DNA of 64,000 nt from Bacteroidota bacterium (GTDB lineage Bacteria > Bacteroidota > Ignavibacteria > UBA10030 > SZUA-254), in assembly GCA_036522515.1 (NCBI GenBank), contig DATDFQ010000055.1, forward strand, positions 1 through 64,000, read 5' to 3'. Below, piece after piece: positions 1 through 64,000 of the stretch (within the stretch, counting starts at the first letter, position 1; each line of letters begins with the position of its first letter). The translations under genes were made by a program, and so were the position numbers. The notes beneath the pieces are model-generated. The model did no database searches and was not told the origin of the DNA. It worked only from the letters and a program-made list of their open reading frames with translations.

Positions 1-717
1 CTCCTTCAGTTTCGGAACGGGAAGCAGCTTGTTCGTGGTGTCGAACAGGGTGTTGAAGAACAGGTTCTTGGCGCCCGGAATGTGTCCGAGGCGGCCCTGG
101 CCCGGGGTCGTGCCGTTGTAGAAGTTCGGCGCCCGCGCATCGACGATCGCGACGGAGGGCGTATGCATGTGGTCCTTCATCCACTCGGCGTCGACGAACA
201 CTTCCTTATGGATGTCCGGCGTGAACGATCCGCGGGAGAACTCAGGTGCGTCCATCGACACCGGCCTCTTCTCCGCCTTCCAGGCGTCGAGTCCCCCGTC
301 GAGGACGGAGATCCTGCCCCCCATGCCGGCGTACTCGAGCGTGAGGAATACCCGCATGGTCGGACTCACGCTCTGCCCGACTCCGTACAGAACGACGCGC
401 GAGTCGTTGGAGATGCCGGCGGCTTCGAGGGCATCCTTGATTTGCGCGACGGGCACGAGCTCATAGGTCATATCCGGCGTGCCCTGCACAAGGGAGCCGG
501 TCCAGAGAAACCGCGAGCCGGGAATGTGCCCGCCGGTATAATCCCTCCGGAGAAAGGCCACATTGAGAACCACCATCCCCGGATCCTTGAGATGCTCCGC
601 GAGCCACGAAGTGGAAACCAGGACAGGCGATTTTTCATCGCTTGCAGCGGCGACAGCGGGCATGAGCAGTTGTGCGGCTACGGCGACAAAGGCGAAGATG
701 GAAGCGACTCGTTTCAT
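1..717 (-). CDS. Sulfurtransferase (tandem rhodanese), 3' end cut by window
   Basis: Exported thiosulfate/3-mercaptopyruvate sulfurtransferase-type protein. The visible 239 codons begin with a signal peptide (MKRVASIFAFVAVAAQ, cleavage near AVAA). A first rhodanese domain follows (about residues 30-140, with RDYTGGHIPGSRF and the CH2-like segment VLDGGLDAWKAEKRP), then the start of a second (VDAEWMKDHM, IVDAR, GHIPGAKN). In the first domain the usual cysteine loop reads VVLYGVGQSVSP with no cysteine, so it is probably the inactive domain. The catalytic cysteine would lie in the second domain beyond base 1. The start ATG is preceded by AGAGGA. It runs off the left edge, so length and activity cannot be judged. 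Confidence 0.85.
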   Translation of the reverse strand, partial: MKRVASIFAFVAVAAQLLMPAVAAASDEKSPVLVSTSWLAEHLKDPGMVVLNVAFLRRDYTGGHIPGSRFLWTGSLVQGTPDMTYELVPVAQIKDALEAAGISNDSRVVLYGVGQSVSPTMRVFLTLEYAGMGGRISVLDGGLDAWKAEKRPVSMDAPEFSRGSFTPDIHKEVFVDAEWMKDHMHTPSVAIVDARAPNFYNGTTPGQGRLGHIPGAKNLFFNTLFDTTNKLLPVPKLKE

Positions 718-832
718 GAACGACTCCTCTGATTCGATGATGAAGGGGGTTGACTTGAATATACGGAGAAAACAGACGAATGTTTGACGGAATGGCCGCC
801 CGGCGGCGGGACGGGCCGGCACAACCATCGTC

Positions 833-3832
833 TTAGCGAAGGAGCATCATTTTTTTTGATGTGATGAAGGTGCGCGGAGTCGTAATCCCCTCCTCGTCGT
901 TCGTAACTTCGGCGGCGATCAGACGGTACAGATAGACTCCGCTCGCCAGTGATCGCGCATCGAAGACGACCTCCGTTTCCCCCTCGTCGAGCTGAGCGTG
1001 GTCGAGTGGTCTCCCCACCTCCTGTCCAAGGATGTTGAAGACCGTGAGCGTGACGATCGAAGCGTTTGGAAGCGCGAATGTGATCGTGGTTGAGGGGTTG
1101 AACGGGTTCGGATAATTTTGAGCCAGTGCGAACTCCTCCGCGAGCGGAGGTTGTCTCGAAACAAACACCCCTCCGGCGGCGGGCTCATTCACCGGACCCG
1201 ATTTCAGGATCGCAACCTCCATCAACTGCCGGGTCCCGGTTAGCGACAAAGGTCCGGAGAACCCTCCCACTGCGGTATCGGGCGCCCCCTCGAATGCAGA
1301 ATTGATCCGGTATATCACCGAGTCGAGATTTGAATATCCGATCGCAGCATCATAGTCGGCCTTGCTCCGGAAGAGCCCGGGCTGGGACTTCGCGCTCAGC
1401 ATCGAATCTGCAAGCTCCGCGATCGAAACGAGAGACCTTCCGTTCAGGGGGTTTGCCGCCCCGTCATCGTAGAGAAGCGAGCCGAGCCCCGGAGGGGTGA
1501 TTTGCTGCGAGCTTGCCGCGATATTGAGTTTCAAGACGAGAGCGTCCGCGAACAACCGGTTATTGTATTTTGCGGGGGAGAGCGATTTGATCCTCCCCAC
1601 CAACGGTTTCCCGCCGGTGAATTGATCGAAGTTCCTCGGGCTCCCGGTGTGCAGCCCCGCGTTTTTGTCGAAGAGCGATTTCAACACATCGGTATACTTC
1701 GGCGCGGAGACCCATCCGTAACTCTTCGGACTCTCCGGAGCGGGAATACCGACATCGAGACCGGTCCCGAACGCGCCCCTCCGGAAGAGTTCATACAGGA
1801 TGTTCACCCTGTCGGGCATCGGAAGGCGCGGAAGGTTGAGGATGAACGATGTGTCCGGCACGGTCCCCTTTGCTGGCGAGGGGATGGTCGACCAGACATA
1901 CTTGGCCGAAAGGGGTTTCCCTTTGCTTCCGATTCCGGATACCCGGAGCGTCGTGCCGCCGTCGATCGGGCCGGGGGTTGTGATCGCGGCAAGATCCGAC
2001 CAGCTCATGACCGTGTCTCCTCCGGCCGGCCCCAGCGTGATCGCACCCGACGTTTTCATGGAGAACTTGAGCGATAATGCGGCGGTAGCGGGAGCATGAA
2101 CGCGGAACGAAAATTCCACCCGGTCCGGTTTCGCCTTCACATATTTCAGTGTCTTTCCCTTGTTGTCCCTATCGAACACGAGGCTGTCGGGCCTGATCGT
2201 GCGAAACGCCGCAAGATAAGAGGAGTCGAGCCGGAACGAAACGTCGATGGAATGATCGGCGGAGTCCGAGAGAAACGAGTATGAGGGGACGGATCCTGTC
2301 AGGAGGCCGTCGACCACGAGGCTGTCGACGAAATAGCCGTGTTCGGGCGTTATCGTGAAGGAGATGTTACTCCCCTCGTCCACGTGAATCTCTCCGGCGG
2401 GAAGGAGGGACCCGTGACCCCGCGATGTTGCCCGGATCGTGTACCTCCGGACGAACGACGCGCTGATGGATCCCACGCTCCGCACATTGAGAGCGGTGTA
2501 GTTCTGAACCGGGGCGACCGGATTCGAATTCACGAGGAGTTCCCGCACCCCGTATCCTGAATCGGGGGCGATGATAAATTCCTGGTCGTCGCCTGACGGG
2601 ACATCAATCGATTCGACCGGGAGGGGGGATCCCTGAGACGGAGTGATCGTGCCGTGCGCGCCGGGCGATATCGTGATTGTAAAGGTTTCCGGAGTGCGTC
2701 CGGGACCCCCAAACGCTCCCATGTCGTTGCGCAGTGTCCTCGCAGAATAACTCTGAGCAAGACCGGGAGCGTGAGGGTCTTCCGGATCGTTTTCAACGAC
2801 GCTGGAGTCACCGGCATCGATACAGGGAGAACCGGCGCCGAGAACATACTCGGGCCCGCTGAACAGCGGATCGAGGTCCAGATTCCCGTCCCCGAAGAAC
2901 CCTCCCCCGATATCGTTGAATGTCGCGTTAACCGTCCCGGAGGCCCCCGTGCCCACATCGGAGCCGGAGACCTGATGGTTATTCCAGATAATATTGTTGT
3001 GGAGGTCGAGCGTGGTCCCGCCCGTGATCACACCGCCCCCTCTTCCGGCCTGCGCGCTGCCTGTTCCGGAGGATGAGTTGTCCACGATGGTATTGTTCTC
3101 GATGATCTTCGGCACGGCGCCAAAATTTGAAAAAGCCCAGATTCCCCCTCCTCCGAACGTTTCGACTCCGGCCACGGCCTGATCGACCGTATTCTGGGCG
3201 ATGATGTTGTTCCGGACCACCGCTCCGGTAAAATTCAGAACGATGCCGCCGCCGTACATGCCGTGGTTGTTCGTGATAATATTGTTCAGGATCCTCGGAT
3301 ACCCGTCCCCAACGCGGATGCCTCCGCCGCCGGCGCTCCGCACTCCCGGCGGGACGGAAATCGCCTGGTTATAGATGATCCGGTTGTGAAGGATCGTGGG
3401 AGAGGAGAGCTGAATGAGAATTCCGCCCCCTTCCACAAAGACGCCTGCCGCGTGCTCATCCGTCCACTTCGTCCCGGTGCCGCCGGTCAGCGTGAACCCT
3501 TCCAGCACAGCGGTTGAATCCTCGCCGGAGACGATGCGAACGCAGCTCGCGGAGTCCGGGCTGATCGGAGAGCTTCCGTTGATCACCGTCTCGAAAATGT
3601 CGGCGGGGTTTCCGGTAAGCAAGTACCGGCTTGTCACGACGATGTTCCTCCCGCGGAAGTTGAGATTCTCGAAGTAGGTGCCGCGTTCGACGAGCACCGT
3701 GTCGCCGTTTGACGCTGCGAGGATCGCTGACTGGATCGATGAGTATGCGGCCGGGACCCGGAGAATAGCCGCCTCCGAGGCGGCCGTAAGCGAAGAATAG
3801 CAAAGGATAAAAAGGAGTATGCGTCGGACCAT
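833..3832 (-). CDS. Secreted parallel beta-helix protein with T9SS sorting domain
   Basis: Predicted cell-surface protein of 999 aa. I chose the ATG at 3832 because it opens a signal peptide (MVRRILLFILCYSSLTAASEA); a longer frame to 3955 adds an unlikely N-terminus. After the signal comes a DUF1565/right-handed beta-helix region (VPAAYSSIQSAILAA, VERGTYFEN, then many INNII/ENNTIVDN rungs to about residue 360). Two InlB-type B-repeat-like modules (HGTITPSQG; HGSLLPAGEIHV) follow, then a long region I do not recognise. The C-terminal 90 residues are a type IX sorting domain (LAQNYPNPFNPSTT ... SGVYLYRL ... KKMMLLR). Such proteins bind or process polysaccharide or act as adhesins; no catalytic residues are evident. 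It stands alone with no operon partner. Confidence 0.8.
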   Translation of the reverse strand: MVRRILLFILCYSSLTAASEAAILRVPAAYSSIQSAILAASNGDTVLVERGTYFENLNFRGRNIVVTSRYLLTGNPADIFETVINGSSPISPDSASCVRIVSGEDSTAVLEGFTLTGGTGTKWTDEHAAGVFVEGGGILIQLSSPTILHNRIIYNQAISVPPGVRSAGGGGIRVGDGYPRILNNIITNNHGMYGGGIVLNFTGAVVRNNIIAQNTVDQAVAGVETFGGGGIWAFSNFGAVPKIIENNTIVDNSSSGTGSAQAGRGGGVITGGTTLDLHNNIIWNNHQVSGSDVGTGASGTVNATFNDIGGGFFGDGNLDLDPLFSGPEYVLGAGSPCIDAGDSSVVENDPEDPHAPGLAQSYSARTLRNDMGAFGGPGRTPETFTITISPGAHGTITPSQGSPLPVESIDVPSGDDQEFIIAPDSGYGVRELLVNSNPVAPVQNYTALNVRSVGSISASFVRRYTIRATSRGHGSLLPAGEIHVDEGSNISFTITPEHGYFVDSLVVDGLLTGSVPSYSFLSDSADHSIDVSFRLDSSYLAAFRTIRPDSLVFDRDNKGKTLKYVKAKPDRVEFSFRVHAPATAALSLKFSMKTSGAITLGPAGGDTVMSWSDLAAITTPGPIDGGTTLRVSGIGSKGKPLSAKYVWSTIPSPAKGTVPDTSFILNLPRLPMPDRVNILYELFRRGAFGTGLDVGIPAPESPKSYGWVSAPKYTDVLKSLFDKNAGLHTGSPRNFDQFTGGKPLVGRIKSLSPAKYNNRLFADALVLKLNIAASSQQITPPGLGSLLYDDGAANPLNGRSLVSIAELADSMLSAKSQPGLFRSKADYDAAIGYSNLDSVIYRINSAFEGAPDTAVGGFSGPLSLTGTRQLMEVAILKSGPVNEPAAGGVFVSRQPPLAEEFALAQNYPNPFNPSTTITFALPNASIVTLTVFNILGQEVGRPLDHAQLDEGETEVVFDARSLASGVYLYRLIAAEVTNDEEGITTPRTFITSKKMMLLR

Positions 3833-3966
3833 CGTGCGTTTCCCCGAGGAGTTCGTTTCTTGAAATATACGGCGGGATTCGGCCTGGAAACGGTGTTCTT
3901 CGGCGGATCGGGGTCTGGTATCGACGAACGGCCAAGAGGGAGAGACGAAAAGCAAAAGGAATCAAG

Positions 3967-4055
3967 ATCCCGACCTGAAGCACGTCGGGATGACGAGCAG
4001 AGATGAAGGCTTCGGCTATTCACTATCTCGTCATGCTGACGTGCTTTTGGTCAGC
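3967..4055. repeat. Pair of hairpins related to the 82-bp repeat
   Basis: The 328-base gap between the beta-helix gene and the response regulator holds no gene. A hairpin at 3967-3991 (TCCCGAC/GTCGGGA) ends in ATGACGAG, and a second one at 4027-4055 begins with CTCGTCAT and has stem GCTGAC/GTCAGC. The same two hairpins form the 82-bp elements at 46926 and 57472, but here the CTCGTCAT ends face inward, so this looks like two half-elements or a rearranged copy. Confidence 0.65.
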
Positions 4056-4088
4056 GGCTATGAGTCTGCGCCTCACTATTGATATCGG

Positions 4089-4137
4089 GGGCCGCGGAGC
4101 GGCCCAAATACGCGTTCCCACGCGGAGCGTGGGAACG
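4089..4137. repeat. Two hairpins with constant CGGAG loop
   Basis: Two perfect hairpins lie downstream of the response-regulator stop codon. The stems are GGGCCG/CGGCCC (4089-4105) and CGTTCCCACG/CGTGGGAACG (4113-4137). Both have the five-base loop CGGAG. The second is almost identical to the hairpin at 46755. They may act as transcript ends for the minus-strand operon, but no T-run follows. Confidence 0.7.
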
Positions 4138-4160
4138 AGAAAACTCTTAATGCGCGAGAA

Positions 4161-4934
4161 TTAAACCCGCAGGAGGGAGAGGAGCTTCGGGCGGTAGAGT
4201 CTGCCGATGGGGAGCTTCACATCGTTCGGGAGCACCGCGACATAGTCCCCCTCGGCGGACCTGAGGATCTCTCCGATCCGTCCGAGATTAACGATGATCG
4301 ACCTGTGGATGCGTATGAAGTGGGAGGGGTCGAGCTGCTTCTCGAGACTCGCGAGGCTTTCGTGGAGGAGATGCCGTTTGCCTCCCGCATGGAGATAGAG
4401 GTAATCGCCCTGAGCCTGAATCCAGTTGATATCGCTCACCCGGACGATCGAAATCTTTTTGAACGTCCTGACCGCGACGATCTCCCGGTAACCCCGGGAA
4501 CCGGAAACTTCGCTCAGCAGTTGTCCGATCTGTTTGCGCAGGAGCTTTCCCGCGGCGGGATCTTTTGCCGCGACCGATTCCCTTACGCGATCGAGCGTCG
4601 CCGAAAACCGTTCCGGATCGATCGGCTTGAGAAGATAATCGAGCGCCCTCACATCGAAGGCCCGGATCGCGAACTCATCGTAAGCGGTGACGAATACAAT
4701 GGCCGGCAGTTTTTCCCGGTCGAGGTGCGCCAGGACGTCAAAGCCGTTCAACTCGGGCATCTGGATATCGAGAAAGACCAGGTCGGGGCTTTTCAGGTGG
4801 ATCTGTTCGATGGCTTCAAGCCCGTCGGAGCATTCGCCGGCGATCTGGATATCCTTTTCGCCCGCAAGGAGTTCGCGGACGCTCTCCCTGCCCAGAGGCT
4901 CGTCGTCGACGATCAACGCGCTGATCCTACGCAT
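4161..4934 (-). CDS. LytTR-family response regulator
   Basis: DNA-binding response regulator of 257 aa. The receiver domain (residues 3-120) shows the acidic pair VDDEP, the phospho-acceptor aspartate in LVFLDIQMPELNGF, T in FVTAYDE and K in LLKPI. The LytTR DNA-binding domain (about 155-257) contains VRTFKKISIVRVSDINWIQ and HFIRIHRSIIVNL. I chose the start (MRRISALIVDDE) that overlaps the histidine-kinase stop by eight bases; an in-frame ATG 21 bases upstream is possible. It is co-transcribed and translationally coupled with that kinase, its likely phosphodonor. Target genes are unknown. Confidence 0.93.
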   Translation of the reverse strand: MRRISALIVDDEPLGRESVRELLAGEKDIQIAGECSDGLEAIEQIHLKSPDLVFLDIQMPELNGFDVLAHLDREKLPAIVFVTAYDEFAIRAFDVRALDYLLKPIDPERFSATLDRVRESVAAKDPAAGKLLRKQIGQLLSEVSGSRGYREIVAVRTFKKISIVRVSDINWIQAQGDYLYLHAGGKRHLLHESLASLEKQLDPSHFIRIHRSIIVNLGRIGEILRSAEGDYVAVLPNDVKLPIGRLYRPKLLSLLRV

Positions 4935-6060
4935 CGGGGGCATCCTGGAGGGCAAACCCCGTCGCGGTGCTGTAGGGGATTGTGAGCGATGCCGCCACGC
5001 CGCCCCCGGGCAATTCGGTCAATTTGAACGACTGCCGCGGTCCATAGAGCCGTTCGAGCCGCGCCTGTGTGTTCGCAATTCCGATCCCCTGACGCCCCGG
5101 TTCGACCGCGTCTCCGGAGTCGGCGGCTTCCGCCTCGATTCCAAACCCGTTGTTGAAGACGCGAAGCTCGAGCGTTCCGTCCTCCTGCGAAGCGGATATT
5201 TCCAATATGGCCTCGCCGCGGATCTTGCTGATCCCGTGCTTGACGGCGTTTTCGACGAGCGGCTGAAGGATCATGTTCGGAACACGCGCCTCTTCGAGCG
5301 CCGCGGGCACGGAGATGGTGACTTTCAACCGTTCGCCGAACCTGATCTGCTCGATTTCGAGATAGAGCGCGAGAAACTCCAGCTCTTCCTTCAGGCGGAC
5401 CTCCTGCGCTCCGACGCGCTCGAGCGTCCGGCGGAGAAGTTCGCTCAGCTTCCGCAATGTCGAGCGGGCGAGTTTCGGATCCTTCTCGATCAGCATGTAG
5501 ATGGCGTTCAGCGAATTGAACAGGAAGTGGGGCTGGAGTTGCATCTTCAAAGCCTGGAGCTGCGACTCGACGAGCATCTTTCCAAGCTGGATCGACTTCA
5601 ACTCGTTTTGCTGGGAGCGCGCGTAGTAGGCATACGCGTGGTGGAGCAGGAGGATGATCCAGTAGAGCTGGATGCCGTAGTCGAAGTACGAGAGCATGAT
5701 GTTGTACGGCGAGGACCAGGAAAAAGTGGCGCCCTCGAACGCCACCCTGTAGAGGGTCAGGATGATCCCGTGAATCCCCTTGTGGCAGAGCGCCACAAGA
5801 AGGCTAAAGCCGAGGTGAGTCCAGAGGGGGCGGATCCACTGTTTCTTGGAAAACGGAAATCGCTCCGCCAGCCAGAGCACGAGAGGGGTAAGCCCCATCC
5901 AGATGGCGGCGTACGCCAGCTCGGAGAAGACGAGGAAGGTGATGTCCACCTGGCGCCCCGACTTTGCGCCGAGGAGGATCGACTCCAACGACATGTAGGC
6001 GCCGTAAAGGCCCCATCCGAGGAGGATGACTTTCCATCGCAGAGTTAAACGTCCGGGCAT
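4927..6060 (-). CDS. LytS/YehU-type sensor histidine kinase
   Basis: Membrane histidine kinase of 377 aa. Four hydrophobic segments occupy roughly residues 7-150 (VILLGWGLYGAYM; FLVFSELAYAAIWMG; SLLVALCHKGIHGII; IQLYWIILLLHHAYAYYA). The His_kinase domain follows, with phospho-accepting histidine in LQPHFLFNSLNAIYML, then an HATPase_c domain (N-box LVENAVKHGI, GxG in GRQGIGIANT). There is no recognisable periplasmic sensor, so the input may be sensed in the membrane. The ATG at 6060 is preceded at five bases by AAGGGA; an upstream in-frame ATG at 6111 lacks one. A TATATT box (minus strand, 6083-6088) lies just upstream without a convincing -35. It is followed by its LytTR partner. Confidence 0.92.
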   Translation of the reverse strand: MPGRLTLRWKVILLGWGLYGAYMSLESILLGAKSGRQVDITFLVFSELAYAAIWMGLTPLVLWLAERFPFSKKQWIRPLWTHLGFSLLVALCHKGIHGIILTLYRVAFEGATFSWSSPYNIMLSYFDYGIQLYWIILLLHHAYAYYARSQQNELKSIQLGKMLVESQLQALKMQLQPHFLFNSLNAIYMLIEKDPKLARSTLRKLSELLRRTLERVGAQEVRLKEELEFLALYLEIEQIRFGERLKVTISVPAALEEARVPNMILQPLVENAVKHGISKIRGEAILEISASQEDGTLELRVFNNGFGIEAEAADSGDAVEPGRQGIGIANTQARLERLYGPRQSFKLTELPGGGVAASLTIPYSTATGFALQDAPDA

Positions 6061-6124
6061 GTTCCCTTCGCTCAATAGCCGGAATATAGGAAATTGCGGC
6101 TTCGCCCGCATCCGGTCCGGTCAT

Positions 6125-6243
6125 GGTAGTGTCTCAGTTTCACCCAACATGTCATCCTGAGGGAGCGCAGCGACCGAAGGATCTCGTCTTTCCGACCTGC
6201 AAGATCCTTCGCTTCGCTCAGGATGACAAAATAAGACACTACC
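6125..6243. repeat. 119-bp inverted-repeat element (copy 1)
   Basis: A palindromic element whose inner arms are GTCATCCTGAGGGAGCG and CGCTTCGCTCAGGATGAC. Its ends form a perfect 10-bp terminal inverted repeat, GGTAGTGTCT (6125-6134) and AGACACTACC (6234-6243). A copy of the same length lies at 12306-12424, differing at about 15 of 119 positions by hand count. It has no coding capacity and resembles a MITE. It sits 64 bases upstream of the histidine kinase start, in the promoter region. Confidence 0.8.
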
Positions 6244-6259
6244 GGACGCAGGCGCCTCA

Positions 6260-6455
6260 TAAAAACCGGCAAGTCCCGCTTCCCGCATCGATCCCCGGAC
6301 AAGCCGCTGTCCAGGCGCATAGGTCGCCCGGGAGTCTTTGCAGTGCAAGAGCCGGAACTTGCCATTTGTCCGACGGACCGGAGTGTATGATACGTCATTT
6401 GAACACCCGGCCAAATGAATATTCTTCAGGATGCCAAAAAAAGGGGATAAACTGC
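6260..6455 (+). repeat. About 200-bp diverged element of unknown nature (copy A)
   Basis: Fills most of the rest of the gene-free stretch 6244-6530. It aligns in the same orientation with 9034-9236: a shared TAAAAACCGGCAAGTCC left end, CATAGGTCGCCCGG vs CATAGGACGCCCGG, TGATACGTCATTTGAAC vs TGGTACGGCATTTACAT, and right ends GGATGCCAAAAAAAGGGG vs GGACGCCAAAAGAAGGGG. Near the right end a short frame (MIRHL... QKKG) is also similar between copies, hinting at decayed coding sequence. I do not recognise it. Confidence 0.6.
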
Positions 6456-6530
6456 TTCGCATCCGGGCCTGAGGGACCAGGGAGCTGGGGGCCTGCATGC
6501 CGCCGCCATACGCGTTATCTGAACCCGGGA

Positions 6531-7682
6531 TCACGGCCGAATCGTCTCCTTTGGCATCAGCTGCCCGTCCTTCACAGTAAGGATCACCGCCGACTTCGTC
6601 GCGTTTCGCTCGGGGCTGATCGTGATCGTTCCAGTTACGCCGTCAAAGTCCCTGGTTGCCGCGATCGCGTCGCGGAGTTTCGGCCCCTCGGTCGATCCGC
6701 AGGCGCGGATCGAGTTGAGGAGAATCCTGACGGCGTCATAGCTGAGGGCCGCTATGGCGTCCGGCGTCTCATTGAACTTCGCGCGGAATTTTTGCACAAA
6801 ATTCTGAACAACCTCCCGCGTGTCGTGGGTGCTGTAATGGTTGCAATAAAATGTCCCCTCCATTGCCGCTCCTCCGATTTCGAGCAGCTTGGCCGAATCC
6901 CACCCGTCCCCGCCGATAAAGGGAAGCGCGATGTTGAGCTCGCGCCCCTGTTTGACGATTAACGCCGCTTCGTTGTAGTAGCCCGGGACGAAGATGATTT
7001 CGGGGTTCGTGGACTTGAGGGCTGTGAGCTGCGCTTTGAAATCGTTGTCCCCTTCGCTGAAGGCCTGCTCGGAAGTGATCATGCCCCCGAGCTTCCGGAA
7101 AGATTCCGAAAAGTATTGGGCGAGCCCGACGCTATACTCGTTCTTCACGTCTTTCAGGACGGCGACCCGAGTCAGGTTGAGGCTGTTCCGGATATACCGG
7201 GCGATCACCGAGCCCTGAAAGTCGTCGAGGAAACAGACCCTGAAGATGTAATCCCCGACCTGCGTCACCTTGGGGTTCGTCGAGGAGGGGGTGATCATAG
7301 GAACTCCGTTCGATTGACAGATCGGCGCGGCCGCAAGGCTGCGGCTGGAAGCCACTTCGCCCACCATCGCGATCACATGGTCGCGCGTGATCAGTTTCGT
7401 CACCACGGTCGCGGCTTCCTCCGGTTTCGACTGGGTATCCTCGGTGAGGAGCTTGACGCTCTTCCCGAGAATGCCGCCGCCGGCATTCGCCTCCTCGACG
7501 GCGAGGCTCGCCCCCTTGTGGGTCGAGGTCCCGAACGTCGCCGCGGTTCCCGTAAGAGAGGAATACTCCCCGATCCGGATTTCCTTCTCATCCCCGGGGT
7601 TGCAACCGGCTCCTGCGACGAGGGCCGCGATTCCGGCAGCGATGATCAGACTTTGTGCCATCCTGTGAATCCGTAGGTTCAT
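6531..7682 (-). CDS. Branched-chain amino-acid-type ABC substrate-binding lipoprotein
   Basis: Periplasmic-binding protein (LivJ/LivK-like, type I fold) of 383 aa. A lipoprotein signal ends in a lipobox (ALVAGAGC, Cys around residue 27). The mature protein shows IRIGEYSSLTG, GASLAVEEANAGGG, MVGEVASSRSLAAAPICQ and FVPGYYNEAALIVKQ, the usual two-lobe pattern. I chose the ATG at 7682 with GGAGA eight bases upstream; a TTG further upstream is less likely. No permease or ATPase gene is adjacent, so it is an orphan binding protein. It may feed a transporter encoded elsewhere or act as a sensor. The ligand is probably an amino acid or other small polar molecule and cannot be told from sequence. Confidence 0.88.
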   Translation of the reverse strand: MNLRIHRMAQSLIIAAGIAALVAGAGCNPGDEKEIRIGEYSSLTGTAATFGTSTHKGASLAVEEANAGGGILGKSVKLLTEDTQSKPEEAATVVTKLITRDHVIAMVGEVASSRSLAAAPICQSNGVPMITPSSTNPKVTQVGDYIFRVCFLDDFQGSVIARYIRNSLNLTRVAVLKDVKNEYSVGLAQYFSESFRKLGGMITSEQAFSEGDNDFKAQLTALKSTNPEIIFVPGYYNEAALIVKQGRELNIALPFIGGDGWDSAKLLEIGGAAMEGTFYCNHYSTHDTREVVQNFVQKFRAKFNETPDAIAALSYDAVRILLNSIRACGSTEGPKLRDAIAATRDFDGVTGTITISPERNATKSAVILTVKDGQLMPKETIRP

Positions 7683-7719
7683 GGTTGTGGTCTCCAATAT
7701 TATCGTTTCCTTGTCGTTA

Positions 7720-7842
7720 CGCGACCTGAAGGTCGCGCCTACCGACGCCTTGGGCTTGGTCGCGGTTACCGACGTTTCGGTCTCGGTAGCCGCAGCCTTT
7801 AGGCTGCGTTTGTTTGTTCTCGCTACGCGACCTGAAGGTCGC
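7720..7842. repeat. Cluster of short hairpins with 4-nt loops
   Basis: The 333-base gap between two divergent genes carries three perfect hairpins: CGCGACC-TGAA-GGTCGCG (7720-7737), CGCAGCC-TTTA-GGCTGCG (7791-7808) and GCGACC-TGAA-GGTCGC (7827-7842). Units are followed by CTACCGA-like sequence, and decayed copies lie between them. They have no T-run. They resemble a dispersed palindromic repeat with changeable stems. Confidence 0.65.
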
Positions 7843-7855
7843 TGCTACCGATCCC

Positions 7856-7884
7856 TTGACAATCCCCGCTTCGTTCGTTATCAT
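7856..7884 (+). promoter_or_regulatory. Sigma70-like promoter for the seven-helix protein gene
   Basis: TTGACA (7856-7861), a 17-base spacer and TATCAT (7879-7884), followed by an AT-rich leader of about 125 bases before the GTG start at 8016. Seen by eye only; the spacing is ideal and it is the best such match in this gap. Confidence 0.5.
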
Positions 7885-8015
7885 ATCGCTCAACAAGTTA
7901 ATCTGTTATTATCGAATGAGAGTAACTGTTACCATCTTGTTTATCTTCGGAGGCAGGAGTGTATCGAAATGAGCGCCTTCCGGGGCTCTTGCACCGATAC
8001 ATGGTGAGGTAGAGG

Positions 8016-9014
8016 GTGGATTTCCCGAACTGGTATTTTCCCGCCCAGGCATGCATCTGTCTTTGCGGCTCCACGGTCCTCTATTCCTTCTATATGAGGG
8101 GGGATCCCGGCGGCCAGCGCGATCCGACCTGGTTTTGGCTCGGCAACGCCACCCTGGTTTGGGCCCTGATCGGGATGCTCGGATGGGCCTATTCCAACAG
8201 CTCCTGGTTTGTCCTCACGCGGATCGTCTCCTCGACGCTGAATAGCGCATTTCTTCTTCTTTCCATCGGGTATTTCGACTACGGCGACTACGGAATCACG
8301 GGCCGGATCGGCGCGACGCTCAAAAAGTTCGAGGCAAGCCGCTCCTGGCGCGGCAGCGTTGTCCTCCTTTCCCTCCTCGTCGCCGCGATCGTCATGGCGG
8401 TCAGCTTTGCGGTGAAAGCAACGCCTGAGGTCCAGGCGCTTCCGGACTGCATCCTCTCGATCCTCACGCTGGTCGTCCTGGAAGTGGCGATTTATGAATC
8501 GTTCAAGGGAAGGGGCTTCCCGATCCTGCAGTACGTTTCGGTGGCGATCGTGGCACTCACCGTCGTTTCCCAGCTGCCGGAAATGGGAATTGCGATGAGC
8601 GAATTGCGGTGGCCGCTTCTCCTGGTGACAAAAACGACGCTCATCTTTCTGTTTCTCGCTCTGGCGACCAGCTCCGCCACCCAGAAGGGAGAATTCCCGC
8701 TCGACGGCCTCGAGCTCACAGGCCGGCCGGTCGATGAAAGATTCTTTGTCGTGAAGTTGTGGATCAAGGGGGAGTCGAAGCCGAGGGAAGCACGGGTGCG
8801 GGACACCTACTACCATGTGCTTGTCGAGATGGCGCGCTCCCGGAAGGAGAACCCCGACGGCTATTTTAATCTGCAGAAGGCGGGTTATTATCCGGAATAC
8901 CTCAAGCGGCTGGCGCTCGCGCTCAGGCTTGAGCGGCCTCAGTTATTCGACAACAACCGGTCGGGGGGCTACAGGCTGAGGGTCGACCCGGGGAAGATTG
9001 AAGTCGGGGGGTAG
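8016..9014 (+). CDS. Seven-helix membrane protein with cytoplasmic C-terminal domain
   Basis: Unrecognised integral membrane protein of 332 aa. Seven hydrophobic segments can be marked between about residues 5 and 230 (for example LVWALIGMLGWAY, SVVLLSLLVAAIVMAVSF, VSVAIVALTVVSQL, TLIFLFLALATSSA). A soluble tail of about 95 residues follows. The tail (RDTYYHVLVEMAR ... YLKRLALALRLERPQLF ... RSGGYRLRV) loosely recalls the helix plus wing ending GYRL of OmpR-type winged helices, so it could bind DNA or a partner; this is a guess. The GTG start at 8016 follows GAGG/AGAGG; no in-frame ATG is better placed. It is divergent from the orphan binding-protein gene and convergent with the ABC permease. 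Confidence 0.7.
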   Translation: MDFPNWYFPAQACICLCGSTVLYSFYMRGDPGGQRDPTWFWLGNATLVWALIGMLGWAYSNSSWFVLTRIVSSTLNSAFLLLSIGYFDYGDYGITGRIGATLKKFEASRSWRGSVVLLSLLVAAIVMAVSFAVKATPEVQALPDCILSILTLVVLEVAIYESFKGRGFPILQYVSVAIVALTVVSQLPEMGIAMSELRWPLLLVTKTTLIFLFLALATSSATQKGEFPLDGLELTGRPVDERFFVVKLWIKGESKPREARVRDTYYHVLVEMARSRKENPDGYFNLQKAGYYPEYLKRLALALRLERPQLFDNNRSGGYRLRVDPGKIEVGG

Positions 9015-9033
9015 CATGCATGTAACCCCCTCC

Positions 9034-9236
9034 TAAAAACCGGCAAGTCCGGCCCACCGCTCCGATTTCCGGGTACAACGTCATATGGTTACATAGGACG
9101 CCCGGAACTCTTCACTGTTCAATGGCCGGACCTGACCGTCTGACCGTCCGCCCGACGGCCATACTTCATGGTACGGCATTTACATGCCCGGCTCAAGGGG
9201 ATTTCGGCAGGACGCCAAAAGAAGGGGACGAAATGC
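9034..9236 (+). repeat. About 200-bp diverged element of unknown nature (copy B)
   Basis: Lies between the convergent ends of the seven-helix protein gene and the sugar permease gene. Collinear with 6260-6455 in the same orientation, with conserved blocks at both ends and in the middle (ACATAGGACGCCCGG; GGCATTTACATGCCCGG; GGACGCCAAAAGAAGGGG). Internal short palindromes such as CCGG-caagt-CCGG occur only in this copy. No function is recognised. Confidence 0.6.
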
Positions 9237-9272
9237 AGCTACGAGGAGTTCGGTTATCCAGTTACGCCACCC

Positions 9273-10091
9273 CTATTCCTTGAGCCCACCCGCCATGATT
9301 CCTCTGATGTAGTATTTCTGCACGGCGGCAAAGAGGATCAGCACCGGAGCCACAGTGATCACGGAGCCCGCCATCATCAGCTCCGTGTCCTGGACATGCT
9401 CCAGCGAAAGTCCGGCGAGCGCCACGGGGAGCGTGTACATGGAATCGTCGGTCATCACGATCAGGGGCCAGAGGAAATCGTTCCAGGTCCCCATGAACGT
9501 GAAGATCGCGAGCGTGATAAGGATCGGCTTGCACATCGGGAGGATCAGCGATCGGTAAATGCGAAAATCGCCGGCCCCGTCGATCCGGGCCGCCTCGATG
9601 GTGCTGTCCGGGATCGACATTGCGAACTGGCGCATGAGGAAGATGCCGAAAATACTCGCCAGCCCCGGTATCATGACGCCCGCGTAGGAATTGACGAGGC
9701 CCATCTTGTTGAGCATGAGGAAAAGGGGCAGCATGGTGACCTGCGCGGGTATGAACATCGACGCGATGAGAAACCGGAAGAGCGGATCGCGGCCGCGGAA
9801 GCGGTACTTCGCAAACGCATATCCCGCCATCGAATTGATCAGAAGAGAAATCGCCGTCACGCTCAACGCCAGAAACGCGCTGTTGAAGAGAGCCCGCGCG
9901 AGGTTCAACCGGGTCAGCACGCTCGCGTAGTGCTCGAACGTGATCCGGCGGGGGAAGAACGGCGGAGGAAACGAGGCGGTGTCGCCGGCCGGCATCAGTG
10001 AAGCCGAAACCATCCAGACGAGAGGCGCGAGCGTTGCGGCCGCGATCACGGTCAATAATGCGTAAAGAAGGACCGGTGTGAGCCTCTTCAT
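9273..10091 (-). CDS. ABC sugar importer permease, MalG type
   Basis: Inner-membrane subunit of a carbohydrate uptake (CUT1) ABC importer, 272 aa. It has six hydrophobic segments, starting with LTPVLLYALLTVIAAATLAPLVWMV. The EAA loop that docks the ATPase is visible near residues 185-205 (TIEAARIDGAGDFRIYRSLI). I chose the ATG at 10091, which overlaps the stop codon of the upstream permease gene (ATGA), so the two are translationally coupled; a longer frame to 10523 only reads through the first permease. It is the third and last gene of binding protein - permease - permease. No ATPase gene accompanies it, so a shared MsmX/MsiK-like ATPase elsewhere is expected. Confidence 0.93.
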   Translation of the reverse strand: MKRLTPVLLYALLTVIAAATLAPLVWMVSASLMPAGDTASFPPPFFPRRITFEHYASVLTRLNLARALFNSAFLALSVTAISLLINSMAGYAFAKYRFRGRDPLFRFLIASMFIPAQVTMLPLFLMLNKMGLVNSYAGVMIPGLASIFGIFLMRQFAMSIPDSTIEAARIDGAGDFRIYRSLILPMCKPILITLAIFTFMGTWNDFLWPLIVMTDDSMYTLPVALAGLSLEHVQDTELMMAGSVITVAPVLILFAAVQKYYIRGIMAGGLKE

Positions 10092-10999
10092 GGGAGCGAG
10101 AGCCTCTTTCGTAACTGCGATTGTGCGACGGACGCCGCGAGAATGATGGCGAAGAGGATGAACGCCAGCGCCGCCGAGTAGCCCATGTTCCACCAGCGAA
10201 ACCCGTGCTGGTACATGAGCAAGACGAGGCTGAGCGTGCTGTTCAGCGGTCCCCCCTGGGTCATCACGTACGGCTCGGCGAACAACTGGAAATACCCGAT
10301 CATCGTGATGACGCAGATGAAGATCGTCGTAGGCGCAAGCATCGGCAGCGTGACCGAGGTGAACTGCTGCACTTTTCCCGCCCCGTCGAGCGAAGCGGCC
10401 TCGTAGAGTTCGTCCGGGATGTTCTGAAGGCCGGCGACAAATATGATCATGTTGTAGCCGAAATTCTTCCAGACCGCCAGGAGGATGATCGCCGGCATTG
10501 CCCAGTGGGAGTCTCCCAGCCAATCGATCGGCGCGATTCCCACCCAGGAAAGCGCATGGTTCAGGAGACCGGAGGTGGGGTGGTAGACAAACCGCCAGAC
10601 GACGGCAACCGCCACGAGCGTGCAGACGACCGGGGCAAAATACGCCGTGCGGAAGAGCCCTTTCAGACGGACCGCCTTCGATTGGAGGAGCAACGCGGTG
10701 GCGAGCGAGACGGCGATAGAGAGCGGAGCCCCGACGCCGAGAAAGTAGAGCGTATTCAGCATCGCCTTCCAGAAGAGCGGATCCTCGAAGAGGTGGAGGT
10801 AGTTCGCCAGTCCGACGAACCGCGCGTAGTGAAGGTCGCCCAGCGAGTAGATGTCGAAGTCGGTGAAGCTCAGGACGAACGCGGCGATCACGGGAATAAA
10901 AAAGAAAACCGCGATCGCAAGCAGCGCGGGGGAAAGGAAGAGAAGCGCGGCCCGGCCGTGCCCGCTCGCGGTCAGGGCCCCGGTCTTCTTACTCTTCAT
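10088..10999 (-). CDS. ABC sugar importer permease, MalF type
   Basis: Second membrane subunit of the same CUT1 importer, 303 aa. Six membrane spans are visible (LLFLSPALLAIAVFFFIPVIAAFVL first), and the EAA loop reads DELYEAASLDGAGKVQQFTSV. The start at 10999 (MKSKKTGALT) overlaps the binding-protein stop by eleven bases; an in-frame ATG 42 bases upstream would overlap more. It pairs with the MalG-type subunit to form the channel. The substrate is unknown; the neighbouring glycosidases point to beta-gluco-oligosaccharides. Confidence 0.93.
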   Translation of the reverse strand: MKSKKTGALTASGHGRAALLFLSPALLAIAVFFFIPVIAAFVLSFTDFDIYSLGDLHYARFVGLANYLHLFEDPLFWKAMLNTLYFLGVGAPLSIAVSLATALLLQSKAVRLKGLFRTAYFAPVVCTLVAVAVVWRFVYHPTSGLLNHALSWVGIAPIDWLGDSHWAMPAIILLAVWKNFGYNMIIFVAGLQNIPDELYEAASLDGAGKVQQFTSVTLPMLAPTTIFICVITMIGYFQLFAEPYVMTQGGPLNSTLSLVLLMYQHGFRWWNMGYSAALAFILFAIILAASVAQSQLRKRLSLP

Positions 11000-12260
11000 G
11001 CGCCAGCCACCTTCTCTTTTCAAGGATGACGTCGATCTCACGGTCCAGGGACGCCAGCCCCTCCTCCACCGTCATCCGGTCCATCGAGATCAGCTCTCCG
11101 TACTCCCTCACCTTTTGGGCGATCTGTTCCCATTCGGGGATCTTCGGAGTGGCGACGACGTGCTTCAACTGTTCGAAGAACGCGGGGGTGTATTTGTTGT
11201 TCGCGAGCGACGAATCGTTCCAGGCCGCCACCCGCGCCGGCAGGTCTCCGGTGAGCCGGTAGAGCTCGAGCTGCTGTTCCGGCTCGGAAAGGTACTCGAT
11301 CACCTTCCAGACTTCCTGCTGGTGTTTCGACGACCGGAACATGACGAGGCTTGATCCTCCCGCAAGCGAAAGCCCGGTCGACCCGTCCGGGCCGGGCAAC
11401 GGCGCCGTCATCCATGCATCGCGCAGGGAGTCGGGGAGCCTTCTCCCGAATTCGCCGATATTCCAGGGGCCGGTGATGTACGACGCGAAGTATCCCGCGG
11501 CGAACGCCTGGAAGACGTTGATGATCTGCGTCGTCTTCACCGGGGCCCACCCGTTCTGGAAGAATTCGTGAAAATACTTCATCCCCTTTGTAAACTCCGG
11601 ACCGCTGAAGTTGCCACGAGTGTCCCGGTCTTTGAGAAGCGTCGAGTGCTCCTGAAGTCCGAGAATCACCTGCCCCGTCCATTCGTTGTTTGTCGAGAAG
11701 AAGACGCCATAGTTCTCCGGAGAATTTTTCTTGAGCTTCCGGCAGAGGTCCGACCATTCCTCCCACGAACGCGGAGGCCTGGAATAACCTGCTCTCGCAC
11801 AGAGGTCTGTCCGGTAAAAGAGCACCCGTGTGTCGACGTACCATGGAATGCCGTAGAGGAGCGAGTCGACGACATTCGTGTCCCAGATCCCCGGAAAGTA
11901 ATTCGAGTCGCGGATCGAGCCGCTCGACGCCACCCAGGGTCCGAGGTTTTCGATCGCGTTCAGAATTTTGAATTCCGGGACCCATGTGTTTCCGAGCTGG
12001 CAGAGATCCGGGAGAGACCGGCCCGCGAAGGCGGTAAGAAGTTTTTCATGGGCGGCATTCCAGGGGATCATCTGGACGCGGACGGTGATGCCGGGATTTC
12101 GCCGTTCAAACGCGGGCATCATGGATGCGACACGCTCTCCCTCCTGGCCGAAGGCCCAGAATACGATCTCCGTGCCGGTGCCGGGCCTCGATCCGCAGCC
12201 TGCGGCATAGAGCAGGGCCAGAACAGCAACAAAGATGGGGATTGTGCGAAAGGCGCTCAT
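10989..12260 (-). CDS. Extracellular solute-binding lipoprotein (sugar ABC importer)
   Basis: Family 1 sugar-binding lipoprotein of 423 aa, anchored in the periplasm, delivering oligosaccharide to the two permeases that follow. The signal peptide ends in the lipobox ALLYAAGC (Cys 22). The mature protein shows EIVFWAFGQEGERVASM, FERRNPGITVRVQMIPWN, LPDLCQLGNTWVPEF and IPWYVDTRVLFYRTDL, typical of MalE/UgpB-like proteins. Aromatic residues are plentiful (FSTNNEWTG, PWNIGEF), as expected for sugar stacking. It is first in the operon and divergent from the LacI regulator gene. A 119-bp inverted repeat begins 46 bases upstream. Confidence 0.93.
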   Translation of the reverse strand: MSAFRTIPIFVAVLALLYAAGCGSRPGTGTEIVFWAFGQEGERVASMMPAFERRNPGITVRVQMIPWNAAHEKLLTAFAGRSLPDLCQLGNTWVPEFKILNAIENLGPWVASSGSIRDSNYFPGIWDTNVVDSLLYGIPWYVDTRVLFYRTDLCARAGYSRPPRSWEEWSDLCRKLKKNSPENYGVFFSTNNEWTGQVILGLQEHSTLLKDRDTRGNFSGPEFTKGMKYFHEFFQNGWAPVKTTQIINVFQAFAAGYFASYITGPWNIGEFGRRLPDSLRDAWMTAPLPGPDGSTGLSLAGGSSLVMFRSSKHQQEVWKVIEYLSEPEQQLELYRLTGDLPARVAAWNDSSLANNKYTPAFFEQLKHVVATPKIPEWEQIAQKVREYGELISMDRMTVEEGLASLDREIDVILEKRRWLAHEE

Positions 12261-12269
12261 CGTTCGCCC

Positions 12270-12298
12270 AATATACTATCCTTTATCGTATTCACCAA
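12270..12298 (-). promoter_or_regulatory. Possible promoter of the sugar ABC operon
   Basis: On the minus strand, TTGGTG (12293-12298), 17 bases, then TATATT (12270-12275). The -10 ends only nine bases before the ATG, so the transcript would be almost leaderless. Offered with low confidence; a promoter inside or beyond the neighbouring repeat is equally possible. Confidence 0.3.
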
Positions 12299-12305
12299 AA
12301 TCGCA

Positions 12306-12424
12306 GGCAATGTCTCAATTTCACCGAATATGTCATCCTGAGGGAGCGTAGCGACCGAAGGATCTCGTCTTTCCGATCTATGAGATCCTTCGCTCCGCTC
12401 AGGATGACAAAATGAGGTAGTACC
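12306..12424. repeat. 119-bp inverted-repeat element (copy 2)
   Basis: Second copy of the element at 6125-6243, same length and orientation. The core arms are GTCATCCTGAGGGAGCG and CGCTCCGCTCAGGATGAC. Its outer ends have decayed (GGCAATGTCT and GAGGTAGTACC). Like copy 1 it lies shortly upstream of a minus-strand gene, here the sugar-binding protein. Confidence 0.8.
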
Positions 12425-12509
12425 GAATCCCCCAAATCCTGCCCGGGGGTGAATGTGCGGCGGCCGGCCGGAACTGGTCATTGCCCACTCCCCGGCTCGA
12501 TTTTCTCAC

Positions 12510-12538
12510 TTGACACGAAATAGAAATTTTCTTACAAT
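12510..12538 (+). promoter_or_regulatory. Strong sigma70-like promoter of the LacI regulator gene
   Basis: TTGACA (12510-12515), a 17-base spacer and TACAAT (12533-12538). The last base of the -10 is the first base of operator 1, so repressor binding there would block polymerase directly. Confidence 0.75.
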
Positions 12539-12551
12539 GTAACCGGTTACA
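12538..12551. promoter_or_regulatory. LacI-type operator 1
   Basis: Perfect 14-bp palindrome TGTAACCGGTTACA with the central CG typical of LacI/GalR-family operators. It overlaps the -10 box and start region of the regulator's own promoter, so negative autoregulation is inferred. Confidence 0.75.
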
Positions 12552-12576
12552 CCGGAGGGTACGTATTCTCGTTTTT

Positions 12577-12590
12577 TGTAACCGTTTACA
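12577..12590. promoter_or_regulatory. LacI-type operator 2
   Basis: TGTAACCGTTTACA, differing from operator 1 at one base, 39 bp downstream of it (start to start) and 12 bases before the regulator's ATG. Two sites this close would suit cooperative binding. No further copy was seen near other genes of the locus. Confidence 0.7.
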
Positions 12591-12602
12591 CCGGTCCATC
12601 TC

Positions 12603-13658
12603 ATGAACCCCACTATCAGAGATGTCGCGAGGAAGGCGAAGGTGTCCACCGCAACTGTCTCCCGTGTGTTGAATTCGAGCGGAGCCGTCGATGAGTCGAC
12701 GCGCCGCCGCGTGCTCGACGTGGCGAGCGAGCTGAGGTACACCCCCAACCCGATCGGCAGAAGCCTGAGCATGAGGAAGACCGAAGGCATCGGGCTCCTT
12801 CTGCCCGATCTCCACGGCGAGTTCTTCTCCGAAGTAATCCGGGGATCGGACCAGGCGGCCCAGAGCGAAAAGTATCACCTCCTTGTCTCGAGCTCCCACA
12901 ACGACCGGGAGGAACTTGAGGCCGCTCTCCGTATGATGCACGGCCGCGTAGACGGGCTCATCGTCATGTCGCCCGATATCGACGCCGATACGCTCGTGCG
13001 CAACCTGCCCCGCACTCTTCCGGTCGTGTTGATGAGTTCCTCCGCGGCCGGCGGTTCCACCGACTCCATCGATATCGACAACTTCAACGGGGCGTATCAA
13101 CTGGTGAGCCACCTCATCTCGCACGGCCACTCGAGGATCGCGATCATCCGCGGTACCGAACGCAACTGCGACGCGGAGGAGCGCGTCAGGGGATACAAGG
13201 CGGCGATGAAGAATGCGAAGATCGAGGGCTCGATGATGATTGAGGAACGGGGCGATTTCTCCGAGGCGTCGGGCTTCGACGCGATGAAAGCGATCCTTGA
13301 GCGCCGGGAACGTCCGACGGCGGTGTTTTCCTCCAACGATTCGATGGCGATCGGGGCGCTCAGCGCGCTGTTCGAGGCGGGCTTTAGGGTGCCGGAGGAT
13401 ATGGCGCTCGGTGGATTCGACGACATCCCCATCGCCCGGTTCATCAAACCTTCACTCACCTCCGTCAGAGTCAGGATCAGCGAAATGGGCGCCCTCGCGG
13501 TGGAACGCCTGGTCGACGCGATCCGGCAAAAGAACGCGCATACACGAAAGCGCATCGTCCTTCCGACCACCGTGATCGCCCGCGAGTCGTGCGGGTGCAC
13601 CGCCGGGAGTCCCGGCGGAAGTCAGCCGGTTCTTGCCGGCAAAATCGGAGCACAGTGA
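12603..13658 (+). CDS. LacI-family transcriptional regulator
   Basis: Sugar-responsive repressor of 351 aa. The N-terminal helix-turn-helix and hinge are complete (TIRDVARKAKVSTATVSRVL, then VLDVASELRYTPNPIGRSL), followed by a periplasmic-binding-protein-like effector domain (GIGLLLPDLHGEFFSEVIRG, RVDGLIVMSPDID, GGFDDIPIARFIKPSLTSVR). The ATG at 12603 is the natural start; it has no clear Shine-Dalgarno and lies just after operator 2. It is divergent from the sugar ABC importer and upstream of the CBM9-like gene on the same strand. The likely inducer is an oligosaccharide carried by the importer. Control of the importer or the downstream glycosidases is plausible but no operator was seen at those genes. 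Confidence 0.95.
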   Translation: MNPTIRDVARKAKVSTATVSRVLNSSGAVDESTRRRVLDVASELRYTPNPIGRSLSMRKTEGIGLLLPDLHGEFFSEVIRGSDQAAQSEKYHLLVSSSHNDREELEAALRMMHGRVDGLIVMSPDIDADTLVRNLPRTLPVVLMSSSAAGGSTDSIDIDNFNGAYQLVSHLISHGHSRIAIIRGTERNCDAEERVRGYKAAMKNAKIEGSMMIEERGDFSEASGFDAMKAILERRERPTAVFSSNDSMAIGALSALFEAGFRVPEDMALGGFDDIPIARFIKPSLTSVRVRISEMGALAVERLVDAIRQKNAHTRKRIVLPTTVIARESCGCTAGSPGGSQPVLAGKIGAQ

Positions 13659-13731
13659 CATTGGAGAATACTATTATAACTCACGATAAACTCACCAACA
13701 CCTCTCAACACTCTCTGAAAGGAGGGGCCGT

Positions 13732-15645
13732 ATGAACAAATCGTTGGTATATCTTCTTCTGCTGATCTGCCTTGTTGGTATGATCACACGGGGACAGGCG
13801 CAGCGGACCGATGCAATCTGGGCCCGGACCACGACCGACCCGATCACGGTCGACGGCGTACTGGACGAACCGGCCTGGGCTGCGGCGGAGTCTGTCCAGG
13901 TAAATTACGGAGTCAATAACGGCAACCCGGGCAGCGGCTGGTTTCACGAGAATGGCCTGGAACCTCCGCTGGATCCGACGCACGCGATCGTGAAATACCT
14001 TGTCAAGGCCGACAGCCTCTACGTCGGCGTCAGGGTCTGGGATAAGTCGATCGGCGGCGGGCTCTTTAACCACTTCGACGGCATTCTGTCGAACATTCGC
14101 CAGAGACAGCAAGCGAGCCGCCCCGTCTCTCCGGGTGAAATCTTCTACGCGTGGGTGAGCGAAACGTGGGCGGATACATTGGCCACGTCGCCCGGAAGAC
14201 CCCCGTTCTTCGGAGGATTCTGGGGGAGTTCTCCCTATGACGGACGTCCCGATTCGCTGAGCAGGGCGACCTGGTATGCGGCGACGACGGTCCAGGGGAC
14301 GCTCAATGACGACTCGGACGTCGACACGAGCTACACGATGGAATTCAGAATCAACCTCAACACCTTCGGCTACAACGTTTCCCAGCCCGAGGGCGATATC
14401 GTCATGCATAGCCTGTCGATCTACGATGCGGACTATCAATGGCCTCTCGATACTGCCAAGCAGTCGGGGAACCGCGTCTGGTTCCAGTGCCCCTGGGGAA
14501 ATGCCGCCGCCTACAACCACGTGAGAGTCTACGCGCGGCCGGACGTCGGTCTGACAGGTCCTGTTCCCGCCATCGGTCCGGAACGGGTCATCCCGAGCGC
14601 CGGCAGTTTCGATTCGCCGGTCCTCGACGGACGGCTCGATGATCCGGTCTGGAGCGCCCCGAATGTCGGGGTGTTGCAGATCAAGTACGGAGACGCGGCG
14701 ATCCGGTCGGCCTACCCCAGCACGGGGCCCTACCGGAGCGGCCAGTTCCAGCCGACGGTGAATAGCAGTCAGGCGGCGATTCAGGATCCGAGCCTGGGAA
14801 TCATAAAGTACTTCTTCAAGGATGATTCCTTGTTCCTCGGGTTCGATGTAAGCGATCTCGTTGTCCAGGCCGTCGACCAGCTTGACCGTTGGGACGGGTT
14901 CCGCATCATCATCTGCCAGCGCGATCAGCTCAACGGCGACAACGTCCTCTTCCCGCGGCGGCTCAGCTTCAGGGTCGGGGGTCAGGGGGCGGCCATTACC
15001 ACTGTGCGCGAGGACGATCTCAGTCCGACGGCATGGGATTCGCTCGCTCAGGCGGTCCAGGTGGTCATGGCGCTGAAGGGCGGAACGACGATCGATACGC
15101 TTGGTATAGTGCCCGATTCCGGTTACACCGCGGAAATGAGAGTCGTCCTGCCGAAGTTCGGGTATCCGGCGGGCCGGGGTGACGGCGTTCTCTTCCTGGG
15201 GGCAGTATTGTATGACGGGGATTCGTTCTCGCCGTTTACCGACAGCTATGGAAGCCGCTCCTGGTACATGCGGGAAGGCGACTTCAATGACGGAGCCGCA
15301 TGGTGCTATATGGACCCGGGCATTACTGTCGGCGTGAAGGAGACCCAAAAGACGACGCCGGGCGAGTTCGCTCTTCTAGGCAACTATCCCAACCCGTTCA
15401 ATCCGTCGACTACCATCAAATACGTGCTTCCGGTGGTGAGCGACGTTTCGGTCGAGGTGTTTGACATTCTGGGCCGGCTTGTGAGCAGGCAGCTTTTCAA
15501 CTGGCAGGGTCCGGGAACGGCCTCCGCAACATTCAACGCGGAGAGGCTCGGTTCGGGGGTCTATGCGTACCGTGTCCACATGTCTGCCCCCGGTTCGAAG
15601 GTCGAACGCGCTTCATTTGACGGGAAGATGATTCTTCTTAAGTAA
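13732..15645 (+). CDS. Secreted CBM9-like protein with T9SS sorting domain
   Basis: Surface or secreted protein of 637 aa. Signal peptide MNKSLVYLLLLICLVGMITR, then two copies of a CBM9-like (DOMON-related) module. The first starts at TDPITVDGVLDEPAWAAAES and the second near residue 288 at DSPVLDGRLDDPVWSAPN; each has an LGFDV/YVGVRVWD-like strand. Such modules bind carbohydrate; no catalytic motif is seen. The C-terminus is a type IX sorting domain (LLGNYPNPFNPSTTIKYVLP ... SGVYAYRV ... KMILLK). A strong Shine-Dalgarno (AAAGGAGG) precedes the ATG. It follows the LacI gene by 73 bases and is closed by a terminator, so the two may form one unit. Capture of polysaccharide at the surface is inferred. 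Confidence 0.85.
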   Translation: MNKSLVYLLLLICLVGMITRGQAQRTDAIWARTTTDPITVDGVLDEPAWAAAESVQVNYGVNNGNPGSGWFHENGLEPPLDPTHAIVKYLVKADSLYVGVRVWDKSIGGGLFNHFDGILSNIRQRQQASRPVSPGEIFYAWVSETWADTLATSPGRPPFFGGFWGSSPYDGRPDSLSRATWYAATTVQGTLNDDSDVDTSYTMEFRINLNTFGYNVSQPEGDIVMHSLSIYDADYQWPLDTAKQSGNRVWFQCPWGNAAAYNHVRVYARPDVGLTGPVPAIGPERVIPSAGSFDSPVLDGRLDDPVWSAPNVGVLQIKYGDAAIRSAYPSTGPYRSGQFQPTVNSSQAAIQDPSLGIIKYFFKDDSLFLGFDVSDLVVQAVDQLDRWDGFRIIICQRDQLNGDNVLFPRRLSFRVGGQGAAITTVREDDLSPTAWDSLAQAVQVVMALKGGTTIDTLGIVPDSGYTAEMRVVLPKFGYPAGRGDGVLFLGAVLYDGDSFSPFTDSYGSRSWYMREGDFNDGAAWCYMDPGITVGVKETQKTTPGEFALLGNYPNPFNPSTTIKYVLPVVSDVSVEVFDILGRLVSRQLFNWQGPGTASATFNAERLGSGVYAYRVHMSAPGSKVERASFDGKMILLK

Positions 15646-15659
15646 ATCTGGACGAGGAG

Positions 15660-15694
15660 AGGCGGGTCCTTTTTGGGGCCCGCCTCCTCCTTTT
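15660..15694 (+). terminator. Rho-independent terminator after the CBM9-like gene
   Basis: Stem AGGCGGGTCC (15660-15669) pairs with GGGCCCGCCT (15676-15685) with one wobble pair and a short T-rich loop, followed by CCTCCTTTT. It lies 15 bases after the stop codon and separates the LacI/CBM9 unit from the TonB receptor unit. Confidence 0.75.
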
Positions 15695-15797
15695 GACCGG
15701 CGCTTTCCAATCTTCCCTCACCCAGCCATCCTCTTGACTGCCTGTCAATCGGTGAGGGCGAACCGCGACTGTACTTCGACCATAAGCCCACATGACT

Positions 15798-15923
15798 GTA
15801 CGCCGATTCGAACCATTTTGTCATCCTGAGCGAAGCGAAGGATCCCGGCGCTTGTCGGGTGGAGATCCTTCGCTGCACTCCGTTCCGCTCAGGATGACAT
15901 GTTGTTTGAAACCGAGCCGGTAC
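15798..15923. repeat. Inverted-repeat element reaching into the TonB receptor gene
   Basis: Inner arms TTTGTCATCCTGAGCG and CGCTCAGGATGACA belong to the same family as 6125-6243. Outside them the flanks are still complementary (GTACGCCGATTCGAACCA at the left, TTGAAACCGAGCCGGTAC at the right), so the element ends at the two GTAC tetramers. The right arm therefore covers the first ten codons of the receptor gene. Confidence 0.65.
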
Positions 15924-18566
15924 CGGGCATTCGTAACGGTTCTCTTCTTTCTCTCCTTGAGCTTCACCTTCGCATTTGCGGGAACGACCGGGAAAATTGC
16001 CGGGCGGACGATCGACAAGGCGACCAACGAGGGCCTTGCCAGCGTCAATGTCCTCCTCGCCGGGACGGCGCTCGGCGCTTCGACGGCTGCCGACGGCTAT
16101 TACAGCATCATCAACATTCCCGCGGGGACCTACGACGTCGAGTTCCGCCTGATCGGGTATCGCCCGTATACCGTGAAGGCGATTCTCGTCACCGCCGACA
16201 GGACGACAAGACTCGATGCGATCCTCGAAGAAGCTCCCGTGACTGCCGGGGAAGTCGTGGTGGTGGCGGAGAAGCCGGTGGTCGACGTCAACCTCACCAG
16301 CACGATCTCCACGGTCACCGACAAGGATATTCAGGCGCTGCCCGTGCAGGAGCTCACCGATATCGTCAACCTCCAGGCGGGGGTGGTGGACGGACACTTC
16401 CGGGGCGGGCGGGCCGGAGAAGTCCAGTACCAGGTGAACGGAGTATCCGTCAACAACTCCTACGACAACACTTCTGTGGTGAAGATCGACCGCTCGCTGA
16501 TCCAGGAAGTCCAGGTGATTACCGGTACGTTCGACGCGGAATACGGCCAGGCGATGAGCGGCGTCGTCAACACCGTCCTCAAGTCGGGGAGCGAGAGGTT
16601 CAGCGTGAATGCCGAAGCGCTCGCGGGAAGTTTTGTCTACGGAAGCGGGGGATTCCGGGACCTGGAGTACAAATTCAGGCCCGAGTTGCTTAACCAGAAC
16701 TACCAGTTGAGCCTGAGCGGCCCGACGGGACTGCCCCAGACCTACTTCCTCCTGAGCGGGCGGCGGTATGTCTTCAACGATTACTACGTGGGGATCCGGT
16801 ACATCAATCCCCTCGATACGAACGGGTTTTCGAACCTCTATAAGTGGCTTACGCAACCGAACGGCGACCAGAAGGCGGTGGCCCTCGCCTATTCCCATGA
16901 GTGGTCGGGCCTCGCGAAGATCACCAACCGGTCACTGCCGGGCATCGAGATCGCGTATGAGGCGCTCGCCAACGGCATCGAGGGGAGCAAGCTCGACGAC
17001 GCGTTTACGTTCCGGTTCAACCCCGACGGCAAGAAGAAACAGCAGACCTCGTCCATCGTTCACGGGCTGGACTGGACGCACACAATCTCCGGGAAGACAT
17101 ATTACAACCTCAGCGTGCGGCAGAACTATTTCAACTACCATGACTGGGTGTTCGACGATTTTTACGACCCTCGGTATGATTATGCGGGGTCCAGTTCCGG
17201 GATCGACGATATTGCAAACGGGGCCTCCTTCGTCGGCGTCGATTTCGGGCGCTTCCAGCAGATAACGAACTCTCTCGTGTTGAAAGGCGCCCTCACAAGC
17301 CAGATTTCGCGCGACCATCTGGTAAAAGTCGGCGGAGAATTCGAGACCTCGGCGATCGACTTCGGGACGGCCGGGACTCTCACCTATAAGGGCGATACCC
17401 TCTACCGGTACGTCGATTTTCCTCCCGATTATCCGGGAGTCCAGCACTATCACCCCGTTTCGGCCGCCGCCTATGTGCAGGATCAGTCCGAATGGAACGA
17501 CTTGACGGTCCGCGCCGGCGTCCGGTTTGAATACTTCAACGCCCGGAGCTTCCTACCGAGCGATCTCGCCAACCCCGCCAATGCGATCGCCGGCGCGCCT
17601 CTGTCCGTCCCGCAGCGTGCGACGAAGAAACTTTCCCTCGCGCCGCGCGTCGGGATTTCGTATCCGATTACGGCGACCTCGGCGGTGTTTTTTTCGTATG
17701 GGCATTTCTATCAGCTCCCGCCCCTGCGCGATATATTCAACAATGCCAACTACGACAAGCTCGCGACCCTCCAGGCGGGGACCGGCAACTACGGCACCGT
17801 CTACGGAAATCCGGATATCAAACCCGAGCGGACGGTGCAATACGAGTTCGGGTACAAGCATGCCATCACCAATTTTCTCGGGTTGAACGTCAACCTCTTC
17901 TATAAGGACATCCGCGACCTTCTGGGAGTGGAGTTCGTCGACACCTACACCGCGGCTTCCTACGCGCGCCTCACGAACGTCGATTTTGGCAGCGTCACAG
18001 GATTCACCATTTCGCTCGATCAACGCCAGATCGGTATGGTCAGCTCGACGCTCGATTACACCTGGCAGACGGCCCGCGGAAACTCGAGCGACCCTTCGGA
18101 AACAGCGACCAGGGCGGCGGCGGGAGAAGATCCGCGTCCGCGCGAGGTGCCGTTCGACTGGGATCAGCGCCATACCCTGAACGCGACCGTCCAACTCTCC
18201 CGGGAGGGGAATTTTTCCGTCAGCACGATCCTCCGGTTCGGCAGCGGCCAGCCCTACACCCCGGCGATCGGCTCGGGGTTCGGGGCGGCGCTGGAAAAGA
18301 ACTCGGGGCGCAAACCAAACGGCTTCACCGTCGATCTCCGGGCCGAAAAGTCCTTTGCGCTCTCGGGCGCGAACATGAGTTTCTTCGTGAGGGTCTTCAA
18401 TATGCTCGACACCCGCTATTTCAACGGGGACGTCTTTGCAAACACCGGGAGTCCGGACTACGGCCTCTTCCCGCTTTCGCAGGATAAGAACAAGCTGGCC
18501 GACCCGACGCGGTACTACGCTCCGCGCCGGATCGAGATCGGCATTTCAATGAACTCAGCCCTCTGA
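15894..18566 (+). CDS. TonB-dependent receptor with CarboxypepD_reg-like domain
   Basis: Outer-membrane receptor of 890 aa for energised uptake of a large substrate, probably an oligosaccharide given the locus. Signal peptide (hydrophobic core FVTVLFFLSLSFTFAF), then a carboxypeptidase-regulatory-like beta domain (GKIAGRTIDKATNEGLASVN, GYYSIINIPAGTYDVEFRLIGY), a plug domain (STISTVTDKDIQALPVQEL, QVNGVSVNN, EVQVITGTFDAEYGQAMSG) and a beta-barrel to the C-terminus (YYAPRRIEIGISMNSAL). I chose the ATG at 15894, inside the right arm of a repeat element; an ATG at 15792 would add an implausible N-terminus. No SusD partner follows; instead a large secreted protein and a PorV-like barrel do. Confidence 0.9.
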   Translation: MTCCLKPSRYRAFVTVLFFLSLSFTFAFAGTTGKIAGRTIDKATNEGLASVNVLLAGTALGASTAADGYYSIINIPAGTYDVEFRLIGYRPYTVKAILVTADRTTRLDAILEEAPVTAGEVVVVAEKPVVDVNLTSTISTVTDKDIQALPVQELTDIVNLQAGVVDGHFRGGRAGEVQYQVNGVSVNNSYDNTSVVKIDRSLIQEVQVITGTFDAEYGQAMSGVVNTVLKSGSERFSVNAEALAGSFVYGSGGFRDLEYKFRPELLNQNYQLSLSGPTGLPQTYFLLSGRRYVFNDYYVGIRYINPLDTNGFSNLYKWLTQPNGDQKAVALAYSHEWSGLAKITNRSLPGIEIAYEALANGIEGSKLDDAFTFRFNPDGKKKQQTSSIVHGLDWTHTISGKTYYNLSVRQNYFNYHDWVFDDFYDPRYDYAGSSSGIDDIANGASFVGVDFGRFQQITNSLVLKGALTSQISRDHLVKVGGEFETSAIDFGTAGTLTYKGDTLYRYVDFPPDYPGVQHYHPVSAAAYVQDQSEWNDLTVRAGVRFEYFNARSFLPSDLANPANAIAGAPLSVPQRATKKLSLAPRVGISYPITATSAVFFSYGHFYQLPPLRDIFNNANYDKLATLQAGTGNYGTVYGNPDIKPERTVQYEFGYKHAITNFLGLNVNLFYKDIRDLLGVEFVDTYTAASYARLTNVDFGSVTGFTISLDQRQIGMVSSTLDYTWQTARGNSSDPSETATRAAAGEDPRPREVPFDWDQRHTLNATVQLSREGNFSVSTILRFGSGQPYTPAIGSGFGAALEKNSGRKPNGFTVDLRAEKSFALSGANMSFFVRVFNMLDTRYFNGDVFANTGSPDYGLFPLSQDKNKLADPTRYYAPRRIEIGISMNSAL

Positions 18567-18583
18567 TTGCGGAGATGCCGCCG

Positions 18584-21500
18584 ATGAACATGCGGAGTTA
18601 TCGCCTCCTGACTCTTCTTGTCACACTCGCACTCTGCGCAGCCGGACGTCTCGCGGCGCAGGTCGTGACCCCCGTTCCCAAGGATATGCGGAGCCGGATC
18701 GACGCGGAGCGGCTGGGATTTCATGACGCGAACAATATCCGCACGGTGTTTTACAACTACGGGATGGTCGGCGACTATCCGCCGGATCCGGGCAACGTGG
18801 ACCTGAGCGTGTTTCATTCCGTCGAGGTGCCGAAGGGAAGCGGCGTGAACTATACCGACGGCATCACCCCCTTCGTGCTGGCAAAAAAGCGTCTCCTGAA
18901 CGGCGATTCCGCCTACATCATGGAGACCGGATACCGCGAGCGCCAGGAAACGAGCCCCTTTTCCGCCCTCACGATGCGCTTTGAGCCGAGGCCGGGATAC
19001 TTCGAGCCGGATCCGGTCCTCAACAGGGGAAGATCCCCGGCGCTCAGCAATGATCCCCGCACCTGGCCTGCTTCATGGCCCGACAAGGACGCCACCTGGA
19101 ACGGATCCTGGAACGGCTACTTTGGGAAGCAGCCGGCCGCAGACCAGGAGAGCTACAGCGTGATGGACGACGACTATTACGACAAATGGAAATCGCTCTA
19201 CTATCCCGACAGCCGCGACTCCACCCGGCACGGGCTCGGATTGCGGGTCGAAGTCCGGGGCTTCCAATGGGCCAATCCGCAGGCGGCGAACGTGATCTTC
19301 TGGCATTACGACATTACGAACGAAGGGACCACCGATTACCCGGCCCCCGGCGAGCCGGAAAATATCATCTTCGGCCTCTATATGGATGCCGGCGTGGGGG
19401 GCGAGGCGCTGAGTTGCGACGGGGTGTTCGAGTCGGACGACGACAACGCCACGTTCGACACCACCTCGGGGCTGAACCTCGTCTATACATGGGACTACTA
19501 TGGCCACGGCGTGGGGCTTTCGAATACCTGCTATCCCACGGGTTACCTCGGCTATGCCTACCTGGAAACACCCGGCAAGCCCGGTGACGGGATCGATAAC
19601 GACAATGACGGAATCACCGACGAGCGGCGGGATTCGGGCCCCGGAATTCTGATCGAAGGGCGGGACGCGATTCTCGCCTACGCCGCCGCGCATTACGACA
19701 CGGTGAAGTTCAACAGGTTTTACGGGCCGATCAGCCAGCGGCCGGCGGTGCTGGCGGGCAAATGGTGGACGGGGGACGAAGACCTTGATTGGGTCGCCGA
19801 AGCGGACGACACGGGTGAGGACGGAGTGTGGGGGACGCACGACCCCGGAGAGGGGGACGGGATTCCGACCGAAGGGGAGCCGCACTTCGACAAGACCGAC
19901 AAGGACGAATCGGACCAGATCGGGCTGACGGGATTTCAGATGAACTACATCAACAACCCCGGCGGCACGCCGGACGACATCGTGTTCTTCAAGACGGGCC
20001 GGCCGCCGCACCCCGACTGGCCGAAGGAGCTCTACGAGAAATGGACCAGCCCCAACCCGCATGACCGGTTCGATCAGAGGTCGGGCGCGGTGCGGATCAA
20101 TATCGGTTTTCTGTTCGCGTCGGGCCCCTTCACGCTCAAGGCCGGGAAGACAGAGCGGTTCAGCCTCGCGCTTGCCTACGGGGCCGACCTCGAGGAACTG
20201 CGCTCGACGGTGAAGGTCGTGCAGGCGATTTACAACGCGAATTATCAATTCGCCGTCCCCCCGCCCCTCCCCACCGTGAAAGCGGAAGCCGGCAACAAGT
20301 ACGTCCAGCTCACCTGGGACGATGCCGCGGAAAACAGCACCGATCCGGTCGTGACCGAGAACGATTTTGAGGGCTACCGCATCTACCGCTCGACCGACCC
20401 GGAGTTCAGGGACCCGCGCATCATCCAGACGGCGCGCGGAACCGGGCCCATCGGAAACGGAAAGCCGATCGCGCAATTCGACCTGAAGGACGGCATCTCG
20501 GGTTATTCGAAAACGACCGTGGACGGCATCGCATATTATCTCGGCGGGGAGACCGGCATCCAGCATACGTTCAGAGACACGACCGTGGTGAACGGGCAGC
20601 TCTATTACTATGCGGTCTGCTCCTATGATTATGGACCGAGCATCCGGCTTCAGAGCCAGGAGGTGTTCACCTACTATCCCTCGGAGAATTCGATCACGGT
20701 CTCCCGGACGCCGCGCGGCGGGACGATCCTCCCCGGGAATGTGGTGTCGGTCCGGCCCAACCCGAAAGTGCTCGGGTACACTCCGGCGGAAGCGGGAAGC
20801 GTCACGCGGGTCGCGGGGGCCGGGACGGGAACGGTGAGCGTGAGAGTGCTCGACTCCAAGCTCGTCCCGGAGAATCATCTCTTCAAGATCACGTTCAATG
20901 CCAATTCGGACGAAGTGCTGGCGAATTCGTACAACCTGGTCGACAGCACGACCGGCGAGGTGTTGTTCAAGACGGGGAGGGATTTCGCGGGCGAAGGGCG
21001 CGGCCTTTCGGGCGGAGGCGTCCAGCCGGTCGTTACCACGCTCCCGACGGTCGTGGTCGATACGCTCCTGAGCGGGTTCGCCGCGGGAAGCAGCACGAAC
21101 GCAAGGCTCGACGTGAAATATTCCGGCGTGACGATGCCGGTCACCCTTCGCCGCACCGGGTTCCCGTATGATTTGTCGATTACCTTCTCCAACACGATTC
21201 TCGACACCGCTGACGGTATTTTCCCCTTCCCCGCCTTTCGAAAGCCGGTGAAGTTCCGCGTCGTCGCGCATGCGCCCGAGGGCGACCTTCATCTTCATAC
21301 GAAATTCGTCGACCTCAACGGCGACTCGACGCTCAGCCCCAATCCGGGGAATTCCGAGGTAATCCAGATACTCACCGGTCCGGACAGTCTTGCCGCCGGC
21401 GACCGTCTGACGTGGGCGGTCAGAATCAAGAACGACAGCGTCACGACCCGGAAGCCCACCCAGGGGGATGTCTATGAGTTGAAGCTTCTCTATCCCTTCA

Positions 21501-21883
21501 CGACCGGAGACGTTTTCACCTACACGACGAAAGCCGAAGTGGTCGAAAATGCGAAAGCGACGGCGCAGTTCAACTCCTCGCCGTACGTCGTTCCAAACCC
21601 GTACGTGGGGGCGGCGAGTTTTGAGCCGGGCCTCTTCGCGACAAACGGCCGCGGCGAGCGCCGGATCGAGTTCCGCGGCTTGCCGCAAAGCTGCACGATC
21701 AGAATTTTCGCGATTCGGGGCGAGCTGGTTCAAACACTCACCCATGACGGCTCCACGGACGGGTTTGTCGCGTGGAACCTGCGCACGAAGGACAATCTCG
21801 ACGTCGCGCCGGGGTTGTACGTCTATCAGGTCGACGCGGGGAGCGTCGGGACCTACATCGGCAAGTTCGCAATCATCAAGTAG
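18584..21883 (+). CDS. Large secreted protein of the TonB-receptor triad
   Basis: Exported protein of about 1100 aa, not assigned to a named family. Signal peptide (YRLLTLLVTLALCAAGRLAAQ), then a long N-terminal region rich in aromatic residues and acidic calcium-type loops (DGIDNDNDGITDERRD near residue 330). A fibronectin-type-III-like segment (YVQLTWDD, GYRIYRSTDPEF) spans about 560-670. The end resembles a type IX sorting domain variant (VVPNPYVGAASFEP ... APGLYVYQVDAG ... GKFAIIK). I chose the ATG at 18584 because GGAG stands nine bases before it; an ATG at 18575 directly abuts that GGAG. It lies 17 bases after the receptor stop and 10 before the barrel gene, so all three are co-transcribed. 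It may be the surface substrate-capture partner in place of SusD; that is inference. Confidence 0.8.
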   Translation: MNMRSYRLLTLLVTLALCAAGRLAAQVVTPVPKDMRSRIDAERLGFHDANNIRTVFYNYGMVGDYPPDPGNVDLSVFHSVEVPKGSGVNYTDGITPFVLAKKRLLNGDSAYIMETGYRERQETSPFSALTMRFEPRPGYFEPDPVLNRGRSPALSNDPRTWPASWPDKDATWNGSWNGYFGKQPAADQESYSVMDDDYYDKWKSLYYPDSRDSTRHGLGLRVEVRGFQWANPQAANVIFWHYDITNEGTTDYPAPGEPENIIFGLYMDAGVGGEALSCDGVFESDDDNATFDTTSGLNLVYTWDYYGHGVGLSNTCYPTGYLGYAYLETPGKPGDGIDNDNDGITDERRDSGPGILIEGRDAILAYAAAHYDTVKFNRFYGPISQRPAVLAGKWWTGDEDLDWVAEADDTGEDGVWGTHDPGEGDGIPTEGEPHFDKTDKDESDQIGLTGFQMNYINNPGGTPDDIVFFKTGRPPHPDWPKELYEKWTSPNPHDRFDQRSGAVRINIGFLFASGPFTLKAGKTERFSLALAYGADLEELRSTVKVVQAIYNANYQFAVPPPLPTVKAEAGNKYVQLTWDDAAENSTDPVVTENDFEGYRIYRSTDPEFRDPRIIQTARGTGPIGNGKPIAQFDLKDGISGYSKTTVDGIAYYLGGETGIQHTFRDTTVVNGQLYYYAVCSYDYGPSIRLQSQEVFTYYPSENSITVSRTPRGGTILPGNVVSVRPNPKVLGYTPAEAGSVTRVAGAGTGTVSVRVLDSKLVPENHLFKITFNANSDEVLANSYNLVDSTTGEVLFKTGRDFAGEGRGLSGGGVQPVVTTLPTVVVDTLLSGFAAGSSTNARLDVKYSGVTMPVTLRRTGFPYDLSITFSNTILDTADGIFPFPAFRKPVKFRVVAHAPEGDLHLHTKFVDLNGDSTLSPNPGNSEVIQILTGPDSLAAGDRLTWAVRIKNDSVTTRKPTQGDVYELKLLYPFTTGDVFTYTTKAEVVENAKATAQFNSSPYVVPNPYVGAASFEPGLFATNGRGERRIEFRGLPQSCTIRIFAIRGELVQTLTHDGSTDGFVAWNLRTKDNLDVAPGLYVYQVDAGSVGTYIGKFAIIK

Positions 21884-21893
21884 GCGGGTGACT

Positions 21894-22901
21894 ATGATCC
21901 GAAACCTTCTCCTGATCGGACTCTTCCTGCTTGCGGCCGCGTGGGCGGCCGGGCAGTCGAAGACGGGCACCAGCGCCGGACAATTCCTGCTGATCGAACC
22001 GAGCGCCCGCGTGGCGGGGATGGGAAATGCCGGTTCGACGATCTACGGCGAGATTCAAGCCGCCTATTACAACCCCGCCGCCATCGGGCTCTTCACAGGA
22101 AGCGGCGTGGAGTTCACGCACAGTCTCTGGCTGGCAGACATCGGCTATGATTTTGCGGCCGCCGGCGTGACACTGGGGAGCGTCGGCAATATCTATGCGA
22201 GCATCACGTCACTGAGCTCGGGCGAGATCGATGTGCGGACGGTCGAACAACCCCTTGGAACGGGCGAGAGATATACCGTGACCGATCTTGCGTTCGGGAT
22301 CGGCTACGGGCGCCAGGTTTCGGAACAATTTTCGGTCGGACTTCAGGGCACGTATCTGACGGAGACGATCTGGCACAGCTCGATGTACGCGTTCGCGCTC
22401 AACGTGGGAACGCTCTACCGGATTTCGGAAAGCGGCCTTCGCATCGGGGCGAGCATCTCGAATTTCGGAACGCCCGCCCGGTTCAACGGGACCGACCTGC
22501 GCGTCCTCTTCGACCAAAATCCGGCAAGGTTCGGCGACAACGGGAGTCTTCCCGCGGAGTTGTTGACCGACGAATTCCCCCTGCCGATCCTGTTCCGGGT
22601 CGGCGTCGGTATTCCGGTCGCACTCAACGAGCGAAACAGGGTGAACGTCGCCTTCGACGCGTTTCATCCGAGCGACAACACGGAAAGTCTCAGCATGGGA
22701 ATCGAATGGGGATACGACAACACGCTCTTCCTCCGGGGCGGCTATCAGAATCTTTTCCTGGAAGATTCCGAAGTCGGGCTCACCTTCGGGGTGGGAGTGC
22801 AGTCCACACTCGACGTCTACAGGGTGAGCTTCGATTACGGATGGGCCGACCACGGCCGGCTCAAGGAGACGCACCGCTTTACGCTCGGCATCTTCTTTTA
22901 G
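21894..22901 (+). CDS. PorV/PorQ-like outer-membrane barrel protein
   Basis: Outer-membrane protein of 335 aa. Signal peptide MIRNLLLIGLFLLAAAWAAG, then the hallmark start of the PorV/UPF0164 group (GQFLLIEPSARVAGMGNAGS, AAYYNPAAIGLF), and alternating beta strands to a terminal phenylalanine (HRFTLGIFF), typical of barrels inserted by the BAM machinery. PorV itself shuttles T9SS cargo to the attachment complex; many paralogues in this phylum accompany TonB receptors and surface proteins. It lies 10 bases after the large secreted protein gene. A role in surface delivery of that protein is inferred. The longer frame from 21549 only reads through the preceding gene. Confidence 0.85.
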   Translation: MIRNLLLIGLFLLAAAWAAGQSKTGTSAGQFLLIEPSARVAGMGNAGSTIYGEIQAAYYNPAAIGLFTGSGVEFTHSLWLADIGYDFAAAGVTLGSVGNIYASITSLSSGEIDVRTVEQPLGTGERYTVTDLAFGIGYGRQVSEQFSVGLQGTYLTETIWHSSMYAFALNVGTLYRISESGLRIGASISNFGTPARFNGTDLRVLFDQNPARFGDNGSLPAELLTDEFPLPILFRVGVGIPVALNERNRVNVAFDAFHPSDNTESLSMGIEWGYDNTLFLRGGYQNLFLEDSEVGLTFGVGVQSTLDVYRVSFDYGWADHGRLKETHRFTLGIFF

Positions 22902-22934
22902 AACCTTCATTCCCCGAACGATGGGCAACCGGCC

Positions 22935-25340
22935 TTGAACCGCTTCAAGACGAGATTCGGGTCATTTTCGCCCGATGGAACAGAGTACATCATTTCAACG
23001 CCCCGGACTCCCCGCCCCTGGATCAACGTCATCAGCAACGGAGATTACGGGATGACGTTCTCCCAGGCGGGAAGCGGGTATAGCTGGCGGACACACGCCC
23101 AGCTCAACAGGATTACGCGCTGGGAACAGGACCTGGTCAGGGACGACTGGGGGAAACACATCTATTTGCGGGACGAGAAGAGCAATATCTGGTCGGCCGG
23201 GTGGAAACCGGTCTGCGCCGAACCGGAGTCCTATCGCTGCCGGCACGGGTTCGGTTATTCCGCGATCGAATCTCTCCATGATGGCATCGGGACGGAGCTG
23301 CTCGTCTTTGTTCCGATGGAAGAGCCACTCGAGATTTGGCGCCTGACGGTCACGAACCGCTCCCGAAGGGCGCGTTCCCTCTCCGTTTTCACATACCTGG
23401 AATGGGGCCTCGGCCAGGCCCCCGACTGGCACCGGGAATTCCACAAATCCTTCATCGAAACGGAGTACGACCCCCGATCGCGGGCAGTCTATGCGACGAA
23501 GCGGCTCTGGGAGGTCCCCACCCCCCGCGGCCACTGGAACACTCCATGGCCCTATGTGGCCTTTCATTCCTCCAACCTCAAACCCACGTCGTTCGACACC
23601 GATAAAGAAACCTTCCTCGGGATGTACGGCTCGACGGCCTCGCCCGAGAGCGTTCAAAGAAACAGGCTGCGGAAGAGCGCGGGGAAAGGCCTCGACCCGG
23701 TCGCGAGCCTTCATTCCGGAATCGCCCTCAAACCGGGCGAATCGAAAACGCTTCTTTACACTCTCGGCGCCGCGGATTCCCGATCGCAGGCCGAAGGGCT
23801 CATTCTCAAGTATAAGGATCCCGGGGAGGTGGAGGCGGCGTTGGAGGAAGTGCACCGGCGCTGGTCGGGTCTTCTCAACGGCGCAGTCGCGGAGACGCCC
23901 GACCGTGCGATGGACCTGATGCAGAACGGATGGCTAAAGTACCAGGCGATCTCGGGACGAATCTGGGGGCGCACCGCGTACTATCAAACCGGAGGCGCCT
24001 TCGGGTTCCGCGATCAATTGCAGGACAGTCTCCTCTGGCTGGCGATCGATCCGGCGCGGACACTCGATCAGATCCGGCTCCACGCGAGGCACCAGTTCAG
24101 AGAGGGAACCGTCTATCATTGGTGGCATCCTCTCACCGAGCTGGGGTTGCGGAATCAGATTTCAGACAACCTGCTCTGGCTCCCCTACGCGATGAACCGC
24201 TATCTGCTGGAGACGAACGACTTCTCAACACTCGATCTCCGGGAACCCTGGGTCGATGACAGCCAGGGAGCGTCCCTCTACGATCATTGCGTGCTGGCGA
24301 TCGACTTCGCTCTTACCCGCTTCAGTCCGAGAGGCCTTCCCCTCATCGGTAGCGGCGACTGGAACGACGGTCTCAGCGCGGTCGGTCTCGAAATGAAAGG
24401 GGAATCGATCTGGCTGGGCCAGTTTCTCCACCGGATCCTGATCGAATTTGCTGCGGTTTCAGAGCGCCGGGGAGACACCGGGCGATCGAAACGGTATTGC
24501 TCCCGGGCGGATGAATTGCGAGCGAACCTGAACAGGCTCGGGTGGGACGGCGATTACTACTACGGCGCCACGAAGGACTCGGGCGACAAGCTCGGAAGCA
24601 GCGTCAATACCGAAGGGGCGATCTGGCTCAACCCCCAGACATGGGCGATCATCGGCGGTGTCGCGGATGAGGGCAGGGCTCAACAGTGCATGGACATCGT
24701 TGAACAGAAGCTGGAAGCGGAGATCGGCCCGCTCTTGTTGAAACCGGCATACAAAACACCCGACGAATATATAGGTTATCTGACGCGCTATAGTCCGGGG
24801 ATGCGCGAGAACGGAGGAGTCTATACGCACGCCGCGACCTGGGCGGTTATCGCCGCGGCGATGCTGGGCCGCGGAGAAACCGCGTTTCGGATCTACTCCA
24901 AGCTCAATCCGGTGAACCGCGGGAAGGATCCCGGCAGGTACTGCGCCGAACCGTATGTGACAGCCGGAAACATCGAAGGGCCCGATTCCCCGTTCTACGG
25001 AAGGGGGGGCTGGACATGGTACACCGGCTCGGCGGCGTGGCTCTTCAACGCAGGCTTCGAATGGATTCTCGGCATACGCCCGGCGTTCGGCGGGTTGTTG
25101 TGCGATCCGTGCATTCCACGGAGCTGGAAGGGGTTCGCCGTTCGCCGGAACTTCCGGGGAGCCCAGTACAACATCGTCGTGGAAAACCCCCGCCATGTCG
25201 AGTGCGGGGTGAATGAGATGTGGGTCGACGGAGAGCTGCAGCGCGGGGGCGCAAGCCCGAGATCGAACACAGCGCCGCTCTTTCCGGCGGGCACGACGCA
25301 CAATATTCGTGTCGTGATGGGAAGCGGACTGTCATCCTGA
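22935..25340 (+). CDS. GH94 family oligosaccharide phosphorylase
   Basis: Cytoplasmic phosphorylase of 801 aa (no signal peptide) that cleaves a beta-linked disaccharide or oligosaccharide with phosphate to give a sugar 1-phosphate. N-terminal beta-sandwich (IISTPRTPRPWINVISNGDY, RITRWEQDL, ESYRCRHGFGYSAI), (alpha/alpha)6 barrel (GFRDQLQDSLLW, YHWWHPLTELGLRN) and C-terminal beta domain (GIRPAFGGLLCDPCIP). The catalytic acid is D475 in GSGDWNDGL. Length and architecture match cellobiose or chitobiose phosphorylase rather than the longer 1,2-beta-oligoglucan phosphorylases, so the linkage is open. The stop codon lies inside a repeat whose first bases encode the last residues (LSS), so the original C-terminus may have been slightly different. 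Confidence 0.92.
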   Translation: MNRFKTRFGSFSPDGTEYIISTPRTPRPWINVISNGDYGMTFSQAGSGYSWRTHAQLNRITRWEQDLVRDDWGKHIYLRDEKSNIWSAGWKPVCAEPESYRCRHGFGYSAIESLHDGIGTELLVFVPMEEPLEIWRLTVTNRSRRARSLSVFTYLEWGLGQAPDWHREFHKSFIETEYDPRSRAVYATKRLWEVPTPRGHWNTPWPYVAFHSSNLKPTSFDTDKETFLGMYGSTASPESVQRNRLRKSAGKGLDPVASLHSGIALKPGESKTLLYTLGAADSRSQAEGLILKYKDPGEVEAALEEVHRRWSGLLNGAVAETPDRAMDLMQNGWLKYQAISGRIWGRTAYYQTGGAFGFRDQLQDSLLWLAIDPARTLDQIRLHARHQFREGTVYHWWHPLTELGLRNQISDNLLWLPYAMNRYLLETNDFSTLDLREPWVDDSQGASLYDHCVLAIDFALTRFSPRGLPLIGSGDWNDGLSAVGLEMKGESIWLGQFLHRILIEFAAVSERRGDTGRSKRYCSRADELRANLNRLGWDGDYYYGATKDSGDKLGSSVNTEGAIWLNPQTWAIIGGVADEGRAQQCMDIVEQKLEAEIGPLLLKPAYKTPDEYIGYLTRYSPGMRENGGVYTHAATWAVIAAAMLGRGETAFRIYSKLNPVNRGKDPGRYCAEPYVTAGNIEGPDSPFYGRGGWTWYTGSAAWLFNAGFEWILGIRPAFGGLLCDPCIPRSWKGFAVRRNFRGAQYNIVVENPRHVECGVNEMWVDGELQRGGASPRSNTAPLFPAGTTHNIRVVMGSGLSS

Positions 25341-25421
25341 GGGAGCAAGGCGACCGAAGGATCTCACTATGACCAATCATCGAAAAGCCGGATTCTTCGT
25401 CGCTTCGCTCCTCAGAATGAC
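25331..25421. repeat. Inverted-repeat element joining two glycosidase genes
   Basis: Left arm GTCATCCTGAGGGAGC and right arm GCTCCTCAGAATGACG, same family as the 119-bp elements. It contains the TGA stop of the GH94 gene (25338-25340), an AAGGA Shine-Dalgarno (25357-25361) and the ATG of the next gene (25369), plus that gene's first 17-18 codons. Confidence 0.75.
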
Positions 25422-26988
25422 GCTCATCGCACTGACGCTCGGGGCGTCCGGAGATCCCCTCACTGCACAGGTTACGGACGATCAGCTGCTCGACACACTC
25501 CAGCATTCCGCGTTCAGTTTCTTCTGGCAGGAAGCCAACCCTTCGAACGGATTGATCAAAGACCGGAGCGCATCCGGAGCTCCGTGCAGCATCGCCTCTG
25601 TCGGGTTTGGCCTGACCGCGATCTGCATCGGCGCCGACCATGGGTGGGTGACGCGCGAAGCGGCGCGCGACCGGGTACTGGCCGCTCTCCGGACATTCTG
25701 GACAGGCCCCCAGGGAACCGCACCATCCGGCACGACCGGCTACAAAGGGTTTTTCTATCATTTTCTCGACATGAACACGGGCGTCCGGACCTGGAACAGC
25801 GAGCTCTCGACGATCGACAGCGGGCTGCTTCTCGCCGGGATTCTCCATACGAGGGAATACTTCAACGGGAGCGACTCCGGAGAAGTGCAGATCCGCTCGC
25901 TCGCCGACTCGATTTACCGCCGCGCAGACTGGGAGTGGTTCAGAAATTTCAACGCGGGTATCCTGATGGGATGGAACCCGGGGACTGGGTTTGCCGGGTA
26001 CGGACAATGGACCGGCTACAACGAAGCGATGATCATGTACATTCTCGGATATGGTTCCCCAACGCACCCGGTCGCAGACCAGCTCGGATGGCAACAATGG
26101 ACCAGCGGATACCAGTGGCAGACGCAGTACGGCTATACGTACGTCATCTTCCCGCCGCTCTTCGGGCATCAGTACTCGCACTGCTGGATCGACTTCGGCG
26201 GCATCGCGGATTCATATATGCGTAACAAAGGGATCGACTATTTTGAGAACTCCCGCCGGGCGACGCTCGCACAACGCGCCTACTGTGCGGCAAATCCGGG
26301 AGGGTGGGCGGGCTACAGCGACACGCTCTGGGGAATCACCGCGTCGGACGACACCGGGAACACCTACAGCGCCCGGGGCGCCCCGCCCGCGCAGAACGAC
26401 GACGGGACGCTGGTTCCCACGGCGCCCATCAGCTCCCTTCCGTTCGCGCCCGAAGAAGTGATCCCCGTGATTCGCAATCTGTGGAACAATTATCGCGGCC
26501 AGCTCTGGACGCCGTACGGATTCCGGGACGCGTTCAACCTGACAGCCAACTGGTGGGGTCCGGACATCATCGGCATCGACCAGGGGCCGATCATCATCAT
26601 GATAGAAAATTACCGGACCGGCGGAGTCTGGAACCGGTTCATGCAGAACGCGGACATCCAGCGCGGACTCGCGCGCATCGGCTTTCAGCCCTTCGCGGGT
26701 GTCGAGGACCGGTCGCTCGCGCCCGCCTCGTTCGAACTCTTTCAGAATTATCCCAATCCCTTTAACGGTTCGACCGTGATCCGGTATTCGCTGCCCTCTT
26801 CCGGCTCCGTCACTCTGAAGATTTTTGACCTTCTCGGCCGTGAAATTCGCACGCTCGTCAACGGAGAGGAATCGATCGGAGTCCACGCTGTAACGTTCAG
26901 CGCGGATCCTCTCTCCTCCGGTGTCTACCGGTACCGGCTCGTCTCCCGCGGCCGGGTCGCCGTCAAACAGTTCATCCTTCTCAAGTGA
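25369..26988 (+). CDS. GH144-type glucanase with T9SS sorting domain
   Basis: Secreted glycosidase of 539 aa of the glycoamylase-like family (PF10091, CAZy GH144, whose characterised members are beta-1,2-glucanases). After a signal peptide, the (alpha/alpha)6 domain shows FSFFWQEANPSNGLIKDRS, GYKGFFYHFLDMNTGVR, ELSTIDSGLLLAG, GYNEAMIMYILGYGSPTHP (likely acidic catalytic region), FGHQYSHCWIDF and ENSRRATLAQRAY. The C-terminus is a type IX sorting domain (ELFQNYPNPFNGSTVIRY ... SGVYRYRL ... KQFILLK), so it acts outside or on the cell surface. The ATG at 25369 has AAGGA seven bases upstream; ATG 25417 is an alternative. Both lie in the repeat. Its neighbour is a second GH144 gene. Confidence 0.9.
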   Translation: MTNHRKAGFFVASLLRMTLIALTLGASGDPLTAQVTDDQLLDTLQHSAFSFFWQEANPSNGLIKDRSASGAPCSIASVGFGLTAICIGADHGWVTREAARDRVLAALRTFWTGPQGTAPSGTTGYKGFFYHFLDMNTGVRTWNSELSTIDSGLLLAGILHTREYFNGSDSGEVQIRSLADSIYRRADWEWFRNFNAGILMGWNPGTGFAGYGQWTGYNEAMIMYILGYGSPTHPVADQLGWQQWTSGYQWQTQYGYTYVIFPPLFGHQYSHCWIDFGGIADSYMRNKGIDYFENSRRATLAQRAYCAANPGGWAGYSDTLWGITASDDTGNTYSARGAPPAQNDDGTLVPTAPISSLPFAPEEVIPVIRNLWNNYRGQLWTPYGFRDAFNLTANWWGPDIIGIDQGPIIIMIENYRTGGVWNRFMQNADIQRGLARIGFQPFAGVEDRSLAPASFELFQNYPNPFNGSTVIRYSLPSSGSVTLKIFDLLGREIRTLVNGEESIGVHAVTFSADPLSSGVYRYRLVSRGRVAVKQFILLK

Positions 26989-26992
26989 CCAG

Positions 26993-28390
26993 ATGAGATA
27001 TTTCCTCCTTGCGTTGTTATTAATCGTTCCCGGCAGTTGTCCCGACAGGCGCGCGGCGCAGGATGTCGCCGGGCAGACGCCCCAATCGCTGAGCGACCCG
27101 TTCCTCGACACCCTGCAGGCGCGGACGATCAGGTGGTTTCTGGACGTCACCCCCCGCGCCACGGGGCTCACGCCCGACCGGTGGCCGGCATCCTCGCCCT
27201 CGAGCATCGCCGCCGCCGGATTTGCGCTGGCTGCGACTCCCATTGCGGTGCGGCATTCGCTGATCGGACGGGCCGAAGCCGCGGAGAGAACCCGTACGGC
27301 TCTTCGTTTTCTCTGGAGCCTGCCGCAGGACAACACGGGCGTGCATTCCGCCGGGTACAAGGGTTTCTTCTATCACTTCATCGGAACCCAGACAGGGATG
27401 CGGGCATGGAACTGCGAACTCTCGACGATCGACACCGGGCTTCTCATCGCCGGGGTCTTGTGTTGTCAATCGTATTTTGACGGCGCCGATCCCGCCGAGG
27501 GGGAGATCAGGTCTCTTGCGGATTCACTCTACAGAAGAATCGACTGGCGGTGGGCCATGGGCGACACGAGCGGGATCTGGATGGGTTGGAAACCGGAGGA
27601 AGGGTGGACCCCGCTCACCTGGCACGGCTATAACGAGGCGATGATCATTTACATCCTTGCGCTCGGATCCCCCACGCACACGGTTCCCGCGACCGTGTGG
27701 GAACATTGGACGGCCCCCTACGTGTGGCGGGAACATGAGGGCCAGGCGTATCTCAATTTCGCTCCGCTCTTCGGTCACCAGTACTCGCACCTCTGGATCG
27801 ATTACCGGGGGATTCAGGACGACTACATGCGGGCGAAGGGGATCGATTACTTCGAAAACTCGCGGCGCGCCACCTATGCCAACCGCGCCTATGCGATCGA
27901 AAACCCGGGGCGGTGGCAGGATTATTCAGACTCGATCTGGGGACTGACCGCATGCGACGGGCCGGGCGACACCACGTTCGACGTCCTCGGGCGGTCAAGG
28001 AAATTTCAAGGCTATTCCGCGCGCGGTCCCTCCGCGGAGTGGACGAACGACGACGGCACCGTCTCGCCGACCGCAGCCGGGGGATCGCTCCCTTTCGCCC
28101 CCGAGATCTGCCTTCCCGCCCTGAAAGCGATGGAACGGAGGTACGGCGGCAAGCTTTGGACACGGTACGGTTTTCTCGATGCGTTTAACCCGACCTATGT
28201 TACCCCCTCGACCCCCGGGGGATGGTTCGACCGCGACTACCTCGGGATCGACCAGGGACCGATCGTGCTGATGATTGAAAACCTCCGCGACGGGTTTCTC
28301 TGGAACGTGATGAAGAAAAACCCCTACATCGTCGAAGGATTGAAAAAAGCCGGCTTCCGCGGCGGGTGGCTGGACACGGCAAAGAAGTAG
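26993..28390 (+). CDS. GH144-type glucanase without sorting domain
   Basis: Second GH144/PF10091 enzyme, 465 aa, four bases after the previous stop codon. It shares the family motifs: GYKGFFYHFIGTQTGMRAWN, CELSTIDTGLLIAG, GYNEAMIIYILALGSPTHT, LFGHQYSHLWIDYRG, YFENSRRATYANRAYAIE, LGIDQGPIVLMIENLRDG. The N-terminus MRYFLLALLLIVPGSC is an export signal; the cysteine could be lipidated although the lipobox is imperfect. No type IX tail is present, so it is probably periplasmic or membrane-anchored and acts on oligosaccharides after import through the outer membrane. The start is the first ATG after the preceding gene. Confidence 0.9.
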   Translation: MRYFLLALLLIVPGSCPDRRAAQDVAGQTPQSLSDPFLDTLQARTIRWFLDVTPRATGLTPDRWPASSPSSIAAAGFALAATPIAVRHSLIGRAEAAERTRTALRFLWSLPQDNTGVHSAGYKGFFYHFIGTQTGMRAWNCELSTIDTGLLIAGVLCCQSYFDGADPAEGEIRSLADSLYRRIDWRWAMGDTSGIWMGWKPEEGWTPLTWHGYNEAMIIYILALGSPTHTVPATVWEHWTAPYVWREHEGQAYLNFAPLFGHQYSHLWIDYRGIQDDYMRAKGIDYFENSRRATYANRAYAIENPGRWQDYSDSIWGLTACDGPGDTTFDVLGRSRKFQGYSARGPSAEWTNDDGTVSPTAAGGSLPFAPEICLPALKAMERRYGGKLWTRYGFLDAFNPTYVTPSTPGGWFDRDYLGIDQGPIVLMIENLRDGFLWNVMKKNPYIVEGLKKAGFRGGWLDTAKK

Positions 28391-28458
28391 GGGCGGGGTA
28401 TGCCTCGCCCGTCCTGCGGAAGCCGAAAATCACGACAACATTAAAAAGGAGATCGTTG

Positions 28459-30219
28459 GTGTCCACCCTGAGTCGGAGAGCTTCCATCATAGCGGCGGTG
28501 TCGTTAGGAATGTTCGGGTGTTACTCCGCCTCCGCTCAACCCCATACCTACTGCAATCCGATGAACATCGATTACGCCTACGGGCCGATCCCCAATTTTT
28601 CCGAACAGGGCAAGCATCGCACCACCGCCGATCCGGTGATCACGTTGTTCAAAGGGGACTACTATCTTTTTTCCACGAACCAGTGGGGCTACTGGTGGTC
28701 CGAAGACATGCTTCGGTGGAATTTCGTCTCTCGCAGGTTTCTGAAGCCGTGGCACAAGGTCTACGACGACCTGTGCGCGCCTGCCACGCTCGTTTTGGGT
28801 GACACCCTCCTGGTCGTCGGCTCGACCTACACGCTCGATTTCCCGGTCTGGATGAGCACGAAACCCCGGATGGACGAATGGAAAGAGCGGGTCGATTCGT
28901 TCAAAGTCGGCGCATGGGATCCCGCGTTCTTCCTCGACGACGACGGGCGCCTTTACCTCTATTTCGGGTCGAGCAATCTCTATCCGACGTACGGCCAGGA
29001 GATCGACCGGTCCACGTTCCTGCCGATCGGTGAGCGGGTGGAGTTGATTCATGCGGACGGGGAGACGCACGGGTGGGAACGGTTCGGCGAATACAACGAC
29101 AACACGTTTCTCAACCCCTTCGTGGAGGGGTCGTGGATGAACAAACACGGCGGGAAGTATTACCTTCAGTACGCAGGGCCGGGAACGGAGTTCAGCGGCT
29201 ACGGCGACGGCGTCTACGTCGGCAGCAAGCCCCTGGGCCCCTTCACCTATCAGGCGCACAACCCCTTTTCCTACAAACCGGGCGGGTTCGCCCGGGGCGC
29301 CGGCCACGGATCCACGTTTCAGGACAGGGCCGGCAACTGGTGGCACATCTCCACGATGGGGATATCGGTCAAGAACAACTTCGAACGGCGCCTGGGCATC
29401 TTCCCGGCCGCGTTCGACTCCGACGGAGTGTTATATACGAACACGGCCTACGGGGATTATCCGTTCGCAATGCCGGGCGGAAAGGTAAATGCTCCGGAAA
29501 GCCTCTTCACGGGGTGGATGCTGCTGAATCTCAACAAGCCGGTGACGGTTTCTTCGACCCTGGGAGCGTACGATCCGAATTACGCGGTGGACGAAGATAT
29601 CAGGACCTACTGGAGCGCCGCGACAGGAGAGAAGGGCGAGTGGATTCAATCGGACCTCGGGCGCGAAAGCACGGTCCGGGCCATTCAGATCAATTACGCG
29701 GACCAGGACGCGGAATTCCTCGGCAAGCAGCAGGGGATTTATCATCAATACAAGCTCTCCTCCTCCCTCGACGGGAAGGCGTGGGAAGTTCTGGCCGACA
29801 AGTCGGCGAACAGGAGCGATATCCCGCACGAGTATGTCGAACTGGCCCGGCCGGCGCGGGCGCGTTTCGTCAAGCTGGAAAACATTCACGTGCCGACCGG
29901 AAAATTTGCAGTCAGCGGTTTGCGCGTCTTCGGAAATGGGAACGGCAAGAAGCCGGGGGCGGTCAAGAATTTCGTTGTGCTGAGGGGGCAGAGCGAACGG
30001 CGCGACGCCTGGCTCAAATGGCAATTGATGGATGACGCCCAGGGGTACACGATCTATACGGGAATCCAGCAGGATAAACTCTACAACAACATCATGATCT
30101 ACGGAAAGAACGAGTACTATTTCAAGGGGATGGACAAGAATCTCCCCTATTATTTCCAGATCGAAGCATTCAACGAGAACGGCGTCAGCGCACGCACCCC
30201 GGTGATAAAGGCGGAATAA
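28459..30219 (+). CDS. GH43-like glycosidase with CBM32 (F5/8-type) domain
   Basis: Exported protein of 586 aa. The five-bladed propeller of GH43 carries the three expected acidic residues: base D58 (TTADPVI), pKa-modulating D154 (AWDPAFFLDDDG) and acid E223 (FVEGSWMNKHGG). A discoidin/CBM32-like carbohydrate-binding module lies at about 355-490 (NYAVDEDIRTYWSA, WIQSDLGRES, RARFVKLENIHV), followed by an FN3-like tail. I chose GTG 28459 with AAGGAG seven bases upstream, opening a signal peptide (SRRASIIAAVSLGMFGCYSASAQ) with a possible lipidated Cys; an ATG at 28366 would overlap the previous gene without such a signal. GH43 usually acts on arabinose or xylose linkages, but specificity cannot be read here. 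Confidence 0.85.
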   Translation: MSTLSRRASIIAAVSLGMFGCYSASAQPHTYCNPMNIDYAYGPIPNFSEQGKHRTTADPVITLFKGDYYLFSTNQWGYWWSEDMLRWNFVSRRFLKPWHKVYDDLCAPATLVLGDTLLVVGSTYTLDFPVWMSTKPRMDEWKERVDSFKVGAWDPAFFLDDDGRLYLYFGSSNLYPTYGQEIDRSTFLPIGERVELIHADGETHGWERFGEYNDNTFLNPFVEGSWMNKHGGKYYLQYAGPGTEFSGYGDGVYVGSKPLGPFTYQAHNPFSYKPGGFARGAGHGSTFQDRAGNWWHISTMGISVKNNFERRLGIFPAAFDSDGVLYTNTAYGDYPFAMPGGKVNAPESLFTGWMLLNLNKPVTVSSTLGAYDPNYAVDEDIRTYWSAATGEKGEWIQSDLGRESTVRAIQINYADQDAEFLGKQQGIYHQYKLSSSLDGKAWEVLADKSANRSDIPHEYVELARPARARFVKLENIHVPTGKFAVSGLRVFGNGNGKKPGAVKNFVVLRGQSERRDAWLKWQLMDDAQGYTIYTGIQQDKLYNNIMIYGKNEYYFKGMDKNLPYYFQIEAFNENGVSARTPVIKAE

Positions 30220-33200
30220 TGGGCATTTCTTTGTCGTTACTGCTTCTCATCATCACCGCGCCCGCGGGATCCCAATCGAAGCATCTCGACGACTTCGAGA
30301 CCATCACGGGATGGAGGTCCATCGTCTCCGATGGCGCAAAACTGAATCTTTCGGCGAGCCCCGGCAAGGCGGGGAACGCACTCCGGATGGATTTCGAATT
30401 CGCCGGAGGCTCGGGGTATACGATCGCTCAGAAGGACTTTCACCTCGACCTGCCCGCGAACTATGAGTTCACCTTCGATATGCGCGCGGACGCGCCGGTC
30501 AATAATTTCGAGTTCAAACTTCTCGACTCGTCCGGCAATGTCTGGTGGATCAAGAGGTTGGACATCGAGTACCCCAAACAATGGACGCCCGAGCGCATCA
30601 AGAAACGCCAGATCTCGTTTGCGTGGGGGCCTTCGGGGGGCGGGGAGGTTCGCCGCGTGGAGAAAATCGAGTTCGTCGTCTCGGTGGGGACCGGGGGAAA
30701 AGGGAGTGTCTTCATCGATAACTTCAGGCTCGAGCCGATCGACGACGAGGCGGCAAAGAGCGCGCACGCCGCGTTCGCGGCCTCCTCGATGAAAAAGGGA
30801 GGCGAGCCGGTCCTGGACGAACATGGAACACTCCTCACCGGATGGAGGGGAGAGCATGATCAGGAATGGCTCTCCATCAATTTCAATTGCCTGAAAGAGG
30901 TGGGGGGGCTGGTGATCGACTGGGAGAAGGCCGGTTACGCAAGCTCCTATGACGTCGAGCTCTCGAACGACGGCAGGGAGTGGACGGCGTGCTACACCGT
31001 GACGAACGGCAACGGCGGGAGGGATTACATCTATCTTCCCGAGACGGACACGCGGGAGTTGCGTCTCAATTTCAGAAAGAGCCCGGGCGGGAAGGGCTAC
31101 GGCATCGCGCGCATGGAGGTGAAGGGCCCGGAGTTTTCCTCAAGCGCGAACGATTTCTTCTCTGCGCTCGCAAAAGACTCGCCCCGGGGATACTTTCCAC
31201 GATACTTCCTGAACCAGCAGAGCTACTGGACGGTCGTCGGCGCAAGCGGCGATACGAAGGAAGCCCTCGTCAACGAACAGGGGGCGATCGAAGTCGACAA
31301 GCTCCGTTTTTCGCTCGAGCCGTTCCTGTTTATCGGCAACAAGCTCATTACATGGAGCGACGTGTCGCTGGAGCAGTCCCTCGAGAACGGCTACCTCCCC
31401 ATCCCGTCCGTCAAATGGAAGTACGGCGGGATCGAGCTGACGGTCCGCGCGTTCTCAGCCGGCGTGGCCGGCAATTCCATGCTGCTTGCAAGTTACACGA
31501 TCGAGAACGAGGGGAGCTCTCCCCCGAAGGGGAAACTCTTCGTCGCGGTTCGTCCATTTCAGGTGAATCCGCCCTGGCAGAGGCTGAATCTCATCGGCGG
31601 GGCGGCGCGGATCGACAGCATCCGGGACGACAAGGGGCTATTGCGCGTTCAGGACAAGCTCGTCATACCCCTTTCCAACGCGTCATCGTTCGGCGCGACC
31701 GATTTTGACGGCGGCGAGATTCTGGAACATCTGAAGAACGGAACGGTCCCTCCCTCTCAGGCGGTCCTCGACTCGCGCGGCTTCGCCTCGGGCGCGCTCG
31801 AGTACGACTACGATGTCCCGTCCGGTGATTCGAAAGAGTTCCACGTCGCCGTCCCGTTCCACGCGTGGAACGGAAGCCCCTCGCCGAACATGGGCGCCGG
31901 CGCGGATCTCTACGTGAGCCTTGCCCATGACGCGACCCTACGGTTCTGGGAGTCGAAGCTGAGCACGGTCCGTCTCAATCTTCCCGCCATCGCATCACCG
32001 GTCGTCAACACGTTGAAATCGACGCTTGCCTACATCCTGATCAACAGGGACGGCCCCGGGATTCAGCCCGGATCGCGGAGCTACGAGCGTTCGTGGATCC
32101 GCGACGGATCCCTCACGTCCACGGCGCTTCTGGAGATGGGGTTGAAGGATGAGGTGAAGGAGTACTTGGATTGGTACACGGGCTATCAGTTCCCGGACGG
32201 GAGGATTCCCTGCGTGGTTGACAGCAGGGGCGCCGATCCCACCGCCGAGCACGACAGTCACGGAGAGTACATCTACGCGGTGATGCAGTACTTCGACTAT
32301 GCGAAGGACACGGCGTGGCTCCGTTCCAAATTTGATCCGGTCGTGAAGACCGTCCGCGCGATCCAGTCTCTACGCGCCGGGCGAAAGACGGAGCTCTACA
32401 GGCAGGGGACCCCCGAAGAGCGCGCCTGCTACGGACTGGTCCCTCAGTCGATCAGCCATGAAGGATATTCCTCGAAGCCGATGCATTCGTACTGGGACGA
32501 TTTCTTCATCCTCCGCGGATTGAAGGACGCGGCGGCGATGGCGGCAATTCTCGGCGAGACGAAACTCGCCGGAGAGTTTTCCGCCGAGCGGGACGACATG
32601 CGGAACGATCTCTACACTTCCATGCGGTCCGCGATGGCGCTCAAGGGGATCGACTATATCCCCGGGTGTGTCGAACTCGGCGATTTCGACGCGACCTCCA
32701 CCACGATCGGCGTCAACCCGGTAAACGAACTGGGCTTGATCCCCGAGCCCGGACTCCACAACACGTTCGAGAAGTATTACGATTATTTCAAGAAACGGCG
32801 CGCGGGCTCGATTCCCTGGGATGCCTACACCCCGTACGAGAATCGCCTGATCGGGACATTCGTCTACCTGGGCCAGAAACGGCGGGCGGAAGAGGCCCTG
32901 GAATTTTTCATGCGCGGCCGGCGACCGGCGGCGTGGAACGAGTGGGCCGAGGTGGTCCACCGCGATTCGCTCGCGCCGGAATTCATCGGCGATATGCCGC
33001 ACACCTGGTGCGGTTCGGATTTTATCCGGTCCGTCCGCTCGATGTTTGTCTACGAGCGCGAGAAAGACACCGCCCTGGTCATCGGCGCGGGCATTCCCGA
33101 AGAATGGCTGAACGGGCCCGAAGGGGTCGAGGTGCGCGACCTTCCGACCTTCTACGGATTGCTGTCGTACGCCATGAAAAAATCGGGGAAGAAGTCCGCC

Positions 33201-33380
33201 CCGATCATCCGGCTCGAGTTGAGCGGGGGCGTCCGCGTGCCGGGCGGAGGGCTGGTTGTTCCGTCGCCGCTTGAGCAGAAGCTCACATCGGTCAGGATAA
33301 ACGGCGTTCAAGCCCGGGCGACCCGGTCCTCCGAGGTCATTGTCCGCAAACTTCCGGCATCGATTGAGTTCCGGTATTGA
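30219..33380 (+). CDS. Multidomain exported (alpha/alpha)6-barrel protein, putative new glycosidase
   Basis: Exported 1053-aa protein; its start codon overlaps the previous stop by one base. Signal peptide MGISLSLLLLIITAPAGSQS. A CBM11/CIA30-like galactose-binding domain spans about 22-175 (LDDFETITGWRSI, GSVFIDNFRLEP), then a discoidin/CBM32-like domain about 190-305 (LSINFNCLKEVGGLVIDWEK, SYDVELSNDGREW), a beta-sandwich, and an (alpha/alpha)6 domain from about 600 to 960 resembling amylo-1,6-glucosidase/GH15/GH63-type barrels (SYERSWIRDGSLTSTALLEM, GRIPCVVDSRGADPTAEHDS, NEWAEVVHRD, DMPHTWCGSDFIRS). Candidate acids sit in WIRDGS and WNEWAEV. I know no CAZy family that matches with certainty. 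Position between GH43-like and GH2 genes implies a role in the same degradation. Confidence 0.75.
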   Translation: MGISLSLLLLIITAPAGSQSKHLDDFETITGWRSIVSDGAKLNLSASPGKAGNALRMDFEFAGGSGYTIAQKDFHLDLPANYEFTFDMRADAPVNNFEFKLLDSSGNVWWIKRLDIEYPKQWTPERIKKRQISFAWGPSGGGEVRRVEKIEFVVSVGTGGKGSVFIDNFRLEPIDDEAAKSAHAAFAASSMKKGGEPVLDEHGTLLTGWRGEHDQEWLSINFNCLKEVGGLVIDWEKAGYASSYDVELSNDGREWTACYTVTNGNGGRDYIYLPETDTRELRLNFRKSPGGKGYGIARMEVKGPEFSSSANDFFSALAKDSPRGYFPRYFLNQQSYWTVVGASGDTKEALVNEQGAIEVDKLRFSLEPFLFIGNKLITWSDVSLEQSLENGYLPIPSVKWKYGGIELTVRAFSAGVAGNSMLLASYTIENEGSSPPKGKLFVAVRPFQVNPPWQRLNLIGGAARIDSIRDDKGLLRVQDKLVIPLSNASSFGATDFDGGEILEHLKNGTVPPSQAVLDSRGFASGALEYDYDVPSGDSKEFHVAVPFHAWNGSPSPNMGAGADLYVSLAHDATLRFWESKLSTVRLNLPAIASPVVNTLKSTLAYILINRDGPGIQPGSRSYERSWIRDGSLTSTALLEMGLKDEVKEYLDWYTGYQFPDGRIPCVVDSRGADPTAEHDSHGEYIYAVMQYFDYAKDTAWLRSKFDPVVKTVRAIQSLRAGRKTELYRQGTPEERACYGLVPQSISHEGYSSKPMHSYWDDFFILRGLKDAAAMAAILGETKLAGEFSAERDDMRNDLYTSMRSAMALKGIDYIPGCVELGDFDATSTTIGVNPVNELGLIPEPGLHNTFEKYYDYFKKRRAGSIPWDAYTPYENRLIGTFVYLGQKRRAEEALEFFMRGRRPAAWNEWAEVVHRDSLAPEFIGDMPHTWCGSDFIRSVRSMFVYEREKDTALVIGAGIPEEWLNGPEGVEVRDLPTFYGLLSYAMKKSGKKSAPIIRLELSGGVRVPGGGLVVPSPLEQKLTSVRINGVQARATRSSEVIVRKLPASIEFRY

Positions 33381-33387
33381 CCCCACA

Positions 33388-36054
33388 ATGACAGCGTTTC
33401 TCTTTCACATCGACCCATCCAAACCCCGGAACAAGTTCCCTCTCAACGGCACGTGGGAGATCCAACCCGGGGGAGAAGAAATGCCGTCAGGCGGATGGAA
33501 CAGCAGCGTCCCGGTTCCGGGACTCGTCGACCTCGCGCTCCCGCCGTACGAGTGGCGGCATCACAAGTACAACTGGTACAGAACCCTGTTCGAATTTGAC
33601 GAGCCGTTCAGTCCCGACGCGGTCCTGCTCACGATCGAGCAGGCGATGTTCGGCACCGAGGTGTGGCTCAACGGACGGAGACTGGGCGGGGACATTGCCT
33701 GCTACACTTCCCAGGTGTATGATTTAACCGACTTTCTGGTTTCAAGGTCGGAGAACGAACTCCTCGTCAGGGTGGGCGCCAAAGAGACGCTTCCCCAGGA
33801 GAGCGCCGTGGGGAGAGATCAGGAGCGGGCTGAGTTCATTCCCGGCATCTGGGGGGATGTGCACCTTACCGTGTGCGGGAATCCGCGCATTAAACTCGTG
33901 CAGGTGATCCCGCACATCGACACCGGCGTGGCCGAAGCCCGTCTCTGGGTGGCGAACAAATCTGAAGCGGAGGTCTCCGTCGATATTGCCCTGCGCGTGC
34001 TGGAGAAGCGCGAGGGTAAGCCTGCGTCGGAATTCGCGACGCGGCGGATCATCCTTCCTCCGGGGAAGGAGAGGAATTTGTCGGTCGACCTTCGTATCCG
34101 GGATCCGAAACTCTGGTCGCCCGCGAACCCGTTCCTCTACGAGCTCGACGCCTATGTGCTCGACCGCCAGTCGATCCTCGACCGGGTCCTCACCACATTC
34201 GGCATGCGGGAGTTCAGGATCGCGGGCCCCGATTTTCTGTTGAACGGAAGAACAATCCGCCTCCGCGGCGGCAATATCGCGTTCCACCGGTTTCTGTCGG
34301 ACGCCGGGCGCGGCCTCCTGCCGTGGAACCTCGACTGGGTGAAGAAACTCCTGATCGACATACCGAAGGCGCACCACTTCAATTTCTTCCGGTTCCACAT
34401 CGGCCAGGCATACAACCGGTGGTACGACCTCGCAGACGAGCATGGCATGCTCCTCCAGAACGAATGGCAGTTCTGGACCACGACCGGGACCCCGGAGCAG
34501 ATCAGAAAAGAGTTCACCCGCTGGTTGCAGGATAACTGGAACCACCCGGCCATCGTCATCTGGGATCCGCTCAACGAGTCGGCCGATCCGGCCGTGCAGG
34601 ACGAGATCGTTCCGGAAATGAAGAAACTCGACCCGACGCGGCCGTGGGAATCCGTTGATGTTCATGAGCAGCATCCGTATATTTACTCGCTCGGGCCGGT
34701 CCTGGTGAACTGGAAGTTCGGGTTCACGTCAGCGCTCGACGAGATCGAGCGGTCGGAAATTCCGTCGATGGTCAATGAGTTCCTCTGGTGGTGGCTCGAC
34801 AGGGATTTCAATCCGACACTCCTCACGAAGGAGGTGGTTGAGCGGTGGCTCGGTCCCTCCTGGCAGAAGGAAGAGCTGATCGAACGCCAGTCGTTCCTGG
34901 CGCAGGAACTGGTCGAGCTTTTCCGGCGCATGGACGTGAAGGCGATCCAGCCGTTCGTCTACCTGAGCAACGATCAGGGTCCGACCGGCAACTGGTTTTC
35001 CGGCGACATCGCCGCGCTCGTTCCAAAACCGGTTCTGGCCGCCCTGAAGAACGCGTTTGCGCCGTTCGGCCTCAGCATTGAATTGTGGGACAGACACTTC
35101 TTCACCGACGAGCCGAGGATGATGCAGATATTCATCTTCAACGACGGAGGGGGAGCCCGGGAGGGTGTGGTTCGCATGGGAATATGCGATGAGCAGGGCA
35201 GGTGGTTTTCGAAGCTCGAGATGCCGGTCGACGTACCGGCCGGGGAGCGCCTCGTGGAATCGGTGCTCATGCATTTTCCCCCGAAGGAGGGCGCGTATAC
35301 AGTCACGGCCGAGCTTGTCGAGGAACATGAGCCCGTTGTCGCGGTCAGCCGGAAGAGGGCGCACGTTCTGAAGCCGCCGGAGGCGTCGGTTACGCTCTTG
35401 AAAAAGAGGGTCGCGCTCCTCGACCCCGGCGGCGAGTTGACGGGTTACCTCGCGTCCGTCGGAATAGAGACAGACGACGTCCGGAGCTCCGGGCTCGCCA
35501 AGACACGCACGCTGGTCGTGTCGGAAGGGTCCATGAGTGACGCATACGTTCAATCCGGCGCCGAAGAGATCTCCGGTTTTCTGGAATCGGGGGGGACGCT
35601 CATCCTCATCGAGCCGGAGTTCGGCGTGACTTCGAAGGAAGTGCAGCAGATTCCGGGCGGGATTGACCTGACGATCGAGCCGAGAAACGATATGGACAAA
35701 GGCGGATACGATTCCTACGTGTTCGCGGAAAACCATGCCCACCCGCTCTGGAGCGGAATTTCCAGGGAACACCTGCAGATGTTCAACGGGGGATACGGCG
35801 GGGAGGTGGTTTCGGAACATCATGTTTCGGCGAATCTCCCCGTCACAATTCACGCGCGCTGCGGCATGCAGTTGAAGCATGCGGCGGTGTTTGAACTGCG
35901 CTCCGGCAGGGGCCGGGTCCTTGTTTCCCGGCTTCAACTGCGCGGGAGGCTGGCGGAATCGGCCGGGAACGAGTCGCTCTACTCCCGCCGGCCGGATCCG
36001 GTTCTTCAGCAGTATCTCTTAAACCTTCTCTCCTATGCGGCCCAGGATGATTAA
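33388..36054 (+). CDS. GH2-family glycosidase with extra C-terminal domain
   Basis: Glycoside hydrolase of 888 aa without a signal peptide, so probably cytoplasmic. Sugar-binding jelly roll (LNGTWEIQPGG, YNWYRTLFEFDEPF, TEVWLNGRRLGG), immunoglobulin-like domain, and TIM barrel from about residue 285 (IRLRGGNIAFHRFLSDAG). E397 in WDPLNES fits the acid/base and E464 in MVNEFLWWW fits the nucleophile. The last 200 residues (VALLDPGGELTGYLASVGIE, LESGGTLILIEPE, HPLWSGISREHL, GRGRVLVSRLQL) look like a class-I amidotransferase/ThuA-like domain, which is unusual in a GH2. The ATG at 33388 lies seven bases after the previous stop; no strong Shine-Dalgarno. Beta-galactosidase, glucuronidase or mannosidase activity cannot be separated by eye. 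Confidence 0.82.
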   Translation: MTAFLFHIDPSKPRNKFPLNGTWEIQPGGEEMPSGGWNSSVPVPGLVDLALPPYEWRHHKYNWYRTLFEFDEPFSPDAVLLTIEQAMFGTEVWLNGRRLGGDIACYTSQVYDLTDFLVSRSENELLVRVGAKETLPQESAVGRDQERAEFIPGIWGDVHLTVCGNPRIKLVQVIPHIDTGVAEARLWVANKSEAEVSVDIALRVLEKREGKPASEFATRRIILPPGKERNLSVDLRIRDPKLWSPANPFLYELDAYVLDRQSILDRVLTTFGMREFRIAGPDFLLNGRTIRLRGGNIAFHRFLSDAGRGLLPWNLDWVKKLLIDIPKAHHFNFFRFHIGQAYNRWYDLADEHGMLLQNEWQFWTTTGTPEQIRKEFTRWLQDNWNHPAIVIWDPLNESADPAVQDEIVPEMKKLDPTRPWESVDVHEQHPYIYSLGPVLVNWKFGFTSALDEIERSEIPSMVNEFLWWWLDRDFNPTLLTKEVVERWLGPSWQKEELIERQSFLAQELVELFRRMDVKAIQPFVYLSNDQGPTGNWFSGDIAALVPKPVLAALKNAFAPFGLSIELWDRHFFTDEPRMMQIFIFNDGGGAREGVVRMGICDEQGRWFSKLEMPVDVPAGERLVESVLMHFPPKEGAYTVTAELVEEHEPVVAVSRKRAHVLKPPEASVTLLKKRVALLDPGGELTGYLASVGIETDDVRSSGLAKTRTLVVSEGSMSDAYVQSGAEEISGFLESGGTLILIEPEFGVTSKEVQQIPGGIDLTIEPRNDMDKGGYDSYVFAENHAHPLWSGISREHLQMFNGGYGGEVVSEHHVSANLPVTIHARCGMQLKHAAVFELRSGRGRVLVSRLQLRGRLAESAGNESLYSRRPDPVLQQYLLNLLSYAAQDD

Positions 36055-38311
36055 CCGGATTTTGAAAACCGTGCGATGGTGCACTGCGTTTCTTTTCCTC
36101 GTCCCTGCACTGCGTGCGCCCGGGGGCGAGCCCGGCTCGCGCCGCGCCGCCGATCCGGAGGTCGAGCGGAAGATCGATTCCCTTCTGTCGGTCATGACGC
36201 TCGGGGAAAAACTGGGACAACTCAACCAGATCGTGGCGAACTGGAACGACAAAGAGAAAAAGCCGTTCCTCGATGAGAAACAACTGAAGCTCATGCGGGG
36301 CGGGGGCATCGGTTCGTTTCTGAATGTGGTGGGCGCGGCGGAGACGAAGGGGATGCAGAAGATCGCCGTGGAGGAAACCCGGCTGCACATTCCGCTCATC
36401 TTCGGTTTGGATGTCATCCATGGGTTTCGAACCGTCTTCCCGATTCCGCTTGCGCAAGCCGCGAGCTGGGATCCGGAACTGATCGAGCGTGCCGAGCGGA
36501 TCGCCGCCACCGAAGCTGCCTCCTCAGGCATCAACTGGACGTTCGCCCCGATGGTGGACATTGCGCGCGATCCGAGGTGGGGGAGAATTGCGGAGGGCGC
36601 GGGCGAAGACCCGTATCTCGGATCGGCGATCGCGGCAGCGCGCGTGCGCGGATTTCAATCGGCCGGGCTCGAGGATTCAAGCGCGCTCCTCGCGTGCGCG
36701 AAGCATTTCGCCGCCTACGGGGGTGCGGAGGGGGGACGCGACTATAACACCGTCGATTTCTCCGAGCGGACCATCCGCGAGATTTACCTTGCCCCTTTTC
36801 ATGCCGCCGTCAACGCCGGTGTGGGCTCGCTCATGAGCGCGTTTAACGATGTCTCCGGAGTCCCAAGCTCGGCGAATCCGTGGCTCCTGACCGCGGTGTT
36901 GCGAAAGGAGTGGGGATTCGACGGGTTCGTGGTGAGCGACTGGACCGCAATCGAAGAATTGCAAAAGCATGGCATCGCGGGGAACAGGCCTGAGGCGGGG
37001 ATCAAGGCGATGACCGCCGGGGTTGACATGGATATGGTGAGCTCGATCTACGTGAACGACCTGCCTGAAATGGTCCGGGCGGGGAAGCTCTCACAATTGG
37101 TCGTCGATGAATCCGTGCGGCGCGTGTTGCGGACGAAGTTTCGTCTCGGTCTCTTCAAGAATCCCTACCGGAACTGCACTCCCGGCCTCGATCAGAAAGT
37201 GATCCTTGCCCCGCGCCATCTCGAGGCGGCCAGGAAGCTCGCCGAGGAATCGATCGTCCTTCTGAAAAACGAAAAGAACCTCCTCCCCTTGCGCAAGGAT
37301 ATCGGAACGCTTGCCCTCATCGGTCCGCTCGCCGCCGACAGCGCAAACATGCTCGGTCCGTGGGCCGGAGCCGGCAAGAGCGCGGATGTGGTGACCGTGC
37401 TGACCGGAATCGGGATTCACGCAGGCCTGCAGACGAGGATCGTTGTCGAAAAGGGATGCGACATCGAGTCGTATGATACGAGCCGCTTTGCGAATGCGGT
37501 TTCGGCTGCGATACAGTCCGACGCCGTCGTGCTCGTCGCGGGAGAAGACCGTTCGATGAGCGGCGAAGCGGCGAGCCGGTCCGGAATCGGGCTCCCGGGA
37601 GTCCAGCGTGAGTTGATCGAGAGGATAATCTCGACGGGTAAACCGGTTGTGCTGGTCCTCATGAACGGCCGTCCGCTGGCGATTCCCTGGGAAGCCGATC
37701 ATGTGCCGGCGATCCTCGAGGCATGGTACCCCGGGATTCAAGCCGGCAATGCGATCGCCGGCATTCTCTTCGGCGACGTGAACCCGGGCGGTAAGCTGCC
37801 GGTCTCATTTCCCCGGAGCGTCGGGCAGGTCCCGCTCTATTATAACCACAAACGCACCGGACGGCCTGAGAGCACGGAAGACCACTACACATCAAAATAC
37901 ATCGATCTGAAGAACTCGCCGCAGTTTCCGTTCGGGTTCGGCCTGAGTTATACCCGGTACCGGTACAGCGATCTGCGGGTCGAGAAAAAGCGCGTTTCGA
38001 TGAGCGACACCGTCAGGGTGAGCGTACGGGTGGAAAACACCGGGAAAGTCGAAGGCGATGAGATCGTGCAGCTTTACATCCACGACGAGGTGGCAAGCGT
38101 CACGCGGCCGGTCGAGGAGCTGAAAGGGTTCCGGAGGATTCATCTTGCTCCGAACGAATCGAGAGTCGTGCATTTCGCTCTCACCGCGGGGGATCTTGCG
38201 TTCTACGACGCCGGGATGAAACTCGTCACCGAACCGGGCGTGTTTACGGTCTTCGTGGGGCCGAACTCAGTGGATAGGGAGGAAACGAAGTTTGAGCTTC
38301 TTGCGGAATGA
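36035..38311 (+). CDS. bglX: GH3 beta-glucosidase, BglX type
   Basis: Periplasmic or secreted beta-glucosidase of 758 aa, close to the usual 765 aa of BglX. Signal peptide (RILKTVRWCTAFLFLVPALRA), GH3 N-terminal barrel (GLDVIHGFRTVFPIPLAQAA, FAPMVDIARDPRWGR, GAGEDPYLGS), nucleophile D302 in GFVVSDWTAIEE, GH3 C-terminal domain (SIVLLKNEKNLLPL, GEDRSMSGEAASR) and FN3-like end (GDEIVQLYIHDEV, LKGFRRIHL). It releases glucose from beta-linked oligosaccharide ends. It overlaps the GH2 gene by 20 bases; an internal ATG at 36047 overlaps by 8 and is equally possible. It is the last gene of the plus-strand run. Confidence 0.92.
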   Translation: MRPRMINRILKTVRWCTAFLFLVPALRAPGGEPGSRRAADPEVERKIDSLLSVMTLGEKLGQLNQIVANWNDKEKKPFLDEKQLKLMRGGGIGSFLNVVGAAETKGMQKIAVEETRLHIPLIFGLDVIHGFRTVFPIPLAQAASWDPELIERAERIAATEAASSGINWTFAPMVDIARDPRWGRIAEGAGEDPYLGSAIAAARVRGFQSAGLEDSSALLACAKHFAAYGGAEGGRDYNTVDFSERTIREIYLAPFHAAVNAGVGSLMSAFNDVSGVPSSANPWLLTAVLRKEWGFDGFVVSDWTAIEELQKHGIAGNRPEAGIKAMTAGVDMDMVSSIYVNDLPEMVRAGKLSQLVVDESVRRVLRTKFRLGLFKNPYRNCTPGLDQKVILAPRHLEAARKLAEESIVLLKNEKNLLPLRKDIGTLALIGPLAADSANMLGPWAGAGKSADVVTVLTGIGIHAGLQTRIVVEKGCDIESYDTSRFANAVSAAIQSDAVVLVAGEDRSMSGEAASRSGIGLPGVQRELIERIISTGKPVVLVLMNGRPLAIPWEADHVPAILEAWYPGIQAGNAIAGILFGDVNPGGKLPVSFPRSVGQVPLYYNHKRTGRPESTEDHYTSKYIDLKNSPQFPFGFGLSYTRYRYSDLRVEKKRVSMSDTVRVSVRVENTGKVEGDEIVQLYIHDEVASVTRPVEELKGFRRIHLAPNESRVVHFALTAGDLAFYDAGMKLVTEPGVFTVFVGPNSVDREETKFELLAE

Positions 38312-38320
38312 TGTTGCCGC

Positions 38321-39127
38321 CTACCGGATGAGGTAGAAGTAGGTCAACACGATGCCCGCCAGGACGATTCTATAATAGCCGAACGGCTTGAAATCCCTCC
38401 TGCTCACGTAGCCGATAAACGCCTTCACCACGACCCAGGCAACGATGAAGGAGACGATGAACCCCACCGCAAGAACCCCCATCTCAGTTTCTGTCATCGA
38501 GAGCCCCATCTTGAGCAAGGAGTAGCCCGAGGCAGCCACCATCGTCGGGATGGCGAGGAAAAATGAGAACTCGACCGCCACGATCCTGCTGCACCCCAGG
38601 AGCATCGCGCCGATGATCGTCGCCGCCGACCTCGATGTTCCGGGGATCATCGCCAGGCACTGAATGAGGCCTATGAGGAAGGCCGTTTTGTAATCGAGGA
38701 GCGATACCGAGTCGATCCGCTCGCGCCTCGCGGAACCTTCCAGGATGATCAACGCGATTCCTCCGCCGGCGAGCGCGATCGAAACCACCAGGGGATTGAA
38801 GAGCGCGGCTTCAATTTGTTTGTGCAACAGGGCGCCGGCGATGAGCGCGGGAAGAACGCCGGCAATCGTCTTCTTCCAGAGCCCGAAGGCGTCGCTTTTG
38901 AGGAAGGGGGTCACTCCGCCCGCGGGAGGGAACAACCGCTTCCTGTAGAGGACCGCCACCGCCAGAATCGCTCCGAGCTGGATGACCACGTCGAACTTCT
39001 TCGTGAACTCAGGCTCGAAAGTGATGAACTGGTTAAAGAGGATGAGATGGCCTGTCGAGGAGACCGGAAGGAATTCGGTGATCCCCTCGACGATCCCGAG
39101 CAGCGCAGCTTTGATCAGATCACTCAT
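38321..39127 (-). CDS. uppP: Undecaprenyl-diphosphatase
   Basis: Integral membrane enzyme (BacA/UppP family, 268 aa) that recycles undecaprenyl diphosphate to the monophosphate lipid carrier for peptidoglycan and other wall polymers, and whose gain gives bacitracin resistance. The two signature segments are intact: GIVEGITEFLPVSSTGHLIL at the N-terminus and IPGTSRSAATIIGAMLLG around residue 160. Several hydrophobic helices cover the whole chain. It is convergent with the GH3 gene, with nine bases between the two stop codons and no visible terminator. Housekeeping; unrelated to the glycosidase locus. Confidence 0.96.
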   Translation of the reverse strand: MSDLIKAALLGIVEGITEFLPVSSTGHLILFNQFITFEPEFTKKFDVVIQLGAILAVAVLYRKRLFPPAGGVTPFLKSDAFGLWKKTIAGVLPALIAGALLHKQIEAALFNPLVVSIALAGGGIALIILEGSARRERIDSVSLLDYKTAFLIGLIQCLAMIPGTSRSAATIIGAMLLGCSRIVAVEFSFFLAIPTMVAASGYSLLKMGLSMTETEMGVLAVGFIVSFIVAWVVVKAFIGYVSRRDFKPFGYYRIVLAGIVLTYFYLIR

Positions 39128-39161
39128 ATCTCAGGAGCTCTGCTCTCTCGGGTCCGGGGAT

Positions 39162-40471
39162 TTACTTCACCACCACGCTGAGCGCGTTGAAGGTAACCCC
39201 GTTATTCGGATTGTACGGGTCGTTATAGTCGCTCGACGCGTGGTCGTAACGGATGTCGACGTGCGACACGACGAACCCCATAAAGGGAGTGGAGGAAAAA
39301 GCGGGGCTCAGGTTATCCAGAAGTTTCAACACCCCTCCCAGGTGCACCCCGAAGCCGCTTGTCGTATACTCAACCCCCCTTCCCGTCACCGAACCGCCGC
39401 GCAGAAAAAACAATTCGCCAAAGTTCAGCTGCCACCCCTTGCGGAGAGTCACGCGCCCGTTCCCCTCTCCGAGGACGACGTTCTTCACGAATTGAATCGC
39501 GCCGTTTCCATCGACGTACTGAGGGGGCGGGGGCGAGGCGATTGCGTTACCGAAGCTATCGGTCGGGGCAGGGAAGCGCTCGACAAGGAGATCCTCCGCT
39601 TCCCGGGCGAGCGTGAATGAAAACAGTTCCCAGTTTGCCGCCGGTCCCCGCCTTGTGACGCCCGCTTTGTAGCTCAAACCGAGCCTGGCAGTCCGGGGCA
39701 AAGGATCCGCCTGACCCGGGTCGATGTAGGGGACGAAATCGTCGCCGAGGTTGGAGCGTGCGTAGCCGAACGAAATATCGAGTAGGGGCTCCGCGAGTCC
39801 GGAGAGTGAAATCAAGTCACCGGTGATCCGATCGAGGACCCCTATGACGGGGAGTTGCCCGATCATGCCGATGTCGTAGGTGGTCGCTTCGGCAACACCC
39901 TCCCGGCCTTGTCGCTGCACATCGAAGGGTGCAAGATTCGACTGCGCCATTTTGAGCGTGTATCCTAAACCGAGCCTGAGATAATAATCGACCCCGATTC
40001 CGAAGCTCAGATTGTTGGAATGTTCCTCTGCGCTAAAATAATTCAAAACCGTCGGATCGTCGACCGAGATCCCAAACGTTCCGAGGTTCAGGGTGACGTT
40101 CGAATAGCCAACGCCGGCGGTCAATTCGAAGGGAAGCGAAAAAAAACGGTTCAGCTTCAATCCGGCGCTCAACGCGCTCGAACGGTAGTTGAGGTCCGTC
40201 GCGTGCAATGCAGGAAGCCATGAAGTTGCGGGGGAAAATAACTGACCGAAAAGTAATGATCGAGACTGGCCAATCCCAGTTGGCCCGGATTGGCAAGCAT
40301 CGCCAGCGGATCGTCCGAAATTGTCGAGCCGATGATGCCCCCCATCCCGTCCCCCTGCGGCGAAGGAGGAATCAATAGAAAGGGCAATGCGGCTTCCCCC
40401 TGCGCGCGGCACTGTTGCGCTGCGGGCGCGAAGATGAGACCCAGGACCAACACGGCAAGGGCCGATTTCAT
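39162..40471 (-). pseudogene. Outer-membrane PorV/PorQ-like protein, split by a frameshift
   Basis: Two frames make one protein. From ATG 40471 the first frame reads a signal peptide (MKSALAVLVLGLIFAPAAQQ) and PorV-like start (GIIGSTISDDPLAMLANPGQ, DHYFSVSYFPP), then turns to nonsense. The second frame continues with SWLPALHATDLNYRSSALSA, beta strands (FELTAGVGYSNVTLNLG, LSFGIGVDYYLRLGLGYTL) and the C-terminus TFNALSVVVK. The join is at a run of five G (40230-40234, C on the coding strand): six would restore one frame of about 435 aa. It could be an assembly error, phase variation or a true pseudogene. The start overlaps the stop of the upstream lipoprotein gene (ATGA), so the two were coupled. 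Confidence 0.7.
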
Positions 40472-40884
40472 TTGATCAGCAGCATTTTGTGTGTCATGGT
40501 CAGGACGCCCGCCGCAGGGAGGCCTTCCGAGGGAAGCGTCTCGGCGACGATCGTGAATGCATAGAGCCCGGTCGAAAGCGAGGAGGCGTCGAACGAGACC
40601 TCGTAAGTCCCCGGGCCCAGTCGTTCGCGATCCAGCAGCTTCGCGACGACCGCGCCGGTCCCGTCGTAGATCGTCATCGAAACGATCGCGGCCGCCGGCA
40701 GATCGAATTGGATTGTAGTTGTGACCTGCACACTCGACGGAGAGATCCGGATGTGCGAGCTCTGGGTCGCATCCCCCTTTACCTCGACCCAGTGGGAGGA
40801 GTGGTCGAGCAAAACAGGCGCGGGAATTCCGGTCACGTCCGACCTGCACCCGGAAAGCGATAAGAGTGCTGTGAAACAAATCAA
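40468..40884 (-). CDS. Small lipoprotein with beta-sandwich C-terminal domain
   Basis: Putative lipoprotein of about 138 aa. The hydrophobic core and lipobox ICFTALLSLSGC are followed by a domain resembling T9SS sorting or FlgD-Ig folds (ISPSSVQVTTTIQFDLPAAA, SMTIYDGTGAVVAKLLDRE, ASSLSTGLYAFTIVAE, HKMLLIK) but without the NPFNP motif. The start is uncertain: no ATG lies in frame near the signal, so I propose TTG at 40884; a GTG or a start further upstream is possible. It overlaps the frameshifted barrel gene by four bases, suggesting a coupled pair, perhaps an assembly partner of that barrel. Confidence 0.6.
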   Translation of the reverse strand: MICFTALLSLSGCRSDVTGIPAPVLLDHSSHWVEVKGDATQSSHIRISPSSVQVTTTIQFDLPAAAIVSMTIYDGTGAVVAKLLDRERLGPGTYEVSFDASSLSTGLYAFTIVAETLPSEGLPAAGVLTMTHKMLLIK

Positions 40885-40976
40885 GCCGATCCACCCGAAA
40901 GGATCGGCTGCATCAGCATTCCGTCGTCCCCCCGCCCCCGATGTCGGGTAATTTGCCTGCGGATCCACGCGAAGGC

Positions 40977-41297
40977 CTATTTCCCGGGAGCCCTGTAGCC
41001 GACTGATTTTTTGCACGCAGCGTCGACCTCTTTCGGGCTCAGGAGAGGAACCATCGACGTCTGAACCGCGCCGGAGGCGTTGATCGCAAAACTGACCGCG
41101 GCCGCGCTGACAGCATCGGGGAGTTCGACGACCGAATAGACGTCGGCGTCGCCAAACGCATAATAGAAACATTCGACCGAGCCTCCGAGGGGTGCGAGCA
41201 TTTTTTCGACTACCTTTTTCCTGCTCGATCCGCCTTCCTTCATCAGGCCTTTCATGCCCTCCGAAGTATAGCTTGCTTTGATCATGAATTTAGCCAT
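40977..41297 (-). CDS. GYD domain protein
   Basis: Small cytoplasmic protein of 106 aa of the GYD family (PF08734), an uncharacterised alpha/beta fold related in shape to dimeric ferredoxin-like domains. The beginning FMIKASYTSEGMKGLMKEGG and the middle YYAFGDADVYSVVELPD are typical of the family. An excellent Shine-Dalgarno (GGAGGTG) precedes the ATG. It reads toward the small lipoprotein gene, 92 bases away; no functional link is evident. Family known, function unknown. Confidence 0.9.
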   Translation of the reverse strand: MAKFMIKASYTSEGMKGLMKEGGSSRKKVVEKMLAPLGGSVECFYYAFGDADVYSVVELPDAVSAAAVSFAINASGAVQTSMVPLLSPKEVDAACKKSVGYRAPGK

Positions 41298-41414
41298 GAG
41301 ACACCTCCAATGATTGGTTGATTTGACCGCCGCCCGGGCTCATCCGGGCAGGCCTTGACGCAGACGAGGATTGGCTGAAAATGTAGGAATAATTTGGAGA
41401 ATATCAAACCGAAT

Positions 41415-42221
41415 CTAGTTCACACTCTCGGCGCTGTAACGCGCAATCAACCCGGTGCGAACCGCATGCCTGTGGATGCGCGCGAAGAACCATCCCGCTC
41501 CGAGTATGTATAAAACCGCCAGTCCCCCGCCCCAAAGCATGGCCGGTGCGGACGAATGGCCGCCTGCGACGATCGCCCGCAAGCCCTCGAACACATAGGA
41601 GGGCGGAAGGAGGCGGGAGACATACTGCATCCAGACCGGGAGTGTCGAAACGGGGTAGAAGACCCCGGCGAACGGGGAGAGAAGGGCCGGGATGGGCCAG
41701 ACGAACCACTCCGAGGCGGGTCCGAACCGGAACACCAGGGCGATTCCCACGACGCCGATCGCAACGCCGAACAGGAAGAGGATAAGGAGGAACGGAATAA
41801 TCGAGAGCCCGTACGCAAGGAAGGGGAGGCCGAACGCCATCGTCGCCAGCGCCAGCATCACGAGCAGGGCAAGCAGGCTCGTGGCGATGCTCGTGACGAC
41901 AAGGCCCGCGAGATACTCCGGAATCGTCAGAGGCGACGCAAAGATGTTCAGGAAATTCCGCGACCAGACATCTTCGAGAAACGCGGTCGCGACGCCGTGC
42001 ATCACGCGGGTGAAGAAATCCCAGAACAGGATCGCCCCCAGGAGCACGGGAACGAAATCGAAGCCGGGAGAGGCGATCCGGTTGAGATACGTCGTGATGA
42101 ATCCCCAGAGAATGATGTCGATCGCAGTCCACGCGAACAGCGGCAGGATCCGCGCCGGGCTTCCCCGCAGGAGGTAGAACTGTCGAAGCACGACGGCGCA
42201 ACTGCGTCTGAAAGAGGTCAT
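41415..42221 (-). CDS. ABC-2 type transporter permease
   Basis: Membrane subunit of an export-type ABC transporter, 268 aa, with six hydrophobic segments (for example VPVLLGAILFWDFFTRVMHG, LLALLVMLALATMAFGLPFL, IIPFLLILFLFGVAIGVVGIAL, LAVLYILGAGWFFARIH). The pattern matches ABC-2 permeases of drug, polysaccharide or lipid exporters (PF01061/PF12698). Its start codon overlaps the stop of the ATPase gene by four bases (ATGA), giving a coupled two-gene exporter. Substrate unknown. Confidence 0.88.
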   Translation of the reverse strand: MTSFRRSCAVVLRQFYLLRGSPARILPLFAWTAIDIILWGFITTYLNRIASPGFDFVPVLLGAILFWDFFTRVMHGVATAFLEDVWSRNFLNIFASPLTIPEYLAGLVVTSIATSLLALLVMLALATMAFGLPFLAYGLSIIPFLLILFLFGVAIGVVGIALVFRFGPASEWFVWPIPALLSPFAGVFYPVSTLPVWMQYVSRLLPPSYVFEGLRAIVAGGHSSAPAMLWGGGLAVLYILGAGWFFARIHRHAVRTGLIARYSAESVN

Positions 42222-42964
42222 GGGCCGGGCTCGAGCGAGAGAGGTTCGCGGGCGACCGTAATGAAGAGTTCCTCAAGCGTCTTCTTCCCGTGCTCGCGCG
42301 GGAGGGTTTTCGGATCCCCCTCGAGGAGGATCTTTCCGTGCGAAAGGAAGAGCACCCGGTGGCATACTTCCTCCACCTCGTACATATTATGGGAAGTCCA
42401 GAGCACGCCGGCGGTCCCCCCGGCTGCGAACTCCCGGATCTTCGCCCGGATCTCGCGTGCCGAGGAAGGATCGAGAGAGGCGGTCGGTTCGTCGAGAAGA
42501 AGAAGCTGGGGCCGGTTCAGCATGGCCTTTGCGAGCGAAAGCCGGGTCTGCTCCCCGGAGGAAAGAACGCCGCTTTTTAAGTTGCGGAACTTTTCAAGAT
42601 CGAACTGCCTGAGAAGCACTTCGATCCGTTCCGTCAGGTCCTTGACGCCGTACAGCATTCCGAAGATCCGGAGATTCTGAGCAACCGTAAGATTGCCGGG
42701 AAGAGGCGCATAGGTTGCCGCAAAGTTCGCGGACTGCACCGCCCGGGAGCGTTGCTTTTCGATGTCCAGATCCCCGATACGGATCGTTCCGGAACCGGGT
42801 TCGAGAACCCCCAGGACCATGCTGATGGTCGTCGTCTTCCCTGCGCCGTTCGGCCCGAGGAGCCCCACGATCTCATTCCGGCCGACCTCGAACGAGATGT
42901 GATCGACCGCGATGTTTTCCCCGTAGGACTTGGAGAGCTCTGCAACCGATAGGACGTTAGACAT
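42218..42964 (-). CDS. ABC transporter ATP-binding protein
   Basis: ATPase of 248 aa energising the ABC-2 permease encoded next. Walker A GLLGPNGAGKTTTISMVLG, Q-loop around ANFAATYAPLPGNLTV, signature LSSGEQTRLSLAKAML, Walker B LLLLDEPTASLDP and switch histidine in LWTSHNMYEVEEV are all intact. It is of the DrrA/CcmA-like exporter class. The ATG at 42964 begins MSNVLSVAELSKSYGENIAV. Together with the permease it forms a minimal exporter; the cargo cannot be read from sequence. Confidence 0.95.
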   Translation of the reverse strand: MSNVLSVAELSKSYGENIAVDHISFEVGRNEIVGLLGPNGAGKTTTISMVLGVLEPGSGTIRIGDLDIEKQRSRAVQSANFAATYAPLPGNLTVAQNLRIFGMLYGVKDLTERIEVLLRQFDLEKFRNLKSGVLSSGEQTRLSLAKAMLNRPQLLLLDEPTASLDPSSAREIRAKIREFAAGGTAGVLWTSHNMYEVEEVCHRVLFLSHGKILLEGDPKTLPREHGKKTLEELFITVAREPLSLEPGP

Positions 42965-42992
42965 GAGGAGTCGGGGCGCGCGGGACCGGAGG

Positions 42993-43889
42993 TTACCTTA
43001 GGAACAGGACCGCGACGCCCGCGACGGCGACGAAGGAACCGGTAAATGCGCGCCAGCCAAGATGTTCCTTGTGGACCATCCGGACCAGGGGGAGCATCAG
43101 GATCGGCGTCGTAGCCATGAGAGTCGCCGCGATGCCGACAGTGGTGTATTGGATCGCAACGAGGCTGCAGATCACGCCGAACACCGGGCCGAAAAGAGCT
43201 CCCGCCGCGGTCAGGACAAACGCCTTGCTGTCCCGGCGGAACGTCTCGACCGGCGCCTTGTATTTCCCTGCAATCAGTGTGACCGGAAGAAGGATGACGA
43301 GCGACGCAAGGACGCGAACAAGCGTTGCAAGCACCCCGTTCACGTGCCCTTCCCGGAACGCCATCTTTGCGAAGACCAGGCCGCTTCCCTGCCCGGCCGC
43401 AGCGACAAGCGCCAGCGCGATCCCCGCGGAGGTGAAATGGAAACGGGGGGCCTCGCCGTCAAGTTCGGAGCGCTCCAGAATGACGATGCAGATTCCAACC
43501 ATGGTTAATGTGATTCCGATTGCGCCGACAGTCGAGACTCCTTCCCCCAGCATGAGGAAAGCGAGGATCGCTGCCACAGCCGGCGCGAGTGACATGACAA
43601 GCATCGAAATGCGGGCGCCGAGTCTTTGAAATGCCATGAACAAGAAGGTGTCTCCGATCGCGAAACCGATCACCCCGCTGACGGCGAGGTAGGCAAGTTG
43701 ATTGTTGGAAAGCGGGGCGGCGAGCCCGGCAATCAGAACGATCGCGAGGAGAGCGAGAGCCGCGAGCAGCAACCGTGTGATGTTGACCTTGACCGAACCG
43801 ACCCGCTTGGTCGCCGCGGCAAACGAAAGAGAGCTGCCGGACCAAAGGCAGGCGGTTAGCAGGGCGCTGATTTCACCGAGGAATTGCAT
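42993..43889 (-). CDS. EamA-family (DMT) transporter
   Basis: Integral membrane permease of 298 aa of the drug/metabolite transporter superfamily, with ten hydrophobic helices in two EamA repeats. The first starts at FLGEISALLTACLWSGSSLS, the second near residue 155 (AGIALALVAAAGQGSGLVFA). The ends of the repeats show the family's loops (MLVMSLAPAVAAILAFLMLG; TLMATTPILMLPLVRMVHKE). It ends 28 bases before the ATPase gene start and may be read in the same unit. Substrate unknown; family members export amino acids, purines or sugars. Confidence 0.92.
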   Translation of the reverse strand: MQFLGEISALLTACLWSGSSLSFAAATKRVGSVKVNITRLLLAALALLAIVLIAGLAAPLSNNQLAYLAVSGVIGFAIGDTFLFMAFQRLGARISMLVMSLAPAVAAILAFLMLGEGVSTVGAIGITLTMVGICIVILERSELDGEAPRFHFTSAGIALALVAAAGQGSGLVFAKMAFREGHVNGVLATLVRVLASLVILLPVTLIAGKYKAPVETFRRDSKAFVLTAAGALFGPVFGVICSLVAIQYTTVGIAATLMATTPILMLPLVRMVHKEHLGWRAFTGSFVAVAGVAVLFLR

Positions 43890-43913
43890 TCGGGAGAGAG
43901 GGACGTTCGATGA

Positions 43914-46586
43914 TTATTTCGCCTGGGCGGCGATCGCCTTGACTTCGTCGAACCAGTTCAAGACGATCCCGATCTGCTGGAAAATCTCGTTGCCCTCCTG
44001 CACCTTCGTAACCAGAAAATGCCGGCCATCCGGCGCGAGATCAAATGAAACGCTGCTTTCAAGCGCGAGGTGCGGGAATTCTTTGAGCACAACTCTGCGT
44101 TGCCCGATATCGAATGCTTGCGTCGGGTTGATCGAAGCGGCCATCAACCCGGTTGCGGTCCCGTAAAAAAGGGTCTTTCCGTCACCCGACCAGCGCGGCT
44201 CCTCCCCCGTCTCGGTCGATATCTGCCATTTACCGCTTCCTGCGGGGAATGGCCGAACATACACCTGCGATCTACCGCTTTCGTTCGAAATATACGCAAG
44301 CCATTTGCCGTCTGGAGAGAGTGATCCCACCGATTCGTCAAACTTCGTCGACAGGATAGGCGATGGTTTCCGGTCGCCGTCGAGCCGCAAAGAGACGACA
44401 TCCCACCCCACGCCGGTCCTGGTTCCGGTGAAGATGAGCGTCGAGCCGTCGCGAGACCAGCAGGTCAGATACGTGCGGTCATAATCGACTTTCATCTCAT
44501 CGGGCGTTCCGCTGCCGTCGGCCGACCGGATGATCAGTTTCGCGTTGCCGTCCTCATTGTACGAGTAGGCGACCCGCTTCCCGTCGGGAGACCAGACGGG
44601 AGTCCGGTTTGGCCCGCCGAAGGTAATCTTGCTCATCGTTGCGCTCTGAATGTCGAACACCCAGATATCCTCATCCTTTCCCGATCCGATCACGACAGCC
44701 ACGCGCCGGCCGTCGGGCGATAACGCGGGCTCCATGTATTGCTGGACAGGGGCCGCAAGAGTCGATACCGCGCCCGCCTGATCGATGAATGCAAGGACCC
44801 GATTGGTGATGTTGGCCAGCCCCGGGACATAGGCAAGAGTTCCGTTTGCCGAGACCGAAAAGTCGGTGGCGCCGGTCGTGGGATCGCCTCCGATGTTCTC
44901 GACGACCGGAAACGACATACCGGTGACCTCGAGGCGGCCGGCATCGAAAGGAACCGCGAACAGGATGCCGGAATGGGAATAGAGGAGGTGTCCGGTCGGC
45001 AGGTAAGCGACAGTGCTTGCGCCCTTCATGATGATCTTTCGTTGACCGGTCTCGAGGTTCACGGATGCGATTGCGGCATCCTCATAGTAGTCCGGACTCT
45101 CCATCTTGCCCACGATAAAGAGCACGTTCTTGCCGTCAGGAAGGCACTGCGGCCAGCGGTGCGTACGTTCTTTCTGCGTGCTGTCCACAGTGGTGATTTG
45201 TTGCGCCTCACCCCCGTCGGACCTGACCCGGAACAGTCCGCCTCTTCCCCCCGGAGCATAAACGATTGTTCCGTCCGTCGTCCAGGTCCCCCCGCGGTTA
45301 TTCTGAACGTCAGCCAGGACGACCGGAACGCCCCCGGCGATCGCCACTTTCTTCAACTTTGAAGCGGTAAAGAATGCGACCCACCGCCCGTCGGGAGAAA
45401 AAAAAGGGCTCGATCCGTCCTCCGTTCCGGCGATCGGCTCCGGGTCAAAAGCCTCCATCCGTTTCTGGTAGAGTTTGTCGTTGGCGGCGTAGGCGATACG
45501 CGAACCGTCGGGCGAAATAGCGATCGCGGTATGGGTTTCGATGCTTATCGATTGATCCTTCGGCAGCGTAATCCGGAAGCGTGCGATGGGATGGGTGACC
45601 GGCGGCGTATGCCACAGCATCCACCCGGCCACGGCCAGGGCGATTGTGAGAAGTCCTGCTATCGCGGGCCAGAGATAATTTCGCCGGATCGGAAGATCGG
45701 GTGCCGGGAGCAGAGCCCCGGGCTCAGGCTTTCTCACCGGGATTGCAGCCGTGATCCGGCTGGCTCGCGAGCGGCTCGATTCACGTTTAAAGCGTTTCAG
45801 ATCGATGGAAACCTGTTTAACCGACTGTGTCCGCTCGTTGGGATCTTTCTCGAGGCATTCCATGACAATCGCATCGAGAGCCGGGTCAATCTCAGGTTTC
45901 ACCGATGACATCGGCGGAGCGTCGACATTCACGATCTCGTACGCCAGGGCGGTCTCATGGACTCCCTTGAACGGTGTCTGGCCGGTGAAGAGTTCGAACA
46001 GGACAACGCCGAAGGAAAAAATGTCCGACCGGTGGTCGGCATCCTGTCCCTGCACCTGTTCAGGGGACATATATCCGGCCGTACCGACAGTGCTCCCCTC
46101 TTTGGTCAGCCGTGAGACGTTTCCGCGCAGCTTTGCCAGCCCGAAATCCATGATCTGTGCGATACCGTCTTTCCGGATCATGATGTTTTCCGGCTTGATG
46201 TCCCGGTGGACGATCCCCTTGTCGTGCGCCGCCGCCAGGCCGTCGGCGATCTGGATGCCGATGTCGATCGCCTGCTTGAAGCTGATGGCCCCCTTTTTCT
46301 CCCGCAAGGTTTGCCCGTCGACCAGCTCCATTGCGATAAACATTTCGCCGTCGTGTTCGGCTATATCGTAGATCGTGCAGATGTTCGGGTGGTTCAACGT
46401 TGCGGCGAGTTGGGCTTCCTGCGCGAATCGCAGCTTTTCGGTATTGTCCGCCGTCAGCCTGCGGGGAAGAAATTTGAGCGCCACTGCGCGGTTGAGCTTG
46501 GTGTCGAGGGCCTTGTACACCACGCCCATGCCTCCTTCGCCCAGCTTCTCTAATATCTTATAGTGGGAAATCGTCTGGCCGATCAT
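43914..46586 (-). CDS. Ser/Thr protein kinase with periplasmic TolB/WD40-like propeller
   Basis: Membrane Hanks-type kinase of 890 aa. Kinase domain at about 8-270: glycine loop KLGEGGMGVVYKA, lysine in AVALKFLP, catalytic loop IVHRDIKPENIM, DFGLAKL, and the APE-like MSPEQVQG. One membrane helix follows at about 310-330 (LWPAIAGLLTIALAVAGWML). The rest is a beta-propeller of TolB/PD40 repeats (DGSRIAYAANDK, SPDGRWVAFFTASKL, SPDGKWLAYISNES) outside the cytoplasmic membrane, probably sensing an extracytoplasmic ligand. The layout is common in Acidobacteriota and Ignavibacteria. A repeat lies 28 bases upstream. It ends 24 bases before the EamA gene start. Confidence 0.93.
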   Translation of the reverse strand: MIGQTISHYKILEKLGEGGMGVVYKALDTKLNRAVALKFLPRRLTADNTEKLRFAQEAQLAATLNHPNICTIYDIAEHDGEMFIAMELVDGQTLREKKGAISFKQAIDIGIQIADGLAAAHDKGIVHRDIKPENIMIRKDGIAQIMDFGLAKLRGNVSRLTKEGSTVGTAGYMSPEQVQGQDADHRSDIFSFGVVLFELFTGQTPFKGVHETALAYEIVNVDAPPMSSVKPEIDPALDAIVMECLEKDPNERTQSVKQVSIDLKRFKRESSRSRASRITAAIPVRKPEPGALLPAPDLPIRRNYLWPAIAGLLTIALAVAGWMLWHTPPVTHPIARFRITLPKDQSISIETHTAIAISPDGSRIAYAANDKLYQKRMEAFDPEPIAGTEDGSSPFFSPDGRWVAFFTASKLKKVAIAGGVPVVLADVQNNRGGTWTTDGTIVYAPGGRGGLFRVRSDGGEAQQITTVDSTQKERTHRWPQCLPDGKNVLFIVGKMESPDYYEDAAIASVNLETGQRKIIMKGASTVAYLPTGHLLYSHSGILFAVPFDAGRLEVTGMSFPVVENIGGDPTTGATDFSVSANGTLAYVPGLANITNRVLAFIDQAGAVSTLAAPVQQYMEPALSPDGRRVAVVIGSGKDEDIWVFDIQSATMSKITFGGPNRTPVWSPDGKRVAYSYNEDGNAKLIIRSADGSGTPDEMKVDYDRTYLTCWSRDGSTLIFTGTRTGVGWDVVSLRLDGDRKPSPILSTKFDESVGSLSPDGKWLAYISNESGRSQVYVRPFPAGSGKWQISTETGEEPRWSGDGKTLFYGTATGLMAASINPTQAFDIGQRRVVLKEFPHLALESSVSFDLAPDGRHFLVTKVQEGNEIFQQIGIVLNWFDEVKAIAAQAK

Positions 46587-46614
46587 TGCCTATGTGGATC
46601 CTGAAATGGGCGTT

Positions 46615-46682
46615 CCATTTGTCATTCTGAGGAGCGTAGCGACGAAGAATCTCTGAGATCCTTCGCTTCGCTCAGGACGGGA
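46615..46682. repeat. Degenerate copy of the GTCATCCTGAG inverted repeat
   Basis: TTTGTCATTCTGAGGAGCG on the left and CGCTTCGCTCAGGACGG on the right, with GAATCTC/GAGATCC in the middle. It is a shorter, decayed relative of 6125-6243, positioned just upstream of a minus-strand kinase gene, as the full copies are upstream of other minus-strand genes. With the two elements that follow it fills the 449-base gap 46587-47035, which contains no gene. Confidence 0.65.
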
Positions 46683-46754
46683 TATCGTTTGTCCGATCAT
46701 GCGTCGGAAAATGTAGAAAAATTCGGGGGCAATTCAAAAGGAGGGCGTGCAACT

Positions 46755-46857
46755 CGTTCCCACGCTCTGCGTGGGAACGCAGTGTGCGGCGCTCTGCGCC
46801 GCAACGGGGTCGGGACGCAGAGCGTCCCGGTATGCATTCCGCCGCAGAGCGGCGGAA
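46755..46857. repeat. Four tandem hairpins with constant CTCTG/CAGAG loop
   Basis: Perfect hairpins at 46755-46779 (stem CGTTCCCACG), 46785-46803 (TGCGGCG), 46811-46829 (CGGGACG) and 46837-46857 (TTCCGCCG). Loops are CTCTG in the first two and the reverse complement CAGAG in the last two. The stems are unrelated to each other yet each is perfectly paired. Not a CRISPR: no conserved repeat-spacer periodicity. Confidence 0.75.
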
Positions 46858-46925
46858 CGAGAGGGAAAAATGGGTGGCAATTCAAAAGGAAGGCATCCGC
46901 CGGCAGAGCGCCAAGTTGATTTTAT

Positions 46926-47007
46926 CTCGTCATCCCGACATGTTTTAGGTCGGGATCTTTATAAAAGAGTTGAAAGATGCTGACCAGGAGCATGTCAGCA
47001 TGACGAG
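46926..47007. repeat. 82-bp two-hairpin element (copy 1)
   Basis: Bounded by CTCGTCAT and ATGACGAG, with two inner hairpins (CCCGAC/GTCGGG and GCTGAC/GTCAGC). Differs from the copy at 57472-57553 at five of 82 positions; two of those are paired and compensatory. It lies 28 bases downstream of the FKBP gene stop. Confidence 0.75.
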
Positions 47008-47035
47008 CGAAGAGGTAGGACAGGCTCGGGTACCG

Positions 47036-47737
47036 CTACTTAACTTGGAGGAGCTCCAGCTCGAAGATGACCGTGGCGGCGGGAGGGATGGTCTGACCCG
47101 CCCCACGCTCGCCGAAGGCAAGGGAGGGGGGGATGTAAAGCACCCACTTTGACCCGGCAGGCATCAACCGGAGCGCTTCCATCCAGCCTTTGATGACCGC
47201 ATCGACCGAATACGTGGACGGTTCGGGGTTCTTGTCGGAGTTATCGAATTCCGTGCCGTCGAGCAGCGTCCCCCGAAACCTGACTGTGACCGTCTGTCCG
47301 GATTTTGGTTTCTTCCCCGTTCCCGTTTTCACGACTTTATACTGCAGTCCGCTCGGCAATTCGACGACACCCTCTTTTTTCTTGTTCGCAGCAAGGAACG
47401 CCTCGCCCTCCCTCATGTTTTTCTCCGCTTCGAGCCGCACCTCCTCGGCATGCCTGGCCCGCGCCCGTTTTCTGAACTCGGCGGTGACGGACCGGTTGAC
47501 GGAATCCGTCATGAGCATCCCCGAGCTGTCGTACATGTCTTTCATCCCGCGGGCGAGAATCGCCGGATCGATCTCGATCGCCTGCCGCCTCAGATTTCTT
47601 CCGATGTCGAGTCCGATCGCATAGCTCAGGCTGTCTTTATGAGTCTGAAGAGCCGCCTGCTCACGTTTGGGGGTCTCGCAGGAGGAAAGAAAAACGCACA
47701 GTGCGGCGAGTGCCGCGGACTTCATGGTGTCGTTCAT
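47036..47737 (-). CDS. FKBP-type peptidyl-prolyl isomerase lipoprotein
   Basis: Periplasmic or outer-membrane lipoprotein of 233 aa that catalyses proline isomerisation during folding of exported proteins. Lipobox ALCVFLSSC (Cys about 20), a helical FKBP_N dimerisation segment (YAIGLDIGRNLRRQAIEIDP ... AEKNMREGEAFLAAN) and a C-terminal FKBP domain (SGLQYKVVKTGTGKKPKSGQ, VRFRGTLLDGTEFDNS, IKGWMEALRLMPAGSKWVLY, GERGAGQTIPPAATVIFELE) as in FkpA/Mip. I chose ATG 47737; a second ATG at 47725 is possible. It lies 22 bases after the upstream hypothetical gene, so the two are probably co-transcribed. Confidence 0.93.
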   Translation of the reverse strand: MNDTMKSAALAALCVFLSSCETPKREQAALQTHKDSLSYAIGLDIGRNLRRQAIEIDPAILARGMKDMYDSSGMLMTDSVNRSVTAEFRKRARARHAEEVRLEAEKNMREGEAFLAANKKKEGVVELPSGLQYKVVKTGTGKKPKSGQTVTVRFRGTLLDGTEFDNSDKNPEPSTYSVDAVIKGWMEALRLMPAGSKWVLYIPPSLAFGERGAGQTIPPAATVIFELELLQVK

Positions 47738-47759
47738 GGGGAAATTCAACGTGGTGGTT

Positions 47760-48653
47760 TTACCTGCCGTCACTCTTACCGCGGGAGGTGCCGAATTCGC
47801 GCTGCGTCTCCTTCGGTTTACCGGCGCCCCTGTCTGTCTTTGCGGGCGTCGCTGCCGGCTGGGCGGCAGGCCGCGTTGATATCGAGTAAGCAGGCGGCGC
47901 CTGCGGGACATAGACAGGCACGAGGATGTCCGGGGGAGGCGACGAGTACGCGCCCGGGTTTTGTACTGGAGAAACGGAAGATGATGATGCAACCGGCTCT
48001 TCGTTCGCGAACAAACGATCGCCGATCAGAATGCTTTTAATGGATCCATCCTCATCGCGAAAGTGAGCTTTTGCTTCGATGGTTGTGCTGTCATAGAACG
48101 CCAGGACAACGACATCCCCTTCCACCCTGTAGACGCCCCTTGTTTCCAAAAGGCCGCTGTTCCCGTTTGCATCGGCCTGTCCGGCGCTTCCCCCGTTCTG
48201 GAGCGAATGGTAGACGAACAGGTGGTCCCCATCGAACGAAATGTTCTCCCGGGGAGATGAACCATTTTTTGGCCCGTACATCGTTCCGAACACGCCCTTC
48301 TCCGCTTCTCCGGGATCGGTGTTCTTGTAGATCCGCTGGGAGCCGTCGGGAAGCGTCAGCGTGAGTCCTTCGGCGGAGATTGTATAAGGGTAGTCGGTAG
48401 ATCCGTTGCCGTCCTGGATGCGAATCGCTCCGGGGACGAGCGAGTAGTCCGCGGGCTCGCGGTCGAAGAACATCTTGTGATCGCATTCGAACTCGAGGCT
48501 CCACTTGTCGCGGAACGTGCGGTATTCCCAGGTACCCCTCAGTTGGGAGAGTTCCCAGTCATAGGCATACGATTCCTGCGCCCTTGCCCGGGTCGAGGGG
48601 AGCAGAGCGAGAAGAAGAAGGCAAAATGAGGTTTTGATGAATACGTGTCGCAT
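47760..48653 (-). CDS. Exported protein of unknown function
   Basis: Secreted or periplasmic protein of 297 aa with no recognised family. Signal peptide from ATG 48653 (MRHVFIKTSFCLLLLALLPS, cleavage after ARAQ). The middle is beta-rich (LRGTWEYRTFRDKWSLEFEC, IQDGNGSTDYPYTISAEGLT, GVYRVEGDVVVLAFYDS), resembling lipocalin-like or extracellular ligand-reporting domains. The last 80 residues are a low-complexity tail rich in Pro, Ser, Ala, Lys and Gly (SSSSVSPVQNPGAYSSPPPD), probably unfolded. It precedes the FKBP lipoprotein in the same direction. The 194 bases upstream to 48847 hold no gene; they are AT-rich and may contain its promoter. Confidence 0.75.
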   Translation of the reverse strand: MRHVFIKTSFCLLLLALLPSTRARAQESYAYDWELSQLRGTWEYRTFRDKWSLEFECDHKMFFDREPADYSLVPGAIRIQDGNGSTDYPYTISAEGLTLTLPDGSQRIYKNTDPGEAEKGVFGTMYGPKNGSSPRENISFDGDHLFVYHSLQNGGSAGQADANGNSGLLETRGVYRVEGDVVVLAFYDSTTIEAKAHFRDEDGSIKSILIGDRLFANEEPVASSSSVSPVQNPGAYSSPPPDILVPVYVPQAPPAYSISTRPAAQPAATPAKTDRGAGKPKETQREFGTSRGKSDGR

Positions 48654-48847
48654 CGGGTTTATTGGTGCAAAAGAACGGTCACCCATTTGGAAGATTAATC
48701 CACAATAATAGTGCCACCCTTCGGAGGCGGGTTATCTTAAAGAAAGCACAAATTTGGGTGAAATCCAAAGGTTAACCAACGGAGGGGGTCCCAATGGTTC
48801 AGCAAAATTGGGTTCAAACCAACAAGCCGTATCAAATAAAGTACAGC

Positions 48848-50977
48848 TTATTTACCGTCCATCAATCTTAGATACTCCGGCTCATTGCGGATCGAATCGA
48901 GATCGGGATCCCGCTTGATCCATTCGTAGAATTCGTATCCGGAGTCGAGGGCGTTCCTGAGGGACTCCAATGCGAGCGCTTTGTCGCCCACGGTGGAGTA
49001 AAAGCAGGCGGCGTTGTAGAACATCAGGGGGTCATTGGGGCTTAATTCTATGGCTCTGCTTGCCCTTGCCTTCCCTTCTTCAATCCTTCCAGATCGAACC
49101 AGTGTAATGGCAAAGAAGATGTGCCCGCGCGCATCGTCAGGATGAAGGGAGAGGTACCGGGGGAACATCTCAGTCGCTGCCGCGAGGGCCTTCTTGATCT
49201 GCTCTTGTTCGCCCAGTTGGTCCAGGGAGAGAATCAGGTCGCCATACGCAGCATAAAAGTCAGGGTTGAGCTCGATGACTTTCCTGAAGAGGTCGGCGGC
49301 TTCGCGCGCGCGGTCCATCGTGAGGTAGGTGCGGCCGAGTATCCAGTACGCGGCATGGTTCGCCGGGTTCAGCTCGATCGCCTTCCGGCTCGATTCCACC
49401 GCTTCGTCAGTGGATTTCTTGTAAAGGTAGACCAGTCCGAGCGCGGAATACGCCTCCGACAGGGACGGGTCATACATGAGGGCCTTCAGTCCGGCCTCGA
49501 CCGCCTGATCAAGCCAGGTATCTTTCCGTTCAAATTGCTGGTAGAAGTGTGCGCAAGCTTCGCTCAGTCCCGCATAAGCGTCCGCATACCGCCCGTCATA
49601 TTCGATCGCCTTGCGAAAGAGTTCGATGGCCGTTTGAATGCTGTTCTTGGTAAAGCGGTAGAGGGAGTCGCGCGCTCTCAGGTTGCAGTCGAACGCCTGG
49701 GGATTGAGCGTCGGGCGTTTCGAGAGGACCACCTGCTCCTTGGGGGTAAGCTTCACCATCAGCGCGTCGACGATTTGCTTCGAGACCTTCTCCTGGATAT
49801 CGAAGACGTCCTCGAGCTTTCCCTTGTAGGTCTCGGCCCAGAGCTGCGCGTCGGCCTCGACATCGACCAGCTCCACCGCGATGCGAAGATTGTCCTGGAA
49901 CTTCCGGACGCTTCCGGCCAGGATGTAGCGTGTGCCGAGCTCCCTCCCGATCGCCTTTACTTCCTTGGTTGTCCCTTTATATTGCATGGAGGTAGTGCGC
50001 GGGACGACACGGATATCTTTGAGCCGGGAGAGATTGATGATCAGTTCTTCGGTGAGCCCGTCGCTGAAGTAGTCGCTTTCCTTATCCGGACTGATATTGC
50101 CGAACGGGAGGACGGCGATCGCCTTTGTCGGAGCCTGAGAGGCGGTATTCTCGATCGCCCGCCGGGCGTCCTGAAGGGCGGTGAGCACTTCATCGGCGCT
50201 CTGGTACCGCTGCCCTCGTTCCTTGGCCAGCATCTTATTGATCAAGGTGTCGATCTGATGCGGAATCTTGCGGTCCATGAGGCTCGGGACGGGCGGGTTC
50301 TCGTTGACGATCAGGTAGAGGAGGCCCGCCTCGTGCTCGGCCTTGAACGGCAAATCGGCGGTGAGGATCTCGTAGAGCACGACGCCGAGCGACCAGAGGT
50401 CGGAACGCTGATCTGCAGCCATTCCCTGCGCCTGTTCAGGTGACATGTAGGAGAGAGTTCCCAGGGAGGTGCCGGTTTTCGTCAGACCGGAGCTGCTCTT
50501 GAGCTTGGCGATGCCGAAATCCATGATTTTCAAGGTTCCGTCCCGCGTAAGCATGATGTTCTCCGGCTTGATATCGCGGTGGACGATGCTCTTTTCGTGG
50601 GCCGACTTCAACCCCTGCGCAATCTGTGCGGTCCATTCGAGCCCCTGGTTCACCGGAATTCCCGTCCCTGTTTTCAGGCCGGTGATATGCTGCTTGAGCG
50701 TCTTTCCCTCGACATACTCCATGACGAAGTAGAGATTTCCGTTCTCTTCGTTGATCTCGTAGATCCCGAGAATATTCGGATGATTGAGCGCCGCCGCGGC
50801 TTTGGCTTCCTGCAGGAAGCGCTCTTTGTTCAGCTCGGAACCGGAGAGATGAGCGGGGAGGAACTTTATTGCGACCGCACGGTCGAGTTTCAGGTCCTGG
50901 GCTTTGTACACCACGCCCATTCCGCCCTCGCCGAGCTTGTCGAGAATCTTATAATGCGATATAGTTTGACCGATCAT
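48848..50977 (-). CDS. Ser/Thr protein kinase with FlgO/TolB-like and TPR domains
   Basis: Hanks-type kinase of 709 aa. The kinase domain (8-270) is complete: KLGEGGMGVVYKA, AVAIKFLP, SIVHRDIKPENIM, DFGIAKLKSS, YMSPEQAQGM. No membrane helix follows. Residues about 285-420 form the domain that precedes TPRs in many adenylate-cyclase-like and kinase proteins (IAVLPFGNISPDKESDYFSD, GLTEELIINLSRLKDIRV, YILAGSVRKFQDNLRIAVEL). Residues 440-700 are TPR repeats (AIEYDGRYADAYAGLSEA, AIELNPANHAAYWILGRTYL, VIELNPDFYAAYGDLILSL). It shares the opening MIGQTISHYKIL with the kinase at 43914. It is probably a cytoplasmic signalling scaffold; targets unknown. Confidence 0.93.
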   Translation of the reverse strand: MIGQTISHYKILDKLGEGGMGVVYKAQDLKLDRAVAIKFLPAHLSGSELNKERFLQEAKAAAALNHPNILGIYEINEENGNLYFVMEYVEGKTLKQHITGLKTGTGIPVNQGLEWTAQIAQGLKSAHEKSIVHRDIKPENIMLTRDGTLKIMDFGIAKLKSSSGLTKTGTSLGTLSYMSPEQAQGMAADQRSDLWSLGVVLYEILTADLPFKAEHEAGLLYLIVNENPPVPSLMDRKIPHQIDTLINKMLAKERGQRYQSADEVLTALQDARRAIENTASQAPTKAIAVLPFGNISPDKESDYFSDGLTEELIINLSRLKDIRVVPRTTSMQYKGTTKEVKAIGRELGTRYILAGSVRKFQDNLRIAVELVDVEADAQLWAETYKGKLEDVFDIQEKVSKQIVDALMVKLTPKEQVVLSKRPTLNPQAFDCNLRARDSLYRFTKNSIQTAIELFRKAIEYDGRYADAYAGLSEACAHFYQQFERKDTWLDQAVEAGLKALMYDPSLSEAYSALGLVYLYKKSTDEAVESSRKAIELNPANHAAYWILGRTYLTMDRAREAADLFRKVIELNPDFYAAYGDLILSLDQLGEQEQIKKALAAATEMFPRYLSLHPDDARGHIFFAITLVRSGRIEEGKARASRAIELSPNDPLMFYNAACFYSTVGDKALALESLRNALDSGYEFYEWIKRDPDLDSIRNEPEYLRLMDGK

Positions 50978-51062
50978 GTGCAGAAATCCTTAAGGGAAAA
51001 AATGCGGAGGCCCCCGCCAGGCTTGCGTGATGTAGTTTACGGAAATTGGCCGGAAATGTCAA

Positions 51063-52517
51063 TCACCGGATCACAACAGCCTTCCTGGTGTCTGTGAAGC
51101 TGCCCGCGGTGATCCGGTAGAGATAGATTCCTGACGGCAGATCGCGTGCGTCAAAAGGGACCGAGTGGAAGCCGGCGCTCTGCGGACCGGAGACGAGAGT
51201 CTGGAGCTGTCGCCCCGGCAGATCGAAGATTCTGATGACAACGGTCGCATCCACCGGGAGATCGTAACGGATCTGCGTCGTCGGATTGAAGGGGTTCGGG
51301 TAATTCTGATGGAGCGCGAATGCATGCGGCAGCTCTTTGTCCGATACGCCCGGAATCGAGAATGACCGGTCATCGCCGGCGACCGTGGCGGCCGTGTTCT
51401 CCGCGACAACCCGGTAGTGATAGAGAGAATGACCCGCAAGTCCCGAGATGTCGGCCGCGAGCATGACGGGGCCGACCGAATCGCCCAATTCCTGCGGAGC
51501 GGTCCGGTTCCCGTACCTGTCGGTCGTCCCCCATTCAAACCACCCGGTTGTGGGAAGGCCGTGAGGGTAAACGGTGGCTGTCAGCCGCGCATTTCCCGAC
51601 GCGAGAGCCGAGACGGTGTCGACCGCGACAGACGGGCACAATCGCTTCGGCCGGGGACCGGCCGCGATGATGCGAATGTCCTCTATTTCCGGATTTGAAA
51701 TGACATAGGAGGTGGAACCTCTCATCTCGATCGTCTCGTCGACGGTTTGCAACTTGACAGACCCGGTGTAGAGGCTGTCGAGGTCAGGCCACGAGACCGT
51801 CACGGGGTATCCGGCTCCCCCCGCAAGGAAATTGACATGATAGGTGTCGATCTGCGCCGGAGCGTCGTAGGGGCGCAAATCGACATACGAACCGAGACCC
51901 AGGCACCGGCCGAGGAATCTTGTTTCCATCGAGCCTTCAGGAGGGCGGGGTGGGAGCGGCAACTCGCCGAGACCGGGATCGACGCAAGGGGTGGCGTACG
52001 AGTGCACACCGAACCGGATGGTGGCCCCCGGGGCTCCCTCCGCGGTGACTCTCAAAGGGATCGCCAGCCAGAGGGCGGTGGTGTCGGAAGCGGTGGTGAA
52101 GCTTCGTATTTCGCCGTGGGCCCATTGGCTGTATGAGGGGCCGGCCGAAATCCAGATCCGGAAGTCATAGGTCTGGCCGGGCATGAGCGGTCCGACGGTT
52201 TCCGACATGACCACGTCGCCGGTATCATGGTCGAATGTCTGCGGGTCGGTGCCAACCGAGCCTGTATCCGGCTCGAGCGATCTCCCCCATTCGAAGAAAG
52301 CAGTTGCGGCTGTACCATGGGGGCTGCATAACGCCCGAAGCCGCGCGGACCTGGAAGTGACGCTATCCGCCTCAAGCGTGATTGCCGCCGGAAAAGAAGT
52401 GGATGGGGTTCGATCTGCGGCAGGCTTCGATGGGATCGCTCGCCGTGGCGCGGTCCCGCCTGAAGCGAGAGACCCCGTGAGGGTCAAACAGAATGCAATC
52501 GGGATGACGAATCGCAT
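51063..52517 (-). CDS. Secreted protein with T9SS sorting domain
   Basis: Exported 484-aa protein. Signal peptide from ATG 52517 (MRFVIPIAFCLTLTGSLASG); the frame extends to 52670 but without a signal. Two fibronectin-like beta domains repeat the pattern TAFFEWGRSLEPDTGS ... GQTYDFRIWI and TTGWFEWGTTDRYGNRTA ... SLYHYRVVAEN. Between them lies a stretch with cysteines I do not recognise (YATPCVDPGL, FLGRCLGLGS). The C-terminus is a type IX sorting domain (LHQNYPNPFNPTTQIRYDLP ... SGIYLYRITAG ... KAVVIR). Probably a surface protein; no enzymatic motif seen. Confidence 0.82.
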   Translation of the reverse strand: MRFVIPIAFCLTLTGSLASGGTAPRRAIPSKPAADRTPSTSFPAAITLEADSVTSRSARLRALCSPHGTAATAFFEWGRSLEPDTGSVGTDPQTFDHDTGDVVMSETVGPLMPGQTYDFRIWISAGPSYSQWAHGEIRSFTTASDTTALWLAIPLRVTAEGAPGATIRFGVHSYATPCVDPGLGELPLPPRPPEGSMETRFLGRCLGLGSYVDLRPYDAPAQIDTYHVNFLAGGAGYPVTVSWPDLDSLYTGSVKLQTVDETIEMRGSTSYVISNPEIEDIRIIAAGPRPKRLCPSVAVDTVSALASGNARLTATVYPHGLPTTGWFEWGTTDRYGNRTAPQELGDSVGPVMLAADISGLAGHSLYHYRVVAENTAATVAGDDRSFSIPGVSDKELPHAFALHQNYPNPFNPTTQIRYDLPVDATVVIRIFDLPGRQLQTLVSGPQSAGFHSVPFDARDLPSGIYLYRITAGSFTDTRKAVVIR

Positions 52518-52536
52518 CTTTATGGATTGTCGATTA

Positions 52537-53082
52537 CTATTCCGCTGCTCCGGCGAGCGCGTGAAGTTTGAGCACCGTCGCCCAGTTGCGCGTGGTCCCG
52601 GCGTCTCCCAACGTCCGGCCGACAGCTTCGGCCAGGGGGCTCTTGAGCATCCCCTCCGGGCACCAAACATATGCCGCTCGCGATCCGACCGCGAATGCTT
52701 CGGGTTTCCATTGCCGTTTTGTCAGCGGCAACAGAAGTTTCCGGTCGGCGGGATTCATGAGAAACGTGACCAGGAGCCGCGACGGGTTGTCGGCGACTTT
52801 GCCGAGAGGGTTTTCCTCAACCGCTCCGGCAAGTTCCTTCGCGCCCAGAACCATCACTCTGGCGGAAACGCCCAGGCGTTTGGAAAGGGCTTGTTCGATT
52901 TCGACGGCGGATTTGGCCGGAGTTGTGCGCGGAGAATTGAAGACGATATTCCCGCTATTAAGCAATGTGCGCACCTCCTTGTACCCAAGATTCTCGCAGA
53001 CCGCCCGCAGGTCCGCCATCGCGACGCGCTTCGCTTTCCCGACATTGATCCCCCGTATGAGGGCTATCTGTCTCCCTGCCAC
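52537..53082 (-). CDS. DUF1697 family protein
   Basis: Cytoplasmic protein of 181 aa of family DUF1697 (PF08002). The family start is clear: IALIRGINVGKAKRVAMADL, RAVCENLGYKEVRTLLNSGN, IVF. The C-terminal part RNWATVLKLHALA is also typical. Function unknown; the fold is related to two ferredoxin-like halves. It lies 33 bases downstream of the lipoprotein hydrolase gene and 19 upstream of the T9SS gene on the same strand, but no shared role is apparent. Confidence 0.93.
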   Translation of the reverse strand: MAGRQIALIRGINVGKAKRVAMADLRAVCENLGYKEVRTLLNSGNIVFNSPRTTPAKSAVEIEQALSKRLGVSARVMVLGAKELAGAVEENPLGKVADNPSRLLVTFLMNPADRKLLLPLTKRQWKPEAFAVGSRAAYVWCPEGMLKSPLAEAVGRTLGDAGTTRNWATVLKLHALAGAAE

Positions 53083-53115
53083 AACGACGCCTTCCCTGTA
53101 AACGTTCCGGTCCCT

Positions 53116-54066
53116 TTAACGGCCGTCAATCTCGCGGAGAAAATCGCGCACCACCTGGACATATCTCTCCGGCTCGTCCTGCATGGTCAAATGAGCGCTA
53201 TTCTCGAAGATCTCGAGTCTGGATCCGGGCATAAGACTTTGATAATATTGTACCGTGGAAGGAATCGCCTCATCGTACCGGCCCGCCGTGAAAAGAGTCG
53301 GCGTGGTTATTTCGTGCAGGCGGCCGGTCCTGTCATAATCCTTCAGCGACCCCGTTACCGTAAACTCGCTCGGGCCGCACATCGTCATGTACACCGATTG
53401 CCCCAGCCCGGCCAGGGTACTTTCGATATCCGCGGTCCAGGGGTTTGTCCGGGAGACGTAGCGATGGTAGTATTCCATCATCGCCGATTGGTACTCCGGC
53501 GAATCGTAGGTCCCATCGGCTTCGTGGCGCGAAATGGCGGATCGGGTCGAATCGGGAAGGGTCGTTTTCAGGCTGTCGGCGTCATGAACCCATCGAGGAA
53601 TGCTGAGCGCGGGACTCGCGAGAATCAGGCTCCGGACGCCCGCCGGGTGCGTCAACATATAGTCGACTGCCAGCATCGTCCCCCACGAAGTCCCGAAGAT
53701 GTGGACCTCTTTCAACCCCAGCGCCTCGCGAACGGTTTTAAGCTCCTCGATAAACCGGTCAATCGTCCAGAGGGTCGTGTCGGTGGGGCGATCCGAATGG
53801 CCGCATCCGAGCTGGTCGTAAAAGATCACCGGCCGGTCATCCCCGAGGGCCGCAAGAGGCTTGAGGAAGTAGCTTGGTGCGCCGGGGCCTCCGTGAAGCA
53901 AGAGTAAAGGTGTGCGATTCCCCGTCCCCGCGATCCGGTACCACACGCGTCCTCCGGGTACGTCGATGAATCCCTCCCTTGGCGTCAGATCCTGGCTGTG
54001 GCACGAGGGAAGCGTCAGGAGCGAGCAGAGGGAGATGCAAAGAACGATTGCCAGTTTTCGAGACAT
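53116..54066 (-). CDS. Proline iminopeptidase-like alpha/beta hydrolase lipoprotein
   Basis: Exported serine hydrolase of 316 aa, similar to prolyl aminopeptidases that remove N-terminal proline. The signal has a lipobox (CSLLTLPSC, Cys about 22). The family motifs are LLLLHGGPGAPSYFLKPLAA (oxyanion loop), DQLGCGHSDRP, nucleophile Ser in FGTSWGTMLAVDYM, acid Asp in TAGRYDEAIPS and His in FENSAHLTMQDEP, so the catalytic triad is complete. The ATG at 54066 begins MSRKLAIVLCISLC. Lipidation suggests periplasmic peptide turnover. Other alpha/beta hydrolase substrates cannot be excluded. Confidence 0.9.
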   Translation of the reverse strand: MSRKLAIVLCISLCSLLTLPSCHSQDLTPREGFIDVPGGRVWYRIAGTGNRTPLLLLHGGPGAPSYFLKPLAALGDDRPVIFYDQLGCGHSDRPTDTTLWTIDRFIEELKTVREALGLKEVHIFGTSWGTMLAVDYMLTHPAGVRSLILASPALSIPRWVHDADSLKTTLPDSTRSAISRHEADGTYDSPEYQSAMMEYYHRYVSRTNPWTADIESTLAGLGQSVYMTMCGPSEFTVTGSLKDYDRTGRLHEITTPTLFTAGRYDEAIPSTVQYYQSLMPGSRLEIFENSAHLTMQDEPERYVQVVRDFLREIDGR

Positions 54067-54133
54067 GGAGAACCCTTTTCGCTATTGTCCTGGTGAGGGA
54101 ACCTCAATCATTTGATTCGATTTGTCCCCGGTT

Positions 54134-55267
54134 TCAGATCCGAAAATCGCTCGGATAACTTCCGAGGATCTTCAGGTAGCTCGTCGCTCCGCGAAGCTCA
54201 TCCAGCGCCTTGCCGACCCGGTCCTCCGAGGTGCTCCCTTCAAAGTCGATATAGAAGAGATATTCGAGCGGTGATCCCGGCTTGGGGCGCGATTCGAGTT
54301 TCGTCAGGCTGATGCGGGCCCGGTGAAGCACGTCGAGCGCCCGCAAAAGAGCCCCCTCCTGGTGGAGCGTCGCCATGATAATGGAAGTCTTGCTCGCGAC
54401 CCGGGCATCCACCTGGATCGGCGCCGGGGAGACGACAAGGAAGCGGGTGAAATTGTTCGGATGATCCGCAATCCCCCGCGCGAGAATGCCGACTCCGTAG
54501 AGTTTTGCCGCTTCCGCGCTTGCAATCGCAGCCTGAGCCGGGTCGCCCTCTTCCTTGACCAGCTGAACGGCCATCGCAGTATCGGTGAATTCCTCCGTGG
54601 CGCAATTGGGCAGCCGGGAGAGGAATCTCCCGCACTGTGCGAGCGCCTGGGGGTGTGAATAGATTCTGCGGAGTGACGACAGCGGCACCTCCCCGAGCCC
54701 CACAAGGCAATGGTCGACGCGGTAGACCTCTTCCCCGATGATGCTCAGTTTCGTCCGGGAGAGGAGATCGTACACTTCGTTGATGCTCCCCGCCGTGGTG
54801 TTTTCGACCGGAAGCATACCGAAATCGGCGAATCCCTCCTCGACCGCCTCGACGACTTCGGCGAAGGAGGAGTATCCGGTAAATGAAGTCTTGTCAAGAG
54901 ACTCCGTAAAGAACTTCTTCGCGGCGAGCTGGCTATAAGCCCCCTCGACGCCCTGGTATGCGATGCGCCTCGACCCGTCCCGTTCGGGGTTGAGGCTCTT
55001 CTGGAGGATGTTCTGCTGGGACCGGATCGAGTCGGAGATGATCTCGTGAAAGATCCTGGTGATCAGGTGCGCGTCGAGTCCAAGCTCGCGTCCTCGTTTG
55101 ATGAGACGCGCGAGGAGCTCTTCCTCCCTCCCCGTATCCCGGATGGGACCCTTGTGCTCATCCTTGACCTTGACGATCTCGCGGGCCAGGCCGCGGCGCC
55201 TGCCGAGCAACTCAAGAATTTGCTCGTCGATGGAGTTGATTTCTTTCCGAACGTTTTCCAGGCTCAT
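54134..55267 (-). CDS. pheA: Bifunctional chorismate mutase/prephenate dehydratase (P-protein)
   Basis: Enzyme of 377 aa for phenylalanine synthesis: chorismate to prephenate to phenylpyruvate. The N-terminal chorismate mutase (AroQ) domain covers about 1-90 (NSIDEQILELLGRRRGLARE, ITRIFHEIISDSIRSQQ). Prephenate dehydratase spans about 100-275 (RIAYQGVEGAYSQLAAKKFF, FGMLPVENTTAGSINEVYDL, and VRNTRF equivalent NNFTRFLVV). The ACT regulatory domain (about 285-375) contains KTSIIMATLHQEGALLRALD and the ESRP equivalent TKLESRPKPGSPLEYLFYID, implying feedback by phenylalanine. Complete and intact. It stands apart from other aromatic-pathway genes. Confidence 0.96.
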   Translation of the reverse strand: MSLENVRKEINSIDEQILELLGRRRGLAREIVKVKDEHKGPIRDTGREEELLARLIKRGRELGLDAHLITRIFHEIISDSIRSQQNILQKSLNPERDGSRRIAYQGVEGAYSQLAAKKFFTESLDKTSFTGYSSFAEVVEAVEEGFADFGMLPVENTTAGSINEVYDLLSRTKLSIIGEEVYRVDHCLVGLGEVPLSSLRRIYSHPQALAQCGRFLSRLPNCATEEFTDTAMAVQLVKEEGDPAQAAIASAEAAKLYGVGILARGIADHPNNFTRFLVVSPAPIQVDARVASKTSIIMATLHQEGALLRALDVLHRARISLTKLESRPKPGSPLEYLFYIDFEGSTSEDRVGKALDELRGATSYLKILGSYPSDFRI

Positions 55268-55285
55268 AACGTTGTCGTCCCGGGG

Positions 55286-55308
55286 AAGCCAGGCGACCGA
55301 AGGATCTC
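55286..55308. repeat. Remnant of the GTCATCCTGAG-family repeat
   Basis: CAGGCGACCGAAGGATCTCCC, matching the left-arm interior of the elements at 6125 and 25331. It is the only recognisable part here and abuts the stop codon of the M13 peptidase gene. Confidence 0.45.
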
Positions 55309-55309
55309 C

Positions 55310-57358
55310 CTACCAGATGCGGGCGCGCATATCAACAGGCCTCGCCATCGGGCTCCCGTCGGAGACGTCGAAAGCTTCGAGAAACTCCTTCATGTTGGAG
55401 AGCGGGCCGTTGCAGCGGAACCGTCCGGGGGCGTGGGAATCGGTGTTCAGGCGCAACCGCGCGGCTTCCGGCCGGATATTGACCCGCCAGATCTGCGCCC
55501 AGGCGAGGAAGAAGCGCTGCTCCGGCGTCAGCCCGTCGATCTTTTCCGGCCGGGGCTTTCCCTCCAGAGTCTTCTCGAACGCGTCATAGGCGATCTTCAG
55601 CCCGCCCAGATCGGCGATATTCTCACCGAGAGTCAGCTTCCCGTTCACATGCAGCGTGTCGAGCATCGTGAAACCGCTGAATTGTTTCTCCACCATCGAA
55701 GCCCTGGAAACAAAATTCTCCGCGTCGCCCGGCTTCCACCAGTCGGTGAGATTTCCCGCGGCGTCGAATTTTCTTCCCTGGTCGTCGAATCCGTGGGTCA
55801 TCTCATGGCCGATGACCGCCCCCATCCCGCCGTAGTTGACAGCGTCGTCCGCCTTCGGGTCGTAGAAGGGGGGCTGCAGGATTCCGGCGGGGAACGTGAT
55901 GTCGTTCATGCTCGAATTATACGATGCGTTGACCGTCGGCGGAGTCATTCTCCATTCGGTCTTGTCTACGGGCTTCCCGATTTTCTGAAGGTTCCGGTTG
56001 AACTCGAACCTTCGCGCGGCCAGGACGTTCTGGACGTACGGACCGCGTCTGATTTTCAGGGCCGAATAATCCCGCCAGGTGTCCGGGTAGCCGATCTTGA
56101 TCCCGAAGGCGTCGAGCTTCTTGAACGCCTGCTCTTTTGTCGAGTCGCCCATCCATTCGAGCTTTGAAATCCTGTTGTGGAGGGCCGCTTTCAGGTTCAT
56201 GACCATTTCCCTCGCGCGGGCTTTCGCTTCAGGGGTGAACGTCTTCGCGACATAGAGCTGGCCCAGGTCGTCGCCGAGCGCGCGGTTCGTCGCTTCAAGA
56301 ATCCGCTTCCAGCGCGGTCGCATCTCCGTCACACCGGTGAGAACGGCCCCTCCGAACTGGAAATCCTCGTCGACGATCGCGGCGTTGAGATAATCTGCCG
56401 TGCTGTTGATGAGATGCCAGCGGAGGTACACCTTCCATTTGTCGATGGGCACCGCGGAGAAGAGGGTGTCGACCTTTTTCATGAATTCGGGCATCCCCAC
56501 GATGATAGTGCCGGGTTCGGGGAGGCCGACGTTCGTAAAATACGCCTTCCAGGCGAGGTCGGGGGCCAGGGCGGAGAGCCCCTCGAGAGTCATCTTGTGG
56601 TAGGTCGCGTTCGGGTCACGCCGTTCGACCCGCGTCATCGAAGCCTTCGCGAGATCCGTTTCGATCTGCATGACCGTCGCCGCTTCGCCTGCCGCGGTCG
56701 CGCCGTCGTCGCCCAGAAGGACGAACATCTTCCTGACGTGGTCGACATACTGGTCCCTCAGTTTCTTCGAATGTTCATCCTCCTTCGTATAATAATCCCT
56801 GTCGGGAAGCCCCAAACCGGATTGCGAGAGATGGGCGACCACGTCCGTGCTTTTTTTAGCGTCCTGGTTTGCGAAGAAGGCGAAGGGGGCGCCGATACCG
56901 ACCGTCTGCAGGTGCGCAATCTCGGACTGGAGCGCTCCGCCATCGGTGAGAGAGTTGATTCGGTCAAACTCCTCTGCGAGGGATTTTGTCCCCTGTGCTT
57001 CGATAGCGGCGGAGTCCATGCCGCTGGCGTAAAAATCCCCGATCATCTGTTTCGGGCTGCCATCCGCGGCGGACTTGTCATTCGCGGCTTGCTCCAGAAT
57101 GCCGCGCAGGACGGCATAATTTTGGTCCTGAAGTTCGCTAAAGCTCCCCCACAGGGGCTGGTCCGCAGGAATACTGTTCCGGGCCATCCAGCCGCCGTTT
57201 GCATAACGGAAGAAATCGTCCGCCGGCTTTACGGACGTGTCGAAGTTGGTGGGGTCGAGCGGTTTGACTGAGCTCTGAGTGAAGGAGTCAGAAGTGAATA
57301 GAAGCGACGCGCACAGTATCGGCCAGATTGCGCGTAACACGGTCGGGCATTTGGGCAC
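55310..57358 (-). CDS. M13-family (neprilysin/PepO-like) zinc metallopeptidase
   Basis: Exported endopeptidase of 682 aa. I chose GTG 57358 because AGGAG lies seven bases upstream and it opens a signal peptide (VLRAIWPILCASLLFTSDSF); the frame extends to 57466 without one. Start of mature protein DPTNFDTSVKPADDFFRYAN is typical of M13. NAxY-like motif VNASYNSSMNDITFPAGILQ, zinc site HEMTH (H518, E519, H522) in VIGHEMTHGFDDQG, third ligand in GENIADLGG, and the characteristic C-terminal tryptophan (RARIW). It degrades short peptides in the periplasm. A well-formed promoter lies 55 bases upstream. Confidence 0.95.
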   Translation of the reverse strand: MPKCPTVLRAIWPILCASLLFTSDSFTQSSVKPLDPTNFDTSVKPADDFFRYANGGWMARNSIPADQPLWGSFSELQDQNYAVLRGILEQAANDKSAADGSPKQMIGDFYASGMDSAAIEAQGTKSLAEEFDRINSLTDGGALQSEIAHLQTVGIGAPFAFFANQDAKKSTDVVAHLSQSGLGLPDRDYYTKEDEHSKKLRDQYVDHVRKMFVLLGDDGATAAGEAATVMQIETDLAKASMTRVERRDPNATYHKMTLEGLSALAPDLAWKAYFTNVGLPEPGTIIVGMPEFMKKVDTLFSAVPIDKWKVYLRWHLINSTADYLNAAIVDEDFQFGGAVLTGVTEMRPRWKRILEATNRALGDDLGQLYVAKTFTPEAKARAREMVMNLKAALHNRISKLEWMGDSTKEQAFKKLDAFGIKIGYPDTWRDYSALKIRRGPYVQNVLAARRFEFNRNLQKIGKPVDKTEWRMTPPTVNASYNSSMNDITFPAGILQPPFYDPKADDAVNYGGMGAVIGHEMTHGFDDQGRKFDAAGNLTDWWKPGDAENFVSRASMVEKQFSGFTMLDTLHVNGKLTLGENIADLGGLKIAYDAFEKTLEGKPRPEKIDGLTPEQRFFLAWAQIWRVNIRPEAARLRLNTDSHAPGRFRCNGPLSNMKEFLEAFDVSDGSPMARPVDMRARIW

Positions 57359-57412
57359 GGTGTATCTCCTGTCGATGGATTTGAGGGGTTGCGGGGTAGA
57401 CTGACTCCTGGA

Positions 57413-57441
57413 AATATACTCTATTCCCGCAAGAATGTAAA
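57413..57441 (-). promoter_or_regulatory. Sigma70-like promoter of the M13 peptidase gene
   Basis: On the minus strand TTTACA (57436-57441), a 17-base spacer and TATATT (57413-57418), about 55 bases before the GTG start. One of the clearest promoter matches in the window. Confidence 0.6.
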
Positions 57442-57471
57442 ATATCGGTGAGTGCCGCGCTTTCATCTTAT

Positions 57472-57553
57472 CTCGTCATCCCGGCATGTTTTTGGCCGGG
57501 ATCTTTCTAAAAGCGTTGAAAGATGCTGACCAGGAGCATGTCAGCATGACGAG
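57472..57553. repeat. 82-bp two-hairpin element (copy 2)
   Basis: Same boundaries (CTCGTCAT ... ATGACGAG) and length as 46926-47007. The first stem is CCCGGC/GCCGGG here against CCCGAC/GTCGGG there, a compensatory pair of changes. It sits in the divergent gap between the M13 and M1 peptidase genes. Confidence 0.75.
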
Positions 57554-57631
57554 CTGGGGAGAAAGACGACGAGGCCCGGGGTACGAACGCCGGGATTCAT
57601 TCGATTCTCACCCAACTATTTCGTAAACTTC

Positions 57632-59632
57632 GTGGTGTTTAAATTTCTCTTCCGCACGCTTGCCGGGATGCTCGCCCTCTCCGTCATGGCTTCGATCGCG
57701 CCGGCCCGGCAGCAATCCGTCCGGATCCCGCACCATGGACCCGATCCCTCCGCCGCCGAATTCCGTCAGCATACCGGGAAATCCCGGACCGGAACGAGCC
57801 TCGCGAGCGATTGGTTCGACGTGACCTACTATGATCTGAATCTCCGCCTGAACACCGCTCCTTCGTTCGTCGAGGGGAAGGTGACGATCCGGGGAATCTG
57901 CGGCGAGATCTCCCCCCGGTTCCTGGTCTTCGATCTCGCGGCCAACATGCAGATAGATTCGGCGAGAGTGGGGGGAGCCCGGGCGGGTTTTGCGCAACAA
58001 CCCTCCGCCTTCACCGTTTCGCTCGATTCGGGATTTCAAATCGACGATATCATCACCGTGGAAGTCTACTACCGGGGCACCCCGCAGTCGTCGGGCCTGG
58101 GAAGTTTTGTCTTCACCTCGCATGCGGGGACTCCGTGGGTATGGTCCTTGAGCGAACCATACGGGGCGCGGGATTGGTGGCCCTGCAAAGATCAGCCCGG
58201 CGACAAGGCCGACTCGGTCGATATTTCGGTCACCTGTGATTCCTCGTTCAGCGTGGGATCGAACGGGAGGCTTCTCTCCATCCAGGATAATTCCGACGGC
58301 ACGAGCACCACGCGATGGCACGAAGGGTACGCGATCGCCACCTATCTTGTGTCGATTGCGGTCACAAACTTCGCGCACTTCTCGAACTGGTTCAGATATT
58401 CCCCCTCCGAATCGCTGGAAGTGCTGAATTATGTTCTCCCCGAGAGTCTCTCTTCCGCCGAGAGCCTTCTTCCCAACGCCGTCGACGGGCTGAGGATCTT
58501 CTCCGGACTCTTCGGTCTCTATCCGTTCGTGAACGAGAAATACGGCCACTCGCAATTCGCCGGAGGGGGAATGGAGCACCAGACGATGACCTCCCTGACC
58601 GGCTTCGATGAAGAAACGGTCATCCATGAACTGGCGCATCAGTGGTTCGGAGACATGATCACCTGCCGGAGCTGGTCGCACTTGTGGTTGAACGAAGGGT
58701 TTGCGACGTATTGTACCGCCCTCTACGAGGAGCTCAAGTACGGAACCGCAAGCTATAAGACGTTCATGAGCTTCCGGATGGACCAGGCGAGAGGGGCTGA
58801 GGGGTCCGTGTTTGTTCAGGACACCTCCGATGTGCGCCGTCTCTTTAATTCTGCGAGGGTCTATTCGAAGGGGGCCGCGACCCTCCACATGCTGAGGCAT
58901 CTGCTCGGGGACAGCGCGTTCTTCCGCTCGATCCGGGCGTATGCGAACGACCCTGGCCTGAAATATGGCACGGCAACGACGGAGGATCTGAGGCGGGTCT
59001 GCGAACAGACGAGCGGGAGGGATCTGGGCTACTTTTTCGACGAATGGATTTACGGCGAAAATTATCCCCACTATAGTTATGGATGGAACGTGCGCGATTC
59101 GTCGGGCACGCACGTCGTCCGCGTGTCGCTCACGCAATCTACCGGGACGTCGAACCCGCTCTATTTCAACATGCCGATCGATTTCCGGATGGCCGCTCAC
59201 GGGTGGGATTCGACGGTCACTCTGTTTAACGACGCGCCCGTCCAGACGTTCTCCTGGACCGTGCCGGTGGCCATCGAAACGCTTCAGTTGGATCCCGAAG
59301 ACTGGATCCTGAAGGGTGCGGTGGAGCTCCCCCTGATCCCCGAACCGTCGGAATTCCGTCTCTTTCAGAACTATCCCAACCCGTTCAACCTCTCCACGCG
59401 CATTCAATACTCGGTGCCTCACCGTGCGACGGTCAGCCTGACCGTCTTCAATCTTCAGGGACAGAAGGTTGCCACGCTGGTGAGCGGAAACCGGAATGTG
59501 GGGACCTATTCCGCGGTGTGGGACGCGTCGGGATCGCCGAGCGGGGTCTATCTCTGCCGGATGGAAGCGACGAGCGTCTCGGTCCCGCGTTCGACCTTCC
59601 GCGAGGAGAGGAAGTTATTGCTGGTGAAGTGA
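57632..59632 (+). CDS. M1-family aminopeptidase with T9SS sorting domain
   Basis: Secreted zinc aminopeptidase of 666 aa. A signal peptide (FRTLAGMLALSVMASIAPA) follows a GTG start at 57632 (GTG 57635 or ATG 57668 are alternatives). N-terminal M1 beta domain (YYDLNLRLNTAPSFVEGKVT, EPYGARDWWPCKDQPGDKAD), exopeptidase loop GGGMEHQTMTS (usual consensus GAMEN), zinc motif HELAHQWFG with H332, E333, H336 and E355 in LWLNEGFATYC. The type IX sorting domain at the end (LFQNYPNPFNLSTRIQY ... SGVYLCRME ... KLLLVK) places it on the surface, unlike cytoplasmic PepN. Probably feeds peptides to the cell. Convergent with the MacB-like gene. Confidence 0.94.
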   Translation: MVFKFLFRTLAGMLALSVMASIAPARQQSVRIPHHGPDPSAAEFRQHTGKSRTGTSLASDWFDVTYYDLNLRLNTAPSFVEGKVTIRGICGEISPRFLVFDLAANMQIDSARVGGARAGFAQQPSAFTVSLDSGFQIDDIITVEVYYRGTPQSSGLGSFVFTSHAGTPWVWSLSEPYGARDWWPCKDQPGDKADSVDISVTCDSSFSVGSNGRLLSIQDNSDGTSTTRWHEGYAIATYLVSIAVTNFAHFSNWFRYSPSESLEVLNYVLPESLSSAESLLPNAVDGLRIFSGLFGLYPFVNEKYGHSQFAGGGMEHQTMTSLTGFDEETVIHELAHQWFGDMITCRSWSHLWLNEGFATYCTALYEELKYGTASYKTFMSFRMDQARGAEGSVFVQDTSDVRRLFNSARVYSKGAATLHMLRHLLGDSAFFRSIRAYANDPGLKYGTATTEDLRRVCEQTSGRDLGYFFDEWIYGENYPHYSYGWNVRDSSGTHVVRVSLTQSTGTSNPLYFNMPIDFRMAAHGWDSTVTLFNDAPVQTFSWTVPVAIETLQLDPEDWILKGAVELPLIPEPSEFRLFQNYPNPFNLSTRIQYSVPHRATVSLTVFNLQGQKVATLVSGNRNVGTYSAVWDASGSPSGVYLCRMEATSVSVPRSTFREERKLLLVK

Positions 59633-59645
59633 ACCCCGGGCGGGA

Positions 59646-60866
59646 TTATTCGTAGCGGAGAGCCATGATCGGATCCATCGATGCGGCCTTGCGGGCCGGA
59701 TAGTATCCGAAGAAGACGCCGACCGCCGTGGAGAAGATCACCGCCAGCGCCATCGAGCCGGGAGTCAGGAGGCTCGGCCACCCGGCAATTTTCGAGACGA
59801 CCGCCGACCCGGTGGCGCCCAGAATGATCCCGAGCACTCCTCCCGCAAGGCTCAGAACGATCGCCTCCATCAGGAACTGAATCAGGATGTCCTGCTTTTT
59901 CGCCCCGATCGCCAGCCGGATTCCGATTTCCCTCGTCCGTTCCGTGACGGAGACGAACATGATGTTCATGATGCCGATCCCCCCCACAAGAAGCGAGACG
60001 GCGGCGATGCTGGCCAGCAACGTGGTCATGATCTTTGTCGTGGCAGACTGCGCGTCCGCGATTTCTGTTTGAGTCCGGATCGTAAAATCGTTGTCGTCCT
60101 GCGGACCGAGTTTGTGGCGGAGGCGAAGGAGGTCGGTCATCTGCTGTTGCGCCGCCGGGATCTGCTCTTTGCTGACCGCGGAGACGAGGAACTGCCAGCC
60201 CCGGGTCTGGCCGAGCAACCGTTTCTGAAGCGTCGTATAGGGCATGATGATGATGTCGTCCTGATCCTGCCCCATGGCATTCTGTCCTTTCGGTTTGAGA
60301 ACGCCGAGGACGCGAAACGGCTCATTCTGGATTCGGATGGATTGGTCGACGGGGTTGCTCGTTTCGAACAACTGCTGAACCACGGTGGCGCCGAGGAGGC
60401 AGACCTTTGTCGCGGCCCGCACGTCCTGATCCGTAAACAGGTCTCCATCCGATAAACCCCAGTCGCGGACCGAAAAGAAATCGGCCCCCGACCCTTGCGC
60501 CGAGGTCGACCAGTTGAGGTCCCCGACGACAACCTGTACTCCCCGGCGAAGAAGCGGCGTCACATACGCGACTGCGGGGCACTGTTCCTTCACCGCCTGC
60601 GCGTCGTCCTCGGTGAGAGTCGTACCGGTGGCCGCCCCGGCGAAGACACCGCCCCTGGTCGTGGAGCCGGGGAAGACCATGAGCACGTTCGTTCCGAGGC
60701 TCCCGATCTGGGAGTCGACGGAGACCTGGGCTCCGGATCCGATTGCGATCATGGCGATCACGGCTCCGACGCCGATGATGATGCCGAGCATCGTGAGAAA
60801 CGACCGCATCCTGTTCCGCTGCAGGGCATCCAACGAAATCCGCAATATTTCCAGAAATCTCAGCAT
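59646..60866 (-). CDS. MacB/FtsX-like ABC transporter permease
   Basis: Membrane protein of 406 aa of the MacB group of ABC transporters, which move periplasmic substrates outward by mechanotransmission. First helix near the N-terminus (MRSFLTMLGIIIGVGAVIAM), a large periplasmic MacB_PCD domain (about 45-250; QIGSLGTNVLMVFPGS) and the FtsX domain with three helices near the end (LLASIAAVSLLVGGIGIMNI, SVTERTREIGIRLAIGAKK, ILIQFLMEAIVLSLAGGVLG). No ATPase or membrane-fusion gene is in the window on this strand; the partner may lie elsewhere. It is convergent with the M1 peptidase gene, 13 bases apart. Confidence 0.93.
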   Translation of the reverse strand: MLRFLEILRISLDALQRNRMRSFLTMLGIIIGVGAVIAMIAIGSGAQVSVDSQIGSLGTNVLMVFPGSTTRGGVFAGAATGTTLTEDDAQAVKEQCPAVAYVTPLLRRGVQVVVGDLNWSTSAQGSGADFFSVRDWGLSDGDLFTDQDVRAATKVCLLGATVVQQLFETSNPVDQSIRIQNEPFRVLGVLKPKGQNAMGQDQDDIIIMPYTTLQKRLLGQTRGWQFLVSAVSKEQIPAAQQQMTDLLRLRHKLGPQDDNDFTIRTQTEIADAQSATTKIMTTLLASIAAVSLLVGGIGIMNIMFVSVTERTREIGIRLAIGAKKQDILIQFLMEAIVLSLAGGVLGIILGATGSAVVSKIAGWPSLLTPGSMALAVIFSTAVGVFFGYYPARKAASMDPIMALRYE

Positions 60867-61011
60867 CTCGGAAGTATCTCTCTCACCTCTTCTTAGACAA
60901 CTGAGGGCGGGGGTCGTTTAATGCCGGCATTCGCGCCGGCCACAGGCGGGTAACTACGGCTGGAATTGGTGGAGAAGAACGCTTGTTCCCGGCTACTCCC
61001 GGCGGTTTTGC

Positions 61012-61908
61012 TTACCGCGAGACGGTCGCCAGGGTCGCGACCTTTCCGTCGCGTCCGATTTTCCTGACGCGGGGAACCCACGCCTGGCGGACCTCCGTCT
61101 GGTCGGGAGGAGAATCGCGCCATTCCAGCACATAGATTTCACCCCGGTAGAGCGCTACACCCGTCGGTGACCACGGGCTCTCCGTTTCCAGAACCGTGCT
61201 CACGGCACCTCGCGGGCTGACCTTGAGCACCCGGCGGCTACCGGTGGCGGCCACGATGACATATCCCCCTGAATCGACAGCCAAACCACGGCAGTAACCG
61301 GGGTCAGTCGCAGGCGGAATATCGCGTGCGACGCCCTTTCCTACCAAAACGCCGGCGATCGTCGAGACGGTTCCGTCAGGCGAAATCTTGCAGAGCGCAT
61401 TCGAATCGGGTCGGCCGGCATCCGTAATATAGAGAGAGCCGTCAGGCCCGGCGGCTATGCCGCTCACGCCAAGATACTTCTCGCCGCGCGCGATGCTCGT
61501 TTCCGTGCCGTCAGGTTTTCTCCTCACGATCCCGGGAGAACTGCGCCGGGTATCGGCATAATAAAGATTGCCGTCCCGGCCTATCGTGAGAGGAAAATCG
61601 GAGCACATGATCAGCACGGGTTTGGTATGCGGCGGCGTGACCCGCTCGAACCATCCCGCAAAACTCTTCTCAGAGGACTCGAACGACCCGGTTTCATCGA
61701 TGGCCATCCAGTGCCACCGGGAAGCGGGCACATAGGTGAGACGACCCAGGGTATCGATCTTCCAGACACCGCGGCCCGTGTCCGTGAAGAACACCTGTCC
61801 GTGCTTGTCGACGACGATACCGGAGCCGGGATGCGCGGAGGCGGAGGGGCCAGTGGAGGCGCAAAGGAGCAGGATGATGATCGTTCTGAGCGTGAAAGAT
61901 ATTCGCAT
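61012..61908 (-). CDS. NHL-repeat (SMP-30/gluconolactonase-like) exported protein
   Basis: Secreted beta-propeller protein of 298 aa. ATG 61908 has GGAGA upstream and opens a signal peptide (RISFTLRTIIILLLCAST, cleavage near ASA); the frame goes on to 61995 without one. NHL-type blades are visible: GIVVDKHGQVFFTDTGRGVW, LTIGRDGNLYYADTRRS, GIAAGPDGSLYITDAGRP, GLAVDSGGYVIVAATGSRRV. Such propellers bind ligands or act as lactonases; the metal-binding acids of SMP-30 cannot be placed with certainty. It lies 29 bases after the MmcQ/YjbR gene and is probably co-transcribed with it. Confidence 0.8.
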   Translation of the reverse strand: MRISFTLRTIIILLLCASTGPSASAHPGSGIVVDKHGQVFFTDTGRGVWKIDTLGRLTYVPASRWHWMAIDETGSFESSEKSFAGWFERVTPPHTKPVLIMCSDFPLTIGRDGNLYYADTRRSSPGIVRRKPDGTETSIARGEKYLGVSGIAAGPDGSLYITDAGRPDSNALCKISPDGTVSTIAGVLVGKGVARDIPPATDPGYCRGLAVDSGGYVIVAATGSRRVLKVSPRGAVSTVLETESPWSPTGVALYRGEIYVLEWRDSPPDQTEVRQAWVPRVRKIGRDGKVATLATVSR

Positions 61909-61937
61909 TGATTGATCTCCTATTGATCGTTGCCGGT

Positions 61938-62285
61938 TCAGTCCACCTGGCCGTGAACCCTTGACGAAAGCCGCTTTGGCGCGTTGTTCGTCCATGCCGC
62001 TTCAAGCGCTTTTTTCATGGTCTTCCGCGTCACATTCCGGAGAGAGACGTAGGTGGCACCCTGACGGCCCCAGGCGCCCTGGGCGGGTGTGAACGCGTCA
62101 GGTTCTTCTTCCATGAAGAACGTTTGTTGCTTTGGAGAGAGCTTCACCATGCCGCGGGACTTGTCCGGGTAGGCGAGCGTCGCGAAGATTTTCCCAGAGA
62201 CGCGGAAGTCGGGATGATCCATATGGGAGGCCTCCGTGGCTTCCGGAAGGCTCAACGCCATGGCGCGGAACTGATTCTCGGTCAT
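61938..62285 (-). CDS. MmcQ/YjbR family protein
   Basis: Small cytoplasmic protein of 115 aa of the MmcQ/YjbR (CyaY-like fold, PF04237) family. The start RAMALSLPEATEASHMDHPD, the middle FRVSGKIFATLAYPDKSRGM and end TRKTMKKALEAAW are typical. Members are single-domain DNA-binding-like proteins of unknown role. It lies between the T9SS gene and the NHL gene in the same direction, spaced 27 and 29 bases. Confidence 0.93.
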   Translation of the reverse strand: MTENQFRAMALSLPEATEASHMDHPDFRVSGKIFATLAYPDKSRGMVKLSPKQQTFFMEEEPDAFTPAQGAWGRQGATYVSLRNVTRKTMKKALEAAWTNNAPKRLSSRVHGQVD

Positions 62286-62312
62286 CGGATTTCCTTCGGC
62301 TGAATTGCGCTT

Positions 62313-64000
62313 CTATCTGACCAGAAGCAACCTCTTCGTATCGATAAACCTCCCCGCGTGAAGCCGGTAGAAGTAGACTCCGCTCGACAGGCTCGTCGCT
62401 TCAAAACTCGCAACATGCGCCCCGGCCGGTTGCGTCTCATTCACCAGCAGAGCAACTTCCCGGCCCAGCACGTCATACACGGCCAGGGTCACGTGCGAGG
62501 AGCCCGGAAGCTCATACCTGATGGCCGTTCGGGGATTGAACGGGTTCGGATAATTCTGATGAAGCGTGAAGCCGTGAGTTCGCACCGGGCGCTCGAGTAC
62601 GTCCGTCACCTCCCCCAACGTTCCATCGGAGCCCACCTTCTGCGCATAAATGTCGCCGTCTGTGCCGTTGCGGCCGTCTGTCCATGCGATGATGGCGCTT
62701 CCGGTTCCGTCGTCAACGATGACCGGATTCGACTGGCCGCCCGCCGCGATGGAGATTGCGACCCCGCTTGTATCCCACTTCAGGATTCCTGACGAGTCGA
62801 CATGCTGGGCGTAGACGTCGCCAAACTTGTACCAGGTGACGATGGCACCTCCCGTTCCGTCAATTGTGACCTCGGGAGAGCTCACCACCGACTTCACTTC
62901 CACGCCATCGGCAGTCCACTGGACCGTCCCGGCCGAATTGACGCGTTGGACGAATGCGTCATAGGTGCCCGCCCTGTCGTCCGACCAGGCGACGATAGCG
63001 CCTCCTCTCCCGTCGCTGACGATAATGGGAAAAGCCTGATCCACGCCGGCCGCGGAGATTGCCACGCCGTTCGTGTCCCAAAGCGTGACCCCGGAGCTGT
63101 CGATGCGCTGGGCATAAATATCTTCATCCGATACGCTCCGCTGGTCGTTCCAGGCGAAAATGGCCCCGCCGGTTCCGTCGCCGAGAGCGGCAATCGGAGC
63201 CCTCTGGTCGTTCGTGGCTCTCGACACCGGAACCCCATCCGGCACCCATTGGACCAGGCCCGCGGCATTGACGCGCTGGCTGTAAATGTCGTAGTTTGTG
63301 CCGCTGCGGATGTCTTCCCATGAGATGATGGCGCCCCCGGCGCCGTCCGACACGATCGCCGGAGAGTTTTGAGCCCCCTCTGCCGAGCATATCGCCATTC
63401 CGTTCACGTCCCACTGCGCGTCGCCCGCGGGATTCAGACGCTGGGCGAAGATATCATAGTAATTTGAACCGCTCCGGACGTCCCGCCATGTCACGATGGC
63501 ACCTCCCGCCCCGTCGCCCGCGACGGCGGGTGAATGGCTCAACACGAAACTGGAGCCTGTCGAGATGAGAAGACCGTTCGATCCCCAGTGCGTGTTCCCT
63601 GCGCTGTCGATGCGCTGGGCGAAGACGTCGGAAATCGCCCCATTTCGATTGTCTTCCCACGCGACGACGGCGCCACCGGTTCCGTCCTCGGAAATTGAGG
63701 GGATACCCAGAGTGACCCCGGCCGTGGAGATGGAGGCGCCGTCCGCTGTCCATCGGACCGCTCCCGCCGCATCGATCCGTTGGGCGTAGATGTCTGCGCT
63801 ATCGACTGCCCGCCGATAATCGACCCACGAGATGATTGCCCCTCCCGATCCGTCGGTCACGATCGACGGTTCGGATTGAAAGCCCGCCGCGGTGCAAACC
63901 GGGTTGTTCACATGGGGATCATGCGACCACTGGGAATGGGCCGGCGGGGCAAGCAGCTGTAACGCAAAGAACGACGAAGAGAGACATCCGAGCCGCAATC
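62313..64000 (-). CDS. Repeat-rich secreted protein with T9SS sorting domain, 5' end at window edge
   Basis: At least 561 aa. Within the window the first usable start is TTG 63998, followed by a signal-like stretch (LSSSFFALQLLAPPAHSQ); the true start may lie just outside. Eight repeats of about 55 residues each carry GGAIIxWxDxRxG, DIYAQRIDxxG and WxxDGVxIS (for example GGAIFAWNDQRSVSDEDIYA), suggesting one blade each of a beta-propeller. A type IX sorting domain ends the protein (LHQNYPNPFNPRTAIRYEL ... SGVYFYRLHAG ... KRLLLVR). Surface display is expected; no enzymatic motif is visible. Confidence 0.82.
   Translation of the reverse strand, partial: LRLGCLSSSFFALQLLAPPAHSQWSHDPHVNNPVCTAAGFQSEPSIVTDGSGGAIISWVDYRRAVDSADIYAQRIDAAGAVRWTADGASISTAGVTLGIPSISEDGTGGAVVAWEDNRNGAISDVFAQRIDSAGNTHWGSNGLLISTGSSFVLSHSPAVAGDGAGGAIVTWRDVRSGSNYYDIFAQRLNPAGDAQWDVNGMAICSAEGAQNSPAIVSDGAGGAIISWEDIRSGTNYDIYSQRVNAAGLVQWVPDGVPVSRATNDQRAPIAALGDGTGGAIFAWNDQRSVSDEDIYAQRIDSSGVTLWDTNGVAISAAGVDQAFPIIVSDGRGGAIVAWSDDRAGTYDAFVQRVNSAGTVQWTADGVEVKSVVSSPEVTIDGTGGAIVTWYKFGDVYAQHVDSSGILKWDTSGVAISIAAGGQSNPVIVDDGTGSAIIAWTDGRNGTDGDIYAQKVGSDGTLGEVTDVLERPVRTHGFTLHQNYPNPFNPRTAIRYELPGSSHVTLAVYDVLGREVALLVNETQPAGAHVASFEATSLSSGVYFYRLHAGRFIDTKRLLLVR

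Follow-up and report, generated by a model that had tools for sequence, protein, structure and literature searches.

The described repeats closest to the one at this locus are those of the CGTC-tagged REP superfamily (Di Nocera et al., 2013; PMC3733652). As set out in the accessible part of that paper, they carry a CGTC tag (often TGTC or CCTC) at one end, a stem of 8-9 bp that starts with AT, a loop of 4-5 nt and an unpaired 3-nt tail that is mostly CCA. Most of them form head-to-head heterodimers in which the spacer is short; they overlap gene ends, and no dedicated transposase flanks them. In the same text, the termini of GTAG REPs often give a TAG stop to the flanking ORFs, and many REPs at N-terminal ends are considered possibly extragenic, the start codons having been wrongly called. 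That TAG belongs to the tag, whereas at the present locus the stop is a TGA located in the stem. Fusions of repeats to ORFs are also on record: in enterobacteria, the RU-1 and RU-2 MITEs contribute residues to a signal peptide (YPO1552) or take the place of the normal stop (ECA3499) (Delihas, 2007; PMC2759123, PMC2229807), which is what the element described here appears to do. As far as the accessible text describes them, these MITEs are longer, and each forms one gene end rather than lying at the junction of two genes. The Rickettsia palindromic elements RPE-4 and RPE-6, which are CGTC repeats in PMC3733652, are likewise palindromic and add residues to proteins, but the available part of that paper describes them as inserts within ORFs. 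In a non-exhaustive search of partly accessible literature, we found no single repeat that holds the stop of one gene together with the only start of the next. The element at this junction, which by its reading frames would do both, is one more neat case of what repeats of this sort are already known to do.

There is a 93-bp head-to-head dimer of the REP type at 25330-25422 of the window (the whole 64,000-nt stretch of DNA that was analysed), between a GH94 and a GH144 gene; the limits given in the earlier note, 25331-25421, are one base short on each side. The label GH144 is also that note's, and it was PF10091 (Glycoamylase) alone that was tested in this analysis. The two genes belong to a run on the plus strand that encodes a TonB-dependent receptor, a PorV-like protein, GH94, two PF10091 enzymes, GH43, GH2 and GH3. 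The features of the junction are given in Table 1. A search for direct and inverted repeats in the 1.2 kb around the junction found no repeat because the two arms match imperfectly, and a pattern search was used for the arms in its place. There were no Rfam matches above the gathering score across the whole window. Further copies of the family lie in the window at 6150-6228, 12331-12409 and 46620-46653.

Table 1. Features of the GH94-GH144 junction (positions in the window)
Feature	Coordinates	Strand	Basis or remark
GH94-type glycoside phosphorylase gene	22935..25340	+	Pfam PF17167, PF06165; final codons reach into the repeat
Left arm of the dimer, a long REP arm of the 29-nt class with a TGTC tag and the stem ATCCT...AGGAT	25330..25365	+	Sequence and arm comparison
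TGA, GH94 stop, within the left arm	25338..25340	+	Sequence
AAGGA, invariant in the arm (GAAGGATC); possible, unproven Shine-Dalgarno site	25357..25361	+	
Spacer (loop) separating the two arms, 23 nt	25366..25388	+	
ATG in the spacer, most likely start of the GH144-type gene	25369..25371	+	
GH144-type secreted enzyme with Por secretion tail	25369..26988	+	Pfam PF10091; first 18 residues repeat-coded
Right arm of the dimer, a long REP arm of the 27-nt class with a CGTC tag and the stem ATTCT...AGAAT	25389..25422	-	Arm comparison
Second in-frame ATG, outer end of the right arm; sole other candidate start before residue 62	25417..25419	+	

The GH94 frame ends GGA CTG TCA TCC TGA. The repeat makes up the last three codons and two bases of CTG, so that the terminal SS of the protein is repeat-coded along with two bases of its L codon. 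On the other side, the first 18 residues of GH144, MTNHRKAGFFVASLLRMT, are encoded by the repeat and the 18th codon ends exactly at its right end. After the upstream in-frame stop (ending at 25317), the in-frame ATG, GTG and TTG codons are ATG 25369, ATG 25417, TTG 25552 (residue 62), 25648 and so on. Both ATG codons lie inside the element and TTG 25552 lies inside the region that is matched in relatives. If the product is secreted, the start of the gene must therefore be expected within the repeat. ATG 25369 gives a basic n-region (MTNHRK) and ATG 25417 an 18-residue leader without one; ATG 25369 is the better guess. The earlier note had claimed that the inverted repeat holds the TGA, the AAGGA and the ATG at 25369, that it supplies the stop of one gene and the translation start of the next, and that it encodes the N-terminal part of the signal peptide. 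All three motifs read as claimed, and at the level of the reading frames the other two statements hold as well, since the stop, every available start and the first 18 residues fall within the element.

An element that holds the start of a gene may also have broken it. The insertion might have removed the real start and signal peptide of GH144, leaving a young pseudogene, and the arginine (R16) amid the hydrophobic stretch of the leader, together with the young look of the element, would fit such damage. We consider it unlikely, because the ORF is intact over 539 codons, its codon use is native (score 89), the PF10091 domain and the Por tail are present, and an in-frame ATG is directly available.

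Of 150 relatives, 147 have a match in the protein search. Besides the window's own, 29 loci were fetched; GH94 lies just upstream in 23 of them, and the 6 without a GH94 hit in the flank were dropped. The arm motif is absent from all 23 of these junctions. A relative that lacks the repeat and yet has the same LSS end and signal peptide would have spoken against the repeat as their source; neither an LSS C-terminus of GH94 nor any 5-mer of the repeat-coded peptide was found at the 23 junctions. Two of the relatives have a GH94 that ends in VKSS or RTSA without a repeat, and a short tail of serines would therefore say little on its own. The GH94 proteins of the relatives run for 0 to 6 variable residues past a conserved glycine. 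The protein encoded downstream shows no conservation of its leader before about residue 30. Listed mechanically, which is not proof of use, the downstream gene has its first in-frame start at -4 to +17 nt relative to the GH94 stop in 18 of the 23 relatives, and a tight junction looks like the usual state. The same-genus match to GH144 is 71% identical and its homology starts at residue 19-20, where the repeat ends. As homology begins at this point and neither the GH94 tail nor the leader is conserved, it appears that the element replaced parts that were free to vary. Since no relative that has the junction is closer than 71% identity, the ancestral junction is not directly seen.

The arm pattern of the repeat family, CATYCTGAG-N(6-22)-GAAGRATC, has 314 matches in the 3.5-Mb genome; the reversed pattern, used as a control, has none. 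A sample of 158 distinct elements, covering 252 of the 314 arms, was analysed in detail (beyond contig 24 the elements were chosen mainly by long arms, and four near sequence ends were skipped). The tag is TGTC in 242 of the 252 arms, CGTC in 4 and another sequence in 6, as in the CGTC-tagged superfamily as far as its description was accessible; with TGTC or CGTC in 246 of 252, these arms do not carry the GTAG tag of RAYT-mobilised REPs. Two arms are present in 94 of the 158 elements, and 92 of these 94 are inverted with the tags outside, which is the head-to-head arrangement reported for CGTC-tagged REPs. The stem ATYCT/AGRAT is found in every arm, although the search pattern fixed those bases.

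The family differs from the CGTC-tagged REPs, as the accessible text describes them, in its tail and its arm. The tail is mostly CTC or CTT (68 and 17 of 100 arms; CCC 7, CTG 6, CTA 2) and in none of the 100 is it CCA. The arm is also longer, with a 5-bp outer stem, a GA/GA internal loop and a second, self-complementary core. Every arm is able to form a hairpin by itself. The left arm in the window folds as ATCCT (5 bp), a GA/GA 2x2 loop, GG/CC, GA/GA, GC/GC and a 3-nt loop, and thus lacks the described 8-9 bp stem with a loop of 4-5 nt. Among 49 arms of relatives, picked by hand, the core between the fixed ends is Watson-Crick paired at 188 of 300 symmetric positions (1000 shuffles gave a mean of 76.5 and at most 97). 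Additional G.A pairs in the cores are not above chance (59, shuffled mean 57.3), so we claim core self-complementarity only. No report of this family was found in the literature, parts of which were searched by sequence string and by words.

The amplification of the family is patchy among relatives: at least one match to the arm pattern is present in 75 of 150, with 206 in G115 and 110 in G031, and there is none in the same-genus genome G001 (79% complete). A RAYT was considered as the mover and is not favoured. The genome has only one weak Y1_Tnp match (E 1.2e-4), and in relatives the number of arms does not simply track Y1_Tnp (110 arms and no match in G031, 206 arms and 5 matches in G115).

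In the junction element, the left arm has the sequence of its commonest type apart from the loop triplet, and the core of the right arm is identical to the commonest core of its type, which suggests that the element is young. The pairing of the arms is unusual: 91 of the 92 inverted dimers consist of a short (21-nt) arm and a longer one, and the dimer in the window is the only long plus long pair (29 + 27). This structural oddity hints at how the element arose. One possibility is that separate elements after GH94 and before GH144 recombined, so that the old junction was lost and a hybrid was left, its left half from one element and its right half from the other. Such a deletion, which concerns origin and is compatible with the account that we favour below, would explain the unique pairing and the absence of the ancestral stop, spacer and start. 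Two adjacent single-arm insertions fit equally well, as does a hybrid made elsewhere and then moved, and no intermediate was seen; we therefore put the deletion forward tentatively, as somewhat less probable than its alternatives.

The RNA of the junction element is predicted to fold with its arms paired at -45.6 kcal/mol (z -4.9; none of 200 shuffles was as good). There are 30 inter-arm pairs, the most in the 92 inverted dimers. Exceptional hairpin strength was considered as a distinguishing feature and rejected, the energy ranking only 32nd of 92. The earlier note took the AAGGA for a ribosome-binding site. The motif is there, 7 nt before ATG 25369, but its position is no evidence that such a site was recruited because it is an invariant part of every GAAGGATC arm. 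Additionally, the Shine-Dalgarno signal at starts in this genome is weak at best: SD-like 4-mers precede an unambiguous ATG in 10 of 31 genes, and controls shifted upstream give 5, 6, 7, 7 and 2. An ATG 0-6 nt after GAAGRATC occurs in 17 pattern hits, 9 of them with an arm, out of 314 arms, and we do not read this as an excess.

The computed energies point instead to the ribosome that terminates at the end of GH94. In free RNA, 14.2 kcal/mol is needed to open the start region (25355-25375). The cost falls to 5.5 kcal/mol if 25323-25355 is cleared by a ribosome on the GH94 stop, but still stands at 7.9 kcal/mol if the footprint is smaller (+11). On these models, translational coupling to GH94 would be more likely for GH144 than use of a Shine-Dalgarno site. 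In the accessible parts of two published studies, Bacteroidetes hardly use Shine-Dalgarno sequences for either kind of initiation (PMC6728339, PMC6847099), and the opening of a structured start region by upstream translation is a described route (PMC6728339).

Gene ends in the sampled elements were called with a home-made codon-use gene finder, trained on the window and taking first start codons. The stop of a predicted gene lies in 8 of the 158 elements, and 4 of these 8 (window, L117, L254, L277) give an ..SS ending by the same TCA TCC TGA reading. In L117 (1537-1564), an aspartokinase-like amino-acid-kinase/ACT protein ends in ALSS by repeat reading, as GH94 does. Fifteen predicted ORFs leave an element with their start inside it, most of them with another start soon downstream of the element. 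The element at 25330-25422 is the only one of 158 that holds both a stop and a start. With 7 stops and 14 starts among the other 157, about 0.6 double cases would be expected by independent chance; a stricter expectation, from the 3 starts with no other start within 30 codons downstream, is about 0.1. One double case is near this coincidence rate and is no evidence for selection. No gene in the sample reads through an element; four apparent cases of elements inside genes looked like over-extended ORFs and were left uncounted.

The earlier note had further proposed that the element was domesticated as a gene junction, selection keeping it as a translational switch made of stop, hairpin, ribosome-binding site, start and signal-peptide n-region. 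The reading frame, the spacing of the AAGGA from the ATG and the energetics of coupling fit this, and there are two other genes, for a Sir2 protein (L106) and an epimerase (L107), both near 1500, in which the AAGGA of an arm lies 8 and 5 nt before an ATG and the domains begin soon after. Against this, the AAGGA is fixed in the arm anyway, the 9 of 17 ATG-near hits are not an excess, the Shine-Dalgarno signal is weak and the single double case is close to chance. Selection for a junction role is thus unsupported, there being no sign of it, and with arms that look this young we hold domestication to be improbable. Read inward, the arms do offer a TGA and, read outward, ATGA, and one of their frames encodes the hydrophobic stretch GFFVASLLRMT. 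It is conceivable that the family is a standing donor of gene ends, whose insertions supply stops, starts and n-regions of signal peptides near genes for secreted proteins, and that the long plus long hybrid at this junction is a ready-made coupling hairpin, but we think this doubtful.

Taken together, the data probably reflect the arrival of a young element that was tolerated. A head-to-head heterodimer of a recently amplified, patchy family would have come to a tight GH94-GH144 junction within a run of glycan-use genes. Either insertion or deletion between repeats would have put it in place of a short non-conserved stretch, namely the variable end residues of GH94, a short spacer and the GH144 start codon with the n-region of its signal peptide. 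It may have been tolerated because these stretches were free to vary and because it offers a TGA in the incoming frame and an ATG in the spacer, with a frame that is open through the right arm. More tentatively, a ribosome ending GH94 at 25338-25340 may clear the lower stem and free the start region in the loop. Against this reading, GH94 and GH144 may be transcribed or translated separately, and starts in repeats are often calling artefacts, although for GH144 there is otherwise none before residue 62.

Nothing yet shows that the element is useful to the cell. Its value lies in the example itself, a clean one from nature that was compared with 23 relatives: a single 93-bp repeat holds the end of a gene together with the sole usable start of the gene that follows. 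Were the junction expressed as read, it would allow a test of whether coupling survives when an operon junction is replaced by a hairpin repeat. The case also calls for caution in annotation, as most other starts inside the repeat have another one close downstream and may be wrong calls.

Finally, there are arms at the 5' ends of other genes. The gene for the TonB-dependent receptor in the same run has another dimer of the family at its 5' end (15819-15899); the outer ATG of this dimer (15894) would start MTCCLKPSRYRAFVTVLFFLSLSFTFAFA, which is signal-peptide-like by eye, with TTG 15906 and ATG 15792 as alternatives. The outer ATG of an arm is also a plausible start of a secreted protein in L267 and in L068 (370-1503, minus strand), where the protein is a DUF5700 peptidase that would begin MTTNRSVAVSFLIGLAVCASHVPLLSQ.

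What the first reader, a model, noticed from the sequence alone, without database searches (positions are those of the whole stretch)
30219..33380. 1053-aa exported barrel protein that may represent a new glycosidase family
Two galactose-binding-like modules, a beta-sandwich and an (alpha/alpha)6 barrel with candidate acids in WIRDGS and WNEWAEV. It sits between GH43-like and GH2 genes. Only distant resemblance to GH15/GH63/amylo-1,6-glucosidase barrels is evident by eye.
Basis: partly seen in the sequence, partly recalled or inferred. Interest (0 to 1): 0.6.

Follow-up and report, generated by a model that had tools for sequence, protein, structure and literature searches.

The report
Uncharacterised glycosidase family in β-1,2-glucan loci
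This gene encodes an exported sugar-cutting enzyme of a family with no curated name or solved catalytic domain, and it almost always sits beside the enzyme that chops β-1,2-glucan, so it probably does the next step in breaking down that bacterial signalling and osmoregulation sugar.

Summary
Window 30219-33380 (+) is a clean 1053-aa ORF. A high-confidence AlphaFold2 model (pLDDT 94) shows two β-sandwich modules, a β-supersandwich, an (α/α)6 barrel and a C-terminal sheet. About 290 genome contigs encode relatives, and the 80 kept span roughly a dozen phyla. The catalytic part matches no Pfam or NCBIfam family above cut-off in the window protein and no PDB sequence. By fold it belongs to the GH15/GH94/GH133-type superfamily at about 11% identity.

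The operon is a β-1,2-glucan utilisation locus (two GH144, CGS-type GH94, BT_3567/Lin1840-like GH3). Of 49 relatives with adequate flanks, 47 have GH144 nearby; across 100 related genomes, 30 of 31 that carry the family carry GH144 (Fisher 1e-13).

The proposed acid pair needs correcting. D629 of WIRDG matches the GH15 residue that holds glucose O4/O6. The likely acid is E748 (SHEGY, α5-α6 loop) and the likely base E911 (WNEWAEV, α11-α12 loop); both are invariant in 89 sequences.

Most likely: an inverting exo-glucosidase of a new GH family that trims β-1,2-glucan fragments. The exact linkage (β-1,2, or the α-1,6/β-1,6 linkages of natural glucans) is undecided. CAZy/dbCAN could not be searched.

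The parts
30219..33380 (+). 1053-aa exported protein of an unassigned (α/α)6-barrel glycosidase family (P0001)
   Evidence: ORF and translation; homologues; model
30219..30272 (+). probable signal peptide (residues 1-18)
   Evidence: hydrophobic helix 2-16 in the model; homologues have canonical signal peptides; no signal-peptide tool was run
30276..30743 (+). N-terminal β-sandwich module, CBM11/CBM4_9-like (residues 20-175)
   Evidence: PDB CBM11 E 7.7e-5 with the profile; Pfam CBM_11 in 6 of 46 members
30771..31127 (+). CBM32 / F5_F8 type C module (residues 185-303)
   Evidence: Pfam PF00754 E 1.3e-12; PDB CBM32s E 1.5e-14 with the profile; present in 46 of 46 members
31191..31868 (+). β-supersandwich (residues 325-550)
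   Evidence: AlphaFold2 strands 337-546; Foldseek matches to GH15/GH94 that carry this domain
31896..33047 (+). linker helix and (α/α)6 barrel (residues 560-943)
   Evidence: AlphaFold2 helices; Foldseek
32100..32105 (+). R628-D629 of WIRDG, predicted glucose O4/O6 clamp at subsite -1 (not the catalytic acid)
   Evidence: invariant 89/89; aligned with GH15 W-x-R-D; role of Arg542/Asp543 in dextran dextrinase, PMC12446779
32460..32462 (+). E748 (SHEGY), predicted general acid, in the α5-α6 loop
   Evidence: invariant 89/89; aligned with the GH94 W-N-D-G acid; conserved in the paralogue superfamily
32949..32951 (+). E911 (WNEWAEV), predicted general base, in the α11-α12 loop
   Evidence: invariant 89/89; aligned with the GH15 A-E-E base and GH133 S-E-L
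28366..30219 (+). GH43 + CBM32 protein, translationally coupled upstream neighbour
   Evidence: Pfam; only distant PDB matches
26921..28390 (+). GH144 β-1,2-glucanase homologue (no sorting tail found)
   Evidence: PF10091 E 5.6e-86; PDB 8xul XcSGL E 8e-146
25369..26988 (+). GH144 homologue with a type IX secretion tail
   Evidence: PF10091 E 2e-79 and Por_Secre_tail E 8.9e-7
22935..25340 (+). GH94 phosphorylase nearest the C-terminal domain of cyclic β-1,2-glucan synthase
   Evidence: PDB 8rf9 E 7.6e-173, ahead of cellobiose phosphorylase at 1.3e-132
21549..22901 (+). PorV-like type IX secretion protein
   Evidence: PF19572 E 7.4e-8
18575..21883 (+). 1102-aa conserved protein without any Pfam match, upstream of PorV in several of the same loci
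33340..36054 (+). GH2 protein
   Evidence: Pfam; PDB
36035..38311 (+). GH3 β-glucosidase related to BT_3567 and Lin1840, the β-1,2-glucan-associated GH3 enzymes
   Evidence: PDB 5xxl E 1.1e-207 and Lin1840 4zoa E 1.1e-169

Best explanation
P0001 is an exported, anomer-inverting exo-glycosidase of a family not yet described in the sources available here. Its supersandwich plus (α/α)6 barrel resembles GH15/GH94/GH133 enzymes. It works in β-1,2-glucan breakdown: secreted and periplasmic GH144 enzymes cut the polymer into β-1,2-gluco-oligosaccharides, the CBM32 and CBM11-like modules hold the glucan or its fragments, and the P0001 pocket takes the non-reducing-end glucose. R628-D629 clamp O4/O6 at subsite -1, E748 protonates the leaving oxygen, and E911 activates the attacking water. 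The released sugars are finished by GH3 β-glucosidase and GH94 phosphorylase. Shown here: gene, family, fold, invariant residues and gene linkage. Inferred: catalysis, inverting mechanism, exo action, and β-1,2-glucosyl as the bond cut.
For: Linkage: 47 of 49 relatives with adequate flanks have GH144 within 10 kb, and the genomes of the two exceptions have GH144 elsewhere. In 100 related genomes, 30 of 31 with the family have GH144 against 14 of 69 without it (Fisher 1e-13), on the same contig in 22. GH94, GH35 of the GLMA type, GH1, GH3, ABC transporters and SusCD-like pairs vary around a constant GH144 + P0001 core. The same pairing occurs on proteobacterial plasmids, in Croceibacterium with GH144 directly upstream and in Xanthomonas sacchari next to glucokinase and Entner-Doudoroff genes. 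A characterised Ignavibacterium cluster has the same GH144/GH94 make-up (PMC8861115). The window GH144, GH94 and GH3 are nearest to β-1,2-glucan enzymes. Fold: Foldseek top hits are GH15 dextran dextrinase (8e-19) and GH94 (5e-17) at 11-12% identity. Catalytic map: R628-D629, E748 and E911 are invariant in 89 sequences, align with the GH15 sugar clamp, GH94 acid and GH15 base, and sit in the same loops as the GH15 catalysts (PMC12446779). Four loci hold GH144 + P0001 with none of GH94, GH3, GH1 or GH35, so P0001 may supply the exo step there.
Against: No activity is known for any relative. Most loci already carry other exo-enzymes for sophoro-oligosaccharides, so a different linkage could be the target. 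Many relatives of this fold (GH15, GH133) cut α-glucosides. Pocket shape and the distance between E748 and E911 could not be measured because model coordinates are not exposed. The E748 alignment to GH94 rests on a weak profile match (score 53).
Confidence: 0.5

Rival explanations
1. It belongs to β-1,2-glucan loci but cuts the odd linkages that GH144 leaves behind: the single α-1,6 bond of α-1,6-cyclised β-1,2-glucans, or the β-1,6-glucosyl branches of osmoregulated periplasmic glucans. It would be a debranching exo-glucosidase.
For: Such linkages occur in natural β-1,2-glucans (PMC11842490). The nearest fold and profile relatives (GH15, GH133) include α-1,6-acting enzymes (glucodextranase, dextran dextrinase, amylo-1,6-glucosidase). 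Other exo-β-1,2 enzymes are usually already in the locus. Related genes occur in Xanthomonas and Lysobacter relatives, and Xanthomonas campestris makes an α-1,6-cyclised glucan.
Against: The family is near-universal in GH144 loci of about a dozen phyla, most with no known α-1,6-cyclised glucan. GH94 in the same superfamily acts on β-linkages, so fold does not decide the anomer.
Confidence: 0.28
2. It is a very divergent member of an existing CAZy family (GH15, GH133 or GH78) or of a recently numbered family that these tools cannot see.
For: 33 of 46 members match Bac_rhamnosid6H at E <= 0.01 (best 1.2e-7), 11 match GDE_C and 9 GH15, and some relatives pass the PF17389 cut-off. Profile score to GH15 is 75 against 12-35 for unrelated proteins. 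CAZy itself could not be searched.
Against: P0001 itself is below every curated cut-off. GH133 proteins of the same genomes score higher on PF17389 (46 bits) than this family's best (32.8 bits), so that match marks the superfamily, not GH78. Distances to GH15, GH133, GH94 and GH78 (75, 62.5, 53, 45.6) are no closer than those between separate numbered families (GH133-GH78 82). No paper found describes it.
Confidence: 0.2
3. It is a glucosyl transferase or phosphorylase rather than a hydrolase.
For: The best fold match is a transglucosylating GH15 homologue (9ju0), and GH94 phosphorylases follow. β-1,2-glucan loci are known to contain transglycosylases such as IaSGT (PMC8861115).
Against: An invariant acidic residue at the base position (E911, 89/89) and probable export argue against phosphorolysis. 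For GH15, sequence alone cannot tell hydrolase from transglycosylase (PMC12446779).
Confidence: 0.1
4. It is a non-catalytic glycan-binding or scaffold protein.
For: Two binding-module-like domains, and no known activity.
Against: Both catalytic-position glutamates and the sugar clamp are invariant across 89 divergent sequences and conserved in distant paralogues.
Confidence: 0.04

Closest known systems
GH15 (glucoamylase, glucodextranase, dextran dextrinase 9ju0/1ug9)
   Same: Supersandwich plus (α/α)6 barrel; W-x-R-D clamp; acid in the α5-α6 loop and base in the α11-α12 loop
   Different: About 11-13% identity; Pfam GH15 score 12.6 bits against a cut-off of 22; distinct SHEGY and WNEWAEV motifs; added CBM11-like and CBM32 modules; β-1,2-glucan gene context
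GH94 (cellobiose phosphorylase, GH94 domain of cyclic β-1,2-glucan synthase, SOGP)
   Same: Fold; acid motif position (WNDG against SHEG); β-glucoside context
   Different: No Pfam GH94 match; invariant Glu at the hydrolytic base position; probably exported; about 12% identity
GH133 / amylo-1,6-glucosidase (GDE_C)
   Same: Profile similarity (score 62.5); RD and S-E-L motifs aligned
   Different: Below the Pfam cut-off; the same genomes carry true GDE_C proteins separately
GH78 α-L-rhamnosidase (Bac_rhamnosid6H)
   Same: Best sub-threshold Pfam match over the first half of the barrel
   Different: 18.4 bits against a cut-off of 24.5; half-domain match only; true GH133 proteins score higher on it
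GH144 / clan GH-S β-1,2-glucanases
   Same: Same loci, same predicted glycan, also an (α/α)6 barrel
   Different: Profile score 24, within control level (12-35); no GH144 match
Ignavibacterium album IaSGT/GH144 gene cluster (PMC8861115)
   Same: Two GH144 and a CGS-type GH94 homologue
   Different: That cluster's studied enzyme is GH35; this family is not described in the passages read

Membership tests
GH15 | Sequence match above the curated PF00723 cut-off | tested here: not met
   12.6 bits against 22; 9 of 46 members at E <= 0.01, best 0.001
GH15 | Supersandwich + (α/α)6 barrel | tested here: met
   AlphaFold2 and Foldseek 9ju0 E 8.1e-19
GH15 | Acid and base Glu in the α5-α6 and α11-α12 loops, with an Arg-Asp clamp | tested here: met
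   E748, E911, R628-D629 by helix order and alignment; distances between residues not measured
GH15 | Inverting hydrolysis of α-glucosides | not testable with these tools
   needs enzyme assay
GH78 | Match over PF17389 across the catalytic domain | tested here: not met
   P0001 18.4 bits against 24.5, residues 626-796 only; some relatives pass but only over the first half, and GH133 proteins score higher
GH133 | Match above PF06202 cut-off | tested here: not met
   13.9 bits against 21 for P0001; one relative reaches 21.1 only with neighbouring pieces
GH94 | Match to PF17167/PF06165 | tested here: not met
   no match up to E 1; profile score 53
Clan GH-S (GH144 and relatives) | Sequence relation to GH144 | tested here: not met
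   no PF10091 match; hhalign score 24 at control level
Any CAZy-numbered family | dbCAN/CAZy match | not testable with these tools
   library not available; Pfam, NCBIfam and PDB negative for the barrel
β-1,2-glucan utilisation locus | Co-localised GH144 with GH94/GH3/GH1/GH35 and oligosaccharide transport genes | tested here: met
   window; relatives
β-1,2-glucan utilisation locus | Induction by, and growth on, β-1,2-glucan | not testable with these tools
   needs experiment

The most novel reading that the evidence does not exclude
P0001 founds a new glycoside hydrolase family that is a near-obligate second core enzyme of bacterial β-1,2-glucan degradation across about a dozen phyla, possibly with an unseen activity such as opening or trimming the α-1,6 joint or β-1,6 branches of natural (cyclic) β-1,2-glucans.
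Probability: 0.6. Interest if true: 0.65.

Novelty: new variant of a known kind. Interest (0 to 1): 0.52.

Why it matters
β-1,2-glucans are symbiosis, virulence and osmoregulation polymers, and the list of enzymes that break them down is recent and said to be incomplete (PMC11842490, PMC12102758). A widespread family beside GH144 in nearly every locus examined, annotated only as a discoidin domain-containing protein, would fill a conserved missing step. It can be tested directly with commercially available linear β-1,2-glucan and two point mutants. It also adds, with its 750-870-aa paralogues that match neither Pfam nor PDB, an uncharted branch to the GH15/GH94 barrel superfamily.

Tried and rejected
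D629 as catalytic acid: rejected because it aligns with the GH15 sugar-binding Asp. Membership of GH144/clan GH-S: rejected (profile score at control level). GH78 membership from the sub-threshold Pfam match: rejected because the match covers half the barrel and GH133 proteins score higher. Split N- and C-terminal ORFs in three relatives (L185, L186, L187) looked like gene fission, but reading them showed frame breaks in draft genomes. A link to the host's own cyclic glucan synthesis: no association between the family and CGS in 100 genomes (6 of 31 against 9 of 69, p = 0.55). A first hhalign run in global mode was discarded and redone in local mode. Literature searches found no description of the family.

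Full report
Observation. The ORF at 30219-33380 (+) is present as described, 1053 aa with an ATG that overlaps the stop of the upstream GH43 gene. A scan of genome contigs found 286 loci encoding relatives. The best 80 were kept, nearly all full length at 39-66% identity, from Ignavibacteriae, Bacteroidota, Verrucomicrobiota, KSB1, Calditrichota, Gemmatimonadota, Planctomycetota, Eisenbacteria, Krumholzibacteriota, Acidobacteriota, Rokubacteria and Pseudomonadota. It is therefore a conserved gene and not a chance reading frame.

Architecture. An AlphaFold2 model built on 89 relatives has mean pLDDT 94.1 and pTM 0.92. It shows a short hydrophobic N-terminal helix, two β-sandwich modules, a β-supersandwich, helices of an (α/α)6 barrel and a C-terminal sheet. 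Module 2 is a CBM32/F5-8C domain (Pfam E 1.3e-12; PDB CBM32 chains). Module 1 is weakly CBM11-like.

Family assignment. The catalytic half has no Pfam or NCBIfam match above a curated cut-off in P0001, and a profile of 89 relatives finds only the binding modules in the PDB. Foldseek places it with GH15 dextran dextrinase (E 8.1e-19), GH94 phosphorylases and the GH94 part of cyclic glucan synthase, glucodextranase, GH116, GH95 and GH78, all near 10-13% identity. Profile-profile scores rank GH15 75, GH133 62.5, GH94 53 and GH78 45.6, against 12-35 for unrelated families and 24 for GH144. Established families of this superfamily lie at similar distances from each other (GH133-GH78 82, GH133-GH94 56, GH15-GH133 29). 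Some relatives pass the GH78 Pfam cut-off over half the domain, but GH133 proteins of the same genomes score higher on that model, so it does not indicate GH78. These hhalign numbers are pairwise and not calibrated on a database. The conclusion is an unassigned family within a known superfamily; CAZy itself was not available.

Catalytic residues. Thirteen acidic positions in the barrel are conserved in at least 86 of 89 relatives. R628-D629 of WIRDG align with the GH15 W-x-R-D motif, whose Arg and Asp bind O4 and O6 of the subsite -1 glucose (PMC12446779). In GH15 the acid lies in the α5-α6 loop and the base in the α11-α12 loop. In the model these loops are residues 721-757 and 899-928 by helix order, and they contain the invariant E748 (SHEGY) and E911 (WNEWAEV). 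E748 aligns with the W-N-D-G acid motif of GH94 (that this Asp is the GH94 acid is from general knowledge). E911 aligns with the GH15 base and GH133 S-E-L. Both, with the RD pair, are kept in a separate paralogue superfamily of 750-870-aa proteins at about 21-25% identity. E908 of WNEWAEV is not conserved. Coordinates of the model could not be read, so pocket shape and residue distances are untested.

Genomic context. The window operon holds a PorV-like protein, a GH94 whose best PDB match is the C-terminal domain of cyclic β-1,2-glucan synthase, two PF10091/GH144 proteins (one with a type IX secretion tail; the other closest to Xanthomonas β-1,2-glucanase XcSGL 8xul), GH43, P0001, GH2, and a GH3 close to BT_3567 and Lin1840. 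This matches the published Ignavibacterium album β-1,2-glucan cluster, which has two GH144 and a GH94 homologous to the synthase domain (PMC8861115). Among relatives with at least 7 kb upstream and 3 kb downstream, 47 of 49 have GH144 in the locus, and the genomes of the two exceptions carry GH144 elsewhere. GH94 (29), the binding protein (22), GH35 (17), GH1 (13) and GH3 (11) vary. In an unbiased set of 100 related genomes, 30 of 31 with the family have GH144 against 14 of 69 without it (Fisher 1e-13; table compiled by hand). By comparison, the top paralogue matches checked do not share a contig with GH144. The pairing also occurs on a Croceibacterium plasmid and in Xanthomonas sacchari beside Entner-Doudoroff genes. 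In Croceibacterium the protein is annotated discoidin domain-containing protein; in X. sacchari no gene is listed there and the match is in three pieces, so that copy may be broken.

Mechanism. The best reading is an exported inverting exo-glucosidase that takes the non-reducing glucose of β-1,2-glucan fragments made by GH144. Exo action is inferred from the O4/O6 clamp. The β-1,2 bond is inferred from gene linkage and from four loci that lack GH94, GH3, GH1 and GH35. The main rival is that it removes α-1,6 or β-1,6 linkages that occur in natural β-1,2-glucans (PMC11842490). I put about 0.85 on a role in β-1,2-glucan breakdown, 0.5 on the exo-β-1,2 reading and 0.28 on the odd-linkage reading.

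Novelty. Papers found list GH144, GH162, GH186, GH189 and GH192-194 plus GH1, GH3, GH35 and GH94 enzymes for these glucans; none found describes this family. It is a new variant of a known kind: a probable new GH family in a known fold superfamily and a known kind of locus.

Noticed in passing
window 18575-21883 (+): A 1102-aa protein with no Pfam match even at E 5; homologues (53-64% identity) occur in 9 of the same loci, mostly directly upstream of the PorV-like gene.
   Followed up: partly
L102-L111 (for example G037:C25:4653-6584; own genome G000:C43:343150-343494): A paralogue superfamily of about 750-870 aa lacking the binding modules, related to residues 322-1014 of P0001 at about 21-25% identity. 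The members checked have no real Pfam match and the one tested has no PDB match; they keep the RD, S-x-E and E911-type motifs and are not near GH144.
   Followed up: partly
own genome G000:C18:8311-8937: A PF10091-like domain inside a ~3000-aa ORF suggests that the host also encodes a cyclic β-1,2-glucan synthase.
   Followed up: no
L042 2227-5889: A 1220-aa ORF next to the family gene appears to fuse GH144 and GH3 parts.
   Followed up: no
L187 / L011 2263-8547: Tandem duplication of the family: one intact copy followed by a frame-broken second copy.
   Followed up: yes
L114 (Xanthomonas sacchari plasmid record): The locus carries LacI, TonB receptor, GH144, ABC transporter, a family match in three pieces, then edd, pgl, glk, zwf, suggesting that the end product is glucose.
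   Followed up: partly
L113 (Methylosinus sp. C49 plasmid): A divergent 30%-identical relative matching only from residue 216 on, two genes from a GH15 protein and with no glucoamylase-family (GH144-type) gene listed, may mark a second subfamily with another substrate.
   Followed up: no
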